From Burkholderia sp. 9120 (lineage in GTDB: Bacteria > Pseudomonadota > Gammaproteobacteria > Burkholderiales > Burkholderiaceae), in contig NZ_JQNA01000002.1 in assembly GCF_000745015.1 (NCBI RefSeq), positions 3,224,001-3,288,000 of the forward strand: a DNA stretch of 64,000 nt, read 5' to 3'. Both the position numbers and the translations under genes were made by a program. Positions 1-64,000 of the stretch are shown here, one piece after another. The notes below the pieces were generated by a model. That model ran no database searches. It saw only the letters and a list, made by a program, of their open reading frames with translations, and was not told the origin of the DNA. Positions within the stretch are counted from its first letter, which is position 1. Each line of letters begins with the position of its first letter.

Positions 1-1287
1 TTGTTCGGTGCTGCTCTGGCCAGGGGCGCGCATTTGCGGCGGCGTGTCCTTGGCGAGACGGATCATGTGTTCCATCGGCGTATCGAACGGGCGCAACACG
101 TCGAGTTCCTGCTGGGCGAAGTAGCCGATGTTCAGGCCCTTACCTTCGCTGATTTCGCCGGCGATCGGCGCCAGCGAATGCGCCACCGTCTTCACTAGTG
201 TGGACTTGCCCTGGCCGTTGGCACCGAGAATGCCGATGCGCTGCCCGGCCAGCACGGAACGGTTGATGCCCCGCACGATGACCGTGGGCGGCGTGTCCGG
301 CGGCGCGTCGGCCGGCGCGGGGTAGCCGAAGCTCGCGTCCAGCATCGACAGCAGCGGGTTCGGGACGTTGAGGGGCTCCTTGAACTCGAAGGTGAACTCC
401 GCATCGGCAAGCACCGGTGCGATCTTCTCCATGCGTTCGAGCGCCTTGACCCGGCTCTGCGCCTGTTTCGCCTTCGAGGCCGTGGCCTTGAAACGGTCGA
501 TGAATTTCTGCAGGTGGGCGATCTTGTCCGCCTGCTTGGCCACCGAGGCCTGCTGCAACACGAGTTGCTCAGCGCGCATCTCTTCGAACTTGCTGTAGTT
601 GCCGCCATAACGCACGAGTTTGGCGTTGTCGACGTGCACCGTCACCTGCGTCACCCCGTCGAGGAATTCGCGGTCGTGGCTGATCACGACGAGGGTTCCT
701 TGATAGCGTTTGAGCCACGCTTCCAGCCAGACCAGCGCGTCGAGATCCAGGTGATTGGTCGGTTCGTCGAGCAGCAGCAGGTCGGACGGACACATGAGCG
801 CGCGCGCCAGTTGCAGTCGCATGCGCCAGCCGCCGGAGAAACTGTTGACCGGCTGGCTAAGCTGTTCAGCGGTGAAGCCAAGACCCTGGATCAGCGCCTG
901 GGCACGCGCGGGGGCGTCGTGGGCACCGGCGTCGTGCAGTTCCATGTAGGCGTGCGCCATGCGCATGCCGTCGTCGCTGGCCTCGGCGGCGGCGACTTCG
1001 GCCTGCGCGGCCAGCAGCACGGTGTCGCCCTCGACGACGAAGTCGGTCGCGTTCTGGTCGGTTTCCGGCATGTCCTGCGCGACCTGGCCCATCCGGTATG
1101 CGGCGGGAATCGAGAATTCACCGCTATCTTCGTGCAACGTGCCGTTAAGCAGGCCGAAGAAGGACGACTTGCCGGCGCCATTGCGGCCGACAAGACCGAT
1201 CTTTTCGCCGGGGGTGAAGGTGGCGGACGCGTTGTCGAGTACGACGTTAACGCCGCGGCGCAGGGTGAGATTACGGACGGAAATCAT
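1..1287 (-). CDS. ABC-F family ATPase, N-terminal 429 residues (runs off left edge)
   Basis: Soluble tandem-ATPase of the ABC-F class, whose members act on the ribosome rather than in membranes. The first Walker A (GRNGAGKSS) is at residues 34-42 and a second (GANGQGKST) at about 352-360, with no transmembrane segments; this two-cassette layout without a membrane domain defines the family. The start ATG follows AAGGAG-like sequence (reverse strand of about 1288-1293). The gene continues beyond base 1, so roughly the last third, including the second signature and Walker B, is not visible. The E. coli YheS/Uup group is the closest general match; which subfamily it is cannot be decided from this fragment. 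A resistance-type ABC-F is possible but less likely for a chromosomal single copy. Confidence 0.9.
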   Translation of the reverse strand, partial: MISVRNLTLRRGVNVVLDNASATFTPGEKIGLVGRNGAGKSSFFGLLNGTLHEDSGEFSIPAAYRMGQVAQDMPETDQNATDFVVEGDTVLLAAQAEVAAAEASDDGMRMAHAYMELHDAGAHDAPARAQALIQGLGFTAEQLSQPVNSFSGGWRMRLQLARALMCPSDLLLLDEPTNHLDLDALVWLEAWLKRYQGTLVVISHDREFLDGVTQVTVHVDNAKLVRYGGNYSKFEEMRAEQLVLQQASVAKQADKIAHLQKFIDRFKATASKAKQAQSRVKALERMEKIAPVLADAEFTFEFKEPLNVPNPLLSMLDASFGYPAPADAPPDTPPTVIVRGINRSVLAGQRIGILGANGQGKSTLVKTVAHSLAPIAGEISEGKGLNIGYFAQQELDVLRPFDTPMEHMIRLAKDTPPQMRAPGQSSTEQ

Positions 1288-1579
1288 AAGGAGCTACTTC
1301 GGAGAGGAGTCGCATGATAGCCGACTGGACGGGTGGGGCTGGTTATTGTCTGAGTGGGCTGGCGGTTTGGGGCGGTTGTTGGAGGCAAAGCGAGGCGGGG
1401 ACTGGCGCAGCGGGGGACGGTTGCGGGCCAGTGAATAGGGCGATGAATGATGGCGCCTGGCCGCACTTTTTGCGCGATGACGATCGGCTGGGCGCTCTTC
1501 GCCGAACCCCTTCGGAATCTCCGCCTCCTGGGCCCGCTTGCAGCAACCTGCGAGACGGATAGTCCTGAAGTAAAGACAA

Positions 1580-2020
1580 CTATTTCCCAATACCGAGAAG
1601 GAATTCGCGATCGGACTCGGGCATTGAATTGAGCCATTCCGATTCGGCTCCAGGTGCGGGCAACACCTTACCGTACTCAACCATCTGGGACGGCGATAAC
1701 TCCGAGAGATACACCCAAACGGAGCGCTTTTCGGCCCCCGTCGCGTTTGCGACAAGCGTGACGAGAGCTTCGAGCAAACCTTTCTTCTGATCCGCGCTTC
1801 TGCCCGCACGGATCTGTCCCTGGACGAATAACAGATCCGACACGAGCGGTGCTCCGCCGAGGAAGTGATCGCCAGCCGGAATGGCCTGAAAAATCACCTG
1901 CGCGAAAAAACCTTGCGCGCCGGTCGCCTCACTGTGTACGCGTGTAATGTCTCGCGCGATCTCCCGCTTCTGCGGATCGGTAAGCCGCCCAGCGGCCGCA
2001 ATGACGGTATAAGTTGGCAT
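1580..2020 (-). CDS. Tautomerase-superfamily protein (cis-CaaD-like)
   Basis: Small enzyme of 146 residues beginning MPTYTV, so that removal of the initiator Met exposes the Pro-1 that serves as catalytic base or nucleophile in 4-oxalocrotonate tautomerase relatives. Its length, about twice that of the 62-residue 4-OT monomer, fits the fused-repeat cis-3-chloroacrylic acid dehalogenase group. A longer frame starts 22 codons upstream, but the Pro-1 requirement and an AGGAGA ribosome site 6 nt before this ATG fix the start. It lies downstream of an SDR gene and a broken secreted-protein gene on the same strand. Actual dehalogenase activity cannot be inferred; most relatives are promiscuous tautomerases of unknown substrate. 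Confidence 0.82.
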   Translation of the reverse strand: MPTYTVIAAAGRLTDPQKREIARDITRVHSEATGAQGFFAQVIFQAIPAGDHFLGGAPLVSDLLFVQGQIRAGRSADQKKGLLEALVTLVANATGAEKRSVWVYLSELSPSQMVEYGKVLPAPGAESEWLNSMPESDREFLLGIGK

Positions 2021-2051
2021 GCTGCTCTCCTGTTGCGATTGCACGTTACGA

Positions 2052-2311
2052 TTAATACGCCTTGCTATCGACAGATTGTGACCCATTCAGCGTTACCGAT
2101 CCATCGATCGAGACGCGTTGATCCCGCTCTCCGTAGAGCGCCGCGTGCATCATCGACCGATTGAGTTCCCCCTCCCACGCCGATACTACGCCAACCGCTA
2201 CTGCATTACCCATGACGTTCACCAACGGCGTGACTGTGCCGACACGGCCACCGGCAATGCAAAGGCAGTGGCCATCGCGAGCGCAGCGGCGCAGAACTTA
2301 AGGAGGTTCAT
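2052..2311 (-). pseudogene. Frameshifted small secreted protein
   Basis: ATG at 2311 begins a good Sec signal peptide (MNLLKFCAAALAMATAFA, then LPVAVSA|Q) that stops at TGA after only 30 codons. A second frame, offset by one base, continues from about 2235 as VTPLVNVMGNAVAVGVVSAW and runs through GERDQRVSIDG to a TAA at 2052-2054. From start to stop is 260 nt, one base short of 87 codons, so a single-base loss near 2232-2240 (the region coding SAQ-S) explains it. A weak AAAGAG site precedes the ATG, 33 nt after the SDR stop. I do not recognise the family. It is either a recent pseudogene or a sequencing error; if the latter, it is an intact 87-residue exported protein. Confidence 0.6.
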
Positions 2312-2344
2312 GATTACTCTTTTTCGCAAGATGGGTTGGCGGAC

Positions 2345-3154
2345 TTACTGGGCGGTCGTGGCGCTCGGCGTGTAGCGCGGCGCGGCCTTGGCGTTCGCGA
2401 ACCGGGGAGCCAGCGCGCGACGGTCGGCTTCCCACTTCGTCCAGTCGTCACCATCGTGCAGCGTCGGGATGGTCACGAGTTCGCCCTGATCGAGGCCCGC
2501 GAGCGCGGCATCCACCAGATCGTCGGCTGTCATCGTGCTCGCGGCTTCCTTTTGCTTCGAATAGCCGGCGACGTCCCAGAACTCGGTTGCCGTCGCTGCC
2601 GGCAGCACGGTCTGCACACGCACGCCCTTGCCTGCGAGGTCACGCTGAAGCGCATGACCGAAGCTCAGCACGTACGATTTCGAGGCGCTGTACACACCGT
2701 TCAACAGCTCGACTGCAATGCCGACCACCGAACTGATGTTGATGATCGTGCCCGAGCCCCTGGCGACGAACGCAGGCGCAACCGCGTAGGTGAGACGCGT
2801 CAGCGCCGTGATGTTCAGGTTGATCATCGACTCCATGGCGTCGACGTGGCCGTCGAGAACCGATGCAACCGAGCCGATGCCCGCGTTGTTCACCAGCATC
2901 GTGATACGCGGGTCTTCGCGAAGCAGGGTCTCGATTTTCGCGAGCGCAGCCTTGTCGTTGAGATCCGCGGCAATCGTTTCGATCGAGCGACCCGTCTCTT
3001 TCGTGAGGCGCTCTGCGAGAGCGTTCAGGCGCCTCTGGTTGCGTGCCACCAGAATAAGGTCGAAGCCGCGCTTGGCGAGTCGGTCGGCGTAGATGGCGCC
3101 AATGCCAGCCGACGCACCGGTGATCAGCGCGAAACCGTTTGTAGAGGAAGTCAT
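2345..3154 (-). CDS. SDR-family NAD(P)-dependent oxidoreductase
   Basis: Classical short-chain dehydrogenase/reductase of 269 residues. The dinucleotide-binding TGASAGIG lies near residue 14, the NNAGI segment follows in the middle, and the catalytic YSASK lies near residue 155 after an ISSV serine. The start chosen (MTSSTNG) drops 11 codons of a longer frame because homologous SDRs begin just before the first beta strand. It is transcribed divergently from a GlxA/AraC regulator 160 bp away, and a perfect 23-bp palindrome sits 23 bp before its start codon, so it is probably regulated. The substrate is unknown. Confidence 0.87.
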   Translation of the reverse strand: MTSSTNGFALITGASAGIGAIYADRLAKRGFDLILVARNQRRLNALAERLTKETGRSIETIAADLNDKAALAKIETLLREDPRITMLVNNAGIGSVASVLDGHVDAMESMINLNITALTRLTYAVAPAFVARGSGTIINISSVVGIAVELLNGVYSASKSYVLSFGHALQRDLAGKGVRVQTVLPAATATEFWDVAGYSKQKEAASTMTADDLVDAALAGLDQGELVTIPTLHDGDDWTKWEADRRALAPRFANAKAAPRYTPSATTAQ

Positions 3155-3176
3155 TTTTAGTCCTTGAGTGAATTGT

Positions 3177-3199
3177 TGAACCAACAAGGCGTTGGTTCA
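3177..3199. promoter_or_regulatory. Perfect palindromic operator candidate upstream of the SDR gene
   Basis: Arms TGAACCAAC and GTTGGTTCA are exact reverse complements separated by AAGGC. The element lies 23 bp upstream of the SDR start (3154) and 116 bp upstream of the regulator start (3315). Nine-base arms with a five-base spacer are typical of TetR or HxlR dimer sites, not of AraC/GlxA sites, which are usually direct repeats. Confidence 0.55.
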
Positions 3200-3314
3200 T
3201 GGAGCGAATTCTGAACTCGGCCGTCCACGACCTCAATGCCATATATGCAATGATTCCGGACACTCCCTCCTCCACATTGATGTCCGTTATGTGCTACCTT
3301 CAACGAATCAAGCC

Positions 3315-4280
3315 ATGACTCGCGAGGCATCAATGCATTCCGTCGGACTTGTCGTCTATCCCAACTTCCAGTCGCTCGCGCTTGCAGTGGCGAGCGTCTT
3401 CGAATATGCCAATCTGCTGCGCGGTGAAGCAGCTTACGAATTCAGCATCGTGTCCGAGCACGGTGGACCTATCGCTTCGTCCCAGGGTTTTTCGGTTCAT
3501 AGCGAACCACTTGCCGAAGAGGGCTACGACACCCTCATCGTGGCAGGCGACAACGAATGCCGCCTTCCTTCGGCTGCGCTCGTGGATTACCTTCGAAAAG
3601 CGCCGCGCCAATCGCGACGAATTGCGTCGATCTGTACCGGTGCATTTGTTCTGGCTGCTGCAGGTCTGCTGGAAGGAAAGCGCGCAACGACACACTGGTT
3701 CCACGCGCGCGACTTCGAGAAGCAGTATCCGAACGTACAACTCGAAGAAGACCGCATCTTCGTCGTGGATGGACAGGTCTGGACGTCGGCCGGCATGAGC
3801 GCCGGCGTGGATCTCGCGCTTGCGATCGTCGAAAACGACTTCGGGCTGGACACCTCGCGCATGGTTGCGCGCAAGCTGGTGCTTTATCAGCGTCGCGGTG
3901 GCGGTCAGTCGCAGTTTTCGGCGCTGCTGGAGATGGGCGCGCGCTCAGACCGCGTTCAGATGGCACTCGCTTACGCGAGCGAAAACCTGGCGAGCGATTT
4001 GTCGGTCGAGCGGCTGGCCGAAGCGGCACGGCTCAGTCCGCGTCAGTTCAGCCGCGTGTTTCGTGAGGAAACGGGTCAATCGCCCGCGAAGGCAATCGAG
4101 CGGCTTCGCGTTGAAGCCGCTCGACTGATGATGGAGACGACTCGTCACCCGATCGAGATCGTTGCGAGAGAGACAGGCTTTGGTGACCGGGAGCGGATGC
4201 GTCAAGCGTTCCTGCGTGCATTCGGTCAGCCACCGCAAACCATACAGCGGGCGTCGGGTGTCACACCCCTTGCGCTTTAA
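3315..4280 (+). CDS. GlxA-family AraC-type transcriptional regulator
   Basis: 321 residues with the two-part GlxA architecture: an N-terminal DJ-1/PfpI-like (class I glutamine amidotransferase fold) sensor, visible as VGLVVYPNFQ at the start and SICTGAFVLAAAGLL in the middle, then a C-terminal AraC double helix-turn-helix (LAEAARLSPRQFSRVFRE and IVARETGFGDRERMRQAFLR). The start was taken at MTREASM; a start six codons later (MHSVGL) is equally plausible. It is divergent from an SDR oxidoreductase, a common pairing for this family. Effector unknown. Confidence 0.88.
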   Translation: MTREASMHSVGLVVYPNFQSLALAVASVFEYANLLRGEAAYEFSIVSEHGGPIASSQGFSVHSEPLAEEGYDTLIVAGDNECRLPSAALVDYLRKAPRQSRRIASICTGAFVLAAAGLLEGKRATTHWFHARDFEKQYPNVQLEEDRIFVVDGQVWTSAGMSAGVDLALAIVENDFGLDTSRMVARKLVLYQRRGGGQSQFSALLEMGARSDRVQMALAYASENLASDLSVERLAEAARLSPRQFSRVFREETGQSPAKAIERLRVEAARLMMETTRHPIEIVARETGFGDRERMRQAFLRAFGQPPQTIQRASGVTPLAL

Positions 4281-4373
4281 GCGTAGTTCGCCTTACTGCC
4301 CGCCCGGCGTCCACTCCGGGCTATAACGCGGTTGACGGCGCGCGCGAAATTGGCCGTGCGACGGTTGGTCTGT

Positions 4374-4994
4374 CTACATCGCAGCCTTCGGCAGTTGCCA
4401 GCCGTGTGTGACGGCAAGCATCCGCAGCACGAAGCAGACCGCGCCGCTGAGCAGCGCAGTTGCGACCGGTGGCACCTCGAAGCGTCGCGCGGCGACGAGC
4501 GCAACACCGCCGACGAATGCCGCACTCGCATAGATATCGGTGACCAGAACGCTCGGCACGCGCGCGAGCAGCAGGTCGCGGATCACCCCACCGCCCACGC
4601 CAGTCACAGTGCCCATGAGCGTCGCGATGAACGGTCCGATTCCGAAGTTGAGCGCCTTCTGGGCGCCCGCCACCGCGAACAGCGCGAGCCCTGCCGCATC
4701 GAGCGTTGTGACGAGCAGCGGAGGAAGTTCGCGCGCGGCGCCGTGAAAGACGAAGGTCAGCAGTCCCGTCGCGAACGCGAGCACGGGATAACGCCAGTCG
4801 CGTACCGCATTCGGCGGCGTCGCGCCAATCAGCAGATCGCGTATCACGCCGCCACCCAGCGCGACTACGAACGACAGCACCATCACGCCGAGCAGATCGA
4901 GGCCGCCGTGCATCGCGGCTAACGCACCTTCGAACGCGAATACAGCGGTGCCGGCAAGGTCGGCAGCAAGCACGACCGATTCGATTCTTTTCAT
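4374..4994 (-). CDS. TRIC-type trimeric intracellular cation channel (YicG/UPF0126-like)
   Basis: Inner-membrane protein of 206 residues, the normal length for the bacterial TRIC family, with about seven hydrophobic segments. The two family hallmarks are present as an internal repeat: GGGVIRDLLIG in the first half and GGGVIRDLLLA in the second, each following a hydrophobic helix. Bacterial TRICs form homotrimeric potassium or sodium permeable channels. The start MKRIES is preferred over a longer frame because the upstream 54 codons are Pro/Gly-rich and non-hydrophobic. Confidence 0.88.
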   Translation of the reverse strand: MKRIESVVLAADLAGTAVFAFEGALAAMHGGLDLLGVMVLSFVVALGGGVIRDLLIGATPPNAVRDWRYPVLAFATGLLTFVFHGAARELPPLLVTTLDAAGLALFAVAGAQKALNFGIGPFIATLMGTVTGVGGGVIRDLLLARVPSVLVTDIYASAAFVGGVALVAARRFEVPPVATALLSGAVCFVLRMLAVTHGWQLPKAAM

Positions 4995-5446
4995 AGAAGT
5001 CGGGAGCGGATTAAAGAGGAGGACTGGCGGAATGCCGCCCGGTAACTGACCGCGATGATAACCGCGACTGGGCCTTTCATTACCTGCACCCGTTAGCGAA
5101 CCCGGGCCAAATGAGCAAGCAATGCCATGATGTTCGCATTCGGGGAGCGCACCCACAAAGGCACATACTCAGAAGAAGTGGCGCCCGAAAGCGCCTCGTC
5201 GCGGTCATGCCGTCGATTTGGCAGGCCGACGGCTGTGGGTCGAACTCGGTCCGTCGCCGAGCTCAACGTTCCCACCGACGAGAGACGACATTTCATCTTA
5301 TTAAATTCGATCCTCCTTCGCGCGCAATAGTTCACCCGACCGATACACCGAAACGTTAGCGTCACGCATCGACGCACTGTCGAACGTCCGAAAGTGGCCG
5401 AACCAAGACCGCTGGTGAGTGCCTCAATTCGACCCGTTGCCGCCGT
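4995..5446. other. Intergenic stretch without a recognisable gene
   Basis: About 450 bp between the TRIC channel start and the end of the arsR fragment. Reading frames here lack family motifs, good ribosome sites and normal codon use. No repeats or strong hairpins were seen. Confidence 0.5.
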
Positions 5447-5842
5447 CTAACGGGACGCCGCTTTTGTGACCGCTCCCGCAGGAGAAACGGTTGTCCGCAT
5501 CGCGGAACTCGTCTCTTCGCAATCTGGGGGAGGAATTCTGGTCGGGCACGTAAGGCAATTCTCAGTTAAAAAGTCGATGACTCCGTGGATGGTATCCAGG
5601 GCCGCGGCATAGTAAATGAAGGTCCCCTCTCGGCGGCCCGATACAAGATTCGCTCGCGACATGTCCTTGAGATGGAAAGACAGGCTGGACCGAACGATTC
5701 CCAGTCGCACGGAAATTTCGCCTGCGGGCAAACCGCGCGGCCCCACGCCAACGAGGATCCGGAAGATGGCCAATCGCGACCGGTGTGCTATTGCGTGTTG
5801 ATTTGCACTGAATTCTGACCCACCTGACACGGTGATTTGCAT
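5447..5842 (-). pseudogene. ArsR-family repressor whose N-terminus is replaced by an IS21 end
   Basis: The body is a clear ArsR/SmtB winged-helix repressor: SRLAIFRILV, then GLPAGEISVRLGIVRSSLSF (recognition helix region), LVSGRREGTFIYY, and a Cys-containing tail (ENCLTCPT). Intact relatives start about a dozen residues earlier. Here arsR-derived sequence begins at about 5795, exactly where the IS21 terminal repeat begins. An open frame continues into the IS to an ATG at 5842, giving a 131-residue chimera with 16 IS-encoded residues. The lost N-terminus is not found beyond the other IS end. The chimera could still fold, since the DNA-binding core is intact, but no ribosome site is evident. 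Confidence 0.72.
5796..5822 (+). repeat. IS21 left terminal inverted repeat (outer)
   Basis: Starts TGTTGATTTGCACTGAAT and ends GACCCA; matches the reverse complement of 8239-8265 with two mismatches. A related inner copy lies at 5834-5856. Confidence 0.85.
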
Positions 5843-5899
5843 CGAATATTGACCCACGTGGAACACACTGGCCCGCTGTGCAGCTAGCGGGAGAACGGA

Positions 5900-7426
5900 G
5901 TGATCGACATGGCAATATTGAGCATCATCCGACGCTGGCATTATCGCGATCATGTCTCGCTACGCGAGATCGCCAAACGGCTTGGCGTTTCAAGAAACAC
6001 CGTCAGGCGCTATATACGTGCCGGCACCGTAGTGCCCACCTATCCGGAACGGCAGAGCCCGAGCAAGCTCGACGGATTTGCGGCCAAGCTCGCCGGCTGG
6101 TTAAAGACGGAAGCAAACCGGCCGCGCAAACAGCGCAGAACCCTCAAGCAGATTTACGCTGACCTCACCGTGTTGGGATTCACAGGGTCCTACGACCGGG
6201 TCGCCGCCTTTGCGCGCCGCTGGCGACAGGAGCAGCAGGAGCAGGCAAGGAGCGCAGCACGTGGCACCTTTGTGCCGCTGACCTTTGCACCCGGAGAAGC
6301 ATTCCAGTTCGACTGGAGCGAGGACTGGGCCGTGATCAACGGCGAGCGCACCAAGTTGCAGGTTGCGCAGTTCAAGCTCAGTCACAGCCGGGCGTTCTTC
6401 CTGAGGGCCTATCTGCTGCAAACCCACGAGATGCTGTTCGACGCTCACTACCACGCGTTCGTGGCGTGGGGCGGCATTCCGCGCCGTGGCATATATGACA
6501 ACATGAAGACCGCTGTCGACAAGGTTCGTCGTGGCAAGCTGCGGGACGTCAACGCGCGCTTCAGCGCCATGGTCAGTCACTATCTGTTTGACGCCGAATT
6601 CTGCAATCCGGCCTCAGGCTGGGAGAAGGGGCAGATCGAGAAGAACGTTCAGGACAGCCGTCACCGGCTGTGGCAACGCGTGCCGGCGTTCGGTTCGCTC
6701 TCTGCATTAAACGACTGGCTGGCCGACCAGTGTGTCCTGCTCTGGCAGCAGACGCAGCACCCTGAGCAGGACACAACGATCTGGGACGCGTGGTCGGTCG
6801 AGCGACCCCATCTGATGCCGGTCGGCCAGGCATTCGACGGCTTTGTCGAGCACACCAAACTCGTCTCGCCCACGTGTCTGGTGAGTTTCGACCGCAACCG
6901 GTATAGCGTGCCGGCGGCATTTGCGAACCGGCCCATCAGCCTGCACGTCTACGCGGCCCAGCTCGTCTTCGTCGCCGAAGGGCAGGTCATCGCGGAGCAC
7001 GTCCGGCGTATCAACCGCAGCCATGATCGCGGAGAAACCATCTACGACTGGCGTCATTACCTCGCAGTCCTGCAGCGCAAGCCTGGAGCATTGCGCAACG
7101 GCGCGCCGTTCGCAGAGTTTCCTGCCGCCTTCAAGCGGCTGCAGACAATCCTGCTGAAGCACGCCGGTGGCGACCGGGAGATGGTCGAGATACTGGCGCT
7201 GGTGCTGCTGCACGACGAACAGGCCGTACTCACCGCCGTCGAGCTGGCACTTGAGGCCGGTGCGCCCTCAAAGCAAACGGTGATGAACGTCCTGAGCCGG
7301 CTGCTTGACGGGGCTCCCGTGCCTCCGCTGCAGACGCCCCAGGCCTTCGCCCTGCGCGTCGAGCCGCAAGCCAACGTCGGCCGTTATGACGACCTGAGAG
7401 GCCGGGAGGATCATCATGCAGCCTGA
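5900..7426 (+). CDS. istA: IS21 transposase IstA
   Basis: 508-residue DDE transposase. The N-terminal helix-turn-helix ([20 protein letters not shown]) binds the terminal repeats. The retroviral-integrase-like core supplies Asp in FQFDWSED, Asp in [12 protein letters not shown] and Glu in [10 protein letters not shown]. The start is GTG at 5900 or ATG at 5909; both follow the GAGAACGGAG region. Its 3' end overlaps istB by 11 bp, giving translational coupling as usual in the family. It appears full length and uninterrupted, so the element may be active. Confidence 0.93.
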
Positions 7427-8192
7427 CGCCATGATGGAAATGCTCAAGTCACTGAAGCTGCACGGCATGGCCCAGGCGCTTGGCGAGCTGGCCGCGCAGG
7501 ATTCCCCCGCGTACAAGTCGGCATCGCTAGTTCTGGCAGGTCTGCTCAAGGCGGAGATGGCGGCCCGTGAGGTACGTTCACTGGCCTATCAGATGAAGGT
7601 CGCCCGCTTCCCGGCGTATCGGGATCTCAACGGCTTTGACTTCGGTTGCAGCGATGTCAACGAAGCAACCGTGCGTCAGTTGCATCGGTGTGAGTTCATG
7701 ACATCGGCACACAACGTCGTGCTGGTCGGCGGACCGGGCACGGGCAAAACGCATCTGGCGACGGCGATTGGCGTGCAGGCGATCGAACATGATCGAAGCC
7801 GCGTGCGTTTCTTCTCCACCATTGAACTCGTCAATGCGCTTGAGCAGGAGAAGCTGACTGGAAAGCCTGGGCAACTGGCTGTGCGTCTAATGTACGCCGA
7901 CCTCGTCATCCTCGACGAACTGGGTTATCTGCCGTTCAGCCAGACCGGGGGCGCCTTGCTCTTCCATCTACTGAGCAAACTCTACGAGCGCACGAGCGTC
8001 GTCATCACAACCAATCTGAGCTTCTCTGAGTGGGCCAACGTCTTCGGCGACGCGAAGATGACCACGGCGCTGCTCGACCGGCTCACACACCACTGCCACA
8101 TTGTAGAAACCGGCAACGATAGCTATCGTTTCAGGAACAGCACGACACAGCCTGAAAAGGAGAGAAAACGAACCCCGAAACACCCAACCTGA
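7416..8192 (+). CDS. istB: IS21 helper ATPase IstB
   Basis: 258-residue AAA+ ATPase of the DnaC-like group that selects target DNA and stimulates IstA. Walker A is [11 protein letters not shown] (about residues 105-115), Walker B is [10 protein letters not shown], and sensor residues lie in [20 protein letters not shown]-like site precedes the ATG inside the end of istA. The sequence is intact, with normal length for the family. Confidence 0.93.
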
Positions 8193-8238
8193 ACCCCAAA
8201 ACTGGATCAAAGGGTGGGTCAGTATTCGATGCAAATCC

Positions 8239-8265
8239 TGGGTCCGGATTCAGTGCAAATCAACA
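8239..8265 (-). repeat. IS21 right terminal inverted repeat (outer)
   Basis: Reverse complement starts TGTTGATTTGCACTGAAT. The inner partner at 8215-8237 matches 5834-5856 with one mismatch. Confidence 0.85.
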
Positions 8266-8640
8266 CAGTTTCCACACAGCCTCGATCGCTAAGATAAAAC
8301 AAAGGCCAATGTTGGGGCTGTGCATACCAATGTTGAGGCCGCGCAATCCAAGGATGCGACTGCGCAAACGATAGCGTTGCCGCGAAAATGTATGCAGCGA
8401 AGGCACATGTTTTGTTCATCAAGGCATTTCCAGAGTGTTGATATAAGCCAGCCACCGTGTTTGCAAACTCATATTCGTCCCGTCATCCGTTGCAATTCTT
8501 TTACTGTCGCCTTGAACCCACACATTGTCGACGATCTCCGCAGCGATATCGAATGACCGAACATGGCCGACTACTGCGCGACACGGCGCGGAACGGCGAC
8601 CCGAATTGGCCACGTAGCTTAGCGATAGGCCACGCCGCGC
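8266..8640. other. Intergenic stretch after IS21 with a second IS-like end
   Basis: No credible gene. Directly abutting the IS21 end, 8266-8290 read on the reverse strand contains CGAGGCTGTGTGGAAACTG, which resembles both arms of the inverted repeat at 12126-12259. A 9-bp direct repeat CCAATGTTG occurs at 8306 and 8327. The rest is featureless. Confidence 0.45.
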
Positions 8641-10065
8641 TCAGAGGAAGTTCCTGATCAGCATCGTCACCCACCGCCAGGCACCGCCGCAGCCGGCGGC
8701 CCGGCAGCGCGCATTGGGATCCGCCAGAAGGCGGCCATTGACGTCGCTCACCGAACTTGAGTTGCGCAGGAAGTACGCCACGCTGTCGTGCAAAGGATCG
8801 AGCCCGTCCTCAGGGATATCTATCCACAGACCGTTTTCGGTATTCAAGTGGGCCGACAGCGAATCAAAATTGAAACTGCCGAGATAATATCGATGGCCGT
8901 CGATGAGGACCAGCTTGGCGTGCATCATGCGGTTCTCCCGGTCGGAATATTCACGCACCTCGATCCCGGCATTCACCAAACCGGGCAGATCGTCGGCATA
9001 GGCGCGTCCGACTGCGGGGAATTCCTGCGTGATGCTCGCCAGCGAGGCGCTCACCAGGATCACGTGGACACCTTCGCGCCGCTTGCGCTCAAGAACCTCG
9101 CGCAGTTCCGGCACCAGGATCAGGTAGGGGTTGATGATCAGGATCTCGTGCTGCGCCGTATCGAACGCTTGCAGCATGTCCTGCAACGTGCCTGGCGAGC
9201 GCTTGTCGGGCCAGTCGTAGGCATAGCGCAGGCGATCGCAGGCGATCGGCATCCAGGCAGGATCAAAATCCGCCCCGGAAGCGGGCGGAGCGGCGGGATC
9301 ATTGGGCGTATCGGAGGCCGTTGGTGTATCGGTAACGGCCAGGTCCGTCGCCCGGGTTGCAGCGTCGATCGGAGCCAGCAGCCATTCGCGCCAATAATGG
9401 ATACGCGCCGGGTCCAGCGTCGCATAACCCTGCGAGATGCGATAAGGCGTTGCGACTTGAAGGAATTTTTCCGGCTCGGGGCGAACCACTTCCGGGCTAT
9501 CCCAGAACAAGGCGAAATGCTGGTACATGGCGTGCAGGGAGGACGCATCCTGGCCGGGGTCGCCCGACACCATCAGATCGCGCTCGCTGAGCCAGTTGAG
9601 GAAGCTCGCATCCCAGATCGAGGTACTGCCAATCACGGCCGTGTCGCCAACCAGGAACAGCTTGTCGTGCATGCGATGCGAAATCTCGATGAGATCTGAT
9701 CGTGGATGGAAGATTCGCAGTTCGATGCCGGGAGCCACCTCGTGCAGGGCGACGATGAACTCGTCCTCGAACGGGAAGTGCGGCTCGGGGCCGATGCCGT
9801 CGATCAACAGCTTGACCGGCACACCTCGGCTTGCGGCCTCGACCAGATGACGCAACAGCAGGCCGCCGGTCTGATCGATTTCGAAGATGTAGGCGAGGAT
9901 GCGGATCTGCTCGCCAGGCGTGGCACGGTCGACCAGCGCAATCCGCGACTGCATCAACTGACCATCGTCAAGACTGGCGACCAGGTCGACACATTGCGCG
10001 TGGGCGTGCTGAGAAGAGGCAAACACGCATGCCAGAATGAGCGCCAGGCTTCTCGTTGTGGTCAT
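8641..10065 (-). CDS. Exported phospholipase D-like protein (two HKD motifs)
   Basis: 474 residues with a Sec signal peptide (LALILACVFASSQHAHA|Q), so it acts in the periplasm or outside the cell. Two PLD repeats are visible: HDKLFLVGD with IGSTSIWD (residues 133-148) and HAKLVLIDG followed by LGSFNFDS near residue 380. The second is a textbook HxKx4D. In the first, the Asp sits one position late, with Gly where Asp is expected, so the first half may be altered. An Ala/Pro/Thr-rich linker joins the two halves (about 235-265). Cardiolipin-synthase-like proteins of this type hydrolyse or transfer phosphatidyl groups. It appears to be a single gene with no operon partner. Confidence 0.85.
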   Translation of the reverse strand: MTTTRSLALILACVFASSQHAHAQCVDLVASLDDGQLMQSRIALVDRATPGEQIRILAYIFEIDQTGGLLLRHLVEAASRGVPVKLLIDGIGPEPHFPFEDEFIVALHEVAPGIELRIFHPRSDLIEISHRMHDKLFLVGDTAVIGSTSIWDASFLNWLSERDLMVSGDPGQDASSLHAMYQHFALFWDSPEVVRPEPEKFLQVATPYRISQGYATLDPARIHYWREWLLAPIDAATRATDLAVTDTPTASDTPNDPAAPPASGADFDPAWMPIACDRLRYAYDWPDKRSPGTLQDMLQAFDTAQHEILIINPYLILVPELREVLERKRREGVHVILVSASLASITQEFPAVGRAYADDLPGLVNAGIEVREYSDRENRMMHAKLVLIDGHRYYLGSFNFDSLSAHLNTENGLWIDIPEDGLDPLHDSVAYFLRNSSSVSDVNGRLLADPNARCRAAGCGGAWRWVTMLIRNFL

Positions 10066-10424
10066 GATGTGGCGTTCGATGTGTCTCGGGCCCTACGTCC
10101 TTGAAGGCCTGGAAGGTTTCGACGCGGTAGCACGGTCAATTAGCTCGCTGTTACTTCGAGAAGGTGAACAGAACGGCGAGCGCGAGATAGTTACCGTGGA
10201 CAAGAGCGGCGCAAATCCGGCTGCACTTTAAGCACTCAGTGGACAGGACATCAGCGCAGTTGAAAGAATGGCTTTCCAGAATGTCCGATTGTCGCCGATT
10301 TATGAGCACTGTTCCAGCAACCGTTCCTGGCCGAGCCGTGCCCGATGCAGACCGCGATTCGCCGCTGCTTGTCGTCGGTATGCGAACGGCATAGAGCGGA
10401 CCCATTCCGGCCGTCTGGTTTGCC
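10066..10424. other. Intergenic stretch without a recognisable gene
   Basis: About 360 bp between two reverse-strand genes. No frame here shows a domain or ribosome site that I can support, and I saw no long repeats. Confidence 0.45.
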
Positions 10425-11399
10425 TCATAGCGGACGTTCAGCGCCGAAAACTCCGGCGTTATCGAGCATCTGAATTAGCTCTTCAGGGTAGACAGTCTCG
10501 GTGGTGCTGGACAGTTCGTCCCGGCTCCACCATTGATGATCCACCATCACTTCCTTCTCTTCGGCGGTCCAACTGTCGCGTGAAATGGATTCCGTGTCGG
10601 TATCGACGGCGAAATACTGCTCGACGGCGAACACGTGCTCGCCGTCCGGCAACTGCAAGAGCAGTTCGCGTCGTCCCACTGGCTGTGATATCCGCGCCTT
10701 GTGAATGCCTGTTTCTTCGCGGAGCTCGCGTATCGCCGCGTCTGCAAACGTCTCGCCATGCTCGACACCGCCGCCCGGCGTTGCCCAATAGGCCGTCCCA
10801 GCGAGGGCGCCAGATTTGTGGGCGAAACGGAATAACAACACGCGCCGCTTTGGAGTGGTTATTAAAAGCCTGGCCGATGGCCGCTTGCGCAACGGATTCG
10901 CCGCTTTCTCGTAGAGTGACCATACATAGCCACCGGTCTCTGGCTCGACGTATTGCCCTACGCGGATGAATCCAAACGACTCGTAATAGGCACACAGCTT
11001 TGCGTTGTGGACGGCGCAGTCGAGTCGAATAAAACACCGATCCAAGGCGCTAATCTTGTCACCGCACCAATCAAGCACAAAGCTGCCAAGTCCACGTCCG
11101 TTAAAGTCCTTCCGCACAGAAAGACCATGGACATAACCGGCGATCGGTTCTTGAGGCCCCCAATGCTTGTCCTCATCCAGAACGAGCGAAAACGTTGCGA
11201 CGGGGGTGCCTTCCAGTTCAACTACATACACTTCCTTTTGAGAGACATTGTTTCGTACCCAGTTTTCCGAAAACCCGTCCCCGTCCTTCCCCCATGCATA
11301 GTCGCGGTAGGCGACCTTCTTCGCATGCGCATCGTTTCGAATCTGTGTAAGTATGGGTACATCATCTGCCGTTGCCCGGCGGATGCTTTTCAAGGCCAT
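10425..11399 (-). CDS. GNAT acetyltransferase-Nudix hydrolase fusion
   Basis: One 324-residue frame contains two enzymes. Residues 1 to about 165 form a GNAT N-acetyltransferase with the acetyl-CoA loop in VHGLSVRKDFNGRGLGSFVL and the closing AYYESFGFIRVG. Residues about 175-320 form a Nudix hydrolase with an intact Nudix box: GGVEHGETFADAAIRELREE followed by TGI, all metal-binding Glu present. The junction is a short basic linker (PLRKRPSARLL) with no internal start that would separate them convincingly. The combination suggests a protein acting on one nucleotide- or sugar-linked amine, but the substrate is unknown. Confidence 0.85.
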   Translation of the reverse strand: MALKSIRRATADDVPILTQIRNDAHAKKVAYRDYAWGKDGDGFSENWVRNNVSQKEVYVVELEGTPVATFSLVLDEDKHWGPQEPIAGYVHGLSVRKDFNGRGLGSFVLDWCGDKISALDRCFIRLDCAVHNAKLCAYYESFGFIRVGQYVEPETGGYVWSLYEKAANPLRKRPSARLLITTPKRRVLLFRFAHKSGALAGTAYWATPGGGVEHGETFADAAIRELREETGIHKARISQPVGRRELLLQLPDGEHVFAVEQYFAVDTDTESISRDSWTAEEKEVMVDHQWWSRDELSSTTETVYPEELIQMLDNAGVFGAERPL

Positions 11400-11486
11400 C
11401 GCTCATATCTCCGTTGAGGAGTCTCCGTAATGAAAAAACACTAAGGTGAACTGCACTCGAACCTACGACGCGAGATTTTCAACGAT

Positions 11487-11999
11487 TTACATGCTGTCGT
11501 CGACCATCCGTTTCTGGCCGGCGAGCGACAGGAGATCGCAAGCCGTTTCAGCAAACTGGCTGCGGTACTTGACGAAACCTCGCTTTCGGTCACCAAGGAA
11601 GCCAAACTGCTCGAAGAATCGGTGCGCGTCGATGCGAGCCGCCGAACTAAGAAGCATTATCTTCGAACAGTCTCGCGATCGACAGAATTGCTCGACCTCA
11701 CGTAGCAGTGCCCGCCCGATTCCATTCCCACGGCATTCCTGATCAACGACGAGATTTTCAACTACGGCGAAAGGCTGTCCGGCGTACATGGCATCCGCAC
11801 AGAGGCAAACCAATACGGTACCTCGAATACGACCATCAATCTCGCAGACTAGCAAGCGAGTGCGAGCGTCGTCCTCAAGAATCTGGATTTGGCGCGCCGT
11901 TGCCTTGACGTTCTCGTCGTCGATCAACTGACGATACAGCGACTGAAGGATGTCAGCATCAGCGCCTCGCGCGGTTCGAATAGTCAGATGGAAATTCAC
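11487..11999 (-). CDS. GNAT-family N-acetyltransferase
   Basis: 170 residues with the GNAT fold. The acetyl-CoA site is ENLVVDQECRGNGIGRALL (motif A, R/Q-x-x-G-x-G/A) in the middle and the C-terminal aromatic segment is RFFEQFGF. It resembles small stress or antibiotic acetyltransferases. It lies just after the GNAT-Nudix gene on the same strand but 88 bp upstream in the direction of transcription, so the two may share a transcript. Substrate unknown. Confidence 0.85.
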   Translation of the reverse strand: MNFHLTIRTARGADADILQSLYRQLIDDENVKATARQIQILEDDARTRLLVCEIDGRIRGTVLVCLCADAMYAGQPFAVVENLVVDQECRGNGIGRALLREVEQFCRSRDCSKIMLLSSAARIDAHRFFEQFGFLGDRKRGFVKYRSQFAETACDLLSLAGQKRMVDDSM

Positions 12000-12537
12000 T
12001 GCGTTCAGTGGTAGTTGGAGTCGAGCTTGATTTTAGACGAGCCGCGGCATCGTCTGTCGGCGCGTTAGCGCCTCAGAGTGCCCGTTCGTTGACGATCTGA
12101 ATGCCTATGTTGACCGACCGGTTTTGGCCGAGGCTGTGTGAAGACGCAAAACTACTCGGTTTTCGGGTCCCGAGGTGTCCGCAAACCGATATGGCGCGAT
12201 CTGAAGGGTCAATTTTTTAGAACACCGCGTTCAGCATGCGTTTTCACACAGCCTCGGCCGCAAACGCTCATTCGCTCGCCGAGCGCCGCTATCATTTCAT
12301 CGTCGTTTTGTTGACGTTGGAGTGAGGCGAGTACGGGCATACGCCTTTTTTCTGGCACAAAAAAAACAGTGAACACGATCCAGTTTGGCCGGAACACGAC
12401 AGCGCAGATTCCACATCCGGGTTTTCACCAGGTCGAATCATTGTCGATTTGCCATCACATCGCGCGTCGTGTGAATGAAAGCCAAACTATCATCTGGCTT
12501 CGAAGCTCCATCACTTAGCGTGCCAACGGAGAAGTGA
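12000..12537. other. 538-bp intergenic region with a MITE-like element
   Basis: Contains the inverted-repeat element described at 12126-12259. The remainder includes a T-rich and an A-rich run around 12345-12370 and no supportable gene. A short reverse frame at 12209-12397 runs across one arm of the repeat and is not credible. Confidence 0.5.
12126..12259. repeat. MITE-like or decayed IS element with 23-bp inverted ends
   Basis: Left arm 12126-12148 begins GGCCGAGGCTGTGTGAAGAC. The reverse complement of the right arm (12237-12259) begins GGCCGAGGCTGTGTGAAAAC. The arms match at 22 of 23 bases and enclose 88 bp with no coding capacity. A related end (CGAGGCTGTGTGGAAAC) is found next to the IS21 right end at about 8266-8290, so this is a dispersed terminal sequence and not a local hairpin. 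Confidence 0.65.
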
Positions 12538-13179
12538 ATGACTAAAGTAAAAGTTGCCGGGTTCAGTGTCTCGCTTGATGGCTTTGGTGCGGGAACCGCT
12601 CAAAGCCTAGATCAACCGCTTGGCGTGCGAGGCGAGGAAATCTTTCAATGGTTTTTCCCGACGCGGACTTTTCTGCAGATGCTGGGCAAAGAAGGTGGTG
12701 ACACCGGCCTCGATGACAAATTCGCGCAACGGGCCATGGAAGGTTTCGGTGCCTTCATCCTCGGTCGAAACATGTTCGGCCCGATTCGTGGGGATTGGCC
12801 GGACGATCAATGGAAGGGCTGGTGGGGTGACAATCCGCCGTACCATTCGCCAACCTTCGTACTCACGCATCATCCGCGACCGTCCATTGAGATGCTAGGC
12901 GGAACGACATTTCATTTTGTTTCGGGCGGCATTGAAGACGCGCTAGAAAAAGCGCGCGAAGCGGCGGGCGGAAAGGACATCAAGATTGGCGGCGGAGTCG
13001 AGACCGTGAGGCAATACGTTCAGGCTGGCTACGTGGATGAGATTCATCTCGCCTTTGTTCCAGTTGCGCTCGGTCAGGGCGAATCGCTCTTTAGCGGCCT
13101 GGATCTCCGCGCCTTGGGATATCGCACAGTCGAGCATGTAGCGACGGAGCGAGCCACGCACATTGTTCTCGCGAAGTAG
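12538..13179 (+). CDS. Dihydrofolate reductase/RibD C-terminal-like reductase
   Basis: 213-residue protein of the RibD C-terminal/DHFR-like family (YyaP/YwjB type). The N-terminal strand VKVAGFSVSLDGF, the central FILGRNMFGPIR and the NADPH-binding IKIGGGVETVRQYVQAGYVD are the recognisable elements. A GGAGAAG ribosome site precedes the ATG. Members reduce pteridine or uncharacterised carbonyl substrates; some are associated with trimethoprim tolerance, but there is no evidence for that here. It converges on an aminotransferase gene across a large hairpin. Confidence 0.85.
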   Translation: MTKVKVAGFSVSLDGFGAGTAQSLDQPLGVRGEEIFQWFFPTRTFLQMLGKEGGDTGLDDKFAQRAMEGFGAFILGRNMFGPIRGDWPDDQWKGWWGDNPPYHSPTFVLTHHPRPSIEMLGGTTFHFVSGGIEDALEKAREAAGGKDIKIGGGVETVRQYVQAGYVDEIHLAFVPVALGQGESLFSGLDLRALGYRTVEHVATERATHIVLAK

Positions 13180-13183
13180 GAAA

Positions 13184-13254
13184 GTGCGCATAGCCTGTCC
13201 GCAAGGTTTCGGGCTCCTCCTGCCCAGCCGCTTGCGATGACAGGCAATACGCAC
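13184..13254. terminator. Large nested hairpin between convergent genes
   Basis: Outer arms GTGCGCATAGCCTGTC and GACAGGCAATACGCAC pair at 14 of 16 positions. Inside, CGCAAG pairs with CTTGCG and GGGC with GCCC. It lies between the stops of the DHFR-like and aminotransferase genes and probably ends both transcripts. There is no clear U-tract. Confidence 0.55.
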
Positions 13255-13274
13255 ATCCTCAGCAAAAAACCGCT

Positions 13275-14402
13275 CTAAACAAAACTGTGCAGCGCCTTCG
13301 CAAACCTGGCCACCGCACCTTCAACGTCATGCAGTTTGTCCAACCCAAATAACCCGATGCGGAAGGTTTTAAAATCCTCAGGCTCGTCGCATTGAAGCGG
13401 AACGCCTGGCGCGATCTGCAAGCCGGCATCGGCGAACTTCTTGCCGGATCGTATTCCGTCATCGTCCGTGTAGCTGACGACCACGCCCGGCGCCTCGAAA
13501 CTTTCGGCCGCCACGCTTTTGAAACCGTTTTCCGCGAGGAGTGAGCGAACGCGTTTGCCGAGTTCAAGCTGCTCCGCTCGCACTTTTTCGAAGCCGTATG
13601 CCTCGGTCTCCTTCATGACGTCACGCAACGTCGCGAGTCCGTCGGTGGGCATCGTGGCGTGGTACGCGAACCCGCCGTTCTCGTAGGCTTCCATGATCTG
13701 CAGCCATTTGCGAAGGTCGCAAGCAAAACTGGTGCTGGTTGTTGCGTCGATTCTTTCGCGGGCAAGCGGGCTGAGCATGACCAGCCCGCAGCACGGCGAC
13801 GCGCTCCATCCCTTTTGCGGGGCGCTGATCAGAACGTCGACGCCGCTCGCTTGCATGTCGACCCAGACCGTGCCGGAAGCAATGCAATCCAGTACAAACA
13901 TGCCGCCGACGTCATGCACAGCATCGGCCACCGCACGCAAATAGGCGTCCGGCAGCATGATCCCGGATGCGGTTTCGACATGCGGCGCAAACACCAGATC
14001 CGGCTTGTTTTCGCGGATCGCAGCGACCACGTCTTCGATCGGGGGCGGCGCGTAAGCAGCCTGTCTCCCTTGTTCGACCGGACGCGCCTTCACCACGATC
14101 GACTCAGACGGAATGCTGCCCATGTCGAAAATCTGCGACCAGCGAAAACTGAACCAGCCATTGCGGATGACCAGGCACTTTCTGTTCGTCGCGAATTGCC
14201 GGGCAACAGCTTCCATGCCGAAAGTCCCGCTACCCGGGACAACAATGGCCGACTTCGCGTTGTAGACCTTTTTTAGCGAAGCGGAAATGTCGCGCATGAC
14301 TCCCTGGAAGAGTTGCGACATGTGATTGATTGATCGGTCGGTGTAAACGACTGAATATTCGAGGAGCCCCTCGCGGTCGACATCGGGAAGTAAGCCTGGC
14401 AC
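13275..14402 (-). CDS. Class V aminotransferase (alanine-glyoxylate/serine-pyruvate type)
   Basis: 375-residue PLP enzyme of the SPT/AGT branch. Substrate-side GSGTFGMEAVARQF is at about 57-70. The PLP-binding LDCIASG, with the Asp that pairs with the pyridine nitrogen, is at about 171-177. The Schiff-base lysine is K197 in ISAPQKGWS. It transfers amino groups from alanine or serine to glyoxylate or pyruvate. It stands alone as a cytosolic enzyme in this context. Exact substrate preference is not decidable. Confidence 0.88.
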   Translation of the reverse strand: MPGLLPDVDREGLLEYSVVYTDRSINHMSQLFQGVMRDISASLKKVYNAKSAIVVPGSGTFGMEAVARQFATNRKCLVIRNGWFSFRWSQIFDMGSIPSESIVVKARPVEQGRQAAYAPPPIEDVVAAIRENKPDLVFAPHVETASGIMLPDAYLRAVADAVHDVGGMFVLDCIASGTVWVDMQASGVDVLISAPQKGWSASPCCGLVMLSPLARERIDATTSTSFACDLRKWLQIMEAYENGGFAYHATMPTDGLATLRDVMKETEAYGFEKVRAEQLELGKRVRSLLAENGFKSVAAESFEAPGVVVSYTDDDGIRSGKKFADAGLQIAPGVPLQCDEPEDFKTFRIGLFGLDKLHDVEGAVARFAKALHSFV

Positions 14403-14528
14403 GTTTGTCTCCGTTTATAGACGAATAGTTGGATCGAAAACTGATTCTAGCTAAACCACCTGTGGCTGAGGCAAAAAGCATTCTCGCAGGGTTGGAGCCG
14501 TCCTCGCACTATGCTCCGAACGCGCCTT

Positions 14529-15038
14529 TCACAAGACCCCCTGTTCCCCATCGTTTCCGGCGATCTCCGCCGCCAACTCATCGATTTGCGACTCCGCGAA
14601 CACGCGGATGCCGTGCTCTCGCAGCAACGCGACAGTCACTCCGACGCCAGGATGCGTTTCCCCACTGAATGCGCCGTCGTAAATGAAGCTGCTACCACAA
14701 GAGGGACTGCCGTCCGCTAGCAGCGCATAGCGGCAGTTTTCAGCCTTGGCGCGGTTGAGCGCATGACGGGCGCCTGCGATGAAGAGCGCGGTCACGTCCG
14801 CGCCGGTGTTGTCCTCAATCGTCGCATTGCTCGCCAGAACATCCACGCCTGTGCGGCGCAGTTGTATTTCCGCCGGTGGGCGCGGAGTCGGGAAGCCGGC
14901 TGCCACTTCGGGGCAGACGGTGACGAGGCGACCTTCGTCGCGCCAGCGGGACAACCACGCGTCGTGCGTAAGTTTGGCTTTGCCGTTGTAGCGAACGGGG
15001 TGGCCGACGAGGCAGGCGCTGACCAGGATCTTCAACAT
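14529..15038 (-). CDS. DUF523 domain protein
   Basis: 169 residues with the DUF523 pattern: MLKILVSACLVGHPVRYNG at the start (Cys within SACLLG-like motif), VTVCPEVAAGFPTPRPPAEI, and the C-terminal DGSPSCGSSFIYDG. The conserved Cys residues suggest metal or Fe-S binding. Function is not established. It starts 9 nt after the stop of the MerR-P-loop gene, so the two are almost certainly one operon. Confidence 0.88.
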   Translation of the reverse strand: MLKILVSACLVGHPVRYNGKAKLTHDAWLSRWRDEGRLVTVCPEVAAGFPTPRPPAEIQLRRTGVDVLASNATIEDNTGADVTALFIAGARHALNRAKAENCRYALLADGSPSCGSSFIYDGAFSGETHPGVGVTVALLREHGIRVFAESQIDELAAEIAGNDGEQGVL

Positions 15039-15047
15039 GAGCGGTGA

Positions 15048-16121
15048 CTATGGGTCCCGTGGGGCGTGGGTTTGAGGTTTGTAGATTGTAGCCTCGCCAG
15101 CAGAGGTTTCAGGCCGACGCGCGATCCGCGCCCGCACCTCAGGCGTCGCCAGACAGGTAGCAACCGCTTCATAACCCGGCGCGCCGGGGTACGGTGCCAC
15201 ACGAACCGGCGCACTATGATTCGCGGGACAAAGAATAATCGCCTCATAGGGTCCGACCGCCGCCAAATCCAGAATCGCCGAAGAGCGAGTCATCAGGAAA
15301 AGAGATCGCATACTGGCACTCGCACGAAGGCGAAGAAACGTGATCAACGCTTCCTGAGTGAGCCCATCGAGATCCTGTTCGACCATATCGACAACCAGTG
15401 CGGCGGGGCCATCTGTTTCCAACCCCACCAGCAGGATTGTCAATGCTTCAGATTCAGTTGCGCCCTCATCGATAAGCCACTCGACGGCCCGACCGACGCG
15501 CGACTTTAAAGCCGTATCGGCCTTCAGCAGATCGAGCGCCGCCGCGCCTTTATCCTGCAACCGGTCCAATCCGAGGAATACCGCGTCAGGCAAAGTCTCC
15601 GCGAGACGAAGCGCCAGCCTGGTCTTACCGCTGCCCAGAGAACCGATGATGTAGTTAAGCGGACGAATGTCGCGAAGTTCGAAACGTTCTCCGCCCCAAG
15701 GCCAAGGCAGCGCAAATGCCACGCTAATCCCCGGTCGGTCGATAAGCTGGGTCAGCTCTCCATCAACCGGCATCTGGCCACGCGCGAGATCAGAGCGAAC
15801 GCGCCGGATTCTGTCCAGCTTCTGAACAAGATCCTGCAGTTCCTCATTCAATGCGGTTGCATGCGTCGCCAAAGCAATGGCCAGGCTTTGTGGATCGCCA
15901 TCCAGCACGCGCGCGACCTGGGCAAGACTGAGGCCGAGAGCACGCAGAGCCACAATCTCGCCGGCGCGATCCATCTCCTTCGGACCATACACGCGATATC
16001 CGGCCGCCGTTCGGCCCGGAGTGACCAGTCCCTGCTGCTCATATAACCGCAATGCCTTGATCGACACGCCGAGCTGACTGGCCGCTTCTGATGCGTTCAA
16101 ACACGGGGCGGAAGAGCTCAT
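15048..16121 (-). CDS. MerR-type regulator fused to a P-loop ATPase domain
   Basis: 357 residues. Residues about 8-75 are a MerR winged helix (ASQLGVSIKALRLYEQQGLV, then GYRVYGPKEM), followed by a coiled-coil dimer helix (about 85-115). Residues about 150-340 are a nucleotide-binding domain with Walker A GSLGSGKTRLA at 160-170 and Walker B-like LVVDMVEQDLDGL, resembling ABC/AAA ATPases. MerR sensors usually have a short metal or ligand tail, so this ATPase sensor is unusual. It sits directly upstream of DUF523, suggesting ATP-dependent or occupancy-dependent control of that gene, but this is inferred. Confidence 0.82.
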   Translation of the reverse strand: MSSSAPCLNASEAASQLGVSIKALRLYEQQGLVTPGRTAAGYRVYGPKEMDRAGEIVALRALGLSLAQVARVLDGDPQSLAIALATHATALNEELQDLVQKLDRIRRVRSDLARGQMPVDGELTQLIDRPGISVAFALPWPWGGERFELRDIRPLNYIIGSLGSGKTRLALRLAETLPDAVFLGLDRLQDKGAAALDLLKADTALKSRVGRAVEWLIDEGATESEALTILLVGLETDGPAALVVDMVEQDLDGLTQEALITFLRLRASASMRSLFLMTRSSAILDLAAVGPYEAIILCPANHSAPVRVAPYPGAPGYEAVATCLATPEVRARIARRPETSAGEATIYKPQTHAPRDP

Positions 16122-16240
16122 TCAGTCACCTCTTTCTGTTGACCAGTTGCGGTAAGCATGAGGGCGGCCCCTGGGGCCGGGTCAACGAAATTTTAGAGTA
16201 TCGACGTGGCTTACGCGGACAGCGAGTTCGCACTCTGTCG

Positions 16241-16981
16241 TTATGACACGATCCCAAACCCCGCCAGAACATCCCACGCCACGTGCATCAGAATCCCCGC
16301 GCGAATATTGCCGCGCCAGGCCGCAAGTGCTCCCAACACAAGCCCATTGAGCACGATGCTGAGAACCGAAACGATGCCTTCATAGCCGTGTCCGATCCCG
16401 AACAGAATCGCCTGGGCCAGGATTGCGATGCCTACTCTACCGGTGATGACGGTAAGTTGGCGTTGCAGATATCCGCGAAACACGATTTCCTCGCACACAC
16501 CGGCGCTTAGCGAGAGGCATACCCACAACGTGACGGCGAGCAGGCCAACCGGCAATGCGGGCAGTACCGGGTTGGCCGGTTGCGCGCCATGTTGCAGCAG
16601 GCCGACCAGGCCCGCGTTACAAAAATAGTCGACGCCGAAAGCCAGTGTCGCGTAGACGATGTCTTTTCCGAATTCTTTGAGCGTCAACCGATGGCGACCG
16701 AAGAACTCGACAATAGACCGTTGGTACTCGCGCATGCCTTTGTAAACGAAGCGGACCCACATCCATTCCATGCCAATCACGAACGCATAAAACAGGTTCA
16801 ACTGCTTCGGCGTAGCGGGCGAGTCCGCTGTTGAGTTGTGCATGCCGTTAATGGCGCTGACTACGGTCAGGGCCAGGCAGACAGCCATGAAATGAAGCGT
16901 GTGTCTTGGTGATGCCAATAGAGCGCGTGGTGCGCCCGCCTGATTCGAAGCTGCCAGATCCGGACTCGCAAGATTCTTCAT
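16241..16981 (-). CDS. CPBP (CAAX-like) intramembrane glutamic protease
   Basis: 246-residue integral membrane protein with about six hydrophobic segments. The CPBP/Abi motifs are EEIVFRG (E164, E165, R169), FGIGH (His198) and the final HVAWD (His233), which form the active site in RCE1-like proteases. It follows a TetR gene by 35 nt on the same strand, so it is probably co-transcribed with and controlled by it. Bacterial CPBP proteins often serve in bacteriocin immunity or signalling; which applies here is unknown. Confidence 0.87.
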   Translation of the reverse strand: MKNLASPDLAASNQAGAPRALLASPRHTLHFMAVCLALTVVSAINGMHNSTADSPATPKQLNLFYAFVIGMEWMWVRFVYKGMREYQRSIVEFFGRHRLTLKEFGKDIVYATLAFGVDYFCNAGLVGLLQHGAQPANPVLPALPVGLLAVTLWVCLSLSAGVCEEIVFRGYLQRQLTVITGRVGIAILAQAILFGIGHGYEGIVSVLSIVLNGLVLGALAAWRGNIRAGILMHVAWDVLAGFGIVS

Positions 16982-17016
16982 GGGTCACTCTCTTCGTAGC
17001 GTTAAGGTCGGGCAAG

Positions 17017-17568
17017 TCAGGTTCGCGATTTGCCAGGAGCATTACCGGACATCGAAATGAACACCTCCAGCGCCGCACTGGTTCGGGCCAGGTCGCCGGT
17101 GCTCAGAAATTCCAGCATCAAGCCGTCGATCACGGCGACATACAGCGTGGCCGTGGCGCGGCGCTGCGGCGAAGGCGGAAGCGTGCTTTCGACAAAGCTC
17201 AACCAGTTCGAACTGTTGTCGTCCATGAAAGGCGCGTAGACGGCGGGGTTCTGCATGGCCAGAACCTGCACTTCGTACAGCAGGCGCACGTAAGGAACGT
17301 TGTTCGCATGCGTGGACCACTGCCAGAAAATCATCATGCCGCCTTGCCCGCCTGATTCGCGCATCAAGGCGGTGAAGGACTGTTGCGCGCGCTGCCGCAC
17401 CTCGCCCATGACTTCGGCGATGAGCCCGTCTTTGGAACCAAAGTGAAAGATCAACAACCGTGCGCTGGTTCCGATCTGCTCGGCCAGCGGCCGTAACGAA
17501 AGATCGGCGATGCCGTGTTCAAGGAAGTAGGCCAGCGCCTGGTCGCGAAGCGTGTCTTTTCTGTTCAT
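17017..17568 (-). CDS. TetR-family repressor, operon partner of the CPBP protease
   Basis: 183 residues with an N-terminal helix-turn-helix (LSLRPLAEQIGTSARLLIFHF) and a TetR C-terminal ligand domain. The start at MNRKDT is preferred over a frame 12 codons longer, since TetR helices begin here. Upstream, a direct repeat CGTTACA occurs at 17577-17583 and 17593-17599, 16 bp apart, and may be part of its own operator. The spacing of 35 nt to the CPBP gene indicates one transcript. Confidence 0.86.
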   Translation of the reverse strand: MNRKDTLRDQALAYFLEHGIADLSLRPLAEQIGTSARLLIFHFGSKDGLIAEVMGEVRQRAQQSFTALMRESGGQGGMMIFWQWSTHANNVPYVRLLYEVQVLAMQNPAVYAPFMDDNSSNWLSFVESTLPPSPQRRATATLYVAVIDGLMLEFLSTGDLARTSAALEVFISMSGNAPGKSRT

Positions 17569-17752
17569 GAAGCGAACGTTACATGAAACACTCGTTACAC
17601 TCAAGGGGGGAATTCACGAAGTTCACCGGCATCGCTTCGGCGGGCTGGGTGCTGACGCTGAGTTTGTCCGGCACACGTTCGCGCAGCGCACGGTGACCTT
17701 TAACGGCAGTGGGACGTGGGTAGCGGCACACTTACCGCGGATGGAATGCTTT

Positions 17753-18172
17753 TTATTGCGGCGCTTTTCCATCTGGGCTCAACGGCTCGACGTTAGTGGT
17801 GCCGTCCGCTGCCACCGTCGCATTGAGCCGGCGCTTGCCCGCGTTGTCCACCAATACGACGCCGGACCCGCCCGCGTTATTGAGGAACAGATAATTCGAC
17901 GCGCCACCTGGCCGGTCGAACTTCACATGCGCGCCCTTGTCGTCGACTGCAAGCGCGGCCGTCGGCCACGCCGGATTCGGATTGGCAAGCGTGACGGACG
18001 GCCTGCCCGCGGCATCGAGTGCGACAGTCGCACCGACCGTGCCGGATTCGCTGAGTAGCACCAAGGTCGGTACACCGTTGCTCGCCGACAGCACGATGCG
18101 GGGACGGCCTTGTTGATCGACGATGCGTACTTCCTGAGTGACGACGGGTTCGGGTGGCAACGAAACAGGCAT
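17753..18172 (-). CDS. Hypothetical beta-repeat protein
   Basis: 139 residues without signal peptide or membrane segment. The sequence repeats short strand-turn units of the form (V/L)xxDxxGxPxVxL, for example VRIVDQQGRPRIVL, VALDAAGRPSVTL, LAVDDKGAHVKF and VVLVDNAGKRRL. This suggests a beta-solenoid or tail-fibre-like fold. A GAAGAG site precedes the ATG. It lies 47 bp after a 39-codon gene on the same strand. No family recognised. Confidence 0.65.
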   Translation of the reverse strand: MPVSLPPEPVVTQEVRIVDQQGRPRIVLSASNGVPTLVLLSESGTVGATVALDAAGRPSVTLANPNPAWPTAALAVDDKGAHVKFDRPGGASNYLFLNNAGGSGVVLVDNAGKRRLNATVAADGTTNVEPLSPDGKAPQ

Positions 18173-18219
18173 GGTCTCTTCCCTTGATTGATGGTTTGCA
18201 GCGGCAGTAACGGTAATGA

Positions 18220-18339
18220 TCAGGCCATCGTCCGCAGCAGGTATTTATGCTGCCCGGACAACACCAGTTCGCCCCGCTGATTGTGAACGGTGCGCGCGGG
18301 GACGATCTGCCAGTCGGTCGGGTCAAAGCTGAAAGCCAT
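18220..18339 (-). CDS. Small protein of 39 residues
   Basis: ATG at 18339 preceded by a strong AAGGAG 7 nt away. The product starts MAFSFDPTDWQIVPARTVHN and ends GQHKYLLRTMA, then TGA. It lies 47 bp upstream of the beta-repeat protein on the same strand, and could be its operon partner. No family recognised; the strong ribosome site and tandem placement are the only support. Confidence 0.5.
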   Translation of the reverse strand: MAFSFDPTDWQIVPARTVHNQRGELVLSGQHKYLLRTMA

Positions 18340-18491
18340 ACGTTTTCTCCTTAAGTATTACGATCAGTGGAGTGAGCGTATCGGCCTGAAGCTTGAAAAT
18401 CTTTGTAGTTTTCTTAATTGACCTTAACCGGCCAAGGTGCCGGCAAAGCTTTGACGATCAAGGTACTCCGTTGTCTCACGCGATTGCCGGA

Positions 18492-20757
<2,266 letters not shown>

Positions 20758-20780
20758 CCTGCCGCTTATTTGGCCTGGTT

Positions 20781-21308
20781 CTAGTTATGCGGCCACAGGT
20801 AACAGTATTGCTGACTGTCTTCGAAACTGGGGCCGACGGTGCCGTCGGTCGCGATCTCTTTCAGCCATCCATTCGGATCTTGCGAGGTGGGTGCGTCGCC
20901 GCAATTGGTGTGAACCCAATGAATGCCGCCTTGAAAAGGAAGGCCGCATAGTTCGAGTCGGTCGCCAACCGCAATGCTGTTCAACGGCGGCGGCACAACG
21001 GCTGCATCCTGCTGATAACCCGATGCGAAGACGTTGTCGATGGCGACGTCGTAATCGGCACCGTCCGCGTCGCCCTTCAGCGTTAAATGCGTATGCGACA
21101 GCTCGACGCCTTTGCGGAACATGCCGTGTTTGAAGGTGGGTGCAGACACAACCTGACCGACGAGCAGCGTTCCAGCATTCGCGGCGCATTGCTGTGCGTC
21201 GTCGGCAAATGCACTAGTGGATAGCAAAGCAAGCACGAAACATAAACTGGCCGACGACCGGACGCGTTGCCGGATGCTGCGGCCTTCGTGAAAGTTTAAA
21301 GACGACAT
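20781..21308 (-). CDS. Exported DUF3465-like protein
   Basis: 175 residues with a signal peptide (LCFVLALLSTSAFA|D) after a basic N-terminus that is longer than usual, so an internal start is possible. The mature part carries GTLLVGQVVSAPTFKHG, a VGDRLELCG strand and GGIHWVHTNC, which match the small OB-like DUF3465 secreted family (IHWTH...GWI). Two or three Cys may form a disulfide. It converges on dgdA, with stops 24 bp apart. Function unknown. Confidence 0.65.
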   Translation of the reverse strand: MSSLNFHEGRSIRQRVRSSASLCFVLALLSTSAFADDAQQCAANAGTLLVGQVVSAPTFKHGMFRKGVELSHTHLTLKGDADGADYDVAIDNVFASGYQQDAAVVPPPLNSIAVGDRLELCGLPFQGGIHWVHTNCGDAPTSQDPNGWLKEIATDGTVGPSFEDSQQYCYLWPHN

Positions 21309-21473
21309 GGCAGAAGCTTCCTCAGTGTTTGGATTTGATCATGCAGCCCGCGCAGCAGAACAATCCATGCGAATGGAATTGCCTTCACGCCGACTCGCTT
21401 AATACGCCTATCTTCGTCACCGAAACGCTGCGGCAGTTTATCAGCCTGGTGCGTGCAAATTATGCGCAAGCGT

Positions 21474-22088
21474 TCATTTTCCGGTGAACAGATAAAGCGT
21501 GATCAGTCGGGTCGCTTCTTTCGCTAACGAGTCATTCTGAGTTTGCGCCGGATCGGTCATTACCGCGCGATGAGCGAGTGCTTCCATGGTGGTTTCGATC
21601 ATCGTCGCGGCCACGGTCAAATCGATTTCCGGCGCGATTTCATCGGCATGTCTTCTGAGTGTGGATTCGAGTACTTTTACCGCTGTTTTTCTGACGACTT
21701 CTGTACGGTCCGCCACGCCGAGTCGTGGCGCCAGCTCGAGTACACATCGATGACGTTCGGGCGTCACGTGATGTGAGACGAACGCGAAGTCGACGAGCGC
21801 GCGAATGCAATCGTCCAGCGTCGTGCAGCGACGTTCGTCGAGCGCGTTTTCGAAAGCGATCAGAAATTCTTCGCAGCAGCGGTCGACCACGGCCACGGCC
21901 AGCGCCGCCTTGTTCGGGTAGTACTGATACAAGGTGCCGACGCTAACGCCGGCGCGTTCGGCCACGCGTGCTGTCGTAAAGCTTTCGTAGCCTTCGTCCA
22001 GCAAAACCTGAATAGTGCCTTCGATAATTGCGTCGACGGTCGCTTTGGCGCGCGCCTGACGCGGCGATTTCCTTGGTTTTACGTCCAT
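21474..22088 (-). CDS. TetR/AcrR-family transcriptional regulator
   Basis: 204 residues. The helix-turn-helix is FTTARVAERAGVSVGTLYQYY near residues 40-60, with an Arg/Lys-rich N-terminus (KPRKSPRQARAKA). The C-terminal domain is of the QacR/AcrR helical type. It is divergent from a DinB gene 125 bp away, which is a plausible target. I found no clean palindrome between them. Confidence 0.87.
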   Translation of the reverse strand: MDVKPRKSPRQARAKATVDAIIEGTIQVLLDEGYESFTTARVAERAGVSVGTLYQYYPNKAALAVAVVDRCCEEFLIAFENALDERRCTTLDDCIRALVDFAFVSHHVTPERHRCVLELAPRLGVADRTEVVRKTAVKVLESTLRRHADEIAPEIDLTVAATMIETTMEALAHRAVMTDPAQTQNDSLAKEATRLITLYLFTGK

Positions 22089-22213
22089 TGGGCGGCCCTA
22101 TAAGCGTGCTCGGGAAATGCGAATAGTCAATTCCAGTGATTTGTCCGATATTCGATGGACGCAATCACGGGGCGCTGCAGCGGCGCCATTCACTCCCATC
22201 ACGCTAACACGTC

Positions 22214-22699
22214 ATGAACACCAATTCCTATTCGCAGCTCGTGCGCTATCAGCAATGGGCGAGTCGTGGCCTCTATGAGGTGCTTGGTCATCACATCGAT
22301 CGACTGAACGCCGAGGATGCCGCGAACCTCATGCGTATTCTCGATCATATCTTTGTGGTCGAGCGGATCTTCCAGCATCATCTTCAGGGGCGGCCGCACG
22401 GGTTCCGTGCGGCGCGTTCGGATGCCATGCCCGACATGGATCGACTCGCTAAAGACGCGATGGAGGTCGACGACTGGTACGTTTCCTACGTCGAGAATCT
22501 ATCCACGCAGGCAGTGGAGCAAGCCGTGGATTTTGCTTATATCAACGGCACGCCGGCTCGCATGACGCGCGGCGAGATCCTTCTGCATGTCTGCCTGCAC
22601 GGTACCTATCATCGCGGCAACGCCGGGGTGATTCTGTTGAAGAACAACGTCATGCCGAATCAGGACCGCATGACAGACTTCCTTGAAACCGTCGCCTGA
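22214..22699 (+). CDS. DinB-family protein
   Basis: 161-residue four-helix-bundle protein of the DinB/YfiT metal-dependent family. His residues in MRILDHIFVVERIFQHHL and VCLHGTYHRGNAG form the expected divalent-metal triad. The hydrophobic amphipathic pattern and length are normal. Relatives include thiol transferases and uncharacterised stress proteins. It is divergent from a TetR gene and 53 bp ahead of a cupin gene on the same strand. Confidence 0.85.
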   Translation: MNTNSYSQLVRYQQWASRGLYEVLGHHIDRLNAEDAANLMRILDHIFVVERIFQHHLQGRPHGFRAARSDAMPDMDRLAKDAMEVDDWYVSYVENLSTQAVEQAVDFAYINGTPARMTRGEILLHVCLHGTYHRGNAGVILLKNNVMPNQDRMTDFLETVA

Positions 22700-22752
22700 A
22701 TGCCGTTGAGTCGATTGTCAAAACGGCTCATCCAATACGAGGAACGAGAAGA

Positions 22753-23196
22753 ATGAATCCGCAACCACTTCATGATGGTCCGACGGCGCTTCACCTGAAC
22801 GACACCTGTATCTTTCTGGCGCGAGACGGAACCGTGCGCTCCTATGCGAAAACCGCCGAGACCCTGAGGAAATCGGGCAGCGATCCCGAGTTGACAGACG
22901 GCCGCATGCTCGCGATGTTTCACGTGAGCAGCCCGCGTGACGTGCACTATCCGACCTGGGAAATGCACCCTGACGGAGATGAACTCCTCATTCTTGCTTC
23001 AGGTTCGCTCTCAGTGGAAGTGCGCGATGGAAAGACGATATGCTCGGCGCGCTTGCCTTCGCAAGCGGCCTTCGTTGTGCCGGCTGCGCAATGGCATCGG
23101 CTGATCGTGCATGAACCGTCGGTCTTGATCGCCATCACGCCACGCCGCAATACCGTTCATCAGAACTGGGAGGACGATGTGCGGGCGGCGGATTGA
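22753..23196 (+). CDS. Cupin-domain protein
   Basis: 147 residues with a single cupin barrel. Motif 1 is represented by EMHPDGDELLILASGSL and motif 2 by FVVPAAQWHRLIV; the His and Glu residues are in the metal positions. It lies 53 bp after the DinB gene on the same strand, so the two may be co-transcribed. Function is not recognisable beyond the fold. Confidence 0.8.
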   Translation: MNPQPLHDGPTALHLNDTCIFLARDGTVRSYAKTAETLRKSGSDPELTDGRMLAMFHVSSPRDVHYPTWEMHPDGDELLILASGSLSVEVRDGKTICSARLPSQAAFVVPAAQWHRLIVHEPSVLIAITPRRNTVHQNWEDDVRAAD

Positions 23197-23213
23197 AGCA
23201 AGGCCGTGCGGAC

Positions 23214-23762
23214 TCACCTGTGGCGGGAAAGCCGGGTCATACGCGTGAGCGTCGCGTCCTGAAACACGAAGTGATGGGCGAGCGCCGCGAACGTGTGTAA
23301 TCCGATCAGCCAATAGGCGGCGTTACCGATCTGAAAGTGCGCGTTGTGAAGGAATTGATGGGCAACGGGATCGGCTCCAAACAGGCGGATGTGCCATTCG
23401 ATGCCGGCGAGCGTCACGGCGTTCCCACCGGTATTGACCATCGCTATGCCGAGCAGAGGCTGCACGAAGATCAGCAGATAGAGCGCGAGATGCGTGAGCC
23501 GCGCCATGAAGAGCTGAACCGGCGAGTGCGTGAGTTCCGCGGGCGAACCGTGCCAGAGCCGCCACAGTAAGCGCAAAATCGACAGGCTGAGAATCAGCGA
23601 TCCGGCCCAGATATGAACGGCGTTCCAGACGATGCGGCTATCCGATCCTTTCGGACCGCGTATTTCAATGGCAAAGAGCGCAACGACGATCAGTACCGCC
23701 GTCGCCCAATGGAAAAACATGGCGGGCTTCGAATAGGAAGGGGCGCGCTCGGACGACTGCAT
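23214..23762 (-). CDS. Cytochrome b561-type membrane protein
   Basis: 182 residues with four hydrophobic segments. Haem-ligand His are visible in MFFHWATAVLIV, WNAVHIWAGSL and LIGLHTFAALAHHF. It matches the YodB/CybB b561 family, which carries electrons between quinone and periplasmic partners such as superoxide. The start MQSSERAP removes 21 basic codons of a longer frame. Confidence 0.86.
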   Translation of the reverse strand: MQSSERAPSYSKPAMFFHWATAVLIVVALFAIEIRGPKGSDSRIVWNAVHIWAGSLILSLSILRLLWRLWHGSPAELTHSPVQLFMARLTHLALYLLIFVQPLLGIAMVNTGGNAVTLAGIEWHIRLFGADPVAHQFLHNAHFQIGNAAYWLIGLHTFAALAHHFVFQDATLTRMTRLSRHR

Positions 23763-23953
23763 GGATTCACTCCTGGTGTTGAATGGCTGAAAGACCACGT
23801 GAGTGAAGCGCAGCAAGCGTAACAAGCGCCCAAAGCACTACCTTCGACACGATCACACCCGTCGTAAACGCCCATGTCGTTCGACTTATTCCAGCGGGAT
23901 CGCAATCAGAAGGTGGCTTTTTTGTAATGGATTGTGTTGCGCAGGGAAACGCG

Positions 23954-24931
23954 TCAGAACGACTCGCCGACCATCGCTTCGCTTTTGCGCCAGAGCGCGG
24001 CAGCATGATCCGTGTCGAGCGCATAACGCCGAACGCCTTCGCTGATGGGCGTAATGACCACATCGTCCGCAACGATTTCGCTGACGTGGCAGTTTTCGCA
24101 GTATTTGCCGCCCACCTCGTCGGCTGCCGCTACCACTGCGGTCCATACCGAGGTTGCCGCGCCTTGCGGAACTGTCTTGAACTGGAACGGCTCCTTGCCC
24201 TCCGACGCAAGCTGACTGTTGATGTTTTCCAGCATCGCGGTCAACTGGCCTTCGTCCATGTGGCGCGCCAGTTCCGTCATGATTCCGCCCGGATGAACGG
24301 CCGCTGCCCGCACACCGCGCGCCTTGTGACGTTGATCGAAGGCCACCGCAAAGAGGATATTCGCGGTCTTCGCGCGACCGTATGCGACGAACGGATCGTA
24401 GGGCGTGTGCTCGAAGCTGGGATCGTCGAGATCCACGTCCGCGAAACGATGCCCTGACGACGCCAGCATGACCACACGACCACCCGGGCGGATCAGCGAC
24501 GCCACGCGATTCACGAACACGAAATGCCCCAGATGATTCGTGCCGAACTGCGTCTCGAAGCCGTCCGCTGTTTTGCCGAACGGCGTGGCCATCACGCCCG
24601 CATTGGCGATGATCACGTCGAGCGGTTGGCCTTGTACGAGTAGCTTGTCGGCGCAAGCGCGAACGCTAGCGAGGCTCGCGAGATCGAGTTCGATCAGCTC
24701 GATATTGCCGCCTGCGGCTGTGGCCTCGCGTTGTGCTTCGGCGGTCGCCTGCTGCGCCTTTTTCAGGTCCCGGGCCGCGCCGATCACGTTCGCCCCACGC
24801 GCGGCGAGTGCCCGTGCCGTCTCCACGCCCAGCCCCGCGGAGACGCCCGTTACGAGAATTCGCTTGCCGTGAAGGTCGACGCCCGCGAGTACCTCGTCGG
24901 TCGTTGTGGTTGCACCCAATTTCTCAGTCAT
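23954..24931 (-). CDS. SDR-family oxidoreductase (WWOX/RDH-like)
   Basis: 325 residues. Cofactor site TGVSAGLG is near residue 29, NAGVM follows, and catalytic YGRAK with an upstream LASSG serine is in the middle. The length and the ALFAVAFDQRH region resemble retinol dehydrogenase-like SDRs. It is divergent from a TetR gene, and its promoter has a TetR operator between TTGCAA (-35) and TAGTAT (-10), see 24981-25037. Probably repressed by that TetR. Confidence 0.88.
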   Translation of the reverse strand: MTEKLGATTTTDEVLAGVDLHGKRILVTGVSAGLGVETARALAARGANVIGAARDLKKAQQATAEAQREATAAGGNIELIELDLASLASVRACADKLLVQGQPLDVIIANAGVMATPFGKTADGFETQFGTNHLGHFVFVNRVASLIRPGGRVVMLASSGHRFADVDLDDPSFEHTPYDPFVAYGRAKTANILFAVAFDQRHKARGVRAAAVHPGGIMTELARHMDEGQLTAMLENINSQLASEGKEPFQFKTVPQGAATSVWTAVVAAADEVGGKYCENCHVSEIVADDVVITPISEGVRRYALDTDHAAALWRKSEAMVGESF

Positions 24932-24980
24932 CTTTGCCGCTCCATCACAATAGAGTTGACGTCATTCCCTGCCCGGGATA

Positions 24981-25003
24981 AAACGGAGTGAGCCTCCGCT
25001 TTT
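24981..25003. promoter_or_regulatory. TetR operator copy 1 (imperfect)
   Basis: AAACGGAG, five bases, then CTCCGCTT. Same pattern as the perfect site at 25013-25033 with one arm mismatch. Lies 50 bp before the SDR start and overlaps its predicted transcript start. Confidence 0.62.
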
Positions 25004-25012
25004 AACTATACT

Positions 25013-25033
25013 AAACGGAGCCAGCCTCCGTTT
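25013..25033. promoter_or_regulatory. TetR operator copy 2 (perfect palindrome) within the SDR promoter
   Basis: AAACGGAG, spacer CCAGC, CTCCGTTT: exact 8-bp inverted arms. Read on the reverse strand, TTGCAA (25032-25037) and TAGTAT (25008-25013) form a -35/-10 pair with 18 bp spacing, so this site fills the spacer of the SDR promoter. The two copies are 32 bp apart centre to centre. Confidence 0.72.
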
Positions 25034-25053
25034 GCAAGCACTCAAACGTATCG

Positions 25054-25632
25054 ATGAACGAACCGACACCCAAAGAACGAAAACCCAGGGCGGACGCGCT
25101 GCGCAATCGCGAGCGCATTCTTGATGTAGCAAAAACGGCATTTACCCATGCGCAAGGCGAGATCAGTCTGGAGGAGGTCGCCCGCCAGGCCGGCGTTGGC
25201 GTCGGCACGCTATACCGGCACTTTCCGACGCGCGACGCCCTGCTCGAGAGTGTCTATCGTGCCGAGGTGGAGAAGCTGGCGGAGGAGGCGCGCAAGCTGA
25301 CCGATTCGCTGCCGCCGCTCGAAGCGCTGCGCGCCTGGATGACGCTTTTCATCGACTACATCGCGACGAAGAAGATCATTGCGCCTGCGTTGAATTCGAT
25401 GGTCGGCGGGCCGACCAAACTGTTCGAATCGTCGGGGGCGCAGATCATGGGCGCGATCCAGTCGCTGGTCGCGCGCGCCGTCGCGAGTGGTGATATCCGG
25501 GCGGATCTCGATCCGCTGGATCTGCTTCGCGCACTCGTGGGCGTTTCAAATGTCGCGTCCGCGCCGGACTGGCAGCAGAGTGCCAAAAGGCTGATCGATA
25601 TCCTGTTGCTCGGCTCGCGACCGCAGGATTAG
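25054..25632 (+). CDS. TetR-family repressor divergent from an SDR
   Basis: 192 residues: helix-turn-helix ISLEEVARQAGVGVGTLYRHF at about 35-55 and a TetR_C-type ligand domain. It is 122 bp from the divergent SDR gene, and two palindromic sites in between make it the likely repressor of both genes. Ligand unknown. Confidence 0.88.
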   Translation: MNEPTPKERKPRADALRNRERILDVAKTAFTHAQGEISLEEVARQAGVGVGTLYRHFPTRDALLESVYRAEVEKLAEEARKLTDSLPPLEALRAWMTLFIDYIATKKIIAPALNSMVGGPTKLFESSGAQIMGAIQSLVARAVASGDIRADLDPLDLLRALVGVSNVASAPDWQQSAKRLIDILLLGSRPQD

Positions 25633-25889
25633 TAGGGTTTTTCAAATCGATGCGCGGACAACCAACGCGCGGATAGCGTCATGCCACGCGATGCTTTCAC
25701 TCTGCGCGTCGCGTGGCTCGCATTGCCCAATAGCGTCGGTAGCCCGGACACGCTATGCTTTCTCGCCACCCTCCACGTGCGCAGAGGTGGCCTTTCGACC
25801 CGGCAGGCAAGCGCGCCCGCTCAGGTGGAACGCAACTGGACCCAACCAGCAGTGCGCACCAACGAGTCAGCGATCCGCCGCCCGCCTGT

Positions 25890-27002
25890 ATGCCATTGAG
25901 CCACCTGTTGTTAGCGGCCGAGCCGCCCCAGCTTGCACCGGGAATCGTACATAGCAATTTCAGCGTGCAGGGCGACGGCCGTCATAGCTTCCTCGCGTGG
26001 CAGGAGCGCATGAGTCCGGTCTACGACATTCAACCTGCCTCAAAGCGCGTCGACGAAACGTTCGACGCAGCGATGTCCCGCTACTCGATCGACGATCTCA
26101 GCTTTTTCCATTTCCGCACCGGTCCGAATCTGGCCGTACGCTCACTGGGACGCGTGTCGACGGAGAACATTCGCGATGTTTCTTTTAGCGTGTTTCTGGA
26201 AGGCCGGCCGGGTGAATTCGTGAGCGGCAAGCGAGCGCGCGACGCATCGCCCATCGCATCCGTGCCGACCATTCTTGCGCTGGATATGGATCAGCCGTGC
26301 GCCGTTCGGAGCTTTCATGGCCGGATATTGTTGTTCTTCGTGCCGCGCGCTCTGGTCGAAAAAACCTTCCCCGACGCCGCGTCGCTCCATGGCCGCCGGG
26401 TCGAAGCGACAACGCCATTAACCCGCACGCTGATAGCGCATCTGATCGCGCTCAACCGGCAGATCGTCGGCCTGAGTAAAGACGACGCGCGTCAGTCCTT
26501 TCTCACCGCGGTGGAATTACTGGCCGCTGCGTTCAGCCGGCAAGCGGGCCTATCCGGCAATGCGCGCGCGGCGGTGCGCGCCGCGGTGTACGGACAGGTG
26601 CGGCGCTATGTCGAGGCGCATCTGCACGACCCGGAGTTGTCGACGGAGCGCGTATTGGCCTCGCTGCATGTGTCGCGTGCCAGCGTGTACCGTCTGTTCG
26701 AGCATGAAGGTGGCCTGGCCACGTATATCGCCAGCCGCAGGCTGCGCATGGCCGCCGATGAACTGGTCCGCTTTCCGCATCTCGACGTGCGGGACATCGC
26801 GGCGGGACTCGGCTTCAACAGCGCATCGAGTTTCAACCGCGCATTTCGCCGCGCGTTCGATATCGCACCGCGCGATTTGCACGGCTATGCGCCATTACTC
26901 CGGCGAGAACGGGAAGGGTTGGCGCGTCATGCGACCTGGCCGACGACGAGCCAGGCGGCACACGCTACACATGTAGCACACGCGGCGAACGTTCACGCGT
27001 AA
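25890..27002 (+). CDS. AraC/XylS-family transcriptional regulator
   Basis: About 370 residues. The N-terminal half (FLAWQERMSPVYDI, then FFHFRTGPNLAVRSLG) is an AraC-ligand-binding domain of the OxoDI/FeaR type. The C-terminal 100 residues contain both helix-turn-helices (VLASLHVSRASVYRLFEH and DIAAGLGFNSASSFNRAF). A longer frame begins at 25755, but those 45 codons are Pro/Arg-rich and lack a ribosome site; a later ATG at 26010 has an AGGAG site but would cut into the domain. So the start is uncertain. Confidence 0.84.
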   Translation: MPLSHLLLAAEPPQLAPGIVHSNFSVQGDGRHSFLAWQERMSPVYDIQPASKRVDETFDAAMSRYSIDDLSFFHFRTGPNLAVRSLGRVSTENIRDVSFSVFLEGRPGEFVSGKRARDASPIASVPTILALDMDQPCAVRSFHGRILLFFVPRALVEKTFPDAASLHGRRVEATTPLTRTLIAHLIALNRQIVGLSKDDARQSFLTAVELLAAAFSRQAGLSGNARAAVRAAVYGQVRRYVEAHLHDPELSTERVLASLHVSRASVYRLFEHEGGLATYIASRRLRMAADELVRFPHLDVRDIAAGLGFNSASSFNRAFRRAFDIAPRDLHGYAPLLRREREGLARHATWPTTSQAAHATHVAHAANVHA

Positions 27003-27033
27003 GCTGAACGTTTGACGCTCGCTGCAGCGGTGC

Positions 27034-27357
27034 TTATATCGTGGTTCGTGAGCTCGATTGCAGCGTCGAACTGCTGTCGCTCCTGCCCTGTACGATGAAA
27101 TCCGTTGCCTGAAGCGCAACCGTGTCCGAACCGGCCACTGAACGCTTGATGCCGGCTCGCGCCAGAATGCGCTTCAAGAACTTATAGAAGAGTTCGAGTT
27201 GTCTTGCGTCCGTGGCTTTCGGCTCGAGATCGAATACATGCTCGAGCACACGGCGTGACACGTAGAAACGTTGCAGTCCGTGGACGATACGAACCTGGAA
27301 GACGACGCCGTCGCTGTTGTGCGGCACCGCTGCCCAAATGAGTGAATGACTACTCAT
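27034..27357 (-). CDS. Hypothetical protein (DUF1488-like)
   Basis: 107 residues, no signal peptide. The fragment VSRRVLEHVFDLEPKATDAR is reminiscent of small Burkholderia proteins of the DUF1488 kind, which I cannot confirm. A GTG start six codons earlier is possible, but the ATG follows GGGGG. Position is convergent with an AraC gene. No function offered. Confidence 0.6.
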   Translation of the reverse strand: MSSHSLIWAAVPHNSDGVVFQVRIVHGLQRFYVSRRVLEHVFDLEPKATDARQLELFYKFLKRILARAGIKRSVAGSDTVALQATDFIVQGRSDSSSTLQSSSRTTI

Positions 27358-27571
27358 GGAGCCCCCGTAGATCACAATCTTAAGTTCTGAAGCTGGTCAA
27401 TCCATACTCGCACATCCAAATCGGAGAGCAGTATTTTTCAAAATTGTGACACCCCAAGATTTGACATTTTCACCACAGATTTTTATTGCAATGCAGCAAA
27501 CAGTCTATAGACTCAATGATGAGCGACCGCATGGGTGCGCTCGCAGTTTTGCCACGACGGGAGAATGCGCC

Positions 27572-27790
27572 ATGACGACGCTTCAGTCTTCATCCACTCC
27601 GACCGTCCCTGTACTGCACGTCTTCGAACAAGCCGGTGGCTGGCACTGGGGCATTACGATTCCGCGAGGTCTGGGAAGCGGATTCAAAGTGATCGCGTTC
27701 AGTGAGAGTACTTTTCCGGTTGAAGACGCTGCACGCACCGACGGGAGTCAGGTACTCGCCAGCCTTGAGGACACGGCGGCTCACAACTGA
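27572..27790 (+). CDS. Small hypothetical protein
   Basis: 72 residues with a beta-rich central part (AGGWHWGITIPRGLGSGF). The ATG follows a GGGAGA site and the gene is in an AT-richer leader that carries a potential promoter. It converges on dld with stops 18 bp apart. A longer frame upstream starts in non-coding-like sequence and was not used. No family recognised. Confidence 0.55.
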   Translation: MTTLQSSSTPTVPVLHVFEQAGGWHWGITIPRGLGSGFKVIAFSESTFPVEDAARTDGSQVLASLEDTAAHN

Positions 27791-27807
27791 CTCGTTCCGA
27801 CACCTGT

Positions 27808-29565
27808 TCACCGGGAAAGCTGGGCCTGGCCCGCGATCTCCCGGTATTGGGAAAATTTCGACGTCTGCCCGATCCCGGGGTTGAAGCAGTTGCACGGATC
27901 GAGTTGCTGATAAAACGCCGCAAGCTGCGGTTTCGCGTGGTACAGGTGGCCCACGTTGTGTTCCGCCGGATATTCGGCGCCACGCCGGTCCAGCAGTCTC
28001 CACATCTTGTGTTCGACTTCCAGGCAGTCGTTGCCCTTCCTGACGATGTAGTCCTGGTGGAAGACGTGGCACAAGAAGTGCCCGTAATACAGCTTGATGA
28101 CGATCGTTTCCTCGATCTCGGGCGGCAGCGTCTCGATCCAGTCGCGATCGTTACGGCGTAGCGCAATGTCGAGCGCGACGATGTCCTCGACCTCGCGGGT
28201 ATGCACGGCACGATAACGGACGGCTGCGCCAGCGGCGGCGAAGCGATGCAGAAATGCTTTCGTGCCTTCTTCGTCGGTGCATTCGAAAAAACCACCGGTC
28301 GCTTTTGCAAAAAAATCCGAGAGAAATTCGCGCGTTTCGTCGACGCTGCCGGCCGCGACTTTCAGCATCAGGTGATGCTCGTATCTGTCGCGGTACTGTT
28401 TCATCCGTTGCGGCAGATGACTCGGGAACAGCCGGCTCGCGGCCTGCAACACGCGGTCGGTGAGATGCGAAGGCAGAAAGCCGAGACGATCGAATAGCGC
28501 GTCGAAGCGGCTTTTGAGTCCGAACAGCGCGGGCAGTCGCGACGTGCCGAGATAGTTGATCGCCAGAAACGTATCTTTGCCGTATTCCTCGGCAATATCG
28601 AAGGCGTCCCGATGGAGATATTCGCCCGAGATCGGCACGGCTTTGAAGTCGTGCAACGCGTGACGGCGGATCTCGGTGAGTTCGTCCGGGCGGTTGGTGC
28701 CGATATAGAAAACCTTCGCGTTCTGTTCGATCGGGAACGTATCGAGCCGCACGGCAAACACCATCAGCTTGCCGGCCGAGCCTGACGCTTCATGGAGGCG
28801 CTGCGGGTCGGCGTTGAAACGCGCGGGTGTGTCGGCGTCGATCTCGCGGACGTGGCTCGCGTAGCCATGGTCGGATCCGGCGCCTGCGTCGTGCCGGACG
28901 TCGGCGTCCGAAAACGCGCTGCGCTCCAGACGCCCCAGGATATCCTCGGGCGTGTCGCCGAGTTCGATGCCGAGATGGTTCACGAATTGCAGCTTGCCTG
29001 CCGCATCCACCTGCGCGAATGCCGCCATTTCCGTATAGGCGGGCCCCCGCTGCACCAGCGCGCCCCCCGAGTTGTTGCAGACACCACCGAACACCGACGC
29101 CCCGATACAGCTCGAGCCAATCACCGAATGCGGTTCGCGGCCGAGGGGCTTCAGCGTCTTTTCCAGTTGATCGAGCGTGGCGCCCGGCAGGCAGACCACC
29201 TGCTTGCCGCCGTCGATCACCATCACCTTTTTCATGCGGCTCGTACTGACAATCACGATGTCGCGATCATAGTCGTCGCCGTCGGGCGTCGAGCCGCCGG
29301 TGAGTCCGGTGTTCGATGCCTGCGCGATCACGATTACGTTCGCCGCGATGCACGCCTGCAGGACTTTCCATTGCTCGACGATCGTGCCGGGCTGGACCAC
29401 CGCGAGTGCCTTCCCTGCACCAAAACGGAAGCCCGTGCGAAAGCGCCGGGTCGCGGCGTCGTCGGTCAAGGTGTGCTTTTTGCCGACGATGGCGCGCAGC
29501 TCGTTGATCAACGTATGGGCCACGTCGTCCCGTTCGGCGACTAGCGGTGTGTGCGCTGCGGACAT
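27808..29565 (-). CDS. dld: Quinone-dependent D-lactate dehydrogenase
   Basis: 585-residue FAD flavoprotein that oxidises D-lactate to pyruvate and passes electrons to quinone at the inner face of the membrane. The FAD_binding_4 domain is at about 35-270 (ASNTGLTGGSTPDG, VIGSSCIGASVFGGVCNNSG), and the long C-terminal half matches the E. coli Dld membrane-binding domain, including VGHLYHAKPQL and FYQQLDPCNCFNPGIG. Length agrees with E. coli Dld (571). It is divergent from a LysR gene that probably controls it. Confidence 0.92.
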   Translation of the reverse strand: MSAAHTPLVAERDDVAHTLINELRAIVGKKHTLTDDAATRRFRTGFRFGAGKALAVVQPGTIVEQWKVLQACIAANVIVIAQASNTGLTGGSTPDGDDYDRDIVIVSTSRMKKVMVIDGGKQVVCLPGATLDQLEKTLKPLGREPHSVIGSSCIGASVFGGVCNNSGGALVQRGPAYTEMAAFAQVDAAGKLQFVNHLGIELGDTPEDILGRLERSAFSDADVRHDAGAGSDHGYASHVREIDADTPARFNADPQRLHEASGSAGKLMVFAVRLDTFPIEQNAKVFYIGTNRPDELTEIRRHALHDFKAVPISGEYLHRDAFDIAEEYGKDTFLAINYLGTSRLPALFGLKSRFDALFDRLGFLPSHLTDRVLQAASRLFPSHLPQRMKQYRDRYEHHLMLKVAAGSVDETREFLSDFFAKATGGFFECTDEEGTKAFLHRFAAAGAAVRYRAVHTREVEDIVALDIALRRNDRDWIETLPPEIEETIVIKLYYGHFLCHVFHQDYIVRKGNDCLEVEHKMWRLLDRRGAEYPAEHNVGHLYHAKPQLAAFYQQLDPCNCFNPGIGQTSKFSQYREIAGQAQLSR

Positions 29566-29719
29566 CGAATTCTCCTCATAGGCGTTGGGTGTGACGCGTG
29601 TCGATTTCGTCCGATGGTTTGGGCTGCGACCTTTGAGCGCATCAGGTTGACACGAAGATTAAAATCAGACCGGTCATTAGTCCAATATCTTGAAATCGCT
29701 ATTTGGAGACGAAAAACAT

Positions 29720-30619
29720 ATGGAATTTCGCCAACTGCGTTATTTCCTCGCCGTCGCCGAGCACCTGCATTTCACCGACGCCGCGACCCATCTGGGGATG
29801 GCGCAACCCCCTTTGAGCCAGCAGATCCTGAAGCTCGAACGGGAAATCGGCACGCCGCTGTTTATCCGCCATCCGCGCCGAGTCGAACTGACTGAAGCGG
29901 GGCGGCTCTTTCGCGAACGCGCGCGGCGCATCATCGAAGATACGCAAGAGGCCTTCGTCGAAGTGCAGAACGCGGGACGTGGCGAAACGGGGCGGCTCTT
30001 GCTCGGCTTCGCGGGGTCGACGGTGTTTCATCCGACCGTTGCAATAACCATGCAGCGCTATCGGCATGCGTACGAACGTGTGTCGATCAGTTGCGAGGAG
30101 AGCAACAGTTCGCTGCTGCTGGATAAAGTTGCCGAGCGGCAACTCGACGCCGCGCTCGTGCGCATGCCGCTGAACTGCCGGGATCTGATGGTCGAGCCAC
30201 TCGTGGACGAAGACATGCTGGCCGTGTTGCCGGCGAACCATCGTTTGAGCCGGCGGCGGCGCATCAATCTCGCGGACCTGGCGACTGATCCGTTCATTCT
30301 CTTTCCGCGACCCATCGGCCCGGATCTCTACGATTCCATCATTGCCGCCTGCCAGGAAGCCGGCTTCGCGCCGTCGATCGGCATGGAGTCGCCGCAGATT
30401 TCATCGGCGGCGAACCTGGTGGCGGCCGGCTTCGGCGTTGCCGTGGTTCCCGCGTCGATCCGGCAGATTCAGGTGGAAAGCGTGTCATATCACGCGCTGC
30501 AGGGTAATCCGCTTTCGACGGGTATTGCGTTGATTCACCGGCCGCGCGAAAAGTCGCCGACCGTGCTGAACTTCGTCAGGATTTTGCGGCAGCAGCGAAC
30601 CGTGGCGCGGACGCGGTGA
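29720..30619 (+). CDS. LysR-family regulator divergent from dld
   Basis: 299 residues: winged helix MEFRQLRYFLAVAEHLHF to ADAATHLGMAQPPLSQQIL, and an effector domain with a BenM/CatM-like pattern. The start is preferred at MEFRQL over one ten codons upstream because LysR proteins begin there. The 154-bp region to dld is AT-rich (ATTAGTCCAATATCTTG) and probably holds the shared operator. Lactate control is inferred from position only. Confidence 0.86.
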   Translation: MEFRQLRYFLAVAEHLHFTDAATHLGMAQPPLSQQILKLEREIGTPLFIRHPRRVELTEAGRLFRERARRIIEDTQEAFVEVQNAGRGETGRLLLGFAGSTVFHPTVAITMQRYRHAYERVSISCEESNSSLLLDKVAERQLDAALVRMPLNCRDLMVEPLVDEDMLAVLPANHRLSRRRRINLADLATDPFILFPRPIGPDLYDSIIAACQEAGFAPSIGMESPQISSAANLVAAGFGVAVVPASIRQIQVESVSYHALQGNPLSTGIALIHRPREKSPTVLNFVRILRQQRTVARTR

Positions 30620-30877
30620 GGCACATGTAAGCAGAGAATTTTTGATTTGTAAGCATGCGGCGTTCTGATCGTGCGTTGCCTGGATTAGCCTGGGTTTGCC
30701 TGGCGCAGGTTCGGAGTTTCCCTGATGCGTTTTACCCCGTTTTACCCTTTAGGACCTCGCGAAAAGCGTCGATAACGTAGAGACATGCCGGCATCGAAAT
30801 CCCGTTCATCGATGGACCGGATTCGGTCGTCGTCGATCACACATGTCCGTCGTCGCGTTGCATATCGAGGTGAAACT

Positions 30878-31738
30878 ATGGGAACGAAATGGCTGCTGGG
30901 CGTTTCAGTGACGCTGGTGTCTTTTGCCGGGCTGCTGCATCCCGTTTCCGCGCGCGCCGACGGCCCGGCATCGGCTTATGGCAAGGGCGCTGCCGATGCC
31001 TCGCTCGATCCGGGCGAAGAGCGCATGACCGCCGACGAAGAGAACAACGCGCGCCTGAAAGATCTGAGCGATGCCTATCACAATGGCTACAACGCGCGGG
31101 CCAAGGAAGACGCCGAGACGTACACATCGTTGCGCGAGCAATTGAAGCGTCCGCCGAAGGCCGCCGCGGCGCAGGTCATGCCGCCGCTTCCCGAAGGCAT
31201 GCCGGGCGATGAGGCGGCGCAGGTGACCTCCGTACAGAAGCCGCAGATAGCGCAGCGCGCGTTGCCGGCGCAACCGCAACCGCAACTGCAGCTAATGCAA
31301 CCGCAAGCACAACCGCAACCCCAGCCGCAATACCGCCAGGCGTACCAGCAGCCGCAATATGCGCCGCCACGGGCCATGCAGTATCAGCCGGCGCCGGAAT
31401 ACGCGGAAGCGCAGACCTACGCCGAAGCGCCGGCTTACGCTGAAGCCGAGGACGAGTCTCCGCAGTATCAGCAGTATCAACAGCCCGCGTACGTCGCGCA
31501 GGCCTACGGTGCGCCGCCTCAGGCGCCGCAGCGCGTCGAGTATGTGGCGATGGTTGGACAGCCCGCATACGTGCCGCAGCCGCCTCCCCAAGTCCTCGTG
31601 CAGCCGGTCATGATGGTTCGCCGCCCACAGGCCTACGCGGGATATCGGCGCGCTTATTGGGCGCGTCCTTATCGGCAACCGCGTCCGGTTCGCTACGGCT
31701 ATTCGGTGCAGGCCGCCGACTATAGCGGATGGCAGTAA
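30878..31738 (+). CDS. Exported Gln/Pro-rich low-complexity protein
   Basis: 286 residues with a signal peptide (LLGVSVTLVSFAGLLHPVSARA). After a helical segment (EENNARLKDLSDAYHNGYNA) the chain is dominated by Q, P, A and Y, including QPQPQLQLMQPQAQPQPQPQ, repeats of AEAQTYAEAPAYAEA, and QYQQYQQP, and ends in Tyr/Arg-rich YRRAYWARPYRQPRPVRYGY. This resembles cell-envelope linker or adhesion proteins. No domain recognised; possibly disordered. Confidence 0.7.
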   Translation: MGTKWLLGVSVTLVSFAGLLHPVSARADGPASAYGKGAADASLDPGEERMTADEENNARLKDLSDAYHNGYNARAKEDAETYTSLREQLKRPPKAAAAQVMPPLPEGMPGDEAAQVTSVQKPQIAQRALPAQPQPQLQLMQPQAQPQPQPQYRQAYQQPQYAPPRAMQYQPAPEYAEAQTYAEAPAYAEAEDESPQYQQYQQPAYVAQAYGAPPQAPQRVEYVAMVGQPAYVPQPPPQVLVQPVMMVRRPQAYAGYRRAYWARPYRQPRPVRYGYSVQAADYSGWQ

Positions 31739-31793
31739 GCACCTGCTTCACGTTACACGTCCTGACACAGAGAGGCGACGGGGCGCATGCGGA

Positions 31794-31814
31794 GCGTCGC
31801 TTCGATGGCGACGC
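31794..31814. terminator. Hairpin between convergent genes
   Basis: GCGTCGC, loop TTCGATG, GCGACGC, just before the GST stop and after the Q/P-rich gene. Strong stem, no U-tract. Confidence 0.35.
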
Positions 31815-31820
31815 CTTCCG

Positions 31821-32456
31821 TCACTCGCTCGACAAACCTTCGTCACGTAAAACCTGCTGCACAGCGGGCCGGTTCCGCACGCGCTCGTACCACGCTTGCA
31901 GATGCACGAGCGGGGTGAAATCGATGTCGGCGTTGTACACCGATTTCATCCACGCGGCCTTGCCCCAACCGGTTAGCGCAAACAGATATGCGTCGGCGAT
32001 CGTGAAGACCTCGCCCATCAGAAACGGCTTGTCCGATAGTTGTTTATCGAGCCACGCAAACCGGCTTTCGAGCTTCGGTTTCGCGGTGTCGACATACTTG
32101 CCCGCCGCAACGGCGTAGAGCAACGGAATAAAGCCTTTGTGGATTTCCGACGTCAGAAAGTTGAGCCACTCCAGAAGCCGGTATCGTTCCATGGTGCCGT
32201 GGCTCGGCGTCAAACAGGATGCCGGCCGTTGATCGGCCAGATACTGCGCAATCACCGGCCCTTCACGCAGGTAACTGCCGTCGTCCAGTTGGAGTAGCGG
32301 CACATAGCCCAACTCGTTCACGCCGTAATAGTCGGCGCCGCCTTCGATCAGATGCCTGCGCGCATCGACCTTGATCATGTCCGCGTGAAGTCCCGTTTCC
32401 TGCAGGACGATATGAATCGCCTGCGAACAACTGCCGGGTGCGTGATAGAGCTTCAT
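31821..32456 (-). CDS. Beta-class glutathione S-transferase
   Basis: 211 residues with the thioredoxin-like N-terminal domain and helical C-terminus. The start MKLYHAPGSCSQAIHIVLQE places a Cys at position 10, the hallmark of the bacterial beta class, with GSYLREGPVIAQYLAD supplying the glutathione-binding loop (normally ES, here EG). A longer frame 23 codons upstream was rejected because the fold starts at KLYH. Divergent from an HxlR regulator 141 bp away, which probably controls it. Confidence 0.89.
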   Translation of the reverse strand: MKLYHAPGSCSQAIHIVLQETGLHADMIKVDARRHLIEGGADYYGVNELGYVPLLQLDDGSYLREGPVIAQYLADQRPASCLTPSHGTMERYRLLEWLNFLTSEIHKGFIPLLYAVAAGKYVDTAKPKLESRFAWLDKQLSDKPFLMGEVFTIADAYLFALTGWGKAAWMKSVYNADIDFTPLVHLQAWYERVRNRPAVQQVLRDEGLSSE

Positions 32457-32564
32457 CGGATTTTCTCTTCCAGGTAAATAGGATGTTCTTCGCGCTGTTG
32501 CGGCAACGCGGCTAATATCCGGCAAGCGGGATAAAAAAGGAAGAAGGCAGAATATTGTGGTGAA

Positions 32565-32585
32565 GGTACAAAAAATATACTTACC
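32565..32585. promoter_or_regulatory. Possible HxlR operator in GST/HxlR intergenic region
   Basis: GGTACAAAAAATATACTTAC(C): GGTA and TACC flank an A-rich centre, with GTA and TAC arms inside. Located 12 bp before the HxlR start. A weak match, proposed only because HxlR regulators commonly bind such sites. Confidence 0.3.
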
Positions 32586-32597
32586 GAGGACGGGCGA

Positions 32598-32927
32598 ATG
32601 AAGAGCAGTGCAACCGGATGTTCGGTCGAGGAAGCCATGCGCCTGCTGGGCGGACGGTGGCGTTTGTTGCTGGTTTCCTATCTTCTGGATGGCCCCAAAC
32701 GCTTCAACGATTTACGCAGGGACGTGCCCGGCATTTCGCAACGCATGCTGACTCTCGACCTGCGCGCGCTTGAAGAAGCCGGCCTCGTACTGCGCACGGT
32801 TTTTGCGGAGGTACCGGTTAAGGTCGAGTATCAGCTCACCGAAGACGGCGAACGTCTAAGGCCGGTTGTCGAGGTGATGCGGGACTTCGGCCTTTGGCTC
32901 AAAGCGCGGTCTGCGCTACTGGTTTGA
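32598..32927 (+). CDS. HxlR-family transcriptional regulator
   Basis: 109-residue winged-helix protein of the HxlR/YodB family: CSVEEAMRLLGGRWRLLLVS (with the N-terminal Cys that senses reactive electrophiles in relatives), then RRDVPGISQRMLTLDLRALE. It is divergent from a GST gene, suggesting it regulates the GST in response to electrophiles or quinones. Start ATG follows GAGGACGG. Confidence 0.86.
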   Translation: MKSSATGCSVEEAMRLLGGRWRLLLVSYLLDGPKRFNDLRRDVPGISQRMLTLDLRALEEAGLVLRTVFAEVPVKVEYQLTEDGERLRPVVEVMRDFGLWLKARSALLV

Positions 32928-33162
32928 CGCGTTCGGCGGCTGTTCCGGCGCCGGTTTTGTCGGGCTCTCCCGGCGCGCAATTTAAAACGGACGTTCTTTT
33001 GATGAAGCGGAGACGGTGTTGCAAGCGCGTGAGGTCTCGCACCACGCGTGAAAACACGCACCGGCAGAGTGCACCGTGTCGCCGGCATTGATTGCCACCG
33101 CACGAACAGCCGGCGCCAACCATGGCACAGTGAGACATGAGCGGACCCGTCGGGGCATTACG

Positions 33163-33609
33163 ATGAAATCGACTGTTTTCAACACGCTGGCGGCCATTGC
33201 GTCGCTAGGGGTCACTTTTGTTCCGCTGCCGTGCTACGGCGACGAGCTCGATCGGCAAATGGACTGCACATCGAGCCCGCATGAGTTCATCGGCGCGCTT
33301 CTGGACAACCAGTCCATCGACCCGAAACCCATGCGTATCGAAGCCAACTCGGTCAACTCGTTTCGCCCGACGCGCGGGACCAAATTGAGCGCGTTCGGCT
33401 TTCACGTCTACGCGGTGTTCGGCTATGAGCAGGACGAGCCGATGTTCAAACGGGGAAGCGGTCAACCCGTCAAACCCTCGACATACGGCGTGGTGGTGAC
33501 CGCGCCCGCCACGTCGGTCGAAGCGAGCGTGCGCCGTGCGGGAAGCGAGGCAACCGTTCACGAGGTGATTCCGTTTCTTCTCACGGCCGTCTATTGCAAC
33601 GGGCATTGA
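33163..33609 (+). CDS. Hypothetical secreted protein
   Basis: 148 residues with a signal peptide (FNTLAAIASLGVTFVPLPCYGD). Three Cys (in PLPCYG, MDCTSS, AVYCNG) may form a disulfide in the mature part; the rest is a beta-rich small domain (FHVYAVFGYEQDEPMFK). The start at ATG 33163 is taken over a longer frame that begins in Arg/His-rich sequence. No family recognised. Located before a TIGR02594-type gene on the same strand. Confidence 0.62.
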   Translation: MKSTVFNTLAAIASLGVTFVPLPCYGDELDRQMDCTSSPHEFIGALLDNQSIDPKPMRIEANSVNSFRPTRGTKLSAFGFHVYAVFGYEQDEPMFKRGSGQPVKPSTYGVVVTAPATSVEASVRRAGSEATVHEVIPFLLTAVYCNGH

Positions 33610-33783
33610 GGTATTGACCTTATTGATGGGAAGCCGCGTTCTCCGAGCGGGCTCGCGTTGCTCCATGCACAGGGCCAACCTGGCGCATGTGCGAAGATAG
33701 TCATTGGAAACACCGCCTCCGAACGGTTATTTGCGAGGTGTGTTTTTCGCCCGGCGGAAACCGTCAATGACTGAGCATGGCCT

Positions 33784-34230
33784 ATGAACTCCAATACCTC
33801 ACATCGCGCCGACGGACCCGCGTGGATGCCTGTTGCGATTGCCGAAATTGGCGTCGCGCGTTTCCCGATCGGCGAGACGAATCCGCGCATCGTCGAGTAC
33901 AACAATCACACCAACCTGGTCGGCTATGACGACAAGGTGTCCTGGTGTTCCTCGTTTATCAACTGGTGTCTGGCAGGCGTGGGCGTCGATGGCACGCGCT
34001 CGGCGTTAGCGCGGTCGTGGCTCGATTGGGGCGCGCCGCTTGAAAATCCCGTCTATGGTTGCATCGCCGTATTGACACGGGACGATCCCACCAGCTGGAA
34101 AGGACATGTCGGTTTTTACGTTCGACATGACGCCGAGTCGATCTATCTGTTTGGTGGAAACCAACTGGACGAGGTTCGCGAGTTGGCTTATCCGCTAGCG
34201 TCGGTGCTCGGTTATCGGTGGCCGGCATAG
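33784..34230 (+). CDS. TIGR02594-family peptidase-like protein (NlpC/P60-like)
   Basis: 148 residues with a papain-like catalytic arrangement: Cys55 in KVSWCSSFINWCL, His108 in KGHVGFYVR, Asn/Gln in FGGNQLDEVRE. It matches the TIGR02594 family, relatives of CHAP/NlpC endopeptidases found with phage-type or secretion genes. There is no signal peptide. There are no phage genes around it, so its partner is unknown. Confidence 0.82.
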   Translation: MNSNTSHRADGPAWMPVAIAEIGVARFPIGETNPRIVEYNNHTNLVGYDDKVSWCSSFINWCLAGVGVDGTRSALARSWLDWGAPLENPVYGCIAVLTRDDPTSWKGHVGFYVRHDAESIYLFGGNQLDEVRELAYPLASVLGYRWPA

Positions 34231-34243
34231 ATCCGACCGGGCC

Positions 34244-34291
34244 GGGGAGTGGGCGACGCCTTCTCAGAACGCGCGCGTCGCCCACCTCCCC
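34244..34291. terminator. Strong hairpin between convergent genes
   Basis: GGGGAGTGGGCGACG pairs with CGTCGCCCACCTCCCC with one bulged base. It separates the TIGR02594-like gene and the SBP gene of the first ABC importer and likely ends both transcripts. Confidence 0.6.
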
Positions 34292-34305
34292 AATTCAAAC
34301 CCAAC

Positions 34306-35454
34306 TCAACCGCAAGCCGGCTTCGCCTTCTTGCACGCATCCGCAAGCTGCGGCGGCGGATCTTTCTTGAACACCGTCTTATAAGATTCAAGCACGTTCG
34401 ACTGCACCACCGGCAACGATTGCACGCCGATCCACGCCGGCGGCGTCTGTCCGATCAGCGCTTTCATCATCGCCAATGCTTCCGCGACGCCCTGGTCATA
34501 AGGACGTTGCGAGCCCGTCGCCTTGAGCGGTCCGCCCTTGGCGATCTCGATCGCGGATTGCAGACCCAGATCGACCGTCGTCACGGGAATATTCACCCCC
34601 TGCGCGCGCATCGACGTCAGCGTGTCGAGCGCCGGCTGATCCCAAACGGCGAACAAACCCTTCACGTCCGGATTGCCCGTCAGAAAGTCGCCCGCGATCT
34701 GGCCGACTTTCGACGGATCGGTGAAGTCGACCTGCTTGATCTTCAGGTCCGGACGGTTCTTCTTCATCCAGTCGTTGACCGCCTTGGTGCGTTCTTTCGT
34801 GCTGAAGTAATCCACACCGAAATTCACGAGCCCGATAGTCGAGCCTTTCGGCACGCACGAGGCGAGCACTTTGGCCGCGATCTGGCCATTGCCTTCGCTA
34901 TCGGCCGAAATCATCGACGCATATTGCTCCGGATGCTTCAACCCCGTCGGCACGTTGTCCATGAACACGAGCTTGATACCGGCTTCCGACACCTTCTTGT
35001 AGGTGGCGGCCGTCGCGGTGCCGTCCACCGGAATGGAAATGATCCCGTCCGGATGGCGCTGAATTGTGTTCTCGATATCGGCGATCTGCTTGTCGACCTG
35101 GTATTCGGCGGATGCCGTGCCGATCACTTCCACGCCGTACTTCTTGAGCGTGTCGGTAATCCCTTGCACCTGCAATTGCGACCAGTCGAGGTTCATGGTC
35201 TGCATCGAAATGCCGACCTTGAATTTACCGGCTTTGATCTTGGCGACGTCGGCGGCGCTCAGTTGCACGGCGTCCACTGAAGCGGCTTTCTCGCCATTCG
35301 GCCCCTGGCCGACAATCGTCTTCGGACCGATCGAACCGACCGGCAGGCTGGTCACGCATTGCGCGTAAGCCCCCGACGAAACCAGCGTTGCAACGGCGGC
35401 CGCTGCGAGGACGCCACCTAATACCCTGTTTGAGCCACGACGATGTTGCTTCAT
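34306..35454 (-). CDS. Sugar ABC transporter substrate-binding protein (ribose-type), importer 1
   Basis: 382 residues with a signal peptide (VLAAAAVATLVSSGAYA|Q) and a Peripla_BP_4 (ribose-binding-like) fold, with FKVGISMQTMNLDW and the hinge region PDGIISIPVDGTA. It is the last gene of a reverse-strand ABC operon (ATPase, permease, then this), the gap to the permease being 120 bp. Such CUT2-type SBPs bind pentoses. The location beside deoC suggests a deoxyribose or related ligand, but the ligand cannot be read from sequence. Confidence 0.86.
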   Translation of the reverse strand: MKQHRRGSNRVLGGVLAAAAVATLVSSGAYAQCVTSLPVGSIGPKTIVGQGPNGEKAASVDAVQLSAADVAKIKAGKFKVGISMQTMNLDWSQLQVQGITDTLKKYGVEVIGTASAEYQVDKQIADIENTIQRHPDGIISIPVDGTATAATYKKVSEAGIKLVFMDNVPTGLKHPEQYASMISADSEGNGQIAAKVLASCVPKGSTIGLVNFGVDYFSTKERTKAVNDWMKKNRPDLKIKQVDFTDPSKVGQIAGDFLTGNPDVKGLFAVWDQPALDTLTSMRAQGVNIPVTTVDLGLQSAIEIAKGGPLKATGSQRPYDQGVAEALAMMKALIGQTPPAWIGVQSLPVVQSNVLESYKTVFKKDPPPQLADACKKAKPACG

Positions 35455-35574
35455 GATTCTCCTCCGTTGGTCTTCACGTTTGTATTACGGCTTAACCTGT
35501 CTCCTGCCATTCGCGGACAACACGCGGGCACATCGCGCGGTTTCCGCCCATCACGAGTGGTCGACGTGCCCTCG

Positions 35575-36572
35575 TCACTTCCTGGTAAACGCCACGGCCG
35601 CGACGATGATCGCCCCCTTGATCACCAGTTGCAGCGACGAACTGACGCCAAGCAGCACCAGCCCGTTATTCAGCGTACCGATGATGAGACTCCCCAGCAG
35701 CGTGCCGAGCACGAAGCCGCGGCCGCCGAACAGGCTGCAGCCGCCGAGCGTCACCGAGGCGATCACGTCGAGTTCGAGTCCTTGCACCACATCGGGCCGC
35801 GCCGCATGCGAGCGCGCGGACAGCACGAGCGCGGCGAGTCCGGCCAGCATGCCGGTGAGAATGAACGCCAGCGTGGTCACGCGGCGCGTGTTGATGCCGG
35901 AGTAGAGCGCGGCCGTCGGGTTGCCGCCGGCGGCATAGATCTGCCGCCCGAACACGCTGTAGTGCAGCAGCAGAATGCCGGCGATCACGGCCAGCACCGT
36001 CCAGATGATCGGCACCGGTACGCCGAAAAGATCGCCTTCGCCGAAGATCGCGATGAACGAGTCGTTGCTGATGATCACGGGATGGGTGGTCGTCACCATC
36101 AGCGCGAGACCGCGTGCGGCGCTCAAGGTGCCGAGCGTGACCAGAAACGAGGGGATGTTCAGCCGCGTGGTCAGCACGCCGTTCAGCGCGCCGACAATCG
36201 CACCGGTGCCGATGCCTGCAATCGCGCCGATCATCCAGTTGTCGCCCACATACGCCATGGCGAGCGCCGCCGACATGCCCGACAACGCGAGCGTGGAGCC
36301 CACCGACAAATCGATCTGCCGCGCAATGATCACAAAGGTCATGCCGATCGCGATGATCGACACGAGCGCGGTCTGCCGGCCGATATTGAGGAAATTGTCG
36401 ATGGAGAGAAACCACGGCGACGCGAAACTGAAGACGACCAGCAGAATCGCGAACGCACCATACAGCGCGTACGGGCGGTCGCCTTGCAGGAGAAGTTGCG
36501 CGATGCGCCGTGCGCGGCTTTTTTGCGGCAGTGAGGCTTGCCGTTCGGCCGTCAGCGGCGAGACAGATTCAT

Positions 36573-36576
<4 letters not shown>
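35575..36576 (-). CDS. Sugar ABC transporter permease (RbsC-like), importer 1
   Basis: 333-residue inner-membrane protein of the BPD_transp_2/RbsC family with about nine to ten hydrophobic segments. The family marker GGNPTAALYSGI is followed by the conserved VTTLAFILTGMLAGLAALVL and the loop GFVLGTLLGSLIIGTLNNGL. It overlaps the upstream ATPase stop by 4 bp (ATGA), giving translational coupling. It forms a homodimer or pairs with a second copy in CUT2 importers. Confidence 0.9.
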
Positions 36577-38195
<1,619 letters not shown>

Positions 38196-38361
38196 CTGGC
38201 ATGTCTCCTTCGTCAATGTCGACGATTTTCTTTTCTTTGTGTCGTGCGCTCGGAAAACTCCGAGTTGTGATGCTCGCACCATGATTTTGGTGCGTCAATA
38301 ACATTCGTCGCAAGAAAACGGGCCTTCTGACCCGCTCATGTGAAGATTTGCTCGTAATGCT

Positions 38362-38377
38362 TGTTATGATTCTATCA
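38362..38377 (+). promoter_or_regulatory. DeoR operator-like site upstream of deoC
   Basis: TGTTATGATTCTATCA matches the E. coli DeoR operator TGTTAGAATTCTAACA at 13 of 16 bases. It lies 71 bp before deoC, 167 bp before importer 1 in the divergent direction, and contains TATGAT, which could be the -10. The same core (CTTGTTATNATTCT) recurs upstream of deoR at 48848-48863. Confidence 0.7.
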
Positions 38378-38447
38378 ATCGTTGTAGCATAAGTGCGAAC
38401 AAATTGTCAGCGGCCGTTGTGCGCTGCGCCAAATTTCCGGATGTCTT

Positions 38448-39458
38448 ATGCCTGAAGCTCCTTCGTTGTCTTCATCGGTCGTCGCGCTGCGCGGCGGGCC
38501 GCTCGTTCATCCCGTGCGCAATCCCGGCACGCCGTTCGACGCGTCGTGGCTGGACGGCTTGCGCGTCAATCAGTCCGCCGTCGAGCGGCGCACGGCGACG
38601 CTGGCCACGCGTCGCACGGTCAAGAAAGACGCGCAGGCGGCGTGGTTGTTAAAGGCCGTCACCTGCATCGACCTGACCACGCTCAATGGCGACGACACCG
38701 AGGGCCGCGTGCGGCGTCTCTGTGCGAAAGCGCGCCAGCCCGTGCGCGCTGATCTTCTGGAAGCGCTCGGTATCGCGCCGCAGGGCATCACGACCGGTGC
38801 GGTCTGCGTGTATCACCGCTTTGTCGCGGCTGCCGTGGACGCGTTGCAAGGTAGCGGCATTCCGGTCGCGGCAGTGTCGACCGGTTTTCCGGCGGGCCTG
38901 ATTCCTCATCCGCTGAAGCTGAAGGAGATCGAGGCGTCGGTCGCGGACGGTGCGATGGAAATCGACATCGTGGTCACGCGCGAATACGTGCTCACCGGCA
39001 ACTGGCAGGCGCTGTACGACGAGGTGCGCGACTTCCGCGCCGCTTGTGGTCCCGCGCATCTGAAGACGATCCTCGCGACCGGCGACATTAAAACGCTCTC
39101 CAACGTGGCGCGCGCGTCGATGGTCTGCATGATGGCCGGCGCCGATTTCATCAAGACGTCGACGGGTAAGGAGGGGGTCAACGCGACGCTCGACGTGTCG
39201 CTCGTCATGGTGCGGATGATCCGCGAATACCAGGAGCGCACCGGCGTGCCGATCGGCTTCAAACCGGCGGGCGGCGTGTCGAACGCCAAGACCGTGCTGG
39301 CGTATCAGATCCTGATGAAGGAAGAGTTGGGCCGCGCCTGGCTCGAGCCGGCGCTGTTCCGTATCGGTGCATCGAGCTTGCTCGCCGATATCGAACGCCA
39401 ACTCGAACATCACGTGAGCGGCCGTTATTCCGCTTTCAACCGTCACCCCGTAGCCTGA
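38448..39458 (+). CDS. deoC: Deoxyribose-phosphate aldolase
   Basis: 336-residue class I aldolase cleaving 2-deoxy-D-ribose-5-phosphate to glyceraldehyde-3-phosphate and acetaldehyde. The Schiff-base lysine is K236 in DFIKTSTGKEG, and K272 in GFKPAGGV corresponds to the proton-relay lysine. It is longer than E. coli DeoC (259) by an N-terminal extension of about 75 residues, a common long form. First gene of the catabolic operon; 16 bp before the ALDH gene. The ribosome site is weak. Confidence 0.92.
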   Translation: MPEAPSLSSSVVALRGGPLVHPVRNPGTPFDASWLDGLRVNQSAVERRTATLATRRTVKKDAQAAWLLKAVTCIDLTTLNGDDTEGRVRRLCAKARQPVRADLLEALGIAPQGITTGAVCVYHRFVAAAVDALQGSGIPVAAVSTGFPAGLIPHPLKLKEIEASVADGAMEIDIVVTREYVLTGNWQALYDEVRDFRAACGPAHLKTILATGDIKTLSNVARASMVCMMAGADFIKTSTGKEGVNATLDVSLVMVRMIREYQERTGVPIGFKPAGGVSNAKTVLAYQILMKEELGRAWLEPALFRIGASSLLADIERQLEHHVSGRYSAFNRHPVA

Positions 39459-39474
39459 ACAGAAGACCGATCCC

Positions 39475-41862
39475 ATGAGCGTAGCCGAGTATTTTTCATC
39501 GATGGAGTACGGTCCCGCACCCGAGGACGATCAAGCCGCGCGCGCCTGGCTCGCGCGCCATGAGGCGGGCTTCGGGCACTTCATCAACGGCGCGTGGCAT
39601 GCGCCCGCGGCCGGCGAACGTTTCGTTTCGCATGCGCCCGCCAGCGGTGAAATGCTGGCCGAAGTCGCTCAAGGCGACGCCGCCGACATCGACGCGGCCG
39701 TCGCCGCCGCGCGCGCCGCGCAGCCGGGCTGGCTCGCGTTGGGCGGCGCGGGGCGCGCACGGCATCTGTATGCGCTGTCGCGCATGGTGCAACGTCATAG
39801 CCGCCTGTTCGCGGTGCTCGAAGCGCTCGACAACGGCAAGCCGATCCGCGAAACGCGCGATATCGATGTGCCGCTGGTGGCGCGGCACTTCCTGCATCAC
39901 GCGGGTTGGGCGCAACTGCAGGACAGCGAGTTCGCCGACTATGCGCCGCTGGGCGTGGTCGGTCAGATCGTGCCGTGGAATTTTCCATTGTTGATGCTCG
40001 CATGGAAGATCGCGCCGGCGATTGCAACAGGCAACTGCGTCGTGTTGAAACCCGCTGAATACACGCCGCTAACAGCGCTCCTGTTCGCCGAACTCGCGCA
40101 TCAGGCCGGCTTGCCGGCGGGCGTGCTGAACGTCGTCACGGGTGACGGCAGCACCGGCGCGGCGCTGGTCGAGCATCCGCAAGTCGACAAGATCGCGTTC
40201 ACCGGGTCGACGGAAGTGGGTCGTCTGATCCGTGCCGCCACGGCGGGCACGGGCAAATCGCTGACGCTGGAACTGGGCGGCAAGTCGCCCTTCATCGTAT
40301 TCGACGATGCGGATCTGGACGGCGCGGTGGAGGGTGTCGTCGACGCGATCTGGTTCAACCAGGGCCAGGTGTGTTGCGCGGGCTCGCGGCTGCTCGTGCA
40401 GGAAGGCATCGAAGCGCGCTTCATCGCGAAGCTGAAGCGGCGCATGGAGACGTTGCGCGTCGGCACGTCGCTCGACAAGAGCATCGATATCGGCGCGATC
40501 GTCGATCCGGTGCAACTTGAACGGATTCAGTCGCTGGTGGAAGCCGGGCGGCGCGAAGGCTGTGCAATCTGGCAAGCGGCCGATACGACGATGCCCGCCA
40601 GCGGCTGCTTCTATCCGCCGACGCTGGTCACCGGTGTTGCACCGGCCTCGACGCTCGCGCAGGAAGAGATCTTCGGGCCGGTGCTGGTGACAATGAGCTT
40701 TCGCACGCCCGACGAAGCCGTTGCACTCGCCAACAACTCACGCTACGGATTGGCCGCGAGCGTGTGGAGCGAAACGATTGGACGTGCGCTCGATATCGCG
40801 CCGCGTCTTGCTTGCGGGGTGGTATGGATCAATGCGACGAACCTGTTCGACGCGGCGGTCGGCTTCGGCGGTTATCGCGAGTCGGGTTACGGGCGGGAAG
40901 GCGGCCGTGAGGGCATCTACGAATATCTGAAACTGCGTGACTGGCTCAACCTTGGCAAGCGTCAACCGCTTGTTCGCGAAGCCGGCGCAGGCCGCTTCGA
41001 GCCGAGTTCGAACGTCGCATTGATCGACCGTACCGCGAAGCTCTTTATCGGCGGCAAGCAGGTGCGTCCGGACAGCGGCTATTCGCTGCCGGTCCGCGCC
41101 CCGGACGGAACGCCGGTCGGCGAAGTGGGCGAGGGCAATCGCAAAGACATTCGCAACGCGGTCGAAGCAGCGCGAGCCGCGCAGAAGTGGTCGCAGGCGA
41201 GCGCGCATAACCGCGCCCAGGTGCTGTTCTATCTGGCGGAGAACCTCGCGGTTCGCGCGGACGAGTTCGTGCGGCAGCTCATGGTGCGCAGTGGCGCGAC
41301 GGAAAACGCGGCGCGTGCCGAAGTCGACGCGTCGGTCACGCGCCTCTTCACCTACGCGGCGTGGGCCGACAAGTTCGACGGCGCGGTGCACACGCCGCCG
41401 TTGCGCGGCGTCGCGCTGGCAATGCATGAACCGCTCGGCGTGATCGGCATTGCGTGTCCGGACGAAGCGCCGTTGCTCGGTTTCGTTTCGCTGATGGCGC
41501 CCGCGCTGGCCATGGGTAATCGCGTGGTGGTGTTGCCGAGCGCGGCCTGTCCGCTGACGGTGACCGACTTCTATCAGGTGGCCGAGACCTCGGACGTACC
41601 AGGCGGTGTGCTGAACATCGTGACGGGCGAACGCGCCGCGCTGTTGCCCGCGCTTGCCCGCCATGACGACATCGACGCGGTCTGGTGCTTCGGCAGCGCG
41701 GAAGACTCGACGCTGGTCGAACGTGAATCGGTCGGCAATCTGAAACGGACCTTCGTCGATCATGGCCGCCAGTTCGACTGGTACGACCATTCGAGCGAAG
41801 GCCGGCCGTTTCTGCGTCAGGCCGTGCAGGTGAAGAACATCTGGATACCTTATGGCGATTGA
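39475..41862 (+). CDS. Two-domain aldehyde dehydrogenase (ALDH16 type)
   Basis: 795 residues made of two ALDH modules. Module 1 (1 to about 490) is complete: GQIVPWNFPL, LTLELGGKSPF (catalytic Glu near 267), NQGQVCCAG (nucleophile C300), EEIFGPVL and GFGGYRESGYGREGG. Module 2 (about 515-795) has the NAD-fold start LFIGGKQVRPDSGY and VIGIACPDEAPLLG but no catalytic Cys, and ends early. This is the ALDH16 architecture, in which the second module is structural. Its place between deoC and the sugar kinase indicates it oxidises the acetaldehyde released by DeoC. Confidence 0.88.
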   Translation: MSVAEYFSSMEYGPAPEDDQAARAWLARHEAGFGHFINGAWHAPAAGERFVSHAPASGEMLAEVAQGDAADIDAAVAAARAAQPGWLALGGAGRARHLYALSRMVQRHSRLFAVLEALDNGKPIRETRDIDVPLVARHFLHHAGWAQLQDSEFADYAPLGVVGQIVPWNFPLLMLAWKIAPAIATGNCVVLKPAEYTPLTALLFAELAHQAGLPAGVLNVVTGDGSTGAALVEHPQVDKIAFTGSTEVGRLIRAATAGTGKSLTLELGGKSPFIVFDDADLDGAVEGVVDAIWFNQGQVCCAGSRLLVQEGIEARFIAKLKRRMETLRVGTSLDKSIDIGAIVDPVQLERIQSLVEAGRREGCAIWQAADTTMPASGCFYPPTLVTGVAPASTLAQEEIFGPVLVTMSFRTPDEAVALANNSRYGLAASVWSETIGRALDIAPRLACGVVWINATNLFDAAVGFGGYRESGYGREGGREGIYEYLKLRDWLNLGKRQPLVREAGAGRFEPSSNVALIDRTAKLFIGGKQVRPDSGYSLPVRAPDGTPVGEVGEGNRKDIRNAVEAARAAQKWSQASAHNRAQVLFYLAENLAVRADEFVRQLMVRSGATENAARAEVDASVTRLFTYAAWADKFDGAVHTPPLRGVALAMHEPLGVIGIACPDEAPLLGFVSLMAPALAMGNRVVVLPSAACPLTVTDFYQVAETSDVPGGVLNIVTGERAALLPALARHDDIDAVWCFGSAEDSTLVERESVGNLKRTFVDHGRQFDWYDHSSEGRPFLRQAVQVKNIWIPYGD

Positions 41863-41937
41863 CGGACAGCCTCATTAATTAGCGTCCGCGAGGCGACCGA
41901 CTGACCTGCACGCCAACCAGAAAATGGAGGAGACAAC

Positions 41938-42042
41938 GTGCTGAAGAATCTGCAACTGCTACTCGATGCCGACGTGCCGTGCGCACGTCAGGTATCCGCC
42001 TTCGTGTCCCCGAGCCGAACCATGCAAGGGGAACGCGCATGA
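41938..42042 (+). pseudogene. 34-codon frame resembling a RbsD/FucU mutarotase N-terminus
   Basis: GTG start follows GGAGGAGAC by 5 nt. The product begins VLKNLQLLLDADVPCARQ, similar to the first residues of FucU/RbsD proteins (MLKNxxPLLxxDVLxALR), then diverges. The TGA overlaps the kinase ATG (ATGA), so its translation would couple to the kinase. I read it as the remnant of a mutarotase gene that now serves, or happens to serve, as a leader; a functional short peptide is possible. Confidence 0.45.
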
Positions 42043-43007
42043 GTGTGAACAACTCGATCGAACGGCGCGGTCGCGTCGTGATTCTGGGCATTTACGTGAC
42101 CGACCTGACGTTTCGCGCCGAGCGTATGCCGTTGATCGGCGAGACGATCGCCGGCTCCGCGTTCGCGATGGGGCCGGGCGGCAAGGGCTCGAATCAGGCG
42201 GTGGCCGCCGCGCGCGCCGGCGCCGACGTGGTGTTCTGCACACGTCTCGGCAACGACGCGTTCGGTGAAATCGCCCGCGCGACGTGGGCCAGGGAAGGCA
42301 TTACGGCGCGGGCGTCGGTGATCGACGGCGTCTCGACCGGCGCAGCGCATATCTTCGTCGAGGACACGAGCGGCATGAACGCGATCATCGTCGCGTCCGG
42401 CGCGGCCGGCACGATGAATGCGGCCGACGTCGACGCGATTGAAGCGGACATTGCCGGTGCGCGAGTTTTCGTTACGCAACTGGAACAGCCGCTGCCGGCC
42501 GCGCGTCGCGGACTCGAAGTGGCGCGGCGGCACGGCGTCATTACCGTATTCAATCCCGCGCCCGCGTTACCGCTCGACGACGACATCTTTCCGTTGTGCG
42601 ACTACATCACCCCGAACGAAACCGAAGCCACTGCGCTGACCGGCGTGCCGATCGCGAACGCCGACGACGCTCGCCGTGCCGCCGACGTCCTGCTCGCCAA
42701 AGGCGTCGGCACGGTGATCGTGACGCTCGGCGAAGCCGGCGCGCTGCTGCATTCGGCGACGCAATCCGTCTTCGTGCCGGCTTATCACTGTGGCCGCGTG
42801 GTGGAAACAGCGGGCGCGGGCGACGGCTTCACCGGCGGTTTTGCCGCGGCGCTCGCGCGTGGCGACGATCCGATCGCGGCACTGCGGTTCGGTTGCGCGT
42901 TGGCCGGTATTTCCGTTACGCGTCCGGGCACAGCGCCTTCCATGCCGACGCTGGATGAAGTGAATCGTGTATTGAATCAGTCGGCCAGCGACTCGCAGGC
43001 ATCCTGA
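42039..43007 (+). CDS. PfkB-family sugar kinase (ribokinase/deoxyribokinase type)
   Basis: 322 residues. The N-terminal sugar-binding MGPGGKGSNQAVAAARAGA and the anion-hole GAGDGFTGGFAAALARG, with catalytic D262, are typical of ribokinases. The start MSVNNSI follows AGGGGA and overlaps the upstream short frame. In this operon it most likely phosphorylates deoxyribose (DeoK role) at C5 to feed DeoC, though ribose is an alternative; the sequence alone does not choose. Confidence 0.88.
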   Translation: MSVNNSIERRGRVVILGIYVTDLTFRAERMPLIGETIAGSAFAMGPGGKGSNQAVAAARAGADVVFCTRLGNDAFGEIARATWAREGITARASVIDGVSTGAAHIFVEDTSGMNAIIVASGAAGTMNAADVDAIEADIAGARVFVTQLEQPLPAARRGLEVARRHGVITVFNPAPALPLDDDIFPLCDYITPNETEATALTGVPIANADDARRAADVLLAKGVGTVIVTLGEAGALLHSATQSVFVPAYHCGRVVETAGAGDGFTGGFAAALARGDDPIAALRFGCALAGISVTRPGTAPSMPTLDEVNRVLNQSASDSQAS

Positions 43008-43071
43008 CCGGCCCGTTGTGAACTTCGGCCAGCGCGTGAAGTTCATGAAGCATGAGGAGAGTGTTGTCACC

Positions 43072-44139
43072 ATGAAGTCCTCGTTCACCGCAGCAAAACT
43101 GTTCGGCGACCGGCAACTGAATTTTCTGCTGATCGTCAACGTGCTCGTCGTGCTGATCGCGACGTGGCTCTCGCATGGTCAGTTCGTCGATATCGACAAT
43201 CTGCAGTCGATGGGTGGGCAACTCCCCGAACTCGGTCTGCTCGCGCTCGGCATCATGCTCTCGATGGTCTCGGGCAACGGCGGTATCGATCTGTCCGGCG
43301 TCGGCCTGGCGAACCTGTCCGGCATGGTCGCGGCGCTGATCGTGCCGCATTTTGTTAATGGCGACAATTCGCCCGCGCTCTATACGTCGCTGTTCTGCGT
43401 GATCGTGGTGGTGATGGGATTGCTTGGCGGGCTGTTGAACGGCGTGGTGATCGCGCGGCTCAGGCTCACGCCGATTCTCTGCACGCTCGGCACGCAATTA
43501 CTGTTCACGGGTTTCGCGGTGGTGCTTAGTAATGGCGCCTCGGTCCATGTGGACTATGTCGATCCGCTGTCGGATATCGGTAACGGTACGGTGTTTCAGG
43601 TGCCGATCGCGTTCTGCATCTTTATCGCCGCGGTGATCGTGCTCGGCTGGTTGCTAAGGCGCAGCCCGTTCGGCTTGCGTCTCTATCTGATGGGCACCAA
43701 TCCCAAAGCGGCTTTCTACGCCGGCATTCCGCGTGCGCGCATGCTGATCACCACGTATGCCATGTGCGGCGTGCTCGCGTCGCTGGCCGGACTGATTAGC
43801 GCGACGCATACGTCCAGCGCGAAATGGGACTACGGCAACTCCTATCTGCTGATTGCGATTCTGATCGCGGTGATGGGCGGCGTGAATCCCGCCGGCGGTC
43901 ATGGCCGCATCATCTGCGTGTTTTTTGCCGCGACGGTGCTGCAGTTTCTGTCCAGCCTGTTCAATCTGATGGGCGTCTCGCAGTTCTTCGGCGATTGCGC
44001 CTGGGGCTTTCTGTTGCTGCTGTCGCTCGCGTTTGCGGGTGGCGAGCGGGTGCGGACCATTTTCGGATTCGGCGGCGGCGGGACGGGCGCAACGGGGTCA
44101 GGCCCAAGTCCAGGCCCCGACGCCGCGCAGAAACGTTAG
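43072..44139 (+). CDS. Sugar/nucleoside ABC transporter permease A, importer 2
   Basis: About 355 residues, BPD_transp_2 family, nine to ten hydrophobic segments. Family marker is LMGTNPKAAFYAGIPRARML and GLISATHTSSAKWDYGNSYL follows. Starts at 43018 or 43045 are also open; the chosen ATG begins at the first conserved helix. Ends in a Gly-rich tail (GGGGTGATGSGPSPGP). It is one of two non-identical permeases in this importer. I recall a cluster in this order (permease, SBP, ATPase, permease) being called a deoxynucleoside transporter in Paraburkholderia from mutant-fitness data; I could not verify that here. Confidence 0.86.
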   Translation: MKSSFTAAKLFGDRQLNFLLIVNVLVVLIATWLSHGQFVDIDNLQSMGGQLPELGLLALGIMLSMVSGNGGIDLSGVGLANLSGMVAALIVPHFVNGDNSPALYTSLFCVIVVVMGLLGGLLNGVVIARLRLTPILCTLGTQLLFTGFAVVLSNGASVHVDYVDPLSDIGNGTVFQVPIAFCIFIAAVIVLGWLLRRSPFGLRLYLMGTNPKAAFYAGIPRARMLITTYAMCGVLASLAGLISATHTSSAKWDYGNSYLLIAILIAVMGGVNPAGGHGRIICVFFAATVLQFLSSLFNLMGVSQFFGDCAWGFLLLLSLAFAGGERVRTIFGFGGGGTGATGSGPSPGPDAAQKR

Positions 44140-44245
44140 CGAGCGCCAGCGCGCTCGATCAGGGATTCAGTACACAGCGGACAACGAGCCCTGGCTGTCC
44201 GTCACGATTAAGTGGGCGACATCGAACGAATAAAGGAGACTTGGC

Positions 44246-45250
44246 ATGAAACTGACTCGACTGAGCGCCGCGTTGACAGCCGGCGCGCTTGCGGTAGGCG
44301 TGATCGCGGCGGCGCATGCGGCGACCAATGAGACGATCGTGACCGTCGTCAAGGTGACCGGCATCAACTGGTTCAACCGGATGGACGACGGCGTCAAGCA
44401 ATTCGCGAAAGACAATCCGGGCGTGACCGCCTATCAGACCGGTCCGGGCCGCGCGGATGCAGCACAGCAACTCAAGATCATCGAAGACCTGATCGCGAAG
44501 AAGGTCACGGCCATCGCCGTGGTGCCCTACGATCCGCCCACACTCGAACCCGCGCTGAAGAAAGCGATGGATCGCGGCATCAAGGTGGTGACGCATGAGG
44601 CCGACAACGAAAAGAACACGATGGTCGACATCGAAGCGTTCGACAACACCGCGTACGGCGCGGGCCTGAACGAACGGCTCGCTTCCTGCATGCACGACGA
44701 CGGCAAGTGGGCCGTGCTGGTCGGCTCGCTCGGCAGCCGTTCGCAGGTGCAGTGGGCCGACGGCGGGATCGGCAACGCGAAGGCCAAGTATCCGAAGATG
44801 GATCTGGTCGAGCCGAAGCTCGAAACCAATAACGACGGCGAGCGCGCGTACGAAGTCGCGAAAGAAGTGCTGCGCAAGCACCCGGACCTGAAGGGGTTCC
44901 AGGGTTCGTCGTCGCTCGACGTGATCGGCATTGGCCGCGCGGTCGAAGAGGCCGGCATGCAGGGCAAGATCTGCGTGTACGGTACGGGCCTGCCGACAGA
45001 AGCGGGCAAGTTCCTCGAAAGCGGCGCGATCAACGGCATTGCGTTCTGGGACCCGAAACTCGCGGGCATTGCAATGAACAAGATCGCGCAGATGCTGATC
45101 GACGGCAAGACGGTCGAGAACGGCGCCGACCTCGGCATTCCGGGTTACACGAAGGTCACCGTTGCGAAAGGGCCGGGTAAGGGCATTATCGTGCGCGGTC
45201 AGGGCTGGGTGAACGTCGACAAGTCGAACTACAAGCAGTATCCGTTCTGA
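44246..45250 (+). CDS. ABC transporter substrate-binding protein (RhaS/LsrB-like), importer 2
   Basis: 334 residues with a signal peptide (LTAGALAVGVIAAAHA|A) and a Peripla_BP_4 fold: IVTVVKVTGINWFNRMDDG at the N-terminal ligand face and VTAIAVVPYDPPTLEPALKK at the hinge. It resembles LsrB/RhaS, not RbsB. Its strong AAAGGAG site and the stem-loop after its stop (45280-45313) fit a highly expressed SBP. Ligand probably a deoxynucleoside or deoxyribose, inferred from context. Confidence 0.87.
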   Translation: MKLTRLSAALTAGALAVGVIAAAHAATNETIVTVVKVTGINWFNRMDDGVKQFAKDNPGVTAYQTGPGRADAAQQLKIIEDLIAKKVTAIAVVPYDPPTLEPALKKAMDRGIKVVTHEADNEKNTMVDIEAFDNTAYGAGLNERLASCMHDDGKWAVLVGSLGSRSQVQWADGGIGNAKAKYPKMDLVEPKLETNNDGERAYEVAKEVLRKHPDLKGFQGSSSLDVIGIGRAVEEAGMQGKICVYGTGLPTEAGKFLESGAINGIAFWDPKLAGIAMNKIAQMLIDGKTVENGADLGIPGYTKVTVAKGPGKGIIVRGQGWVNVDKSNYKQYPF

Positions 45251-45279
45251 GCGCGTTGCGCAGTTTGCCTTGTCGGTCA

Positions 45280-45313
45280 CGGCGTCCTCAACGGACTTCC
45301 TGCGGGGACGCCG
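45280..45313 (+). terminator. Stem-loop between SBP and ATPase genes of importer 2
   Basis: CGGCGTCC and GGACGCCG form an exact 8-bp stem with an 18-bp loop. It lies inside the operon, 30 bp after the SBP stop. Such hairpins often protect upstream SBP mRNA and reduce read-through. No U-tract. Confidence 0.45.
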
Positions 45314-45331
45314 CAACAGTTTCACGTCACG

Positions 45332-46894
45332 ATGAATCGCACCATGAATCAAGACGTATCTTCAGCTAGTTCCGACGCAGCGCAGCCGTTTTTGCAAGTG
45401 GTCGGCGTCCACAAGCGCTTCACTGGCGTGCATGCTTTGCGTGGCGTGAGTCTGTCGTTCGAGCGTGGCCAGATCTATCACCTGCTCGGTGAAAACGGCT
45501 GCGGCAAGAGCACGCTCATCAAGATCATCTCCGGCGCGCAGCCGCCTGACGAAGGCGAACTCGTGATCGAAGGCGTGCGTCATGCGCGGCTCTCGGCGCT
45601 CGAATCGCTCGCGGCCGGCATCGAAACCGTCTATCAGGATCTTTCGCTACTGCCCAATATGAGCGTGGCGGAAAATGTCGCGCTGACCGCCGAACTGGCC
45701 GGGCATGCGGGCAAGCTCGCCCGCACGTTCGACCGCCGCGCGCTGGCGCGCACGGCGGCGCGCGCGCTCGAATCGGTCGGCCTGCCCGGCGACGCCGGGT
45801 TTCAGGCGACGCTCATCGAACAATTGCCGCTCGCCACGCGGCAACTCGTGGCGATCGCTCGCGCGATTGCCAGCGAGGCGAAGTTCGTCATCATGGACGA
45901 GCCGACTACGTCGCTGACGCAAAAGGAAGTCGACAACCTGATCGCGGTGCTCGCCAATCTGCGCGCGCAGGACGTGACGGTGCTGTTCGTGAGCCACAAG
46001 CTCGACGAGTGCTACGCGATCGGCGGCGAAGTGATCGTGCTGCGCGACGGACAAACCATGGCACAAGGACCGATCGCGGATTTCACCAAGGCGCAGATCA
46101 GCGAACTGATGACGGGCCGCCATTTGTCCACCGAACGTTATCGCGAAGGTGCGGTAGGGCAGGACGTCGTGCTGGAAGTACGTGGCCTTACGCGTAGCGG
46201 CCAGTTCAACGATGTCTCGTTCGCGCTGCATGCAGGTGAAATTCTCGGCGTGACCGGTCTGCTCGATTCCGGGCGCAACGAACTCGCGCGCGCGCTCGCG
46301 GGCGTGGCGCCGGCGCAAACCGGGCAAGTCGTGCTCGACGGAAAGAGCATCAGGTTGCGCACGCCGTCGGACGCGAAAGATCATCGCATTGGCTATGTGC
46401 CGGAAGATCGCCTGAATGAAGGGCTATTTCTCGACAAGACGATCCGCGACAACGTGATCACCGCGATGATCTCCAGCTTGCGCGACCGCTTTGGTCAAAT
46501 CGACCGGACACGCGCGACGGCGCTCGCGGAACAGACGGTGAAGGATTTGCAGATCGCTACGCCCGGTGTCGATAAACCCGTGCAGTCGCTGTCGGGCGGC
46601 AACCAGCAGCGCGTGCTGATCGGCCGCTGGCTCGCCATCGATCCGCGCGTGCTGATCCTGCATGGGCCGACGGTCGGTGTCGACGTCGGCTCGAAAGACA
46701 TCATCTATCGCATCATGCAGCGTTTGTCGCAACGCGGGATTGGCATTATTCTGATCAGCGACGACTTGCCCGAACTGCTGCAGAACTGCGACCGCATCCT
46801 GATGATGAAGAAGGGCCGCGTGGCGAACGAATATCAGGCCGATACGTTGAGCGAAGCCGACCTGTACCACGCGCTGCTGTCGGAAGCGGCATAA
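45332..46894 (+). CDS. Sugar/nucleoside ABC transporter ATPase, importer 2
   Basis: 520 residues, two nucleotide-binding domains. Domain 1 is intact: Walker A GENGCGKST, Walker B FVIMDEPTTSLT, with a degenerate signature (LPLATRQLVAIARAI). Domain 2 has signature LSGGNQQRVLIGRWL but a degenerate Walker A (GLLDSGRNEL) and an altered Walker B ILHGPTVGVDVG, where Asp-Glu is replaced by His-Gly. So the second site likely cannot hydrolyse ATP, unlike importer 1. It is 81 bp after the SBP and 31 bp before permease B. Confidence 0.88.
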   Translation: MNRTMNQDVSSASSDAAQPFLQVVGVHKRFTGVHALRGVSLSFERGQIYHLLGENGCGKSTLIKIISGAQPPDEGELVIEGVRHARLSALESLAAGIETVYQDLSLLPNMSVAENVALTAELAGHAGKLARTFDRRALARTAARALESVGLPGDAGFQATLIEQLPLATRQLVAIARAIASEAKFVIMDEPTTSLTQKEVDNLIAVLANLRAQDVTVLFVSHKLDECYAIGGEVIVLRDGQTMAQGPIADFTKAQISELMTGRHLSTERYREGAVGQDVVLEVRGLTRSGQFNDVSFALHAGEILGVTGLLDSGRNELARALAGVAPAQTGQVVLDGKSIRLRTPSDAKDHRIGYVPEDRLNEGLFLDKTIRDNVITAMISSLRDRFGQIDRTRATALAEQTVKDLQIATPGVDKPVQSLSGGNQQRVLIGRWLAIDPRVLILHGPTVGVDVGSKDIIYRIMQRLSQRGIGIILISDDLPELLQNCDRILMMKKGRVANEYQADTLSEADLYHALLSEAA

Positions 46895-46925
46895 GCGCAC
46901 AAGCTGCAGAAAGGACGTCCTACTC

Positions 46926-47984
46926 ATGAACTCGCGCATCCATTCGCGCATGAACCAGACCATGACCACACCGACCGTCGTCGAAGTCGCCCCGGAGGTC
47001 AAGCCGCCGAGCTTGCGAGCCAGACTCGCGCGTAATCCCGAGTGGTTCACCGTCGGGCTGATCGTGGTGACGTGCGTGATCGTCGGCGCGATCAACCCGC
47101 GCTTCTTTCAACTGGCCACGCTGTTCGATCTGCTGCATTCGGCCACCACGACATCGCTGTTTGCGCTGGGCACGCTGGTCGTGCTCGCGTCCGGCGGGAT
47201 CGACGTGTCGTTCACCGCCATCGCCGCGCTGACCATGTACGGCATCACGAAAGCGGTGTTCGCGTGGTGGCCCGATGCGCCGTTTGCGCTGATCCTGATG
47301 ACCGGCGGGATTGGCGGTGTGATGCTGGGCGTGATCAACGGCTTGCTGGTGCATCGGTTGAAAGCGCCTTCGCTGATCGTCACGATCGGCACGCAGTACC
47401 TGTATCGCGGGCTGTTGCTGACGTTCATCGGCACGTCGTTCTTCATGAACATTCCGCACAGCATGGATCGCTTCGGCCGCATTCCGCTGGTGTCTTTTCA
47501 AACGGCGGATGGTTTGCGCGCCGTGTTGCCTGTTTCCGTCGTGGCGCTGGTGGCGGCCGCACTCGTGACGTGGTGGCTGTTGAACCGGACGATGATGGGG
47601 CGCGGTGTCTACGCAATGGGCGGCAGCCTCGCGATTGCCGAGCGACTCGGCTACAACCTGCGCGCGATCCATCTCTTCGTGTTCGGCTATACCGGCATGC
47701 TGGCCGGCATTGCGGGCATTCTGCATGTATCGAACAACCGGCTCGCGAATCCATTCGATCTGGTGGGCTCGGAACTCGATGTGATTGCCGCGGTGATTCT
47801 GGGCGGCGCGCGCATTACCGGCGGCACGGGGACGGTGGCGGGCACGCTGCTCGGCGTGGTGCTCGTGACGTTGATCAACAACGTGCTGATTCTGGTGGGC
47901 GTGCCGAGTACCTGGCAGAAGGTGATTATCGGCGCGTTCATTCTGATTGCCGGCACGCTGTTCGCGTTTCAGCGGAAGAATTGA
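46926..47984 (+). CDS. Sugar/nucleoside ABC transporter permease B, importer 2
   Basis: 352 residues, BPD_transp_2 family, about ten hydrophobic segments. Markers are SGGIDVSFTAIAALTMYG early and GGARITGGTGTVAGTLLGVV late. It is distinct from permease A, so importer 2 probably uses a heterodimeric channel. Last gene of the forward operon, facing deoR across a repeat-rich 87-bp gap. Confidence 0.88.
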   Translation: MNSRIHSRMNQTMTTPTVVEVAPEVKPPSLRARLARNPEWFTVGLIVVTCVIVGAINPRFFQLATLFDLLHSATTTSLFALGTLVVLASGGIDVSFTAIAALTMYGITKAVFAWWPDAPFALILMTGGIGGVMLGVINGLLVHRLKAPSLIVTIGTQYLYRGLLLTFIGTSFFMNIPHSMDRFGRIPLVSFQTADGLRAVLPVSVVALVAAALVTWWLLNRTMMGRGVYAMGGSLAIAERLGYNLRAIHLFVFGYTGMLAGIAGILHVSNNRLANPFDLVGSELDVIAAVILGGARITGGTGTVAGTLLGVVLVTLINNVLILVGVPSTWQKVIIGAFILIAGTLFAFQRKN

Positions 47985-48013
47985 ATGCGGTGGTGTTGAA
48001 CGCGGTTTGCCGC

Positions 48014-48067
48014 GCTTGCCGCTTGCCGCTTGCGACGCGACGCGTTATGACGCGCGCCGCGGCAAGC
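48014..48067. terminator. Hairpin between permease B and deoR
   Basis: GCTTGCCGC (48014-48022, repeated at 48021-48029) pairs with GCGGCAAGC (48059-48067). Short tandem CTTGCCG copies give alternative pairings. Lies between convergent stops. Confidence 0.42.
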
Positions 48068-48071
48068 CGGC

Positions 48072-48797
48072 TTATTTACGCTTGCGCGGCGTTTGACCGG
48101 CTTCGGTGATGATCGAATCGAAGTCGTCGACCTGCGAGAAACGCACGGCCTTGACGACGCCGAACTTGCTCTTGTCCACCACCAGATGACGCTCCACGGC
48201 ACTTGCCATGGCCGCCTGTTTGAGCGCGACTTCATGGAAATTCCAGCAGGTGACGCCGCGCGCGGTGTCCACGCCGCCCGCCGAGATAAACGCCTTGTTG
48301 ATGCCCATGCGGCGCAGCATTTCCAGGCTTTCTTCCCCTGCGAATGAATCCGAAGAAGGAATGTAGACGCCGCCTAGCAGAATCATTCGCACATTCGGCT
48401 TGCGCCGCAAAATCTCCGCGACGTTCAGCGAATAACACACCACGGTCACGTGACGTTCAATGGGAATCAGCCGCGCCAACGTGGTGAGCGTCGTACCGCA
48501 ATCGATAAACAGCGTTTCGTTATCGCCAATGAGACCCGCCGCCACGGCGGACGCTTCCGCTTTGGCCTGCGCGAAATGGTCTTTCTCTTCTTCGAGTGAG
48601 TAGCCGGCGTTATTCGGCACGTCCGTCGCGCTGACGATGTAGCCACCGAGATAGGTGAATCGTTCGGGACTGCCGGCGATGTCGCGGCGGACAGTCATCT
48701 CCGAAACGTTCAGCAGGCTCGCGGCGTCGCGCAAGCGCATCACGTTCTGCTTGGCCAGCGCTTCGGCGAGGGCGCGGAGGCGATCGGGTTTCAGCAT
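48072..48797 (-). CDS. deoR: DeoR-family repressor of deoxyribose catabolism
   Basis: 241 residues. The helix-turn-helix (LRDAASLLNVSEMTVRRDIA, about 22-41) precedes a DeoRC sugar-phosphate domain. It resembles E. coli DeoR beyond the general family: LGGYIV, ETLFIDCGTTLTT, VTVVCYSLNVAEIL, ISAGGVDTARGVTCWN and HLVVDKSKFGVVKA all match DeoR positions. In E. coli, DeoR responds to deoxyribose-5-phosphate. It converges on the catabolic operon and has an operator-like site 51 bp before its own start. Confidence 0.88.
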   Translation of the reverse strand: MLKPDRLRALAEALAKQNVMRLRDAASLLNVSEMTVRRDIAGSPERFTYLGGYIVSATDVPNNAGYSLEEEKDHFAQAKAEASAVAAGLIGDNETLFIDCGTTLTTLARLIPIERHVTVVCYSLNVAEILRRKPNVRMILLGGVYIPSSDSFAGEESLEMLRRMGINKAFISAGGVDTARGVTCWNFHEVALKQAAMASAVERHLVVDKSKFGVVKAVRFSQVDDFDSIITEAGQTPRKRK

Positions 48798-48847
48798 GGA
48801 GTTCCTGTCGCGCGATGTGGGAGGTCGTTATGTTTTGTACGGTTTGA

Positions 48848-48863
48848 TGGGAGAATTATAACA
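48848..48863 (-). promoter_or_regulatory. DeoR operator-like site upstream of deoR
   Basis: Reverse strand TGTTATAATTCTCCCA matches the E. coli DeoR operator at 13 of 16 bases and shares CTTGTTATNATTCT with the site at 38362-38377. It contains TATAAT, so it overlaps the likely -10 of deoR, which suggests autoregulation. Confidence 0.65.
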
Positions 48864-49002
48864 AGGTGTGTGGGTCGCGGCGAGGGCGATTATCAGATTG
48901 CCGACTGTTAAATGCGGGGCGATTTTGAATGAATAAACCGTCAACGCCGAACGGCCGGAATGGGCCGATTGGCGATGACGGTTCGGTAAAACGACGTGAC
49001 GT

Positions 49003-49479
49003 TTATTTTGCTGCGGCTGCGCGTTCTATTGCGGCGATGTCGATTTTTTTCATGGTCATCATGGCTTCCATCGCACGTTTTCCGGCTTCGCGATCGGACC
49101 CGGTGACGAGTTCGAGCAAGCGCCGGGGCGTGATCTGCCACGAAAAGCCCCAACGGTCTTTGCACCATCCGCAAGGCGCTTCCGCTCCGCCGTTGCCCAC
49201 AACGGCGTTCCAGTAGCGGTCGGTTTCTTCCTGGGTATCCGTCTCAACCATGAAACTGATCGCCTCGTTCGGCTTGTAGTTGGGGCCGCCGTTCAGCCCC
49301 ACGAAGCGCCGCCCGAGCACGGTGAACTCGACTGTCAGATCCGGGCCCTGGCCCACACCCGGCATAGGGGAAGGATGACCTGCGGTGACATGACTATCGG
49401 GGAAGGTCGCGGCGTAAAACTCCGCCGCCTCACGTGCTCTGCCTTGATCGAACCACAGGCATGTTACTAGCTCGGCCAT
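49003..49479 (-). CDS. VOC-family protein (PhnB/3-demethylubiquinone methyltransferase-like)
   Basis: 158 residues of the glyoxalase/VOC fold: LVTCLWFDQGRAREAAEFYA at the start, FTVLGRRFVGLNGGP in the middle, and the closing CGWCKDRWGFSWQITPRRLL. The repeated beta-alpha-beta pattern and length fit PhnB-like proteins. The start MAELV follows AAGGAG. The function of PhnB-like VOC proteins is not fixed. Last of three same-strand genes (GNAT, RidA, VOC). Confidence 0.85.
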   Translation of the reverse strand: MAELVTCLWFDQGRAREAAEFYAATFPDSHVTAGHPSPMPGVGQGPDLTVEFTVLGRRFVGLNGGPNYKPNEAISFMVETDTQEETDRYWNAVVGNGGAEAPCGWCKDRWGFSWQITPRRLLELVTGSDREAGKRAMEAMMTMKKIDIAAIERAAAAK

Positions 49480-49597
49480 TGCACTCTCCTTGTAGAAACT
49501 CGCACTATCGACTGGTTTCGAAGCAAGCGCCAAAGGTCCATATCGTCGAGACGGTTGGCACTCTTGCTGACACGATCCCGGTTGTCGAGTTCCTGAT

Positions 49598-50014
49598 TTA
49601 CGGAAAGTCGAGTCCCACCGGGTCCCGCTTGATCGCGACGCACTTTATCTCGACCAGCAAGCACGCAACGGCGAGTTCGGATACGCCGATGGCGGTCCAT
49701 GCGTATGTGCCTCGTGGGAACACGCGATTCTTGACCTCGCGGAATACCGGCATATGCGTGCTCATTTGCACGTGGTACGTCGTCATGTCGACAACGTCCT
49801 CGAACGTACAACCGGCCGCTTGCAGTACTACGCGCAGGTTCTCCCAGCAGGCCAGAAATTGCGCCTCGGGATCGGCAATGACGTCGAGATCCGCTGTACG
49901 GCCGACCTGGCCGGCGCAGAAAACGGTGGCGCCGACTTTCACGGCGGGGACATAGCCTGCACGCTCGACAATGGGTTGCATCGTCGGCGGGATGATCAAT
50001 TCGCGGTCTGTCAT
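49598..50014 (-). CDS. RidA/YjgF-family protein
   Basis: 138 residues with the RidA pattern: GYVPAVKVGATVFCAGQVGR, DPEAQFLACWENLRVVLQAA and the substrate-side Arg expected near IEIKC (here LVEIKCVAIKRD). The canonical Arg of true RidA (R105 region) is replaced, so it may be a non-deaminase RidA subfamily. Neighbouring genes give no substrate clue. Confidence 0.82.
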   Translation of the reverse strand: MTDRELIIPPTMQPIVERAGYVPAVKVGATVFCAGQVGRTADLDVIADPEAQFLACWENLRVVLQAAGCTFEDVVDMTTYHVQMSTHMPVFREVKNRVFPRGTYAWTAIGVSELAVACLLVEIKCVAIKRDPVGLDFP

Positions 50015-50071
50015 GGGTTTTTCCGTTGCCGGGTTGAGGCGGTGACTTGAGGTGTTTCGGATTGCGGTTCG

Positions 50072-50584
50072 TTAGTCTCTGGCGATCATCACTTTGTTCT
50101 CGTGTTTGACGCCGCCAAGCTCGAAGTACGTTACGCCGTCCTGCAGCATGCCGCGGGAGTGGTAAAAGGAAATGGCTTTCTCATTGTGTGAGTTGACCAT
50201 CAGCCAGATTGCCCGATTGCCGGTTCTCTCCAGTGCAATGCTTCTGGCTTGTGTCAGTAATGCAGACCCGATACCGCAGCCGGCGAAAGAGGCCTGAATG
50301 TAGAGCGTTTCGATCTCGGTGGGCACATCGGCATGGTGCGAATCTAAGCGCATGACGAGATAGCCGGCGAGATTGCCTTCTGCTTCGGCAATCAATAGAA
50401 CGACTTGTGGGTCGCTCAATAGCGTGAGAACTTTTTCTGGCGTGAATGTCGTCAGCACATAGTGCGCGATGATCTCGGATACGCCACCTGCTGCGTAGGT
50501 ATGTACCCACACCTGTGCGCCCAGTACCGCGATGCGTGCTGTGTCGGCCGGCTCGGCCGTTCTGATTGAATGCGTCGGTATCAT
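50072..50584 (-). CDS. GNAT-family N-acetyltransferase
   Basis: 170 residues with motif A (ETLYIQASFAGCGIGSALLT) and motif B (NEKAISFYHSRGM). It starts at 50584; a GAT-rich leader follows a poor ribosome site. First of three same-strand genes in the order GNAT, RidA, VOC. Substrate unknown. Confidence 0.84.
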   Translation of the reverse strand: MIPTHSIRTAEPADTARIAVLGAQVWVHTYAAGGVSEIIAHYVLTTFTPEKVLTLLSDPQVVLLIAEAEGNLAGYLVMRLDSHHADVPTEIETLYIQASFAGCGIGSALLTQARSIALERTGNRAIWLMVNSHNEKAISFYHSRGMLQDGVTYFELGGVKHENKVMIARD

Positions 50585-50805
50585 CTTTGTTCTTTTGGGG
50601 TAACGCCGTACAGGCGGTTCGTCTGAGCGCTTGCTGACATTTCGTAATGTTGGAGTCTATAAATGGGTGACTGTCAAGCCGATTATTTTCCCCGCCAGTG
50701 AGACAGATCGACACAGAACACGTATTAATGACGTCGGCACGACAGTAGCGAAATCGGCTTGCGGGCATGAGCCGCCAGTTGAGACATGCAACTCGAGAGG
50801 AAACC

Positions 50806-53223
50806 ATGAAAGTGGTTTTGAGTATAGCGGTCCGCACTTTTGTCACGACCAGCCTGGCTGGTGGTGCATCGGTCATCCAGGCGCAAAGCGTCCTGCCACC
50901 GCCGGCTCAGCCCTTCAAGGGCAAAATCGAGTTGCGCGCCAAAGACTCCAAAGTTGACTTTCCGCGCCAGACCACCGCGCCGGCCGGTGCCCCGAATATC
51001 CTGCTGGTTCTGCTCGACGACGTGGGCTTCGGCGCGGCCAGTACGTTCGGCGGTCCGGTCGATACGCCCACGCTCGAGCAGCTCGCGCAGCATGGTTTGC
51101 GCTACAACGAATTCCACACCACGGCCATGTGCTCGCCGACACGCGCCGCGCTGCTATCCGGGCGCAACCATCATTCGGTCCACACCGGCCAGATCATGGA
51201 AATGGCGACGGGCTACCCTGGTTACGACTCGCTGGTAGGCCGCGATACGGCAGGGATCGGCGAAATCCTCCGGCAGAACGGCTGGAATACGGCCTGGTTC
51301 GGCAAGGATCACAACGTGCCCGACTGGGAAACGAGCCAGGCGGGGCCTTTCGACCGTTGGCCTACGGGCCTCGGTTTCGAGAAGTTCTACGGCTTCATTG
51401 GCGGCGACATGAACCAGTGGCGCCCGCTCCTCTTCGACAACACCACACCGATCGAACCGTATGTCGGCAAACCCGACTACAACCTCGACTACGACCTCGC
51501 CGATCAGGCGATCAAGTACGTCCAGACCCAGCATTCGATGGCGCCCGACAAACCGTTCTTCATCTACTACGCGCCGGGCGCCACGCATGCGCCGCATCAT
51601 CCGCGCAAGGAGTGGGTGGACATGTACCGCGGCAAATTCGATCAGGGCTGGGACGTGTTACGTGAGCAGACGCTCGCACGTCAGAAGCAACTCGGTATCG
51701 TGCCGCAAGATACGGATCTGACGAAGCGCTCGCCCGGCATTCCGGCATGGAACAGTTTGTCCGCGGACGACCGGAAGCTCTATGCCCGCATGATGGAAAT
51801 CTATGCCGGCTATCTGGAACAGACGGACTACAACGTGGGCCGCGTGATCAAGGCGATCGACGACATGGGGCTGTCGGACAATACGCTGGTGATTTATATC
51901 GTGGGTGACAACGGGGCGAGTGGGGAAGGCGGCGTGGGTGGTTCGACCAACCTCGAAGGTGCGATGAATGGTGTCGTGCCGACCACCGCGCAAATGCTGC
52001 CTAAGATCGACGATCTCGGCACCTGGAAGACCTATAACCATTTCCCGGTTGGCTGGGCGCACGCGCTCGACACGCCGTTCCAATGGACCAAGCAGATTGC
52101 GAGTCACTTCGGCGGGACGCGTAACGGCATGGTTATTTCGTGGCCCGCGCATATCAAGGAAGATGGACAGATTCGCTCGCAATGGCATCACGTGATCGAT
52201 ATTCTGCCCACCGTGCTGGATGTTTCTCACGTGCCGCAACCGGTCGAAGTCAATGGCGTCAAGCAGCGGCCGATCGAAGGCGTCAGCATGGCCTATACGT
52301 TCGATCAGCCGAACACGCCTTCAACGCGGCGCACGCAATATTTCGAGCTGTTCGGCAATCGCGCGATCTATCACGACGGCTGGATCGCCGCGACGACGCC
52401 GATCGCGCCGCCGTGGGCGACCGAGGTGCCGAATGTCGACGTGATCGACGGTTATAAATGGGAACTGTACGACGTCGACAAGGACTTCAGCGAAGCGCAC
52501 GATCTCGCGGCGAGCGATCCCGCGAAACTGAAACAGATGCAGAAGCTCTTCTACAGCGAAGCGCGCAAATACAACGTGCTGCCGCTCGATAACGACCGCG
52601 TGATGCGCCTCAATCCGTCGAACCGTCCGAGTCTGATGGCGGGCCGCACGTCTTACACCTACTACGCCGGCACCAAGCGCATTCCCGAAGGGGTTGCGCC
52701 GGACATGAAGAACCGCTCGTGGAGCATCACGGCCAAAGTGGAGATTCCGAAGGAGGGCGCGCAAGGCATGATCGCGACGCTTGGTGGCCTGTTCGACGGC
52801 TGGGCGCTGTATCTCGACGAAGGCAAACCGGTCTTCCACTACAACTTTGCCAACGCGGCGCATTACAACATCGAGGGCGATGAGGCACTGACGCCGGGGC
52901 TGCATACGATCGTTTTCGATTTTAAGTATGACGGCGGCGGGATCGGTAAAGGCGGCCTGGGAACCTTGATGGTGGACGGCAAACAGGTCGCGCAAGGACG
53001 GATCGAGCACACCGTGGCGGTGCGTTTCACCATGAGCGTGGAGACGCTCGATATCGGCGAAGACACCGGCACGCCGGTGAATCTCAGCTACGACGTGCCA
53101 TTTACCTTTACCGGCAAGATCGACACCGTCACGATCGATCTCAAGCCGCACGACGCGGCGTCGGCTTCGATGCAGAAGGAAGTCGAGCGCAAGGCGGCCG
53201 AAGCGGCCCTGTCGCGCGAATAG
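50806..53223 (+). CDS. Exported arylsulfatase (Cys-type)
   Basis: 805 residues. A signal peptide (TFVTTSLAGGASVIQA|Q) directs it to the periplasm. The FGly motif is C109-SPTR inside AMCSPTRAALLSGR, so Cys109 must be converted to formylglycine. Metal-binding Asp pair sits in LLVLLDDVGFG and Asp-Asn in VGDNGASG. A C-terminal segment (about 640-790) looks like a concanavalin-type jelly roll (WSITAKVEIPKEGAQGM). It is 9 bp before the gene for its likely maturase. The start ATG follows GAGAGG. Confidence 0.91.
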   Translation: MKVVLSIAVRTFVTTSLAGGASVIQAQSVLPPPAQPFKGKIELRAKDSKVDFPRQTTAPAGAPNILLVLLDDVGFGAASTFGGPVDTPTLEQLAQHGLRYNEFHTTAMCSPTRAALLSGRNHHSVHTGQIMEMATGYPGYDSLVGRDTAGIGEILRQNGWNTAWFGKDHNVPDWETSQAGPFDRWPTGLGFEKFYGFIGGDMNQWRPLLFDNTTPIEPYVGKPDYNLDYDLADQAIKYVQTQHSMAPDKPFFIYYAPGATHAPHHPRKEWVDMYRGKFDQGWDVLREQTLARQKQLGIVPQDTDLTKRSPGIPAWNSLSADDRKLYARMMEIYAGYLEQTDYNVGRVIKAIDDMGLSDNTLVIYIVGDNGASGEGGVGGSTNLEGAMNGVVPTTAQMLPKIDDLGTWKTYNHFPVGWAHALDTPFQWTKQIASHFGGTRNGMVISWPAHIKEDGQIRSQWHHVIDILPTVLDVSHVPQPVEVNGVKQRPIEGVSMAYTFDQPNTPSTRRTQYFELFGNRAIYHDGWIAATTPIAPPWATEVPNVDVIDGYKWELYDVDKDFSEAHDLAASDPAKLKQMQKLFYSEARKYNVLPLDNDRVMRLNPSNRPSLMAGRTSYTYYAGTKRIPEGVAPDMKNRSWSITAKVEIPKEGAQGMIATLGGLFDGWALYLDEGKPVFHYNFANAAHYNIEGDEALTPGLHTIVFDFKYDGGGIGKGGLGTLMVDGKQVAQGRIEHTVAVRFTMSVETLDIGEDTGTPVNLSYDVPFTFTGKIDTVTIDLKPHDAASASMQKEVERKAAEAALSRE

Positions 53224-53231
53224 AACCCGCC

Positions 53232-54560
53232 ATGATCGACTCGCACGCGGCAGACCCACACGCATCGTCCGCCTTTTCCGACGCCGCGAAGCAGAGCTTT
53301 CACGCCATGTCGAAGCCGAGCGGCTCGGACTGCAATCTCGATTGCGAGTACTGCTTCTACCTCGAGAAAGAGGCGCTTTATCCGAGCGAGCGCAAACGGC
53401 GCATGAGTGACGATGTGCTCAGCGACTACGTGCGCAACTACATCGCGTCGCAGCCGGCCGGCCATGAGGTTGCGTTCACGTGGCAAGGCGGCGAGCCCAC
53501 CTTGCTCGGGATCGACTTCTACAAACGCGCGATAGCGCTGCAAAAGCACTTTGGCGCGGGCCGCACCATCACCAATAGTTTTCAGACCAACGGACTGCTG
53601 CTGGACGATACGTGGTGTCAGTTCTTCGCCGATGAAGACTTTCTGATCGGGCTATCGATCGACGGTCCCGCAGACATTCACGACGAGTACCGGATCACGA
53701 AGGGCGGCAAGCCGAGTCACGCGCTGGTGGTGAGTGCGCTGGAGCGGCTCAGGAAACATGGCGTTCGCTTCAACGTGCTGGCCTGCGTCAATCGACGCAG
53801 TTCGCGTGAACCGCTTAGGGTCTACGAATTCCTGCGCTCGCTGGGCGTGGAGTATGTGCAGTTCATTCCGGTGGTCGAACGGCGCGCGGATCCGGCCAGC
53901 GAAGCGATTGGACTCACGCTGCAGGGTCCCGGCGGGAAGGTGTTGCTGAAGGCACAACCGCATACGGCTGAGCGCCTGACGGACTGGTCCGTCTTGCCTG
54001 AGGACTACGGCAACTTTCTGAATGCGATTTTCGACGTATGGGTGCGTCGCGACGTCGGCCAATGCTATGTGATGAACTTCGAATGGGCGCTGGCCAATTA
54101 CATGGGCGTACCCGGCGCCGCGTGCCACCATCAGCCGACCTGCGGCAACGCGGTCGTGGTCGAACACAATGGCGACGTCTATGCTTGCGATCATTTCGTT
54201 TATCTGGAATATCGCCTGGGCAATCTCTCCGAGGCGTCGCTGTCCAGCATGCTGGATTCACCGCAGCAAACCCAATTCGGCGAAGACAAACTCACGACGT
54301 TGCCGCAGCAATGCCGACAATGCAGCATGTTGCGCGGCTGCTGGGGCGGCTGTCCGAAGCATCGTTTTGCCGTGACGCGCGACGGCGAAGCGGGACTGAA
54401 TTTTCTCTGCGCGGGGTACTACAGTTTTTTCTCGCACGTCGCGCCTTATTTGCGTGTGCTGGCGGAGTTGATTCGCAGCGGCCGGCCTGCGAGTGACATC
54501 GTGAAGGCGACGCTGATGGTGGTGGGCGATTCTGCTGCGGCGAAGACCTCCCGCGTTTAG
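53232..54560 (+). CDS. Anaerobic sulfatase-maturating radical SAM enzyme
   Basis: 442 residues. The radical SAM cluster motif is C34-NLD-C38-EY-C41 (KPSGSDCNLDCEYCFYLEK). The SPASM region provides further cluster Cys: ACHHQPTCGN, YACDHF, QQCRQCSMLRGCWGGC and a last Cys in NFLCAGYY. This is the anSME/AslB pattern that oxidises Cys or Ser to formylglycine on sulfatases. It is 9 bp after the arylsulfatase gene, so one operon and substrate partner. Confidence 0.92.
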   Translation: MIDSHAADPHASSAFSDAAKQSFHAMSKPSGSDCNLDCEYCFYLEKEALYPSERKRRMSDDVLSDYVRNYIASQPAGHEVAFTWQGGEPTLLGIDFYKRAIALQKHFGAGRTITNSFQTNGLLLDDTWCQFFADEDFLIGLSIDGPADIHDEYRITKGGKPSHALVVSALERLRKHGVRFNVLACVNRRSSREPLRVYEFLRSLGVEYVQFIPVVERRADPASEAIGLTLQGPGGKVLLKAQPHTAERLTDWSVLPEDYGNFLNAIFDVWVRRDVGQCYVMNFEWALANYMGVPGAACHHQPTCGNAVVVEHNGDVYACDHFVYLEYRLGNLSEASLSSMLDSPQQTQFGEDKLTTLPQQCRQCSMLRGCWGGCPKHRFAVTRDGEAGLNFLCAGYYSFFSHVAPYLRVLAELIRSGRPASDIVKATLMVVGDSAAAKTSRV

Positions 54561-54582
54561 CGTGGCGATCTGGACGGCCGGT

Positions 54583-54606
54583 TAGGCCGGCGAATCCGCC
54601 GGCCTA
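54583..54606. terminator. Bidirectional hairpin between convergent genes
   Basis: TAGGCCGGCG, loop AATC, CGCCGGCCTA: exact 10-bp stem. It overlaps the stop codon of the LysR gene and follows the maturase gene. Confidence 0.62.
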
Positions 54607-55506
54607 TTGTCGCAAGACCGCACGTTCACCTTCGCATTCGAGCCATGAGCGAAACAGCGCGACCAGTTCATCGGCCGACTTCTCATCCGGCACATACGTG
54701 CAATAGCTCCGCGACGCCAGTCGAGGACCGGCGAATGGTGTGACAAGCCGGCCGGCCGCGAGATCGTCGGCGATCAGCGCGGTCGGTCCCATCGCGATAC
54801 CGATTCCATCGACGGCGGCTTGCAACGTTAGATAGAAGTGGTCGAAGGTTAGCGCCGCAGCCGGGGCGAGTGCGGCAATTTCTGCTCTCGCCAGCCAGTC
54901 CGGCCAAAGCCGCGGCAGGCTCGACGTATGCAGCAACGTGTGCTGCCGGATGTCTTCGGGTGTTTGCAGCGGCAGTCGCTGCAGCAGCGCGGGACTGCAG
55001 ACGGGGATCCGCTCTTCGGCCAGGAATGGCCGCATCGAATAGCCGTAGAAAGTATCCGGGCCGCCGCGGATGATGACCTCATAACTCCCCGGCAGACTTT
55101 CCACCGGCTCGTTCGACGTCTCTACGTTGACGTCCACGCCGGGATGCGCAGCGCGGAATGTGGCCAGTCGCGGCACCAGCCACCGCAACGTGAATGTGGC
55201 GGGTGCGTTCACGGAGAGTGTTCGCGAGACCGGTTGAGGCAGACCGTATTTCGCGGTTGCTTGCGAGATGTGCTCGAACAGCGGACCGATTTCCGCCAGG
55301 TAGGCTCTGGCCGCCGGTGTCAGCGCCACGCGCCGGTTGTGACGCTCAAACAGCAATGCGCCGAGCCATTCCTCGAGCAGGCGCACCTGCTGACTCACCG
55401 CGCCGTGCGTGACGTGCAATTCGGCGGCGGCGTCCTTGAAGCTGCCGAGCCGGCCCGCGGCTTCGAAAGCGCGCAGGGCATTGAGCGGAGGCAATAGCCG
55501 TTTCAT
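54604..55506 (-). CDS. LysR-family regulator (GcvA-like)
   Basis: 300 residues: winged helix with FKDAAAELHVTHGAVSQQVR and the GcvA-subfamily opening LPPLNALRAFEAAGRLGSF. The effector domain contains ANAPATFTLRWLVPRL-type sequence. It is divergent from a DMT transporter gene 116 bp away, the probable target. Confidence 0.88.
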   Translation of the reverse strand: MKRLLPPLNALRAFEAAGRLGSFKDAAAELHVTHGAVSQQVRLLEEWLGALLFERHNRRVALTPAARAYLAEIGPLFEHISQATAKYGLPQPVSRTLSVNAPATFTLRWLVPRLATFRAAHPGVDVNVETSNEPVESLPGSYEVIIRGGPDTFYGYSMRPFLAEERIPVCSPALLQRLPLQTPEDIRQHTLLHTSSLPRLWPDWLARAEIAALAPAAALTFDHFYLTLQAAVDGIGIAMGPTALIADDLAAGRLVTPFAGPRLASRSYCTYVPDEKSADELVALFRSWLECEGERAVLRQ

Positions 55507-55622
55507 TCGGGGTAGTTTATCTAACGCGAAATGCGAATTTATCTCAGTTGTTCGCGGGTCACAAGATAGATATTCTGTTTACTCGATTGAATCTATCCCT
55601 TCTTTTGTGGCCCGGAATTCGC

Positions 55623-56468
55623 ATGCTGAGTTATACCGGCGGCTTCGTCCTCTTTGCCGCCTTGCTCCACGCGAGCTGGAACGCGATGTTGCACAGCAAT
55701 CGCGACCGCTTCCTTTCCATGACGTGGATGAGTATCGCCATCGCAACGATCGCCACGCTCGCGGTGGTGTTCGTCACGCCGCGGCCGGCCGCCGCGGCCT
55801 GGCCATATATCGTCGCGTCGGGGTTCGTGCATACCTTTTACAACGTGACCCTCGTGCGCTCGTATCGCAGCAACGATCTCGCGCGGGCCTATCCGATTGC
55901 ACGCGGTTCGTCGCCGCTGCTCGTCACGCTCGGCGCGGCGCTGTTCGCGCATGAAGCGATCGGCCTCTTGCATGTGCTGGGGATTGTGATGATATCGGGC
56001 GGCATCGTCGCGATTGCGCTGGACGGGAGTCGTGTTTCGCGCGCCGGTGTGCTGGCCGCATTGACGACCGGCGCGACAATTGCTGTCTATACCGTGATCG
56101 ACGGTATTGGCGTGCGCCTGTCCGACGGCCAGGCACTCGCCTATACCGCGTGGATGTTTCTGTTCTATTGGCTGATGCCGGTACTGTTCGTCGCGATGCG
56201 AGGACTCGCGGCGTTGTGGGCGCCGGTGAGGGCGGAGCCTTGGGCGGTGAGCTCGTCGCTGGTCGGCGGCCTCGTGTCGATCGCGGCGTACGGCATCGTG
56301 ATTTGGGCGCTGCAGTCGGGTGCGATGGGCGCGGTATCGGCATTGCGCGAAACCAGCGTGGTGTTCGCGGTGCTGATCGGTCGACTGTTTTTGCGGGAGA
56401 CGGTCAGCGCAAAGCGCTGGCTCGCGTGCGTGGTCGTCGCGGCGGGGGCGGTGTGTCTGGGGCTTTGA
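55623..56468 (+). CDS. DMT-superfamily (EamA) transporter
   Basis: 281 residues with ten hydrophobic segments, in two EamA-like halves (FAALLHASWNAMLHSNRDRF at the start; VSALRETSVVFAVLIGRLFL near the end). Such proteins export amino acids or small metabolites. The start at MLSYTGG removes 25 codons of a longer frame that lacks a good start. Divergent from LysR. Substrate unknown. Confidence 0.87.
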   Translation: MLSYTGGFVLFAALLHASWNAMLHSNRDRFLSMTWMSIAIATIATLAVVFVTPRPAAAAWPYIVASGFVHTFYNVTLVRSYRSNDLARAYPIARGSSPLLVTLGAALFAHEAIGLLHVLGIVMISGGIVAIALDGSRVSRAGVLAALTTGATIAVYTVIDGIGVRLSDGQALAYTAWMFLFYWLMPVLFVAMRGLAALWAPVRAEPWAVSSSLVGGLVSIAAYGIVIWALQSGAMGAVSALRETSVVFAVLIGRLFLRETVSAKRWLACVVVAAGAVCLGL

Positions 56469-56591
56469 CATTGTCTGAAGCGCATGATGGGGTGCTCTTG
56501 CGTCAGCGTTTCGCTGAATGCTCGCAAACTCATGTCCCCTGGCGGCCATTCGAGGCGACAGGCCGGACCACTTCACAAGAAGGATGGCTTC

Positions 56592-57485
56592 ATGCTCAAG
56601 AACATTGCAACCGGCCTGCTTGACGTTGTCTATGACGAACAGGGCGACCCCGGCGGATGGCCGATCGTGCTGCTGCACGGTTTCCCCTACGACATCCACG
56701 CGTACGACGATGTGTCGCCGCGCCTCACGTCACAAGGCGCTCGCGTCATCACGCCGTATCTTCGCGGATATGGGCCAACGCGTTTCCTCGCACCGGCAAC
56801 CCCTCGTTCGGGTCAGCAGGCGGCGCTCGGGGCCGACCTGTTAGCGCTGCTCGACGCGCTTCAGATCGAACGGGCCGTCCTGGGTGGCTACGACTGGGGC
56901 GGCCGGGCAGCGTGCATCGTGGCGGCGCTGTACCCGTCACGAGCGCGAGGGTTGGTGTCGGTTAACGGCTACAACATCCAGAACATCGCCAAGGCCGTGC
57001 GGCCGGCCAGCCCTGAGAAAGAACATCGGCTCTGGTATCAATACTATCTGCATGGTGAACGCGGCCGGGCTGGGTTGACTGAGAACCGTCGCGCGTTCTG
57101 CCGGCTCTTATGGTCGTTGTGGTCGCCGACCTGGCGCTTTGACGATGCCACCTACGCGAGCTCGGCAGAGGCGTTCGACAATCCGGATTTCGTCGACGTG
57201 GTGGTGCATTCCTACCGGCACCGTTTCGGACTGGTCGAGGGCGATCCTCAGTTCGACGACATGGAGCGACGCCTCGCGGCCATGCCGTCGATCACCGTGC
57301 CCACGATCACACTCGAAGGAGACGCCGATGGCGTCTCGTCGCTGTCGGAAACCAAGTCGGATTCAAACCGTTTCACCGGACGCCATGAGAACCGCGTCGT
57401 GCCGAATGTCGGTCACAACCTGCCGCAGGAGGCGCCAGAAGCGTTCGCTAGCGCGGTGCTCGATATCAACGCCTGGGCCGATTGA
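56592..57485 (+). CDS. Alpha/beta hydrolase (epoxide hydrolase/haloalkane dehalogenase type)
   Basis: 297 residues. Oxyanion motif HGFPYD at about 27-32, the nucleophile elbow GYDWGG places Asp rather than Ser as nucleophile, and the catalytic His is in VGHNLPQEA near the end. An Asp nucleophile is characteristic of epoxide hydrolases and haloalkane dehalogenases. The start MLKNIA follows GAAGGA. It is 64 bp before an SDR gene on the same strand, so a small operon. Substrate not known. Confidence 0.84.
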   Translation: MLKNIATGLLDVVYDEQGDPGGWPIVLLHGFPYDIHAYDDVSPRLTSQGARVITPYLRGYGPTRFLAPATPRSGQQAALGADLLALLDALQIERAVLGGYDWGGRAACIVAALYPSRARGLVSVNGYNIQNIAKAVRPASPEKEHRLWYQYYLHGERGRAGLTENRRAFCRLLWSLWSPTWRFDDATYASSAEAFDNPDFVDVVVHSYRHRFGLVEGDPQFDDMERRLAAMPSITVPTITLEGDADGVSSLSETKSDSNRFTGRHENRVVPNVGHNLPQEAPEAFASAVLDINAWAD

Positions 57486-57549
57486 GCCGCCGCCCTTCGC
57501 TCAGTCTCAGCCTGAATCACTATTTCATCGTCACGTGGAGGTTCGTTCA

Positions 57550-58311
57550 ATGAATGCTGTTTCGCAGACCCCGTTGATTCTGATAACCGGTGGCGCTCGT
57601 GGCGTAGGCGCGGCGACTGCGCGGCTTGCTGCCGCGCGGGGCTACGACGTGGCGATAAGCTTCGTCTCCAACGAATCCGCCGCCCTTGCTGTGGCGGCCG
57701 ATGTGGAAGCCGCCGGTCGACGCGCTTTAGCGATGCGCGCGGACAGCGCAGATCCTGAGCAGGTCGCTCAGCTATTCGCCGCGATCGACCGGAAGTTCGG
57801 CCGTATCGACGTGCTGGTGAATAACGCCGCGATCATTGCACAGCAGTCGCGGCTGGAGGATCTCGAATTCGCGCGGATGCAGCGCATTTTCGCGGTCAAT
57901 TCGATCGGCCCGATCCTTTGTGCACAGCAGGCGGTGAAGCGGATGTCGCGTCGTCACAATGGTCGAGGCGGCGTCGTGATTAACGTCTCGTCGGCATCGG
58001 CCCGGCTCGGTAGTCCAAACGAGTATGTCGACTATGCTGCGTCGAAGGGTGCGCTTGAGACGTTCACCATCGGCTTCGCCAAAGAAGTCGCGCGGGATGG
58101 GATACGCGTCAACTGTATTCGCCCTGGACACATTTATACCGAGATGCATGCGAGCGGCGGAGAGCCGGGGCGGGTGGATCGCGTCAAAGACTCGATCCCC
58201 ATGGGACGAGGCGGTCAACCCGAAGAGGTTGCGCAGGCGATTCTGTGGCTGGCGAGCGCCGAGGCTTCGTTCGTCACCGGCACGTTCCTCGATGTCACCG
58301 GCGGCAAGTGA
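57550..58311 (+). CDS. SDR-family oxidoreductase (FabG-like)
   Basis: 253 residues. Cofactor site TGGARGVGAATARLA, NNAAII, catalytic NVSSASA with YAASK (YVDYAASKGALE), and the C-terminal SFVTGTFLDVTGGK. This matches glucose/3-oxoacyl reductase-type SDRs. It follows the Asp-nucleophile hydrolase and may act on its product. Substrate unknown. Confidence 0.87.
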   Translation: MNAVSQTPLILITGGARGVGAATARLAAARGYDVAISFVSNESAALAVAADVEAAGRRALAMRADSADPEQVAQLFAAIDRKFGRIDVLVNNAAIIAQQSRLEDLEFARMQRIFAVNSIGPILCAQQAVKRMSRRHNGRGGVVINVSSASARLGSPNEYVDYAASKGALETFTIGFAKEVARDGIRVNCIRPGHIYTEMHASGGEPGRVDRVKDSIPMGRGGQPEEVAQAILWLASAEASFVTGTFLDVTGGK

Positions 58312-58387
58312 GGTGAACGACAACGTGCGGCGTGCGACGTGCAGGGCTTTCATTGACGCAAGGTGTCAGGCATCTAAGCCCGGGTGC

Positions 58388-59344
58388 TCACGCGCGTTCC
58401 GCCACCCTCAGCAGTTGATCGAGAACCGGCGTGAGAAAGTGCACGCTCACGGCGTTGCCCTGTTCGATCGCGGCTGATAAAAGGCCGATGACCCAGAGCG
58501 ACGCGTAGAAGCCCGTCGCGCGCCTGCGCTCGCCTTGCGGCGCCCAACAGCGTAGCAGCGCTTCGGCGTAGCGGCGGCCACGTTCCCCGACCAGCGTGTC
58601 GATGTGCGCGAGCGTCGTGCCCAGCACGAGCAGTGGATCGCCGTAGCACACCGAGTCGAAGTCGATCAGTCCGCTCAGTTCGTTGTCGTCCACCAGGACG
58701 TTCTTGATGGTCAGATCGTGGAGAAAGCAGACCGGGCGCAGTGTGTCGAAGTAGTCTTCGAGCGACGCGCGTACGAGGCCCAGTCGCGCGCGAAAGCGGT
58801 CGATCGGCGTGGCATCCGCACGCGCGAGTGTCGCGACGTGAGACGCAATCGGGGTAGGCTCGTCGAAGATCTCCGTCCAGCGTGCACGAGGCGCACGGGC
58901 GCCGATCGCGGTCCAGCCGAAACCACCCTGCGCGGGGGCGGGCAGTTGTTGCGCCACCCGGCACTGGAAGGTGATCACGGCTTCGGCAATCCGTTCGGCC
59001 TGCCGGGCATCGAGCGAGTCGAAGACGTAGAAGAGATCGCGGCCGGGCAGCCAGTCGAGCACCACGAAATCGCCACCCGTGGGCGTGGTGCCTTGGGCCA
59101 GCACGGTCTGCACCGGCAGGCCGAGGCCATGCAGCGCCGCGAGATTCGCGCCGGTGTGCAAGAACGTTTGAGCTTTGGGGCTGACGCGTACCGCCAGTGA
59201 ACGGCCGCCGGCCATGTGGGCGCGGTACACCGTGTTGCTGCTGTGAGCGAACGCCTGGCGCTCGAGTCGCAGCGGCCGTTCGCCGTGTACGTCTGCGATG
59301 CATTGGGCGATTGCTGCATCGTCGTTGCCTGGCTGATCGCCCAT
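58388..59344 (-). CDS. Aminoglycoside phosphotransferase-family kinase (APH/HSK2-like)
   Basis: 318 residues with the kinase-like fold: the Lys-containing SLAVRVSPKA loop, catalytic FLHDLTIKNVLVDD (HD-x4-N) and metal-binding LIDFDSVCYGDP. Relatives phosphorylate aminoglycosides, homoserine, choline or fructosamine, and the family alone does not tell. It converges on an SDR gene, with about 76 bp between stops. I see no evidence of a resistance context. Confidence 0.85.
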   Translation of the reverse strand: MGDQPGNDDAAIAQCIADVHGERPLRLERQAFAHSSNTVYRAHMAGGRSLAVRVSPKAQTFLHTGANLAALHGLGLPVQTVLAQGTTPTGGDFVVLDWLPGRDLFYVFDSLDARQAERIAEAVITFQCRVAQQLPAPAQGGFGWTAIGARAPRARWTEIFDEPTPIASHVATLARADATPIDRFRARLGLVRASLEDYFDTLRPVCFLHDLTIKNVLVDDNELSGLIDFDSVCYGDPLLVLGTTLAHIDTLVGERGRRYAEALLRCWAPQGERRRATGFYASLWVIGLLSAAIEQGNAVSVHFLTPVLDQLLRVAERA

Positions 59345-59689
59345 CTTGCCGCCCGGTGTGCCTTGGTAGCGGCGTATTACAGCAGGCGGGGGCAGGGCTC
59401 GGCAATTGACCGATTATTGGAGAATGTTTCGGGCGTAACGGGAGAGGTAAGGTAGGTGGGCGTGTGCTGTTGGTGTTGTCATGCCGCGTAACCCGTCGAA
59501 ATATTCTGGCTGAGTTTGTGGGGGCGTTGGTGAGGTTAGGCGGGGGGCGCTGATTCAACCGGTTTTTTTCAAGGGTTCCGACTTCACCCAAAGCAGACCG
59601 CCGCGACTTCTGACAGCGACGATTCAAAAATATTCGTAGCCGGCGAGGAGAGCGGAGCGCTCCTCCACGAGCCCCGAATAGGTTGCTGC
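59345..59689. other. Intergenic stretch before the AT-rich gene
   Basis: 345 bp with no supportable gene. It contains G-rich runs (GGCGGGGGGCG) and a hairpin GAGGAG/CTCCTC at 59645-59665 that could end the reverse-strand membrane gene. Confidence 0.4.
59645..59665 (-). terminator. Hairpin after the AT-rich membrane gene
   Basis: GAGGAG, nine-base loop, CTCCTC, 25 bp past the stop of the reverse-strand gene at 59690. Short stem, modest support. Confidence 0.33.
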
Positions 59690-60325
59690 CTATGAAGATG
59701 GATGATCGATGAATTGGTATTGGATTATCGCGTCGCGATATCCCAGGATGGTGCCGATAATAATCGCCAGAAACACAACGCCCAGAATGATTGGTTTTTT
59801 TGAGCGATGACGGATTCCGGCATCGAAGTAAAATAGGCTAAACGTTGTGACCAACCCCTGGCATGCCAGCGTCGCGAGATATCTCTTCAGGCTTATGCCG
59901 TGTTGATACGGCATCCAGTTTTCCCCCTCATTTATTCCAAGATTGAAATCAGTGGGTGTCAAATAATCATAGCAATACCAGGTCGCAATCGAGATCAACG
60001 GGACCATCAGACCGATAAAAATGTACGCGTATCGACCAACACGAGGATGAAGAACGCGCGTCATGAACGACTGGGCGATCTGGGATAGTGAAAATACAAT
60101 AAATATTCCAATCGCCGCTACAAGGCTAAACAACGGCGGAGTTAAAATCATCATCAACACGGCGTTGCTTTTGGATCTGTTCGGATTTCCGTGGATAAAA
60201 TCGATCAACACCAGGGAGGTGACAATAGATATGGACAAAATCAAGGCAGCGAAAAAGGCGATCCAAAGTAGGCTTTTTGTAAATAAATATCGCGTATCAG
60301 TTCCCTTCTCGCTTCTTGTATTCAT
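59690..60325 (-). CDS. AT-rich gene for a multi-spanning membrane protein, no family recognised
   Basis: 211 residues with about five hydrophobic segments (LLWIAFFAALILSISIVTSL, LFSLVAAIGIFIVFSLS, YIFIGLMVPLISIATWY, a fourth near 150-165, and LGVVFLAIIIGTILGY). Composition is clearly A+T-richer than neighbours, with frequent ATA, AAA and TTT codons. It stands alone between a GC-rich kinase gene and hpnH. It probably came by horizontal transfer. Function unknown. Confidence 0.68.
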   Translation of the reverse strand: MNTRSEKGTDTRYLFTKSLLWIAFFAALILSISIVTSLVLIDFIHGNPNRSKSNAVLMMILTPPLFSLVAAIGIFIVFSLSQIAQSFMTRVLHPRVGRYAYIFIGLMVPLISIATWYCYDYLTPTDFNLGINEGENWMPYQHGISLKRYLATLACQGLVTTFSLFYFDAGIRHRSKKPIILGVVFLAIIIGTILGYRDAIIQYQFIDHPSS

Positions 60326-60726
60326 ATTTTGATCGAAAGAGTCGAACGTTATTTATCGTGACAATTATTGTTCCAGAAAAACAGAAAGTCGACATCTCGA
60401 TCACATGTCGCCGTCTGGCCGCCCTCGGAATCCGACGACGGCCCGCGTGCGACCCATCAAGGGCGGCTTGACCGTCAAAAACGGCCATTTATAGCCCAAG
60501 TCCCTGCCCGCTGGCATTCCGGCCAGGCAGGCGATGCAGGGCGATCCAATATGCGCCGGCCGACCTCGCCGCCCAGATTGTGCGATCATTGCGCCCAAAG
60601 TCGACAATTGACGCGACGGAAGAGTCTTTGGCCCATGATCGAACCCCCAATCGGGCGCCCGGTATTGGATAGACCACCGTTGCACGTTGCCTGTCGAGTC
60701 ACCGGTTAACGAGGAGTATTTGCAAC
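60326..60726. other. Intergenic stretch and upstream region of hpnH
   Basis: About 400 bp. The first part is AT-rich and fits the foreign gene; the rest is GC-rich. An AACGAGGAG site precedes hpnH. No other gene supported; a palindromic core GGCCGGCC-like stretch is not evident. Confidence 0.4.
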
Positions 60727-62283
60727 ATGGCAGTCCCAATTTCGCAGGCCTGGACGGTCGCTACCTACGTCCTGAAACAGAAGCTGATGCGGCGTCGTCG
60801 CTATCCGCTCGTCCTCATGCTCGAGCCGCTGATGCGCTGCAATCTCGCGTGTGCGGGATGCGGGAAGATTCAATACCCGGCGCACGTCCTGAAATCTGAG
60901 CTGACGCCGGAGCAATGCTTCAAGGCTGTCGAGGAATGCGGCACGCCGATGGTCGCGATTCCGGGCGGCGAACCGCTTCTGCATCCGCAGATGCCCGAGA
61001 TCGTCGCGGGCCTCGTCGCGCGTAAAAAGTACGTCTATATGTGTACGAACGCGCTGCTCCTCGCGAAGAACCTGCACCTGTTCAAGCCGAGCAAGTACCT
61101 GTCGTTCTCGGTTCACGTCGACGGCCAGCGCGAGCATCACGACTTTGCGGTGTGCCGCGAAGGCGGCTACGACATCGCGATGGAAGGCGTGCGTGCGGCC
61201 GTGGCGGCGGGTTTCCGCGTCACGACCAATACCACCCTGTTCGACGGCGCCGATCCGAACAGCGTGCGCCTGCACTTTGACGAAATGATGGAAGCGGGCG
61301 TCGAAAGCATGATGGTGTCGCCCGGCTACACGTACGACAAGGCACCGGACCAGAAGCACTTCCTCGGCCGCGCACGTTCGAAAAAGCTGTTCCGCTCGAT
61401 CCTGTCGAACCGGAAGAAAAGCTGGCGCTTCAACGCTTCGCCGATGTTCATGGAATTCTTGATGGGCAAGAAGGAGCTGACCTGCACGCCGTGGGGTATG
61501 CCGACGTACAGCATCTTCGGTTGGCAAAAGCCGTGTTACCTGCTTCAGGACGGCTACGCCGACACCTTCGACGAACTGATGGAAAGCGTGAAGTGGTCCG
61601 AATACGGCACCGAAAGCGGCAATCCGAAGTGCGCGAACTGCATGGTGCACTCGGGTTACGAGGCGAGCGGCGTGAACTACACGTTCGGTTCGTTCAAGGG
61701 CATGTTCCAGACGGTCAAGGCCATGCTGTTCGATCGCTACGAAGACCGTGAGGCGACCGAGATTCTCGCCGGCTGGAAGAAAACCACGCACGAAGTGCCG
61801 ATTACGTTTATCCCGAAGGCGCAGCGCGCCGACGCCGCGAAGACTGAAGAAGTCCAGGCCGTCGCGCAACCGGTCAAGGCAGTCGCGCCGGATGAGATGG
61901 AGAACGCTCCTGGCACGGCACACGAGAAACTCGAAGGCTGGGCGCCCGAACTGACGACCGAAGCGGAAGTGCGCGAGGCGATGGAAAAGGCCTTCGACTA
62001 CCGTGGCGACGTCACGATCACCCGCAAGGACGGCTCGGCTGTCGCGGGCTATCTGTACGACCGCCAGTACGGCGCGGCCTTCAAGGACTGCTTCGTGCGG
62101 ATCATTCCGACCGGCAAGAAGGACAAGGAAACCATTCCGTACGCGCAGATCGGTTCCATTGCGTTCACCGGCAAGGACACCGCCGCCGGCAAGACCTTCG
62201 AGAATTGGGTCAAGCGATACTGGGAGAAGAAAGCTGCCGGTGAGCAGAACATCCAGATCGAGCCGGAATATCTCGGCGACTAA
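60727..62283 (+). CDS. hpnH: Hopanoid adenosyltransferase HpnH (radical SAM) with C-terminal extension
   Basis: 518-residue enzyme that attaches the 5'-deoxyadenosyl group to diploptene, the first step to C35 hopanoids of the bacterial outer membrane. The radical SAM motif is C38-NLA-C42-AG-C45. The central DUF3463-type region follows (CTPWGMPTYSIFGWQKPCYL, PKCANCMVHSGYEASGV). Typical HpnH proteins are about 330-390 residues; here about 130 extra residues (about 385-518) add a beta-rich domain (VREAMEKAFDYRGDVTITRK, then GSIAFTGKDTAAGKTFENWV). Start ATG follows GAGGAG by 11 nt. Confidence 0.92.
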   Translation: MAVPISQAWTVATYVLKQKLMRRRRYPLVLMLEPLMRCNLACAGCGKIQYPAHVLKSELTPEQCFKAVEECGTPMVAIPGGEPLLHPQMPEIVAGLVARKKYVYMCTNALLLAKNLHLFKPSKYLSFSVHVDGQREHHDFAVCREGGYDIAMEGVRAAVAAGFRVTTNTTLFDGADPNSVRLHFDEMMEAGVESMMVSPGYTYDKAPDQKHFLGRARSKKLFRSILSNRKKSWRFNASPMFMEFLMGKKELTCTPWGMPTYSIFGWQKPCYLLQDGYADTFDELMESVKWSEYGTESGNPKCANCMVHSGYEASGVNYTFGSFKGMFQTVKAMLFDRYEDREATEILAGWKKTTHEVPITFIPKAQRADAAKTEEVQAVAQPVKAVAPDEMENAPGTAHEKLEGWAPELTTEAEVREAMEKAFDYRGDVTITRKDGSAVAGYLYDRQYGAAFKDCFVRIIPTGKKDKETIPYAQIGSIAFTGKDTAAGKTFENWVKRYWEKKAAGEQNIQIEPEYLGD

Positions 62284-62291
62284 TCGTTAAA

Positions 62292-62331
62292 GACGGCCGG
62301 CCGGCATTCAGACGAATGCCCGGCTGGCGTC
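62292..62331 (+). terminator. Hairpin after hpnH
   Basis: GACGGCCGGCCGGCATTC, loop AGAC, GAATGCCCGGCTGGCGTC; mostly paired with bulges, 9 bp past the stop. Likely hpnH terminator. Confidence 0.45.
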
Positions 62332-62420
62332 TTGCGAACTTCAATCCTGTCGAAGCCAGGTGGGCAATGTGGATGCCATGCACAGCGCCCCGGGCTCACT
62401 CGCATAGTGGCAACGGTACT

Positions 62421-62771
62421 TCAACCGCGGACCGCCACAGTAACCACCACAAGAGCCGAGAAGAGCAGCGCCGGGGCGAGATGCCGGAACGGTTCCCGAT
62501 TGCGCACCAACGTGAAAAGCGCGCCGATCATGATCGCGCCGGCCAACGCCAGGCCTAACACTCTCGTTTGTTGTCCAGCGAGAAGCGCCGCACTCAACAG
62601 CTCAAGCGCGCCACAAAGCAAATGAAACCAGGCTGGGTAACCCCAGCGTGCGAAGTCACGCTTCACCGCGCCGCGTCCCACGAGATTGACCACGCCAGCC
62701 ACCGCGAACAGCACCGCGACGATCATCGCGAGAATCGATTCTAAAGATGCGGTGTCGAGCGCCATCGTCAT
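62421..62771 (-). CDS. DoxX-family membrane protein
   Basis: 116 residues with four hydrophobic segments (AMIVAVLFAVAGVVNL, WFHLLCGALELLSAALLAG, LGLALAGAIMIGALF, ALLFSALVVVTVAV), the DoxX-like pattern. Its ATG overlaps the upstream epimerase stop by 4 bp (ATGA), giving translational coupling. DoxX-like proteins are linked to redox or quinone functions but the role here is open. Confidence 0.84.
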   Translation of the reverse strand: MTMALDTASLESILAMIVAVLFAVAGVVNLVGRGAVKRDFARWGYPAWFHLLCGALELLSAALLAGQQTRVLGLALAGAIMIGALFTLVRNREPFRHLAPALLFSALVVVTVAVRG

Positions 62772-63691
62772 GCTCCGTTGCCTTGCTGAAAGTGCGTCTG
62801 CACGGAGAGGTCCGCGATCAGTCGTGGGCCGTGGGGTTCCCAGGCAAGGACCCGCCGGGCGTGCTGGCCGCTGACTGTCTGGTCGAGCGCTAGTGCATCA
62901 GCAAATGGCCCAAGCGCTTGGCGAGCATCGTCGAGCGGCCAGAATTCGACGCGATCGGCGCCGACCGAGGCCCGGATCGCTTCGCCCATTTCGGCGACGG
63001 CAACGGCGTCTTCCGCGACTACGTTGAGGATTTGTCCCGTAACTGGAGCGTCTCCGCTTGCCGCCCGCTCCACCGCGCTCAGATATGCCGTGGCGAGATC
63101 GTCGACGTGCACGGCAGGCCAGTGGTTGCGACCATCGCCGACGACTCTCACACTGCCGGTCTGACGGACCATACCGGCGAGCATGCCGAAGACACCGCCA
63201 CCGTAGCCGTGCACCATCGCCGGTCTGAGGATCACGGCGCCAATCGAGCGGCGTGCTGCCAGCGCCAGCACGTGTTGCTCCACAGCCGGCCGCCACGCGA
63301 CGAGTGGTGTCGGGTTCAGCGCCGTTGCTTCCGTCGCGCATTCGCCCTCCGTATTCCCGTAGACCCAGGTGCCCGACGTATAGACAAACGCCGCGCCCGG
63401 ACGCAAATGCGACAGCATTGCCTCAACGGCGGCCTTGTCGGCAGCAGCGGCGGAAGCGTCGTTGGTCGACGCGGCGTGCACCACGCCATCAGCGGCGCCG
63501 GCAGCCGCCGCGAAAGACTGCGGCTCACGCAGGTCGCCGGCATGCAGTTTCACGCCGAGACGTGCCAGCGCGCGGGCGGCCGCCGAGCCGTCCTGGCGCA
63601 CCAGCGCCGTCACTTGATGGCCGAGGCCGATTGCCTTGCGCGCGACCGCTTGCCCGATGTAGCCCGTGCCACCAGTAATGAACAGTTCCAT
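62768..63691 (-). CDS. NAD-dependent epimerase/dehydratase (atypical SDR)
   Basis: 307 residues. The dinucleotide site is ITGGTGYIGQAVARKA at residues 5-20, and the middle YTSGTWVYGN followed by AVILRPAMVHGYGGG is typical of extended SDRs. The active-site YxxxK is not obvious in the expected place, so catalysis may be altered. Divergent from a TetR gene and followed by a DoxX gene in an operon controlled by the paired palindromes at 63736-63791. Confidence 0.86.
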   Translation of the reverse strand: MELFITGGTGYIGQAVARKAIGLGHQVTALVRQDGSAAARALARLGVKLHAGDLREPQSFAAAAGAADGVVHAASTNDASAAAADKAAVEAMLSHLRPGAAFVYTSGTWVYGNTEGECATEATALNPTPLVAWRPAVEQHVLALAARRSIGAVILRPAMVHGYGGGVFGMLAGMVRQTGSVRVVGDGRNHWPAVHVDDLATAYLSAVERAASGDAPVTGQILNVVAEDAVAVAEMGEAIRASVGADRVEFWPLDDARQALGPFADALALDQTVSGQHARRVLAWEPHGPRLIADLSVQTHFQQGNGA

Positions 63692-63735
63692 AGCGTTTCC
63701 CTCGATGAATGTCTGCGAAGTCGATAAATCACTCG

Positions 63736-63757
63736 AACGAGACTCATGAGTCTCGTT
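63736..63757. promoter_or_regulatory. Perfect 22-bp palindrome (TetR operator copy 1)
   Basis: AACGAGACTCA and TGAGTCTCGTT are exact reverse complements. It is just downstream of the predicted epimerase promoter and shares ACGAGACT with copy 2. Confidence 0.72.
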
Positions 63758-63764
63758 TCCGCAA

Positions 63765-63793
63765 ATCTAAACGAGACTGACCAGTCTTGTCAA
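63765..63793 (-). promoter_or_regulatory. Epimerase-DoxX promoter with TetR operator copy 2
   Basis: On the reverse strand, TTGACA (63788-63793), 17 bp, then TTAGAT (63765-63770) gives a near-consensus sigma-70 promoter. The spacer holds an imperfect palindrome CGAGACTG/CAGTCTTG (63772-63789). Sites 1 and 2 bracket the promoter. Confidence 0.72.
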
Positions 63794-63822
63794 CGGTCCG
63801 GCGATCTGTTATTTATCGGGGG

Positions 63823-64000
63823 ATGAACACGCCCTCTCTCCCCGATCTGAGCCCGCTGCAACTCCGTAAGCGATCCGCCATCCTCGACGGTGCGAAAACC
63901 GTTTTTTTACGCCAGGGTTTCGGCCTGGCAACGATGGACGATGTCGCCGCGGCTGCTGGCGTCGGCAAGCAGACGGTCTACCGCCACTTCAAGTCGAAGG
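63823..64000 (+). CDS. TetR-family repressor, N-terminal part (runs off right edge)
   Basis: First 59 codons of a TetR protein: SAILDGAKTVFLRQGFGLAT and the helix-turn-helix DDVAAAAGVGKQTVYRHF. The start ATG follows GGGGG. It is divergent from the epimerase-DoxX operon and surely binds the two palindromes between them. The C-terminal domain is outside the window. Confidence 0.85.
   Translation, partial: MNTPSLPDLSPLQLRKRSAILDGAKTVFLRQGFGLATMDDVAAAAGVGKQTVYRHFKSK

Follow-up and report, generated by a model that had tools for sequence, protein, structure and literature searches.

Predicted DeoR-type control of deoxyribose uptake and breakdown genes in Burkholderia sp. 9120 and its relatives

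In Salmonella, free deoxyribose is used through a kinase encoded in the deoQKPX operon, which resembles the locus described here in having a DeoR-family repressor; the operon encodes a permease, not ABC importers, and its repressor differs from the one analyzed here. For E. coli DeoR, the operator TGTTAGAATTCTAACA and the effector deoxyribose-5-phosphate are given in PMC5326754. A kinase/aldolase pathway for deoxyribose, the same as that encoded by our locus, was described in Paraburkholderia bryophila and Burkholderia phytofirmans (PMC6365646). In P. bryophila this pathway was important on deoxyribose, with deoC lacking a fitness value there, and the kinase/aldolase and oxidative routes were proposed to run in parallel (PMC6365646). 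P. bryophila LMG 23644 carries deoR, deoC, aldehyde dehydrogenase (ALDH), kinase and importer 2 genes whose products are 95–100% identical to ours, and from this near-identical locus the kinase of PMC6365646 was taken to be the counterpart of the kinase described below. The string “deoR” has 0 occurrences in the main text of PMC6365646. Within the open-licence literature, no report of the regulon proposed here was found and the literal operator string occurred in no paper; most subscription papers lie outside this scope.

The window analyzed was a 64,000-nucleotide stretch of the Burkholderia sp. 9120 genome. Its deoxyribose locus is like the E. coli DeoR regulon (deoCABD, tsx and nupG) in the type of repressor, the 16-bp operator and deoC as a target, and unlike it in that the predicted targets are ABC importers, a kinase and an ALDH, with no match to deoA (thymidine phosphorylase, TIGR02643) in the strain's own genome. 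A site is also present at deoR in the window, whereas the gap upstream of deoR in E. coli K-12 contained no site above 11 bits.

Genes, repressor and operator-like sites

Table 1. Genes of the cluster and predicted control sites, in window coordinates.
Feature	Position	Strand	Remarks
Importer 1 substrate-binding protein	34306..35454	-	
Importer 1 permease	35575..36576	-	
Importer 1 ATPase	36573..38195	-	ORF reaches 38282; start common to relatives, MSEPVAVAAASS, at 38195
Separate palindrome upstream of importer 1, GCACCAAAATCATGGTGC	38276..38293	-	
Weak second site, TGTGAAGATTTGCTCG	38339..38354	+	23 bp from main deoC site, 6.9 bits
Predicted DeoR-type operator upstream of deoC and divergent importer 1	38362..38377	+	Match to TGTTAGAATTCTAACA, relatives
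deoC, deoxyribose-5-phosphate aldolase, 336 aa	38448..39458	+	TIGR00126, 137.9 bits, cut-off 117.3
ALDH, 795 aa, two Aldedh stretches	39475..41862	+	
PfkB-type kinase	41979..43007	+	Ribokinase TIGR02152, 303.0 bits, cut-off 299.65
Importer 2 permease	43018..44139	+	
Importer 2 substrate-binding protein	44246..45250	+	
Importer 2 ATPase	45332..46894	+	
Importer 2 permease (second)	46926..47984	+	
deoR repressor (HTH_DeoR + DeoRC), 241 aa	48072..48797	-	
Weak second site, CGTACAAAACATAACG	48826..48841	-	22 bp from main deoR site, mainly right half-site
Predicted DeoR-type operator upstream of deoR	48848..48863	-	Match to TGTTAGAATTCTAACA, relatives

Importers 1 and 2 are sugar-type ABC importers, and among the NCBIfam matches listed for their parts no sugar-specific model reached its cut-off. 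As the kinase barely passed the ribokinase cut-off, its putative deoxyribokinase activity was assigned from genomic context. The ALDH probably oxidizes the acetaldehyde made by DeoC; its residues 1–795 were covered by tblastn in many relatives. The seven plus-strand genes would form one transcript. Within the binding-protein gene of importer 2, 83 nt from its start, TGAGACGATCGTGACC at 44329–44344 scored 14.7 bits with the deoC-trained matrix described below and may be an internal site or chance. At positions 50767–54560, a gene for a radical SAM/SPASM protein comes after a sulfatase gene, and the pair may encode a sulfatase and the maturase that acts on it.

The repressor scored 202.5 bits with the NCBIfam model of E. 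coli DeoR (PRK10681; equivalog cut-off 244 bits) and 96.2 bits with the next family. PF08220 (32.7 bits, cut-off 21) and PF00455 (154.9 bits, cut-off 31.8) were detected, and a PDB sequence search at E ≤ 0.001 returned 7l6l, “Deoxyribose operon repressor”, as the sole match. Identity to E. coli K-12 DeoR was 38%, with helix-turn-helix sequences LRDAASLLNVSEMTVRRDI (window) and LKDAAALLGVSEMTIRRDL (E. coli DeoR) and nearly the same recognition helix (SEMTVRRDI and SEMTIRRDL, respectively). The specific resemblance to E. coli DeoR stated in the initial annotation was thereby upheld, by a lead of >100 bits over other families and by the recognition helix, with the equivalog cut-off missed; the protein was classed as a DeoR-type repressor whose mode of action probably matches that of E. 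coli DeoR, and strict equivalog status was not assigned.

TGTTATGATTCTATCA, upstream of deoC on the plus strand, and TGTTATAATTCTCCCA, upstream of deoR on the minus strand, each differ from TGTTAGAATTCTAACA at 3 of 16 positions, so that the 13 matching bases first annotated for both 16-mers, with their positions and strands, were correct. The deoC site lies 70 nt from the deoC ATG and 166 nt from the importer 1 start. The window contained 2 matches with ≤3 mismatches (0.02 expected), and 0 of 100 shuffles contained 2. Many equal matches spread at random through the genome, named at the outset as evidence against a regulon, were not found: six places in the 8.46 Mb genome match TGTTAGAATTCTAACA equally well, including both window sites. 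This is no genome-wide excess, as a control (the pattern read backwards) gave 9; despite this, two of the six sit in two promoter regions of one ~14.5 kb cluster. A degenerate pattern, composed after the sites of relatives had been viewed, matched 4 places in the genome at ≤1 mismatch, 2 of them the window sites (control, 3).

Because a -10 box is embedded in the left half of each site, the -10-like TATGAT at deoC and the extended -10 TGTTATAAT (TATAAT) at deoR, the match may come partly from promoter sequence. In the extreme, both matches would be extended -10 elements (TGn-TATAAT and TGn-TATGAT) whose likeness to the operator's left half is accidental, with no DeoR site present; both left halves are indeed near-perfect extended -10 sequences. 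From the comparative data given below, the promoter contribution was judged insufficient for the match. A promoter and terminator scan gave 2 promoter-like sites (2.5 expected) and 15 terminator-like sites (13.8 expected).

Conservation in relatives and motif searches

The comparison used the best 80 of 126 confirmed DeoR loci, belonging to Paraburkholderia, Caballeronia, Trinickia and Burkholderia-named strains. A first matrix was trained on sites picked by similarity to E. coli; it underlies the 80-locus scan and the tandem-site, tsx, control-cluster and TGTTCGAATTCGMGCA block counts below. In the best 80 loci (1,596,913 bases) it found 127 sites of at least 15 bits, counts that are not independent since the genomes are related: 76 preceded deoR, in 76 of 80 loci; 48 preceded deoC, in 46 of the 49 loci with at least 100 nt of sequence there; and 3 lay elsewhere, one of them upstream of a tsx-nupC-deoC-deoA-deoB cluster. 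The exceptions scored 14.7 bits at deoR (L015, L016, L028 and L042) and 14.1 bits at deoC (L050, L070 and L084). TGTTATAATYCTYTCA or a close variant was present upstream of deoR in nearly all 80 loci. Upstream of deoC, TGTKATRATYCTATCA-like sites were found in many Paraburkholderia, other variants in some Paraburkholderia, and in most Caballeronia TGTTACGATCSTAACA or a sequence one base off, a nearly perfect palindrome without a -10 box. In Trinickia the deoR site recurred, and deoC promoters were readable in few.

Since the first matrix started from the E. coli sequence, a search without that seed counts most. Palindromic motifs were searched from random starts in thinned promoter sets (66 deoR, 33 deoC; thinning takes out similar promoters only), yielding TGttAtAATTaTaaCA and TGTTAcGATCgTAACA, respectively, at ~21 bits, versus 4.2–4.6 for 4 shuffled sets. 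With the deoR-trained matrix, 30 of 33 deoC promoters scored above the 99.9% quantile of 3010 background stretches, as did 65 of 66 deoR promoters with the deoC-trained matrix. As the 3010 stretches are mostly coding, 236 intergenic-like upstream stretches were added as a second background. All 33 deoC and all 66 deoR promoters exceeded the 99% quantile of these, and 17 and 58, respectively, exceeded their maximum, this background including some high scores (maximum 18.2 and 15.7). In a 10 kb E. coli deo region, both unseeded matrices ranked first L152 positions 3665, 4264 and 3386, which we take to be the known deo operators and which are spaced 279 and 599 bp apart. Two of the E. coli deo 16-mers are given in PMC5326754, and TGTTAGAATTCTAACA was found in E. 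coli K-12 DNA.

For column conservation, sites were anchored by the matrix, which favors the site itself. The left half of the deoR site was the more conserved (2.25 versus 1.62 bits per column), as would suit a -10 element; however, the 1.62 bits of the right half compare with flanking values of 0.23 (upstream) and 0.63 (downstream), and because the right half lies past the -10, promoter function alone does not explain its conservation. The Caballeronia deoC sites, TGTTACGATCGTAACA or close, have no -10, and many are followed by a separate TATAAA downstream (by eye); the sites at importer 1 and tsx conform to the palindrome. On the strength of the right-half conservation, the Caballeronia sites and the unseeded cross-prediction, the pure -10 explanation was dropped as most improbable.

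It could also be that the palindromes are operators of another regulator and that the adjacent DeoR-type protein controls something else, given that binding of the repressor to them is a prediction from sequence and that importer 1 has another, different palindrome. Against this stand the site upstream of deoR, with the scores given above, and the distribution of the two genes: deoC (E ≤ 1e-40) was found in 40 of 58 genus genomes and full-length DeoR, at 78–100% identity, in the same 40; in two of these (G002 and G015) the sole deoC is short and 45% identical to that of the window. In addition, the tsx-nupC-deoC-deoA-deoB cluster has the site where deoR adjoins, and the motif equals the operator of E. 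coli DeoR, whose recognition helix is almost identical. We regard control by another regulator as very unlikely, and the two 16-mers as almost certainly the landing sites of the repressor for the deoxyribose uptake and breakdown genes.

Two further matches of the DeoR search (G008, and G019 at 44% identity) were in genomes with no deoC match; that in G008 (C1:31196-31928) consists of two abutting fragments and looks like decay. In L155, a 46% identical DeoR homologue adjoins importer 2 genes; no recognizable DeoR operator was found near it, and its operator may have diverged.

Importer 1, tsx clusters and other candidate targets

Of the 58 genus genomes, 14 contained importer 1, and every one of these also had deoC; the two lie ~4 kb apart in 9 of them (Burkholderia sp. 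9120 included) and are unlinked in 5. All five unlinked copies had a site 158–178 nt upstream of the assumed ATPase start, at 15.2–20.8 bits with the first matrix (p 0.0003–0.0013 per 200 nt against the 3010 stretches; scores reached by 0–2 of the 236 intergenic-like stretches). A search of the 17 kb around these copies at >60% identity found no gene of the deoC operon. Because L138–L140 share neighbors and L136 and L137 differ (by eye, from ORF starts), the five may amount to three independent cases. In G102 and G066, importer 1 is immediately followed on its own strand by a gene for a second DeoR, 75% identical (L157 and L159); the best upstream site there scored only 11 bits. Both genomes also carry a 78% identical DeoR adjoining importer 2. 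In P. metrosideri (L018), importer 1 and deoC are divergently arranged, and the 20.7 kb stretch that contains them lacks importer 2.

A further site, TGCGARGATCACAACA, was present in 8 of 13 importer 1 promoters at 11.0–12.9 bits, 97–100 bp from the main site; in L148, where the letters match those of the window, it scored 4.1 bits. Inspection by eye showed a GCAYCAn6TGRTGC block similar to GCACCAAAATCATGGTGC in the promoters of linked as well as unlinked importer 1 copies (L136–L148), not perfect in all; GCACCAAAATCATGGTGC may be bound by another regulator or represent a degenerate pair of DeoR sites. DeoR could then control only deoR and the deoC operon, with importer 1 answering to this other palindrome and the shared site having no effect on it. 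The distance of the site from the importer 1 start, the importer's own conserved promoter-like block and palindrome, and its absence from 44 of 58 genus genomes, 26 of them deoC-positive, fit such a division. The sites at all five unlinked copies, with no deoC-operon gene above 60% identity in the surrounding 17 kb, the deoR copy downstream of importer 1 in two genomes and the P. metrosideri arrangement argue against it, and we consider it unlikely. The one regulon of deoC, ALDH, kinase and importer 2 proposed in the initial annotation is supported by the sites, their conservation and their link to deoR and deoC; importer 1, listed there as a possible member, is now very likely one, from the site at all unlinked copies and the second deoR in two relatives.

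A tsx-nupC-deoC-deoA-deoB cluster lies near the DeoR gene in L065 (P. bannensis), L164, L085 and L163, the last of which appears to be the L065 locus again. In L065, Tsx and DeoC passed NCBIfam cut-offs, and NupC (432.5 versus 442) passed that of Pfam. Among the three tsx promoters beside DeoR that were tested, the site was strong in two, with TGTTATAAACATAACA plus weaker sites at 21–22-bp steps (L065 and L164), and weak in L085, with a weak triple at 21-bp steps. The L085 site scored 8.0 bits with the deoR-trained matrix (reached by 5 of 236 stretches) and 13.3 bits with the deoC-trained matrix (1 of 236). Neither of two clusters of a 63–66% identical deoC paralogue (L161 and L162) had a site of at least 13 bits. 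DeoR control of nupC-deoA clusters without deoC (L165–L170) was rejected, as 0 of 6 had a site of at least 13 bits (best 11.9).

Near matches elsewhere in the genome adjoin an ABC ATPase gene (C2:2633168, 14.4 bits), lie at a response-regulator gene (C2:3614783, 14.0 bits) or fall at C2:287294, C2:5055132, C1:1130361, C1:1618857 and C2:3623380. One more, TGTTCGAATTCGAGCA at C1:441343 (L171:4344-4359, 13.7 bits), is upstream of an MFS transporter gene whose best model was a D-galactonate transporter (314.1 bits, below the cut-off of 395); no deoxyribose or deoxyribonate gene was seen by eye among its neighbors. A TGTTCGAATTCGMGCA block was present there in 5 of 5 promoters placed by script (own and 4 relatives), with 8 of 13 loci not placed. 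DeoR sites usually have an A at position 5; as this block lacks it, the block was read as the site of another regulator, and C1:441343 is probably such a site; less likely, it is a third DeoR target.

Proposed regulation and its meaning

What the sequence itself shows is the sites, how well they are conserved, their association with deoR and deoC, and a motif common with E. coli. We hold it highly probable that the DeoR-type repressor acts via both palindromes on deoR, on the deoC-ALDH-kinase-importer 2 operon and on importer 1. The repressor (48072–48797) would bind the palindromes 48848–48863 and 38362–38377, which overlap -10-like sequences of deoR itself and of the deoC-ALDH-kinase-importer 2 operon, respectively; autoregulation of deoR is predicted. 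With no inducer, RNA polymerase would be blocked at deoR and deoC by occlusion of the -10, importer 1 would be held down from upstream, and the weaker second sites 22–23 bp away would help, probably through oligomerization on one face of the DNA. Deoxyribose, the presumed substrate of both importers, would enter and be phosphorylated, and deoxyribose-5-phosphate, the likely effector, would release the repressor. Both importers, the kinase, the aldolase and the ALDH would then be made, and the pathway would yield glyceraldehyde-3-phosphate and an oxidized two-carbon product from deoxyribose.

The position of the second site at 48826..48841 recurs in relatives. In 62 thinned deoR promoters, the best second site within 16–60 bp fell at +21/+22 in 51; only 11 of those 51 exceeded 3 bits, so most are half-sites. 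Of 31 deoC promoters, 17 had their best second site at +30 and 11 had it between -21 and -23. Second sites are local here (21–23 or 30 bp), versus 279 and 599 bp away in E. coli. Tentatively, and with somewhat less than even confidence, we suggest that Burkholderiaceae DeoR uses compact arrays of 2–3 palindromes or half-sites with a 21–22 bp (two-turn) period on one DNA face, with a possible ~98 bp loop at importer 1, not the 279/599-bp loops of E. coli, and that the same repressor and operator moved between free-deoxyribose and nucleoside (tsx-nupC-deoC-deoA-deoB) regulons, following deoC.

A regulon that uses the E. coli DeoR operator for a largely different set of genes appears to be new and is well supported by the comparisons made here. 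Beta- and gamma-proteobacteria would have retained one operator sequence for regulons that differ in most of their targets, and two ABC importers would be tied to deoxyribose by their regulation. For a large group of soil and plant bacteria, a control circuit of deoxyribose use is predicted, and with the switch of the kinase/aldolase route known, its division of labor with the oxidative route would become testable.
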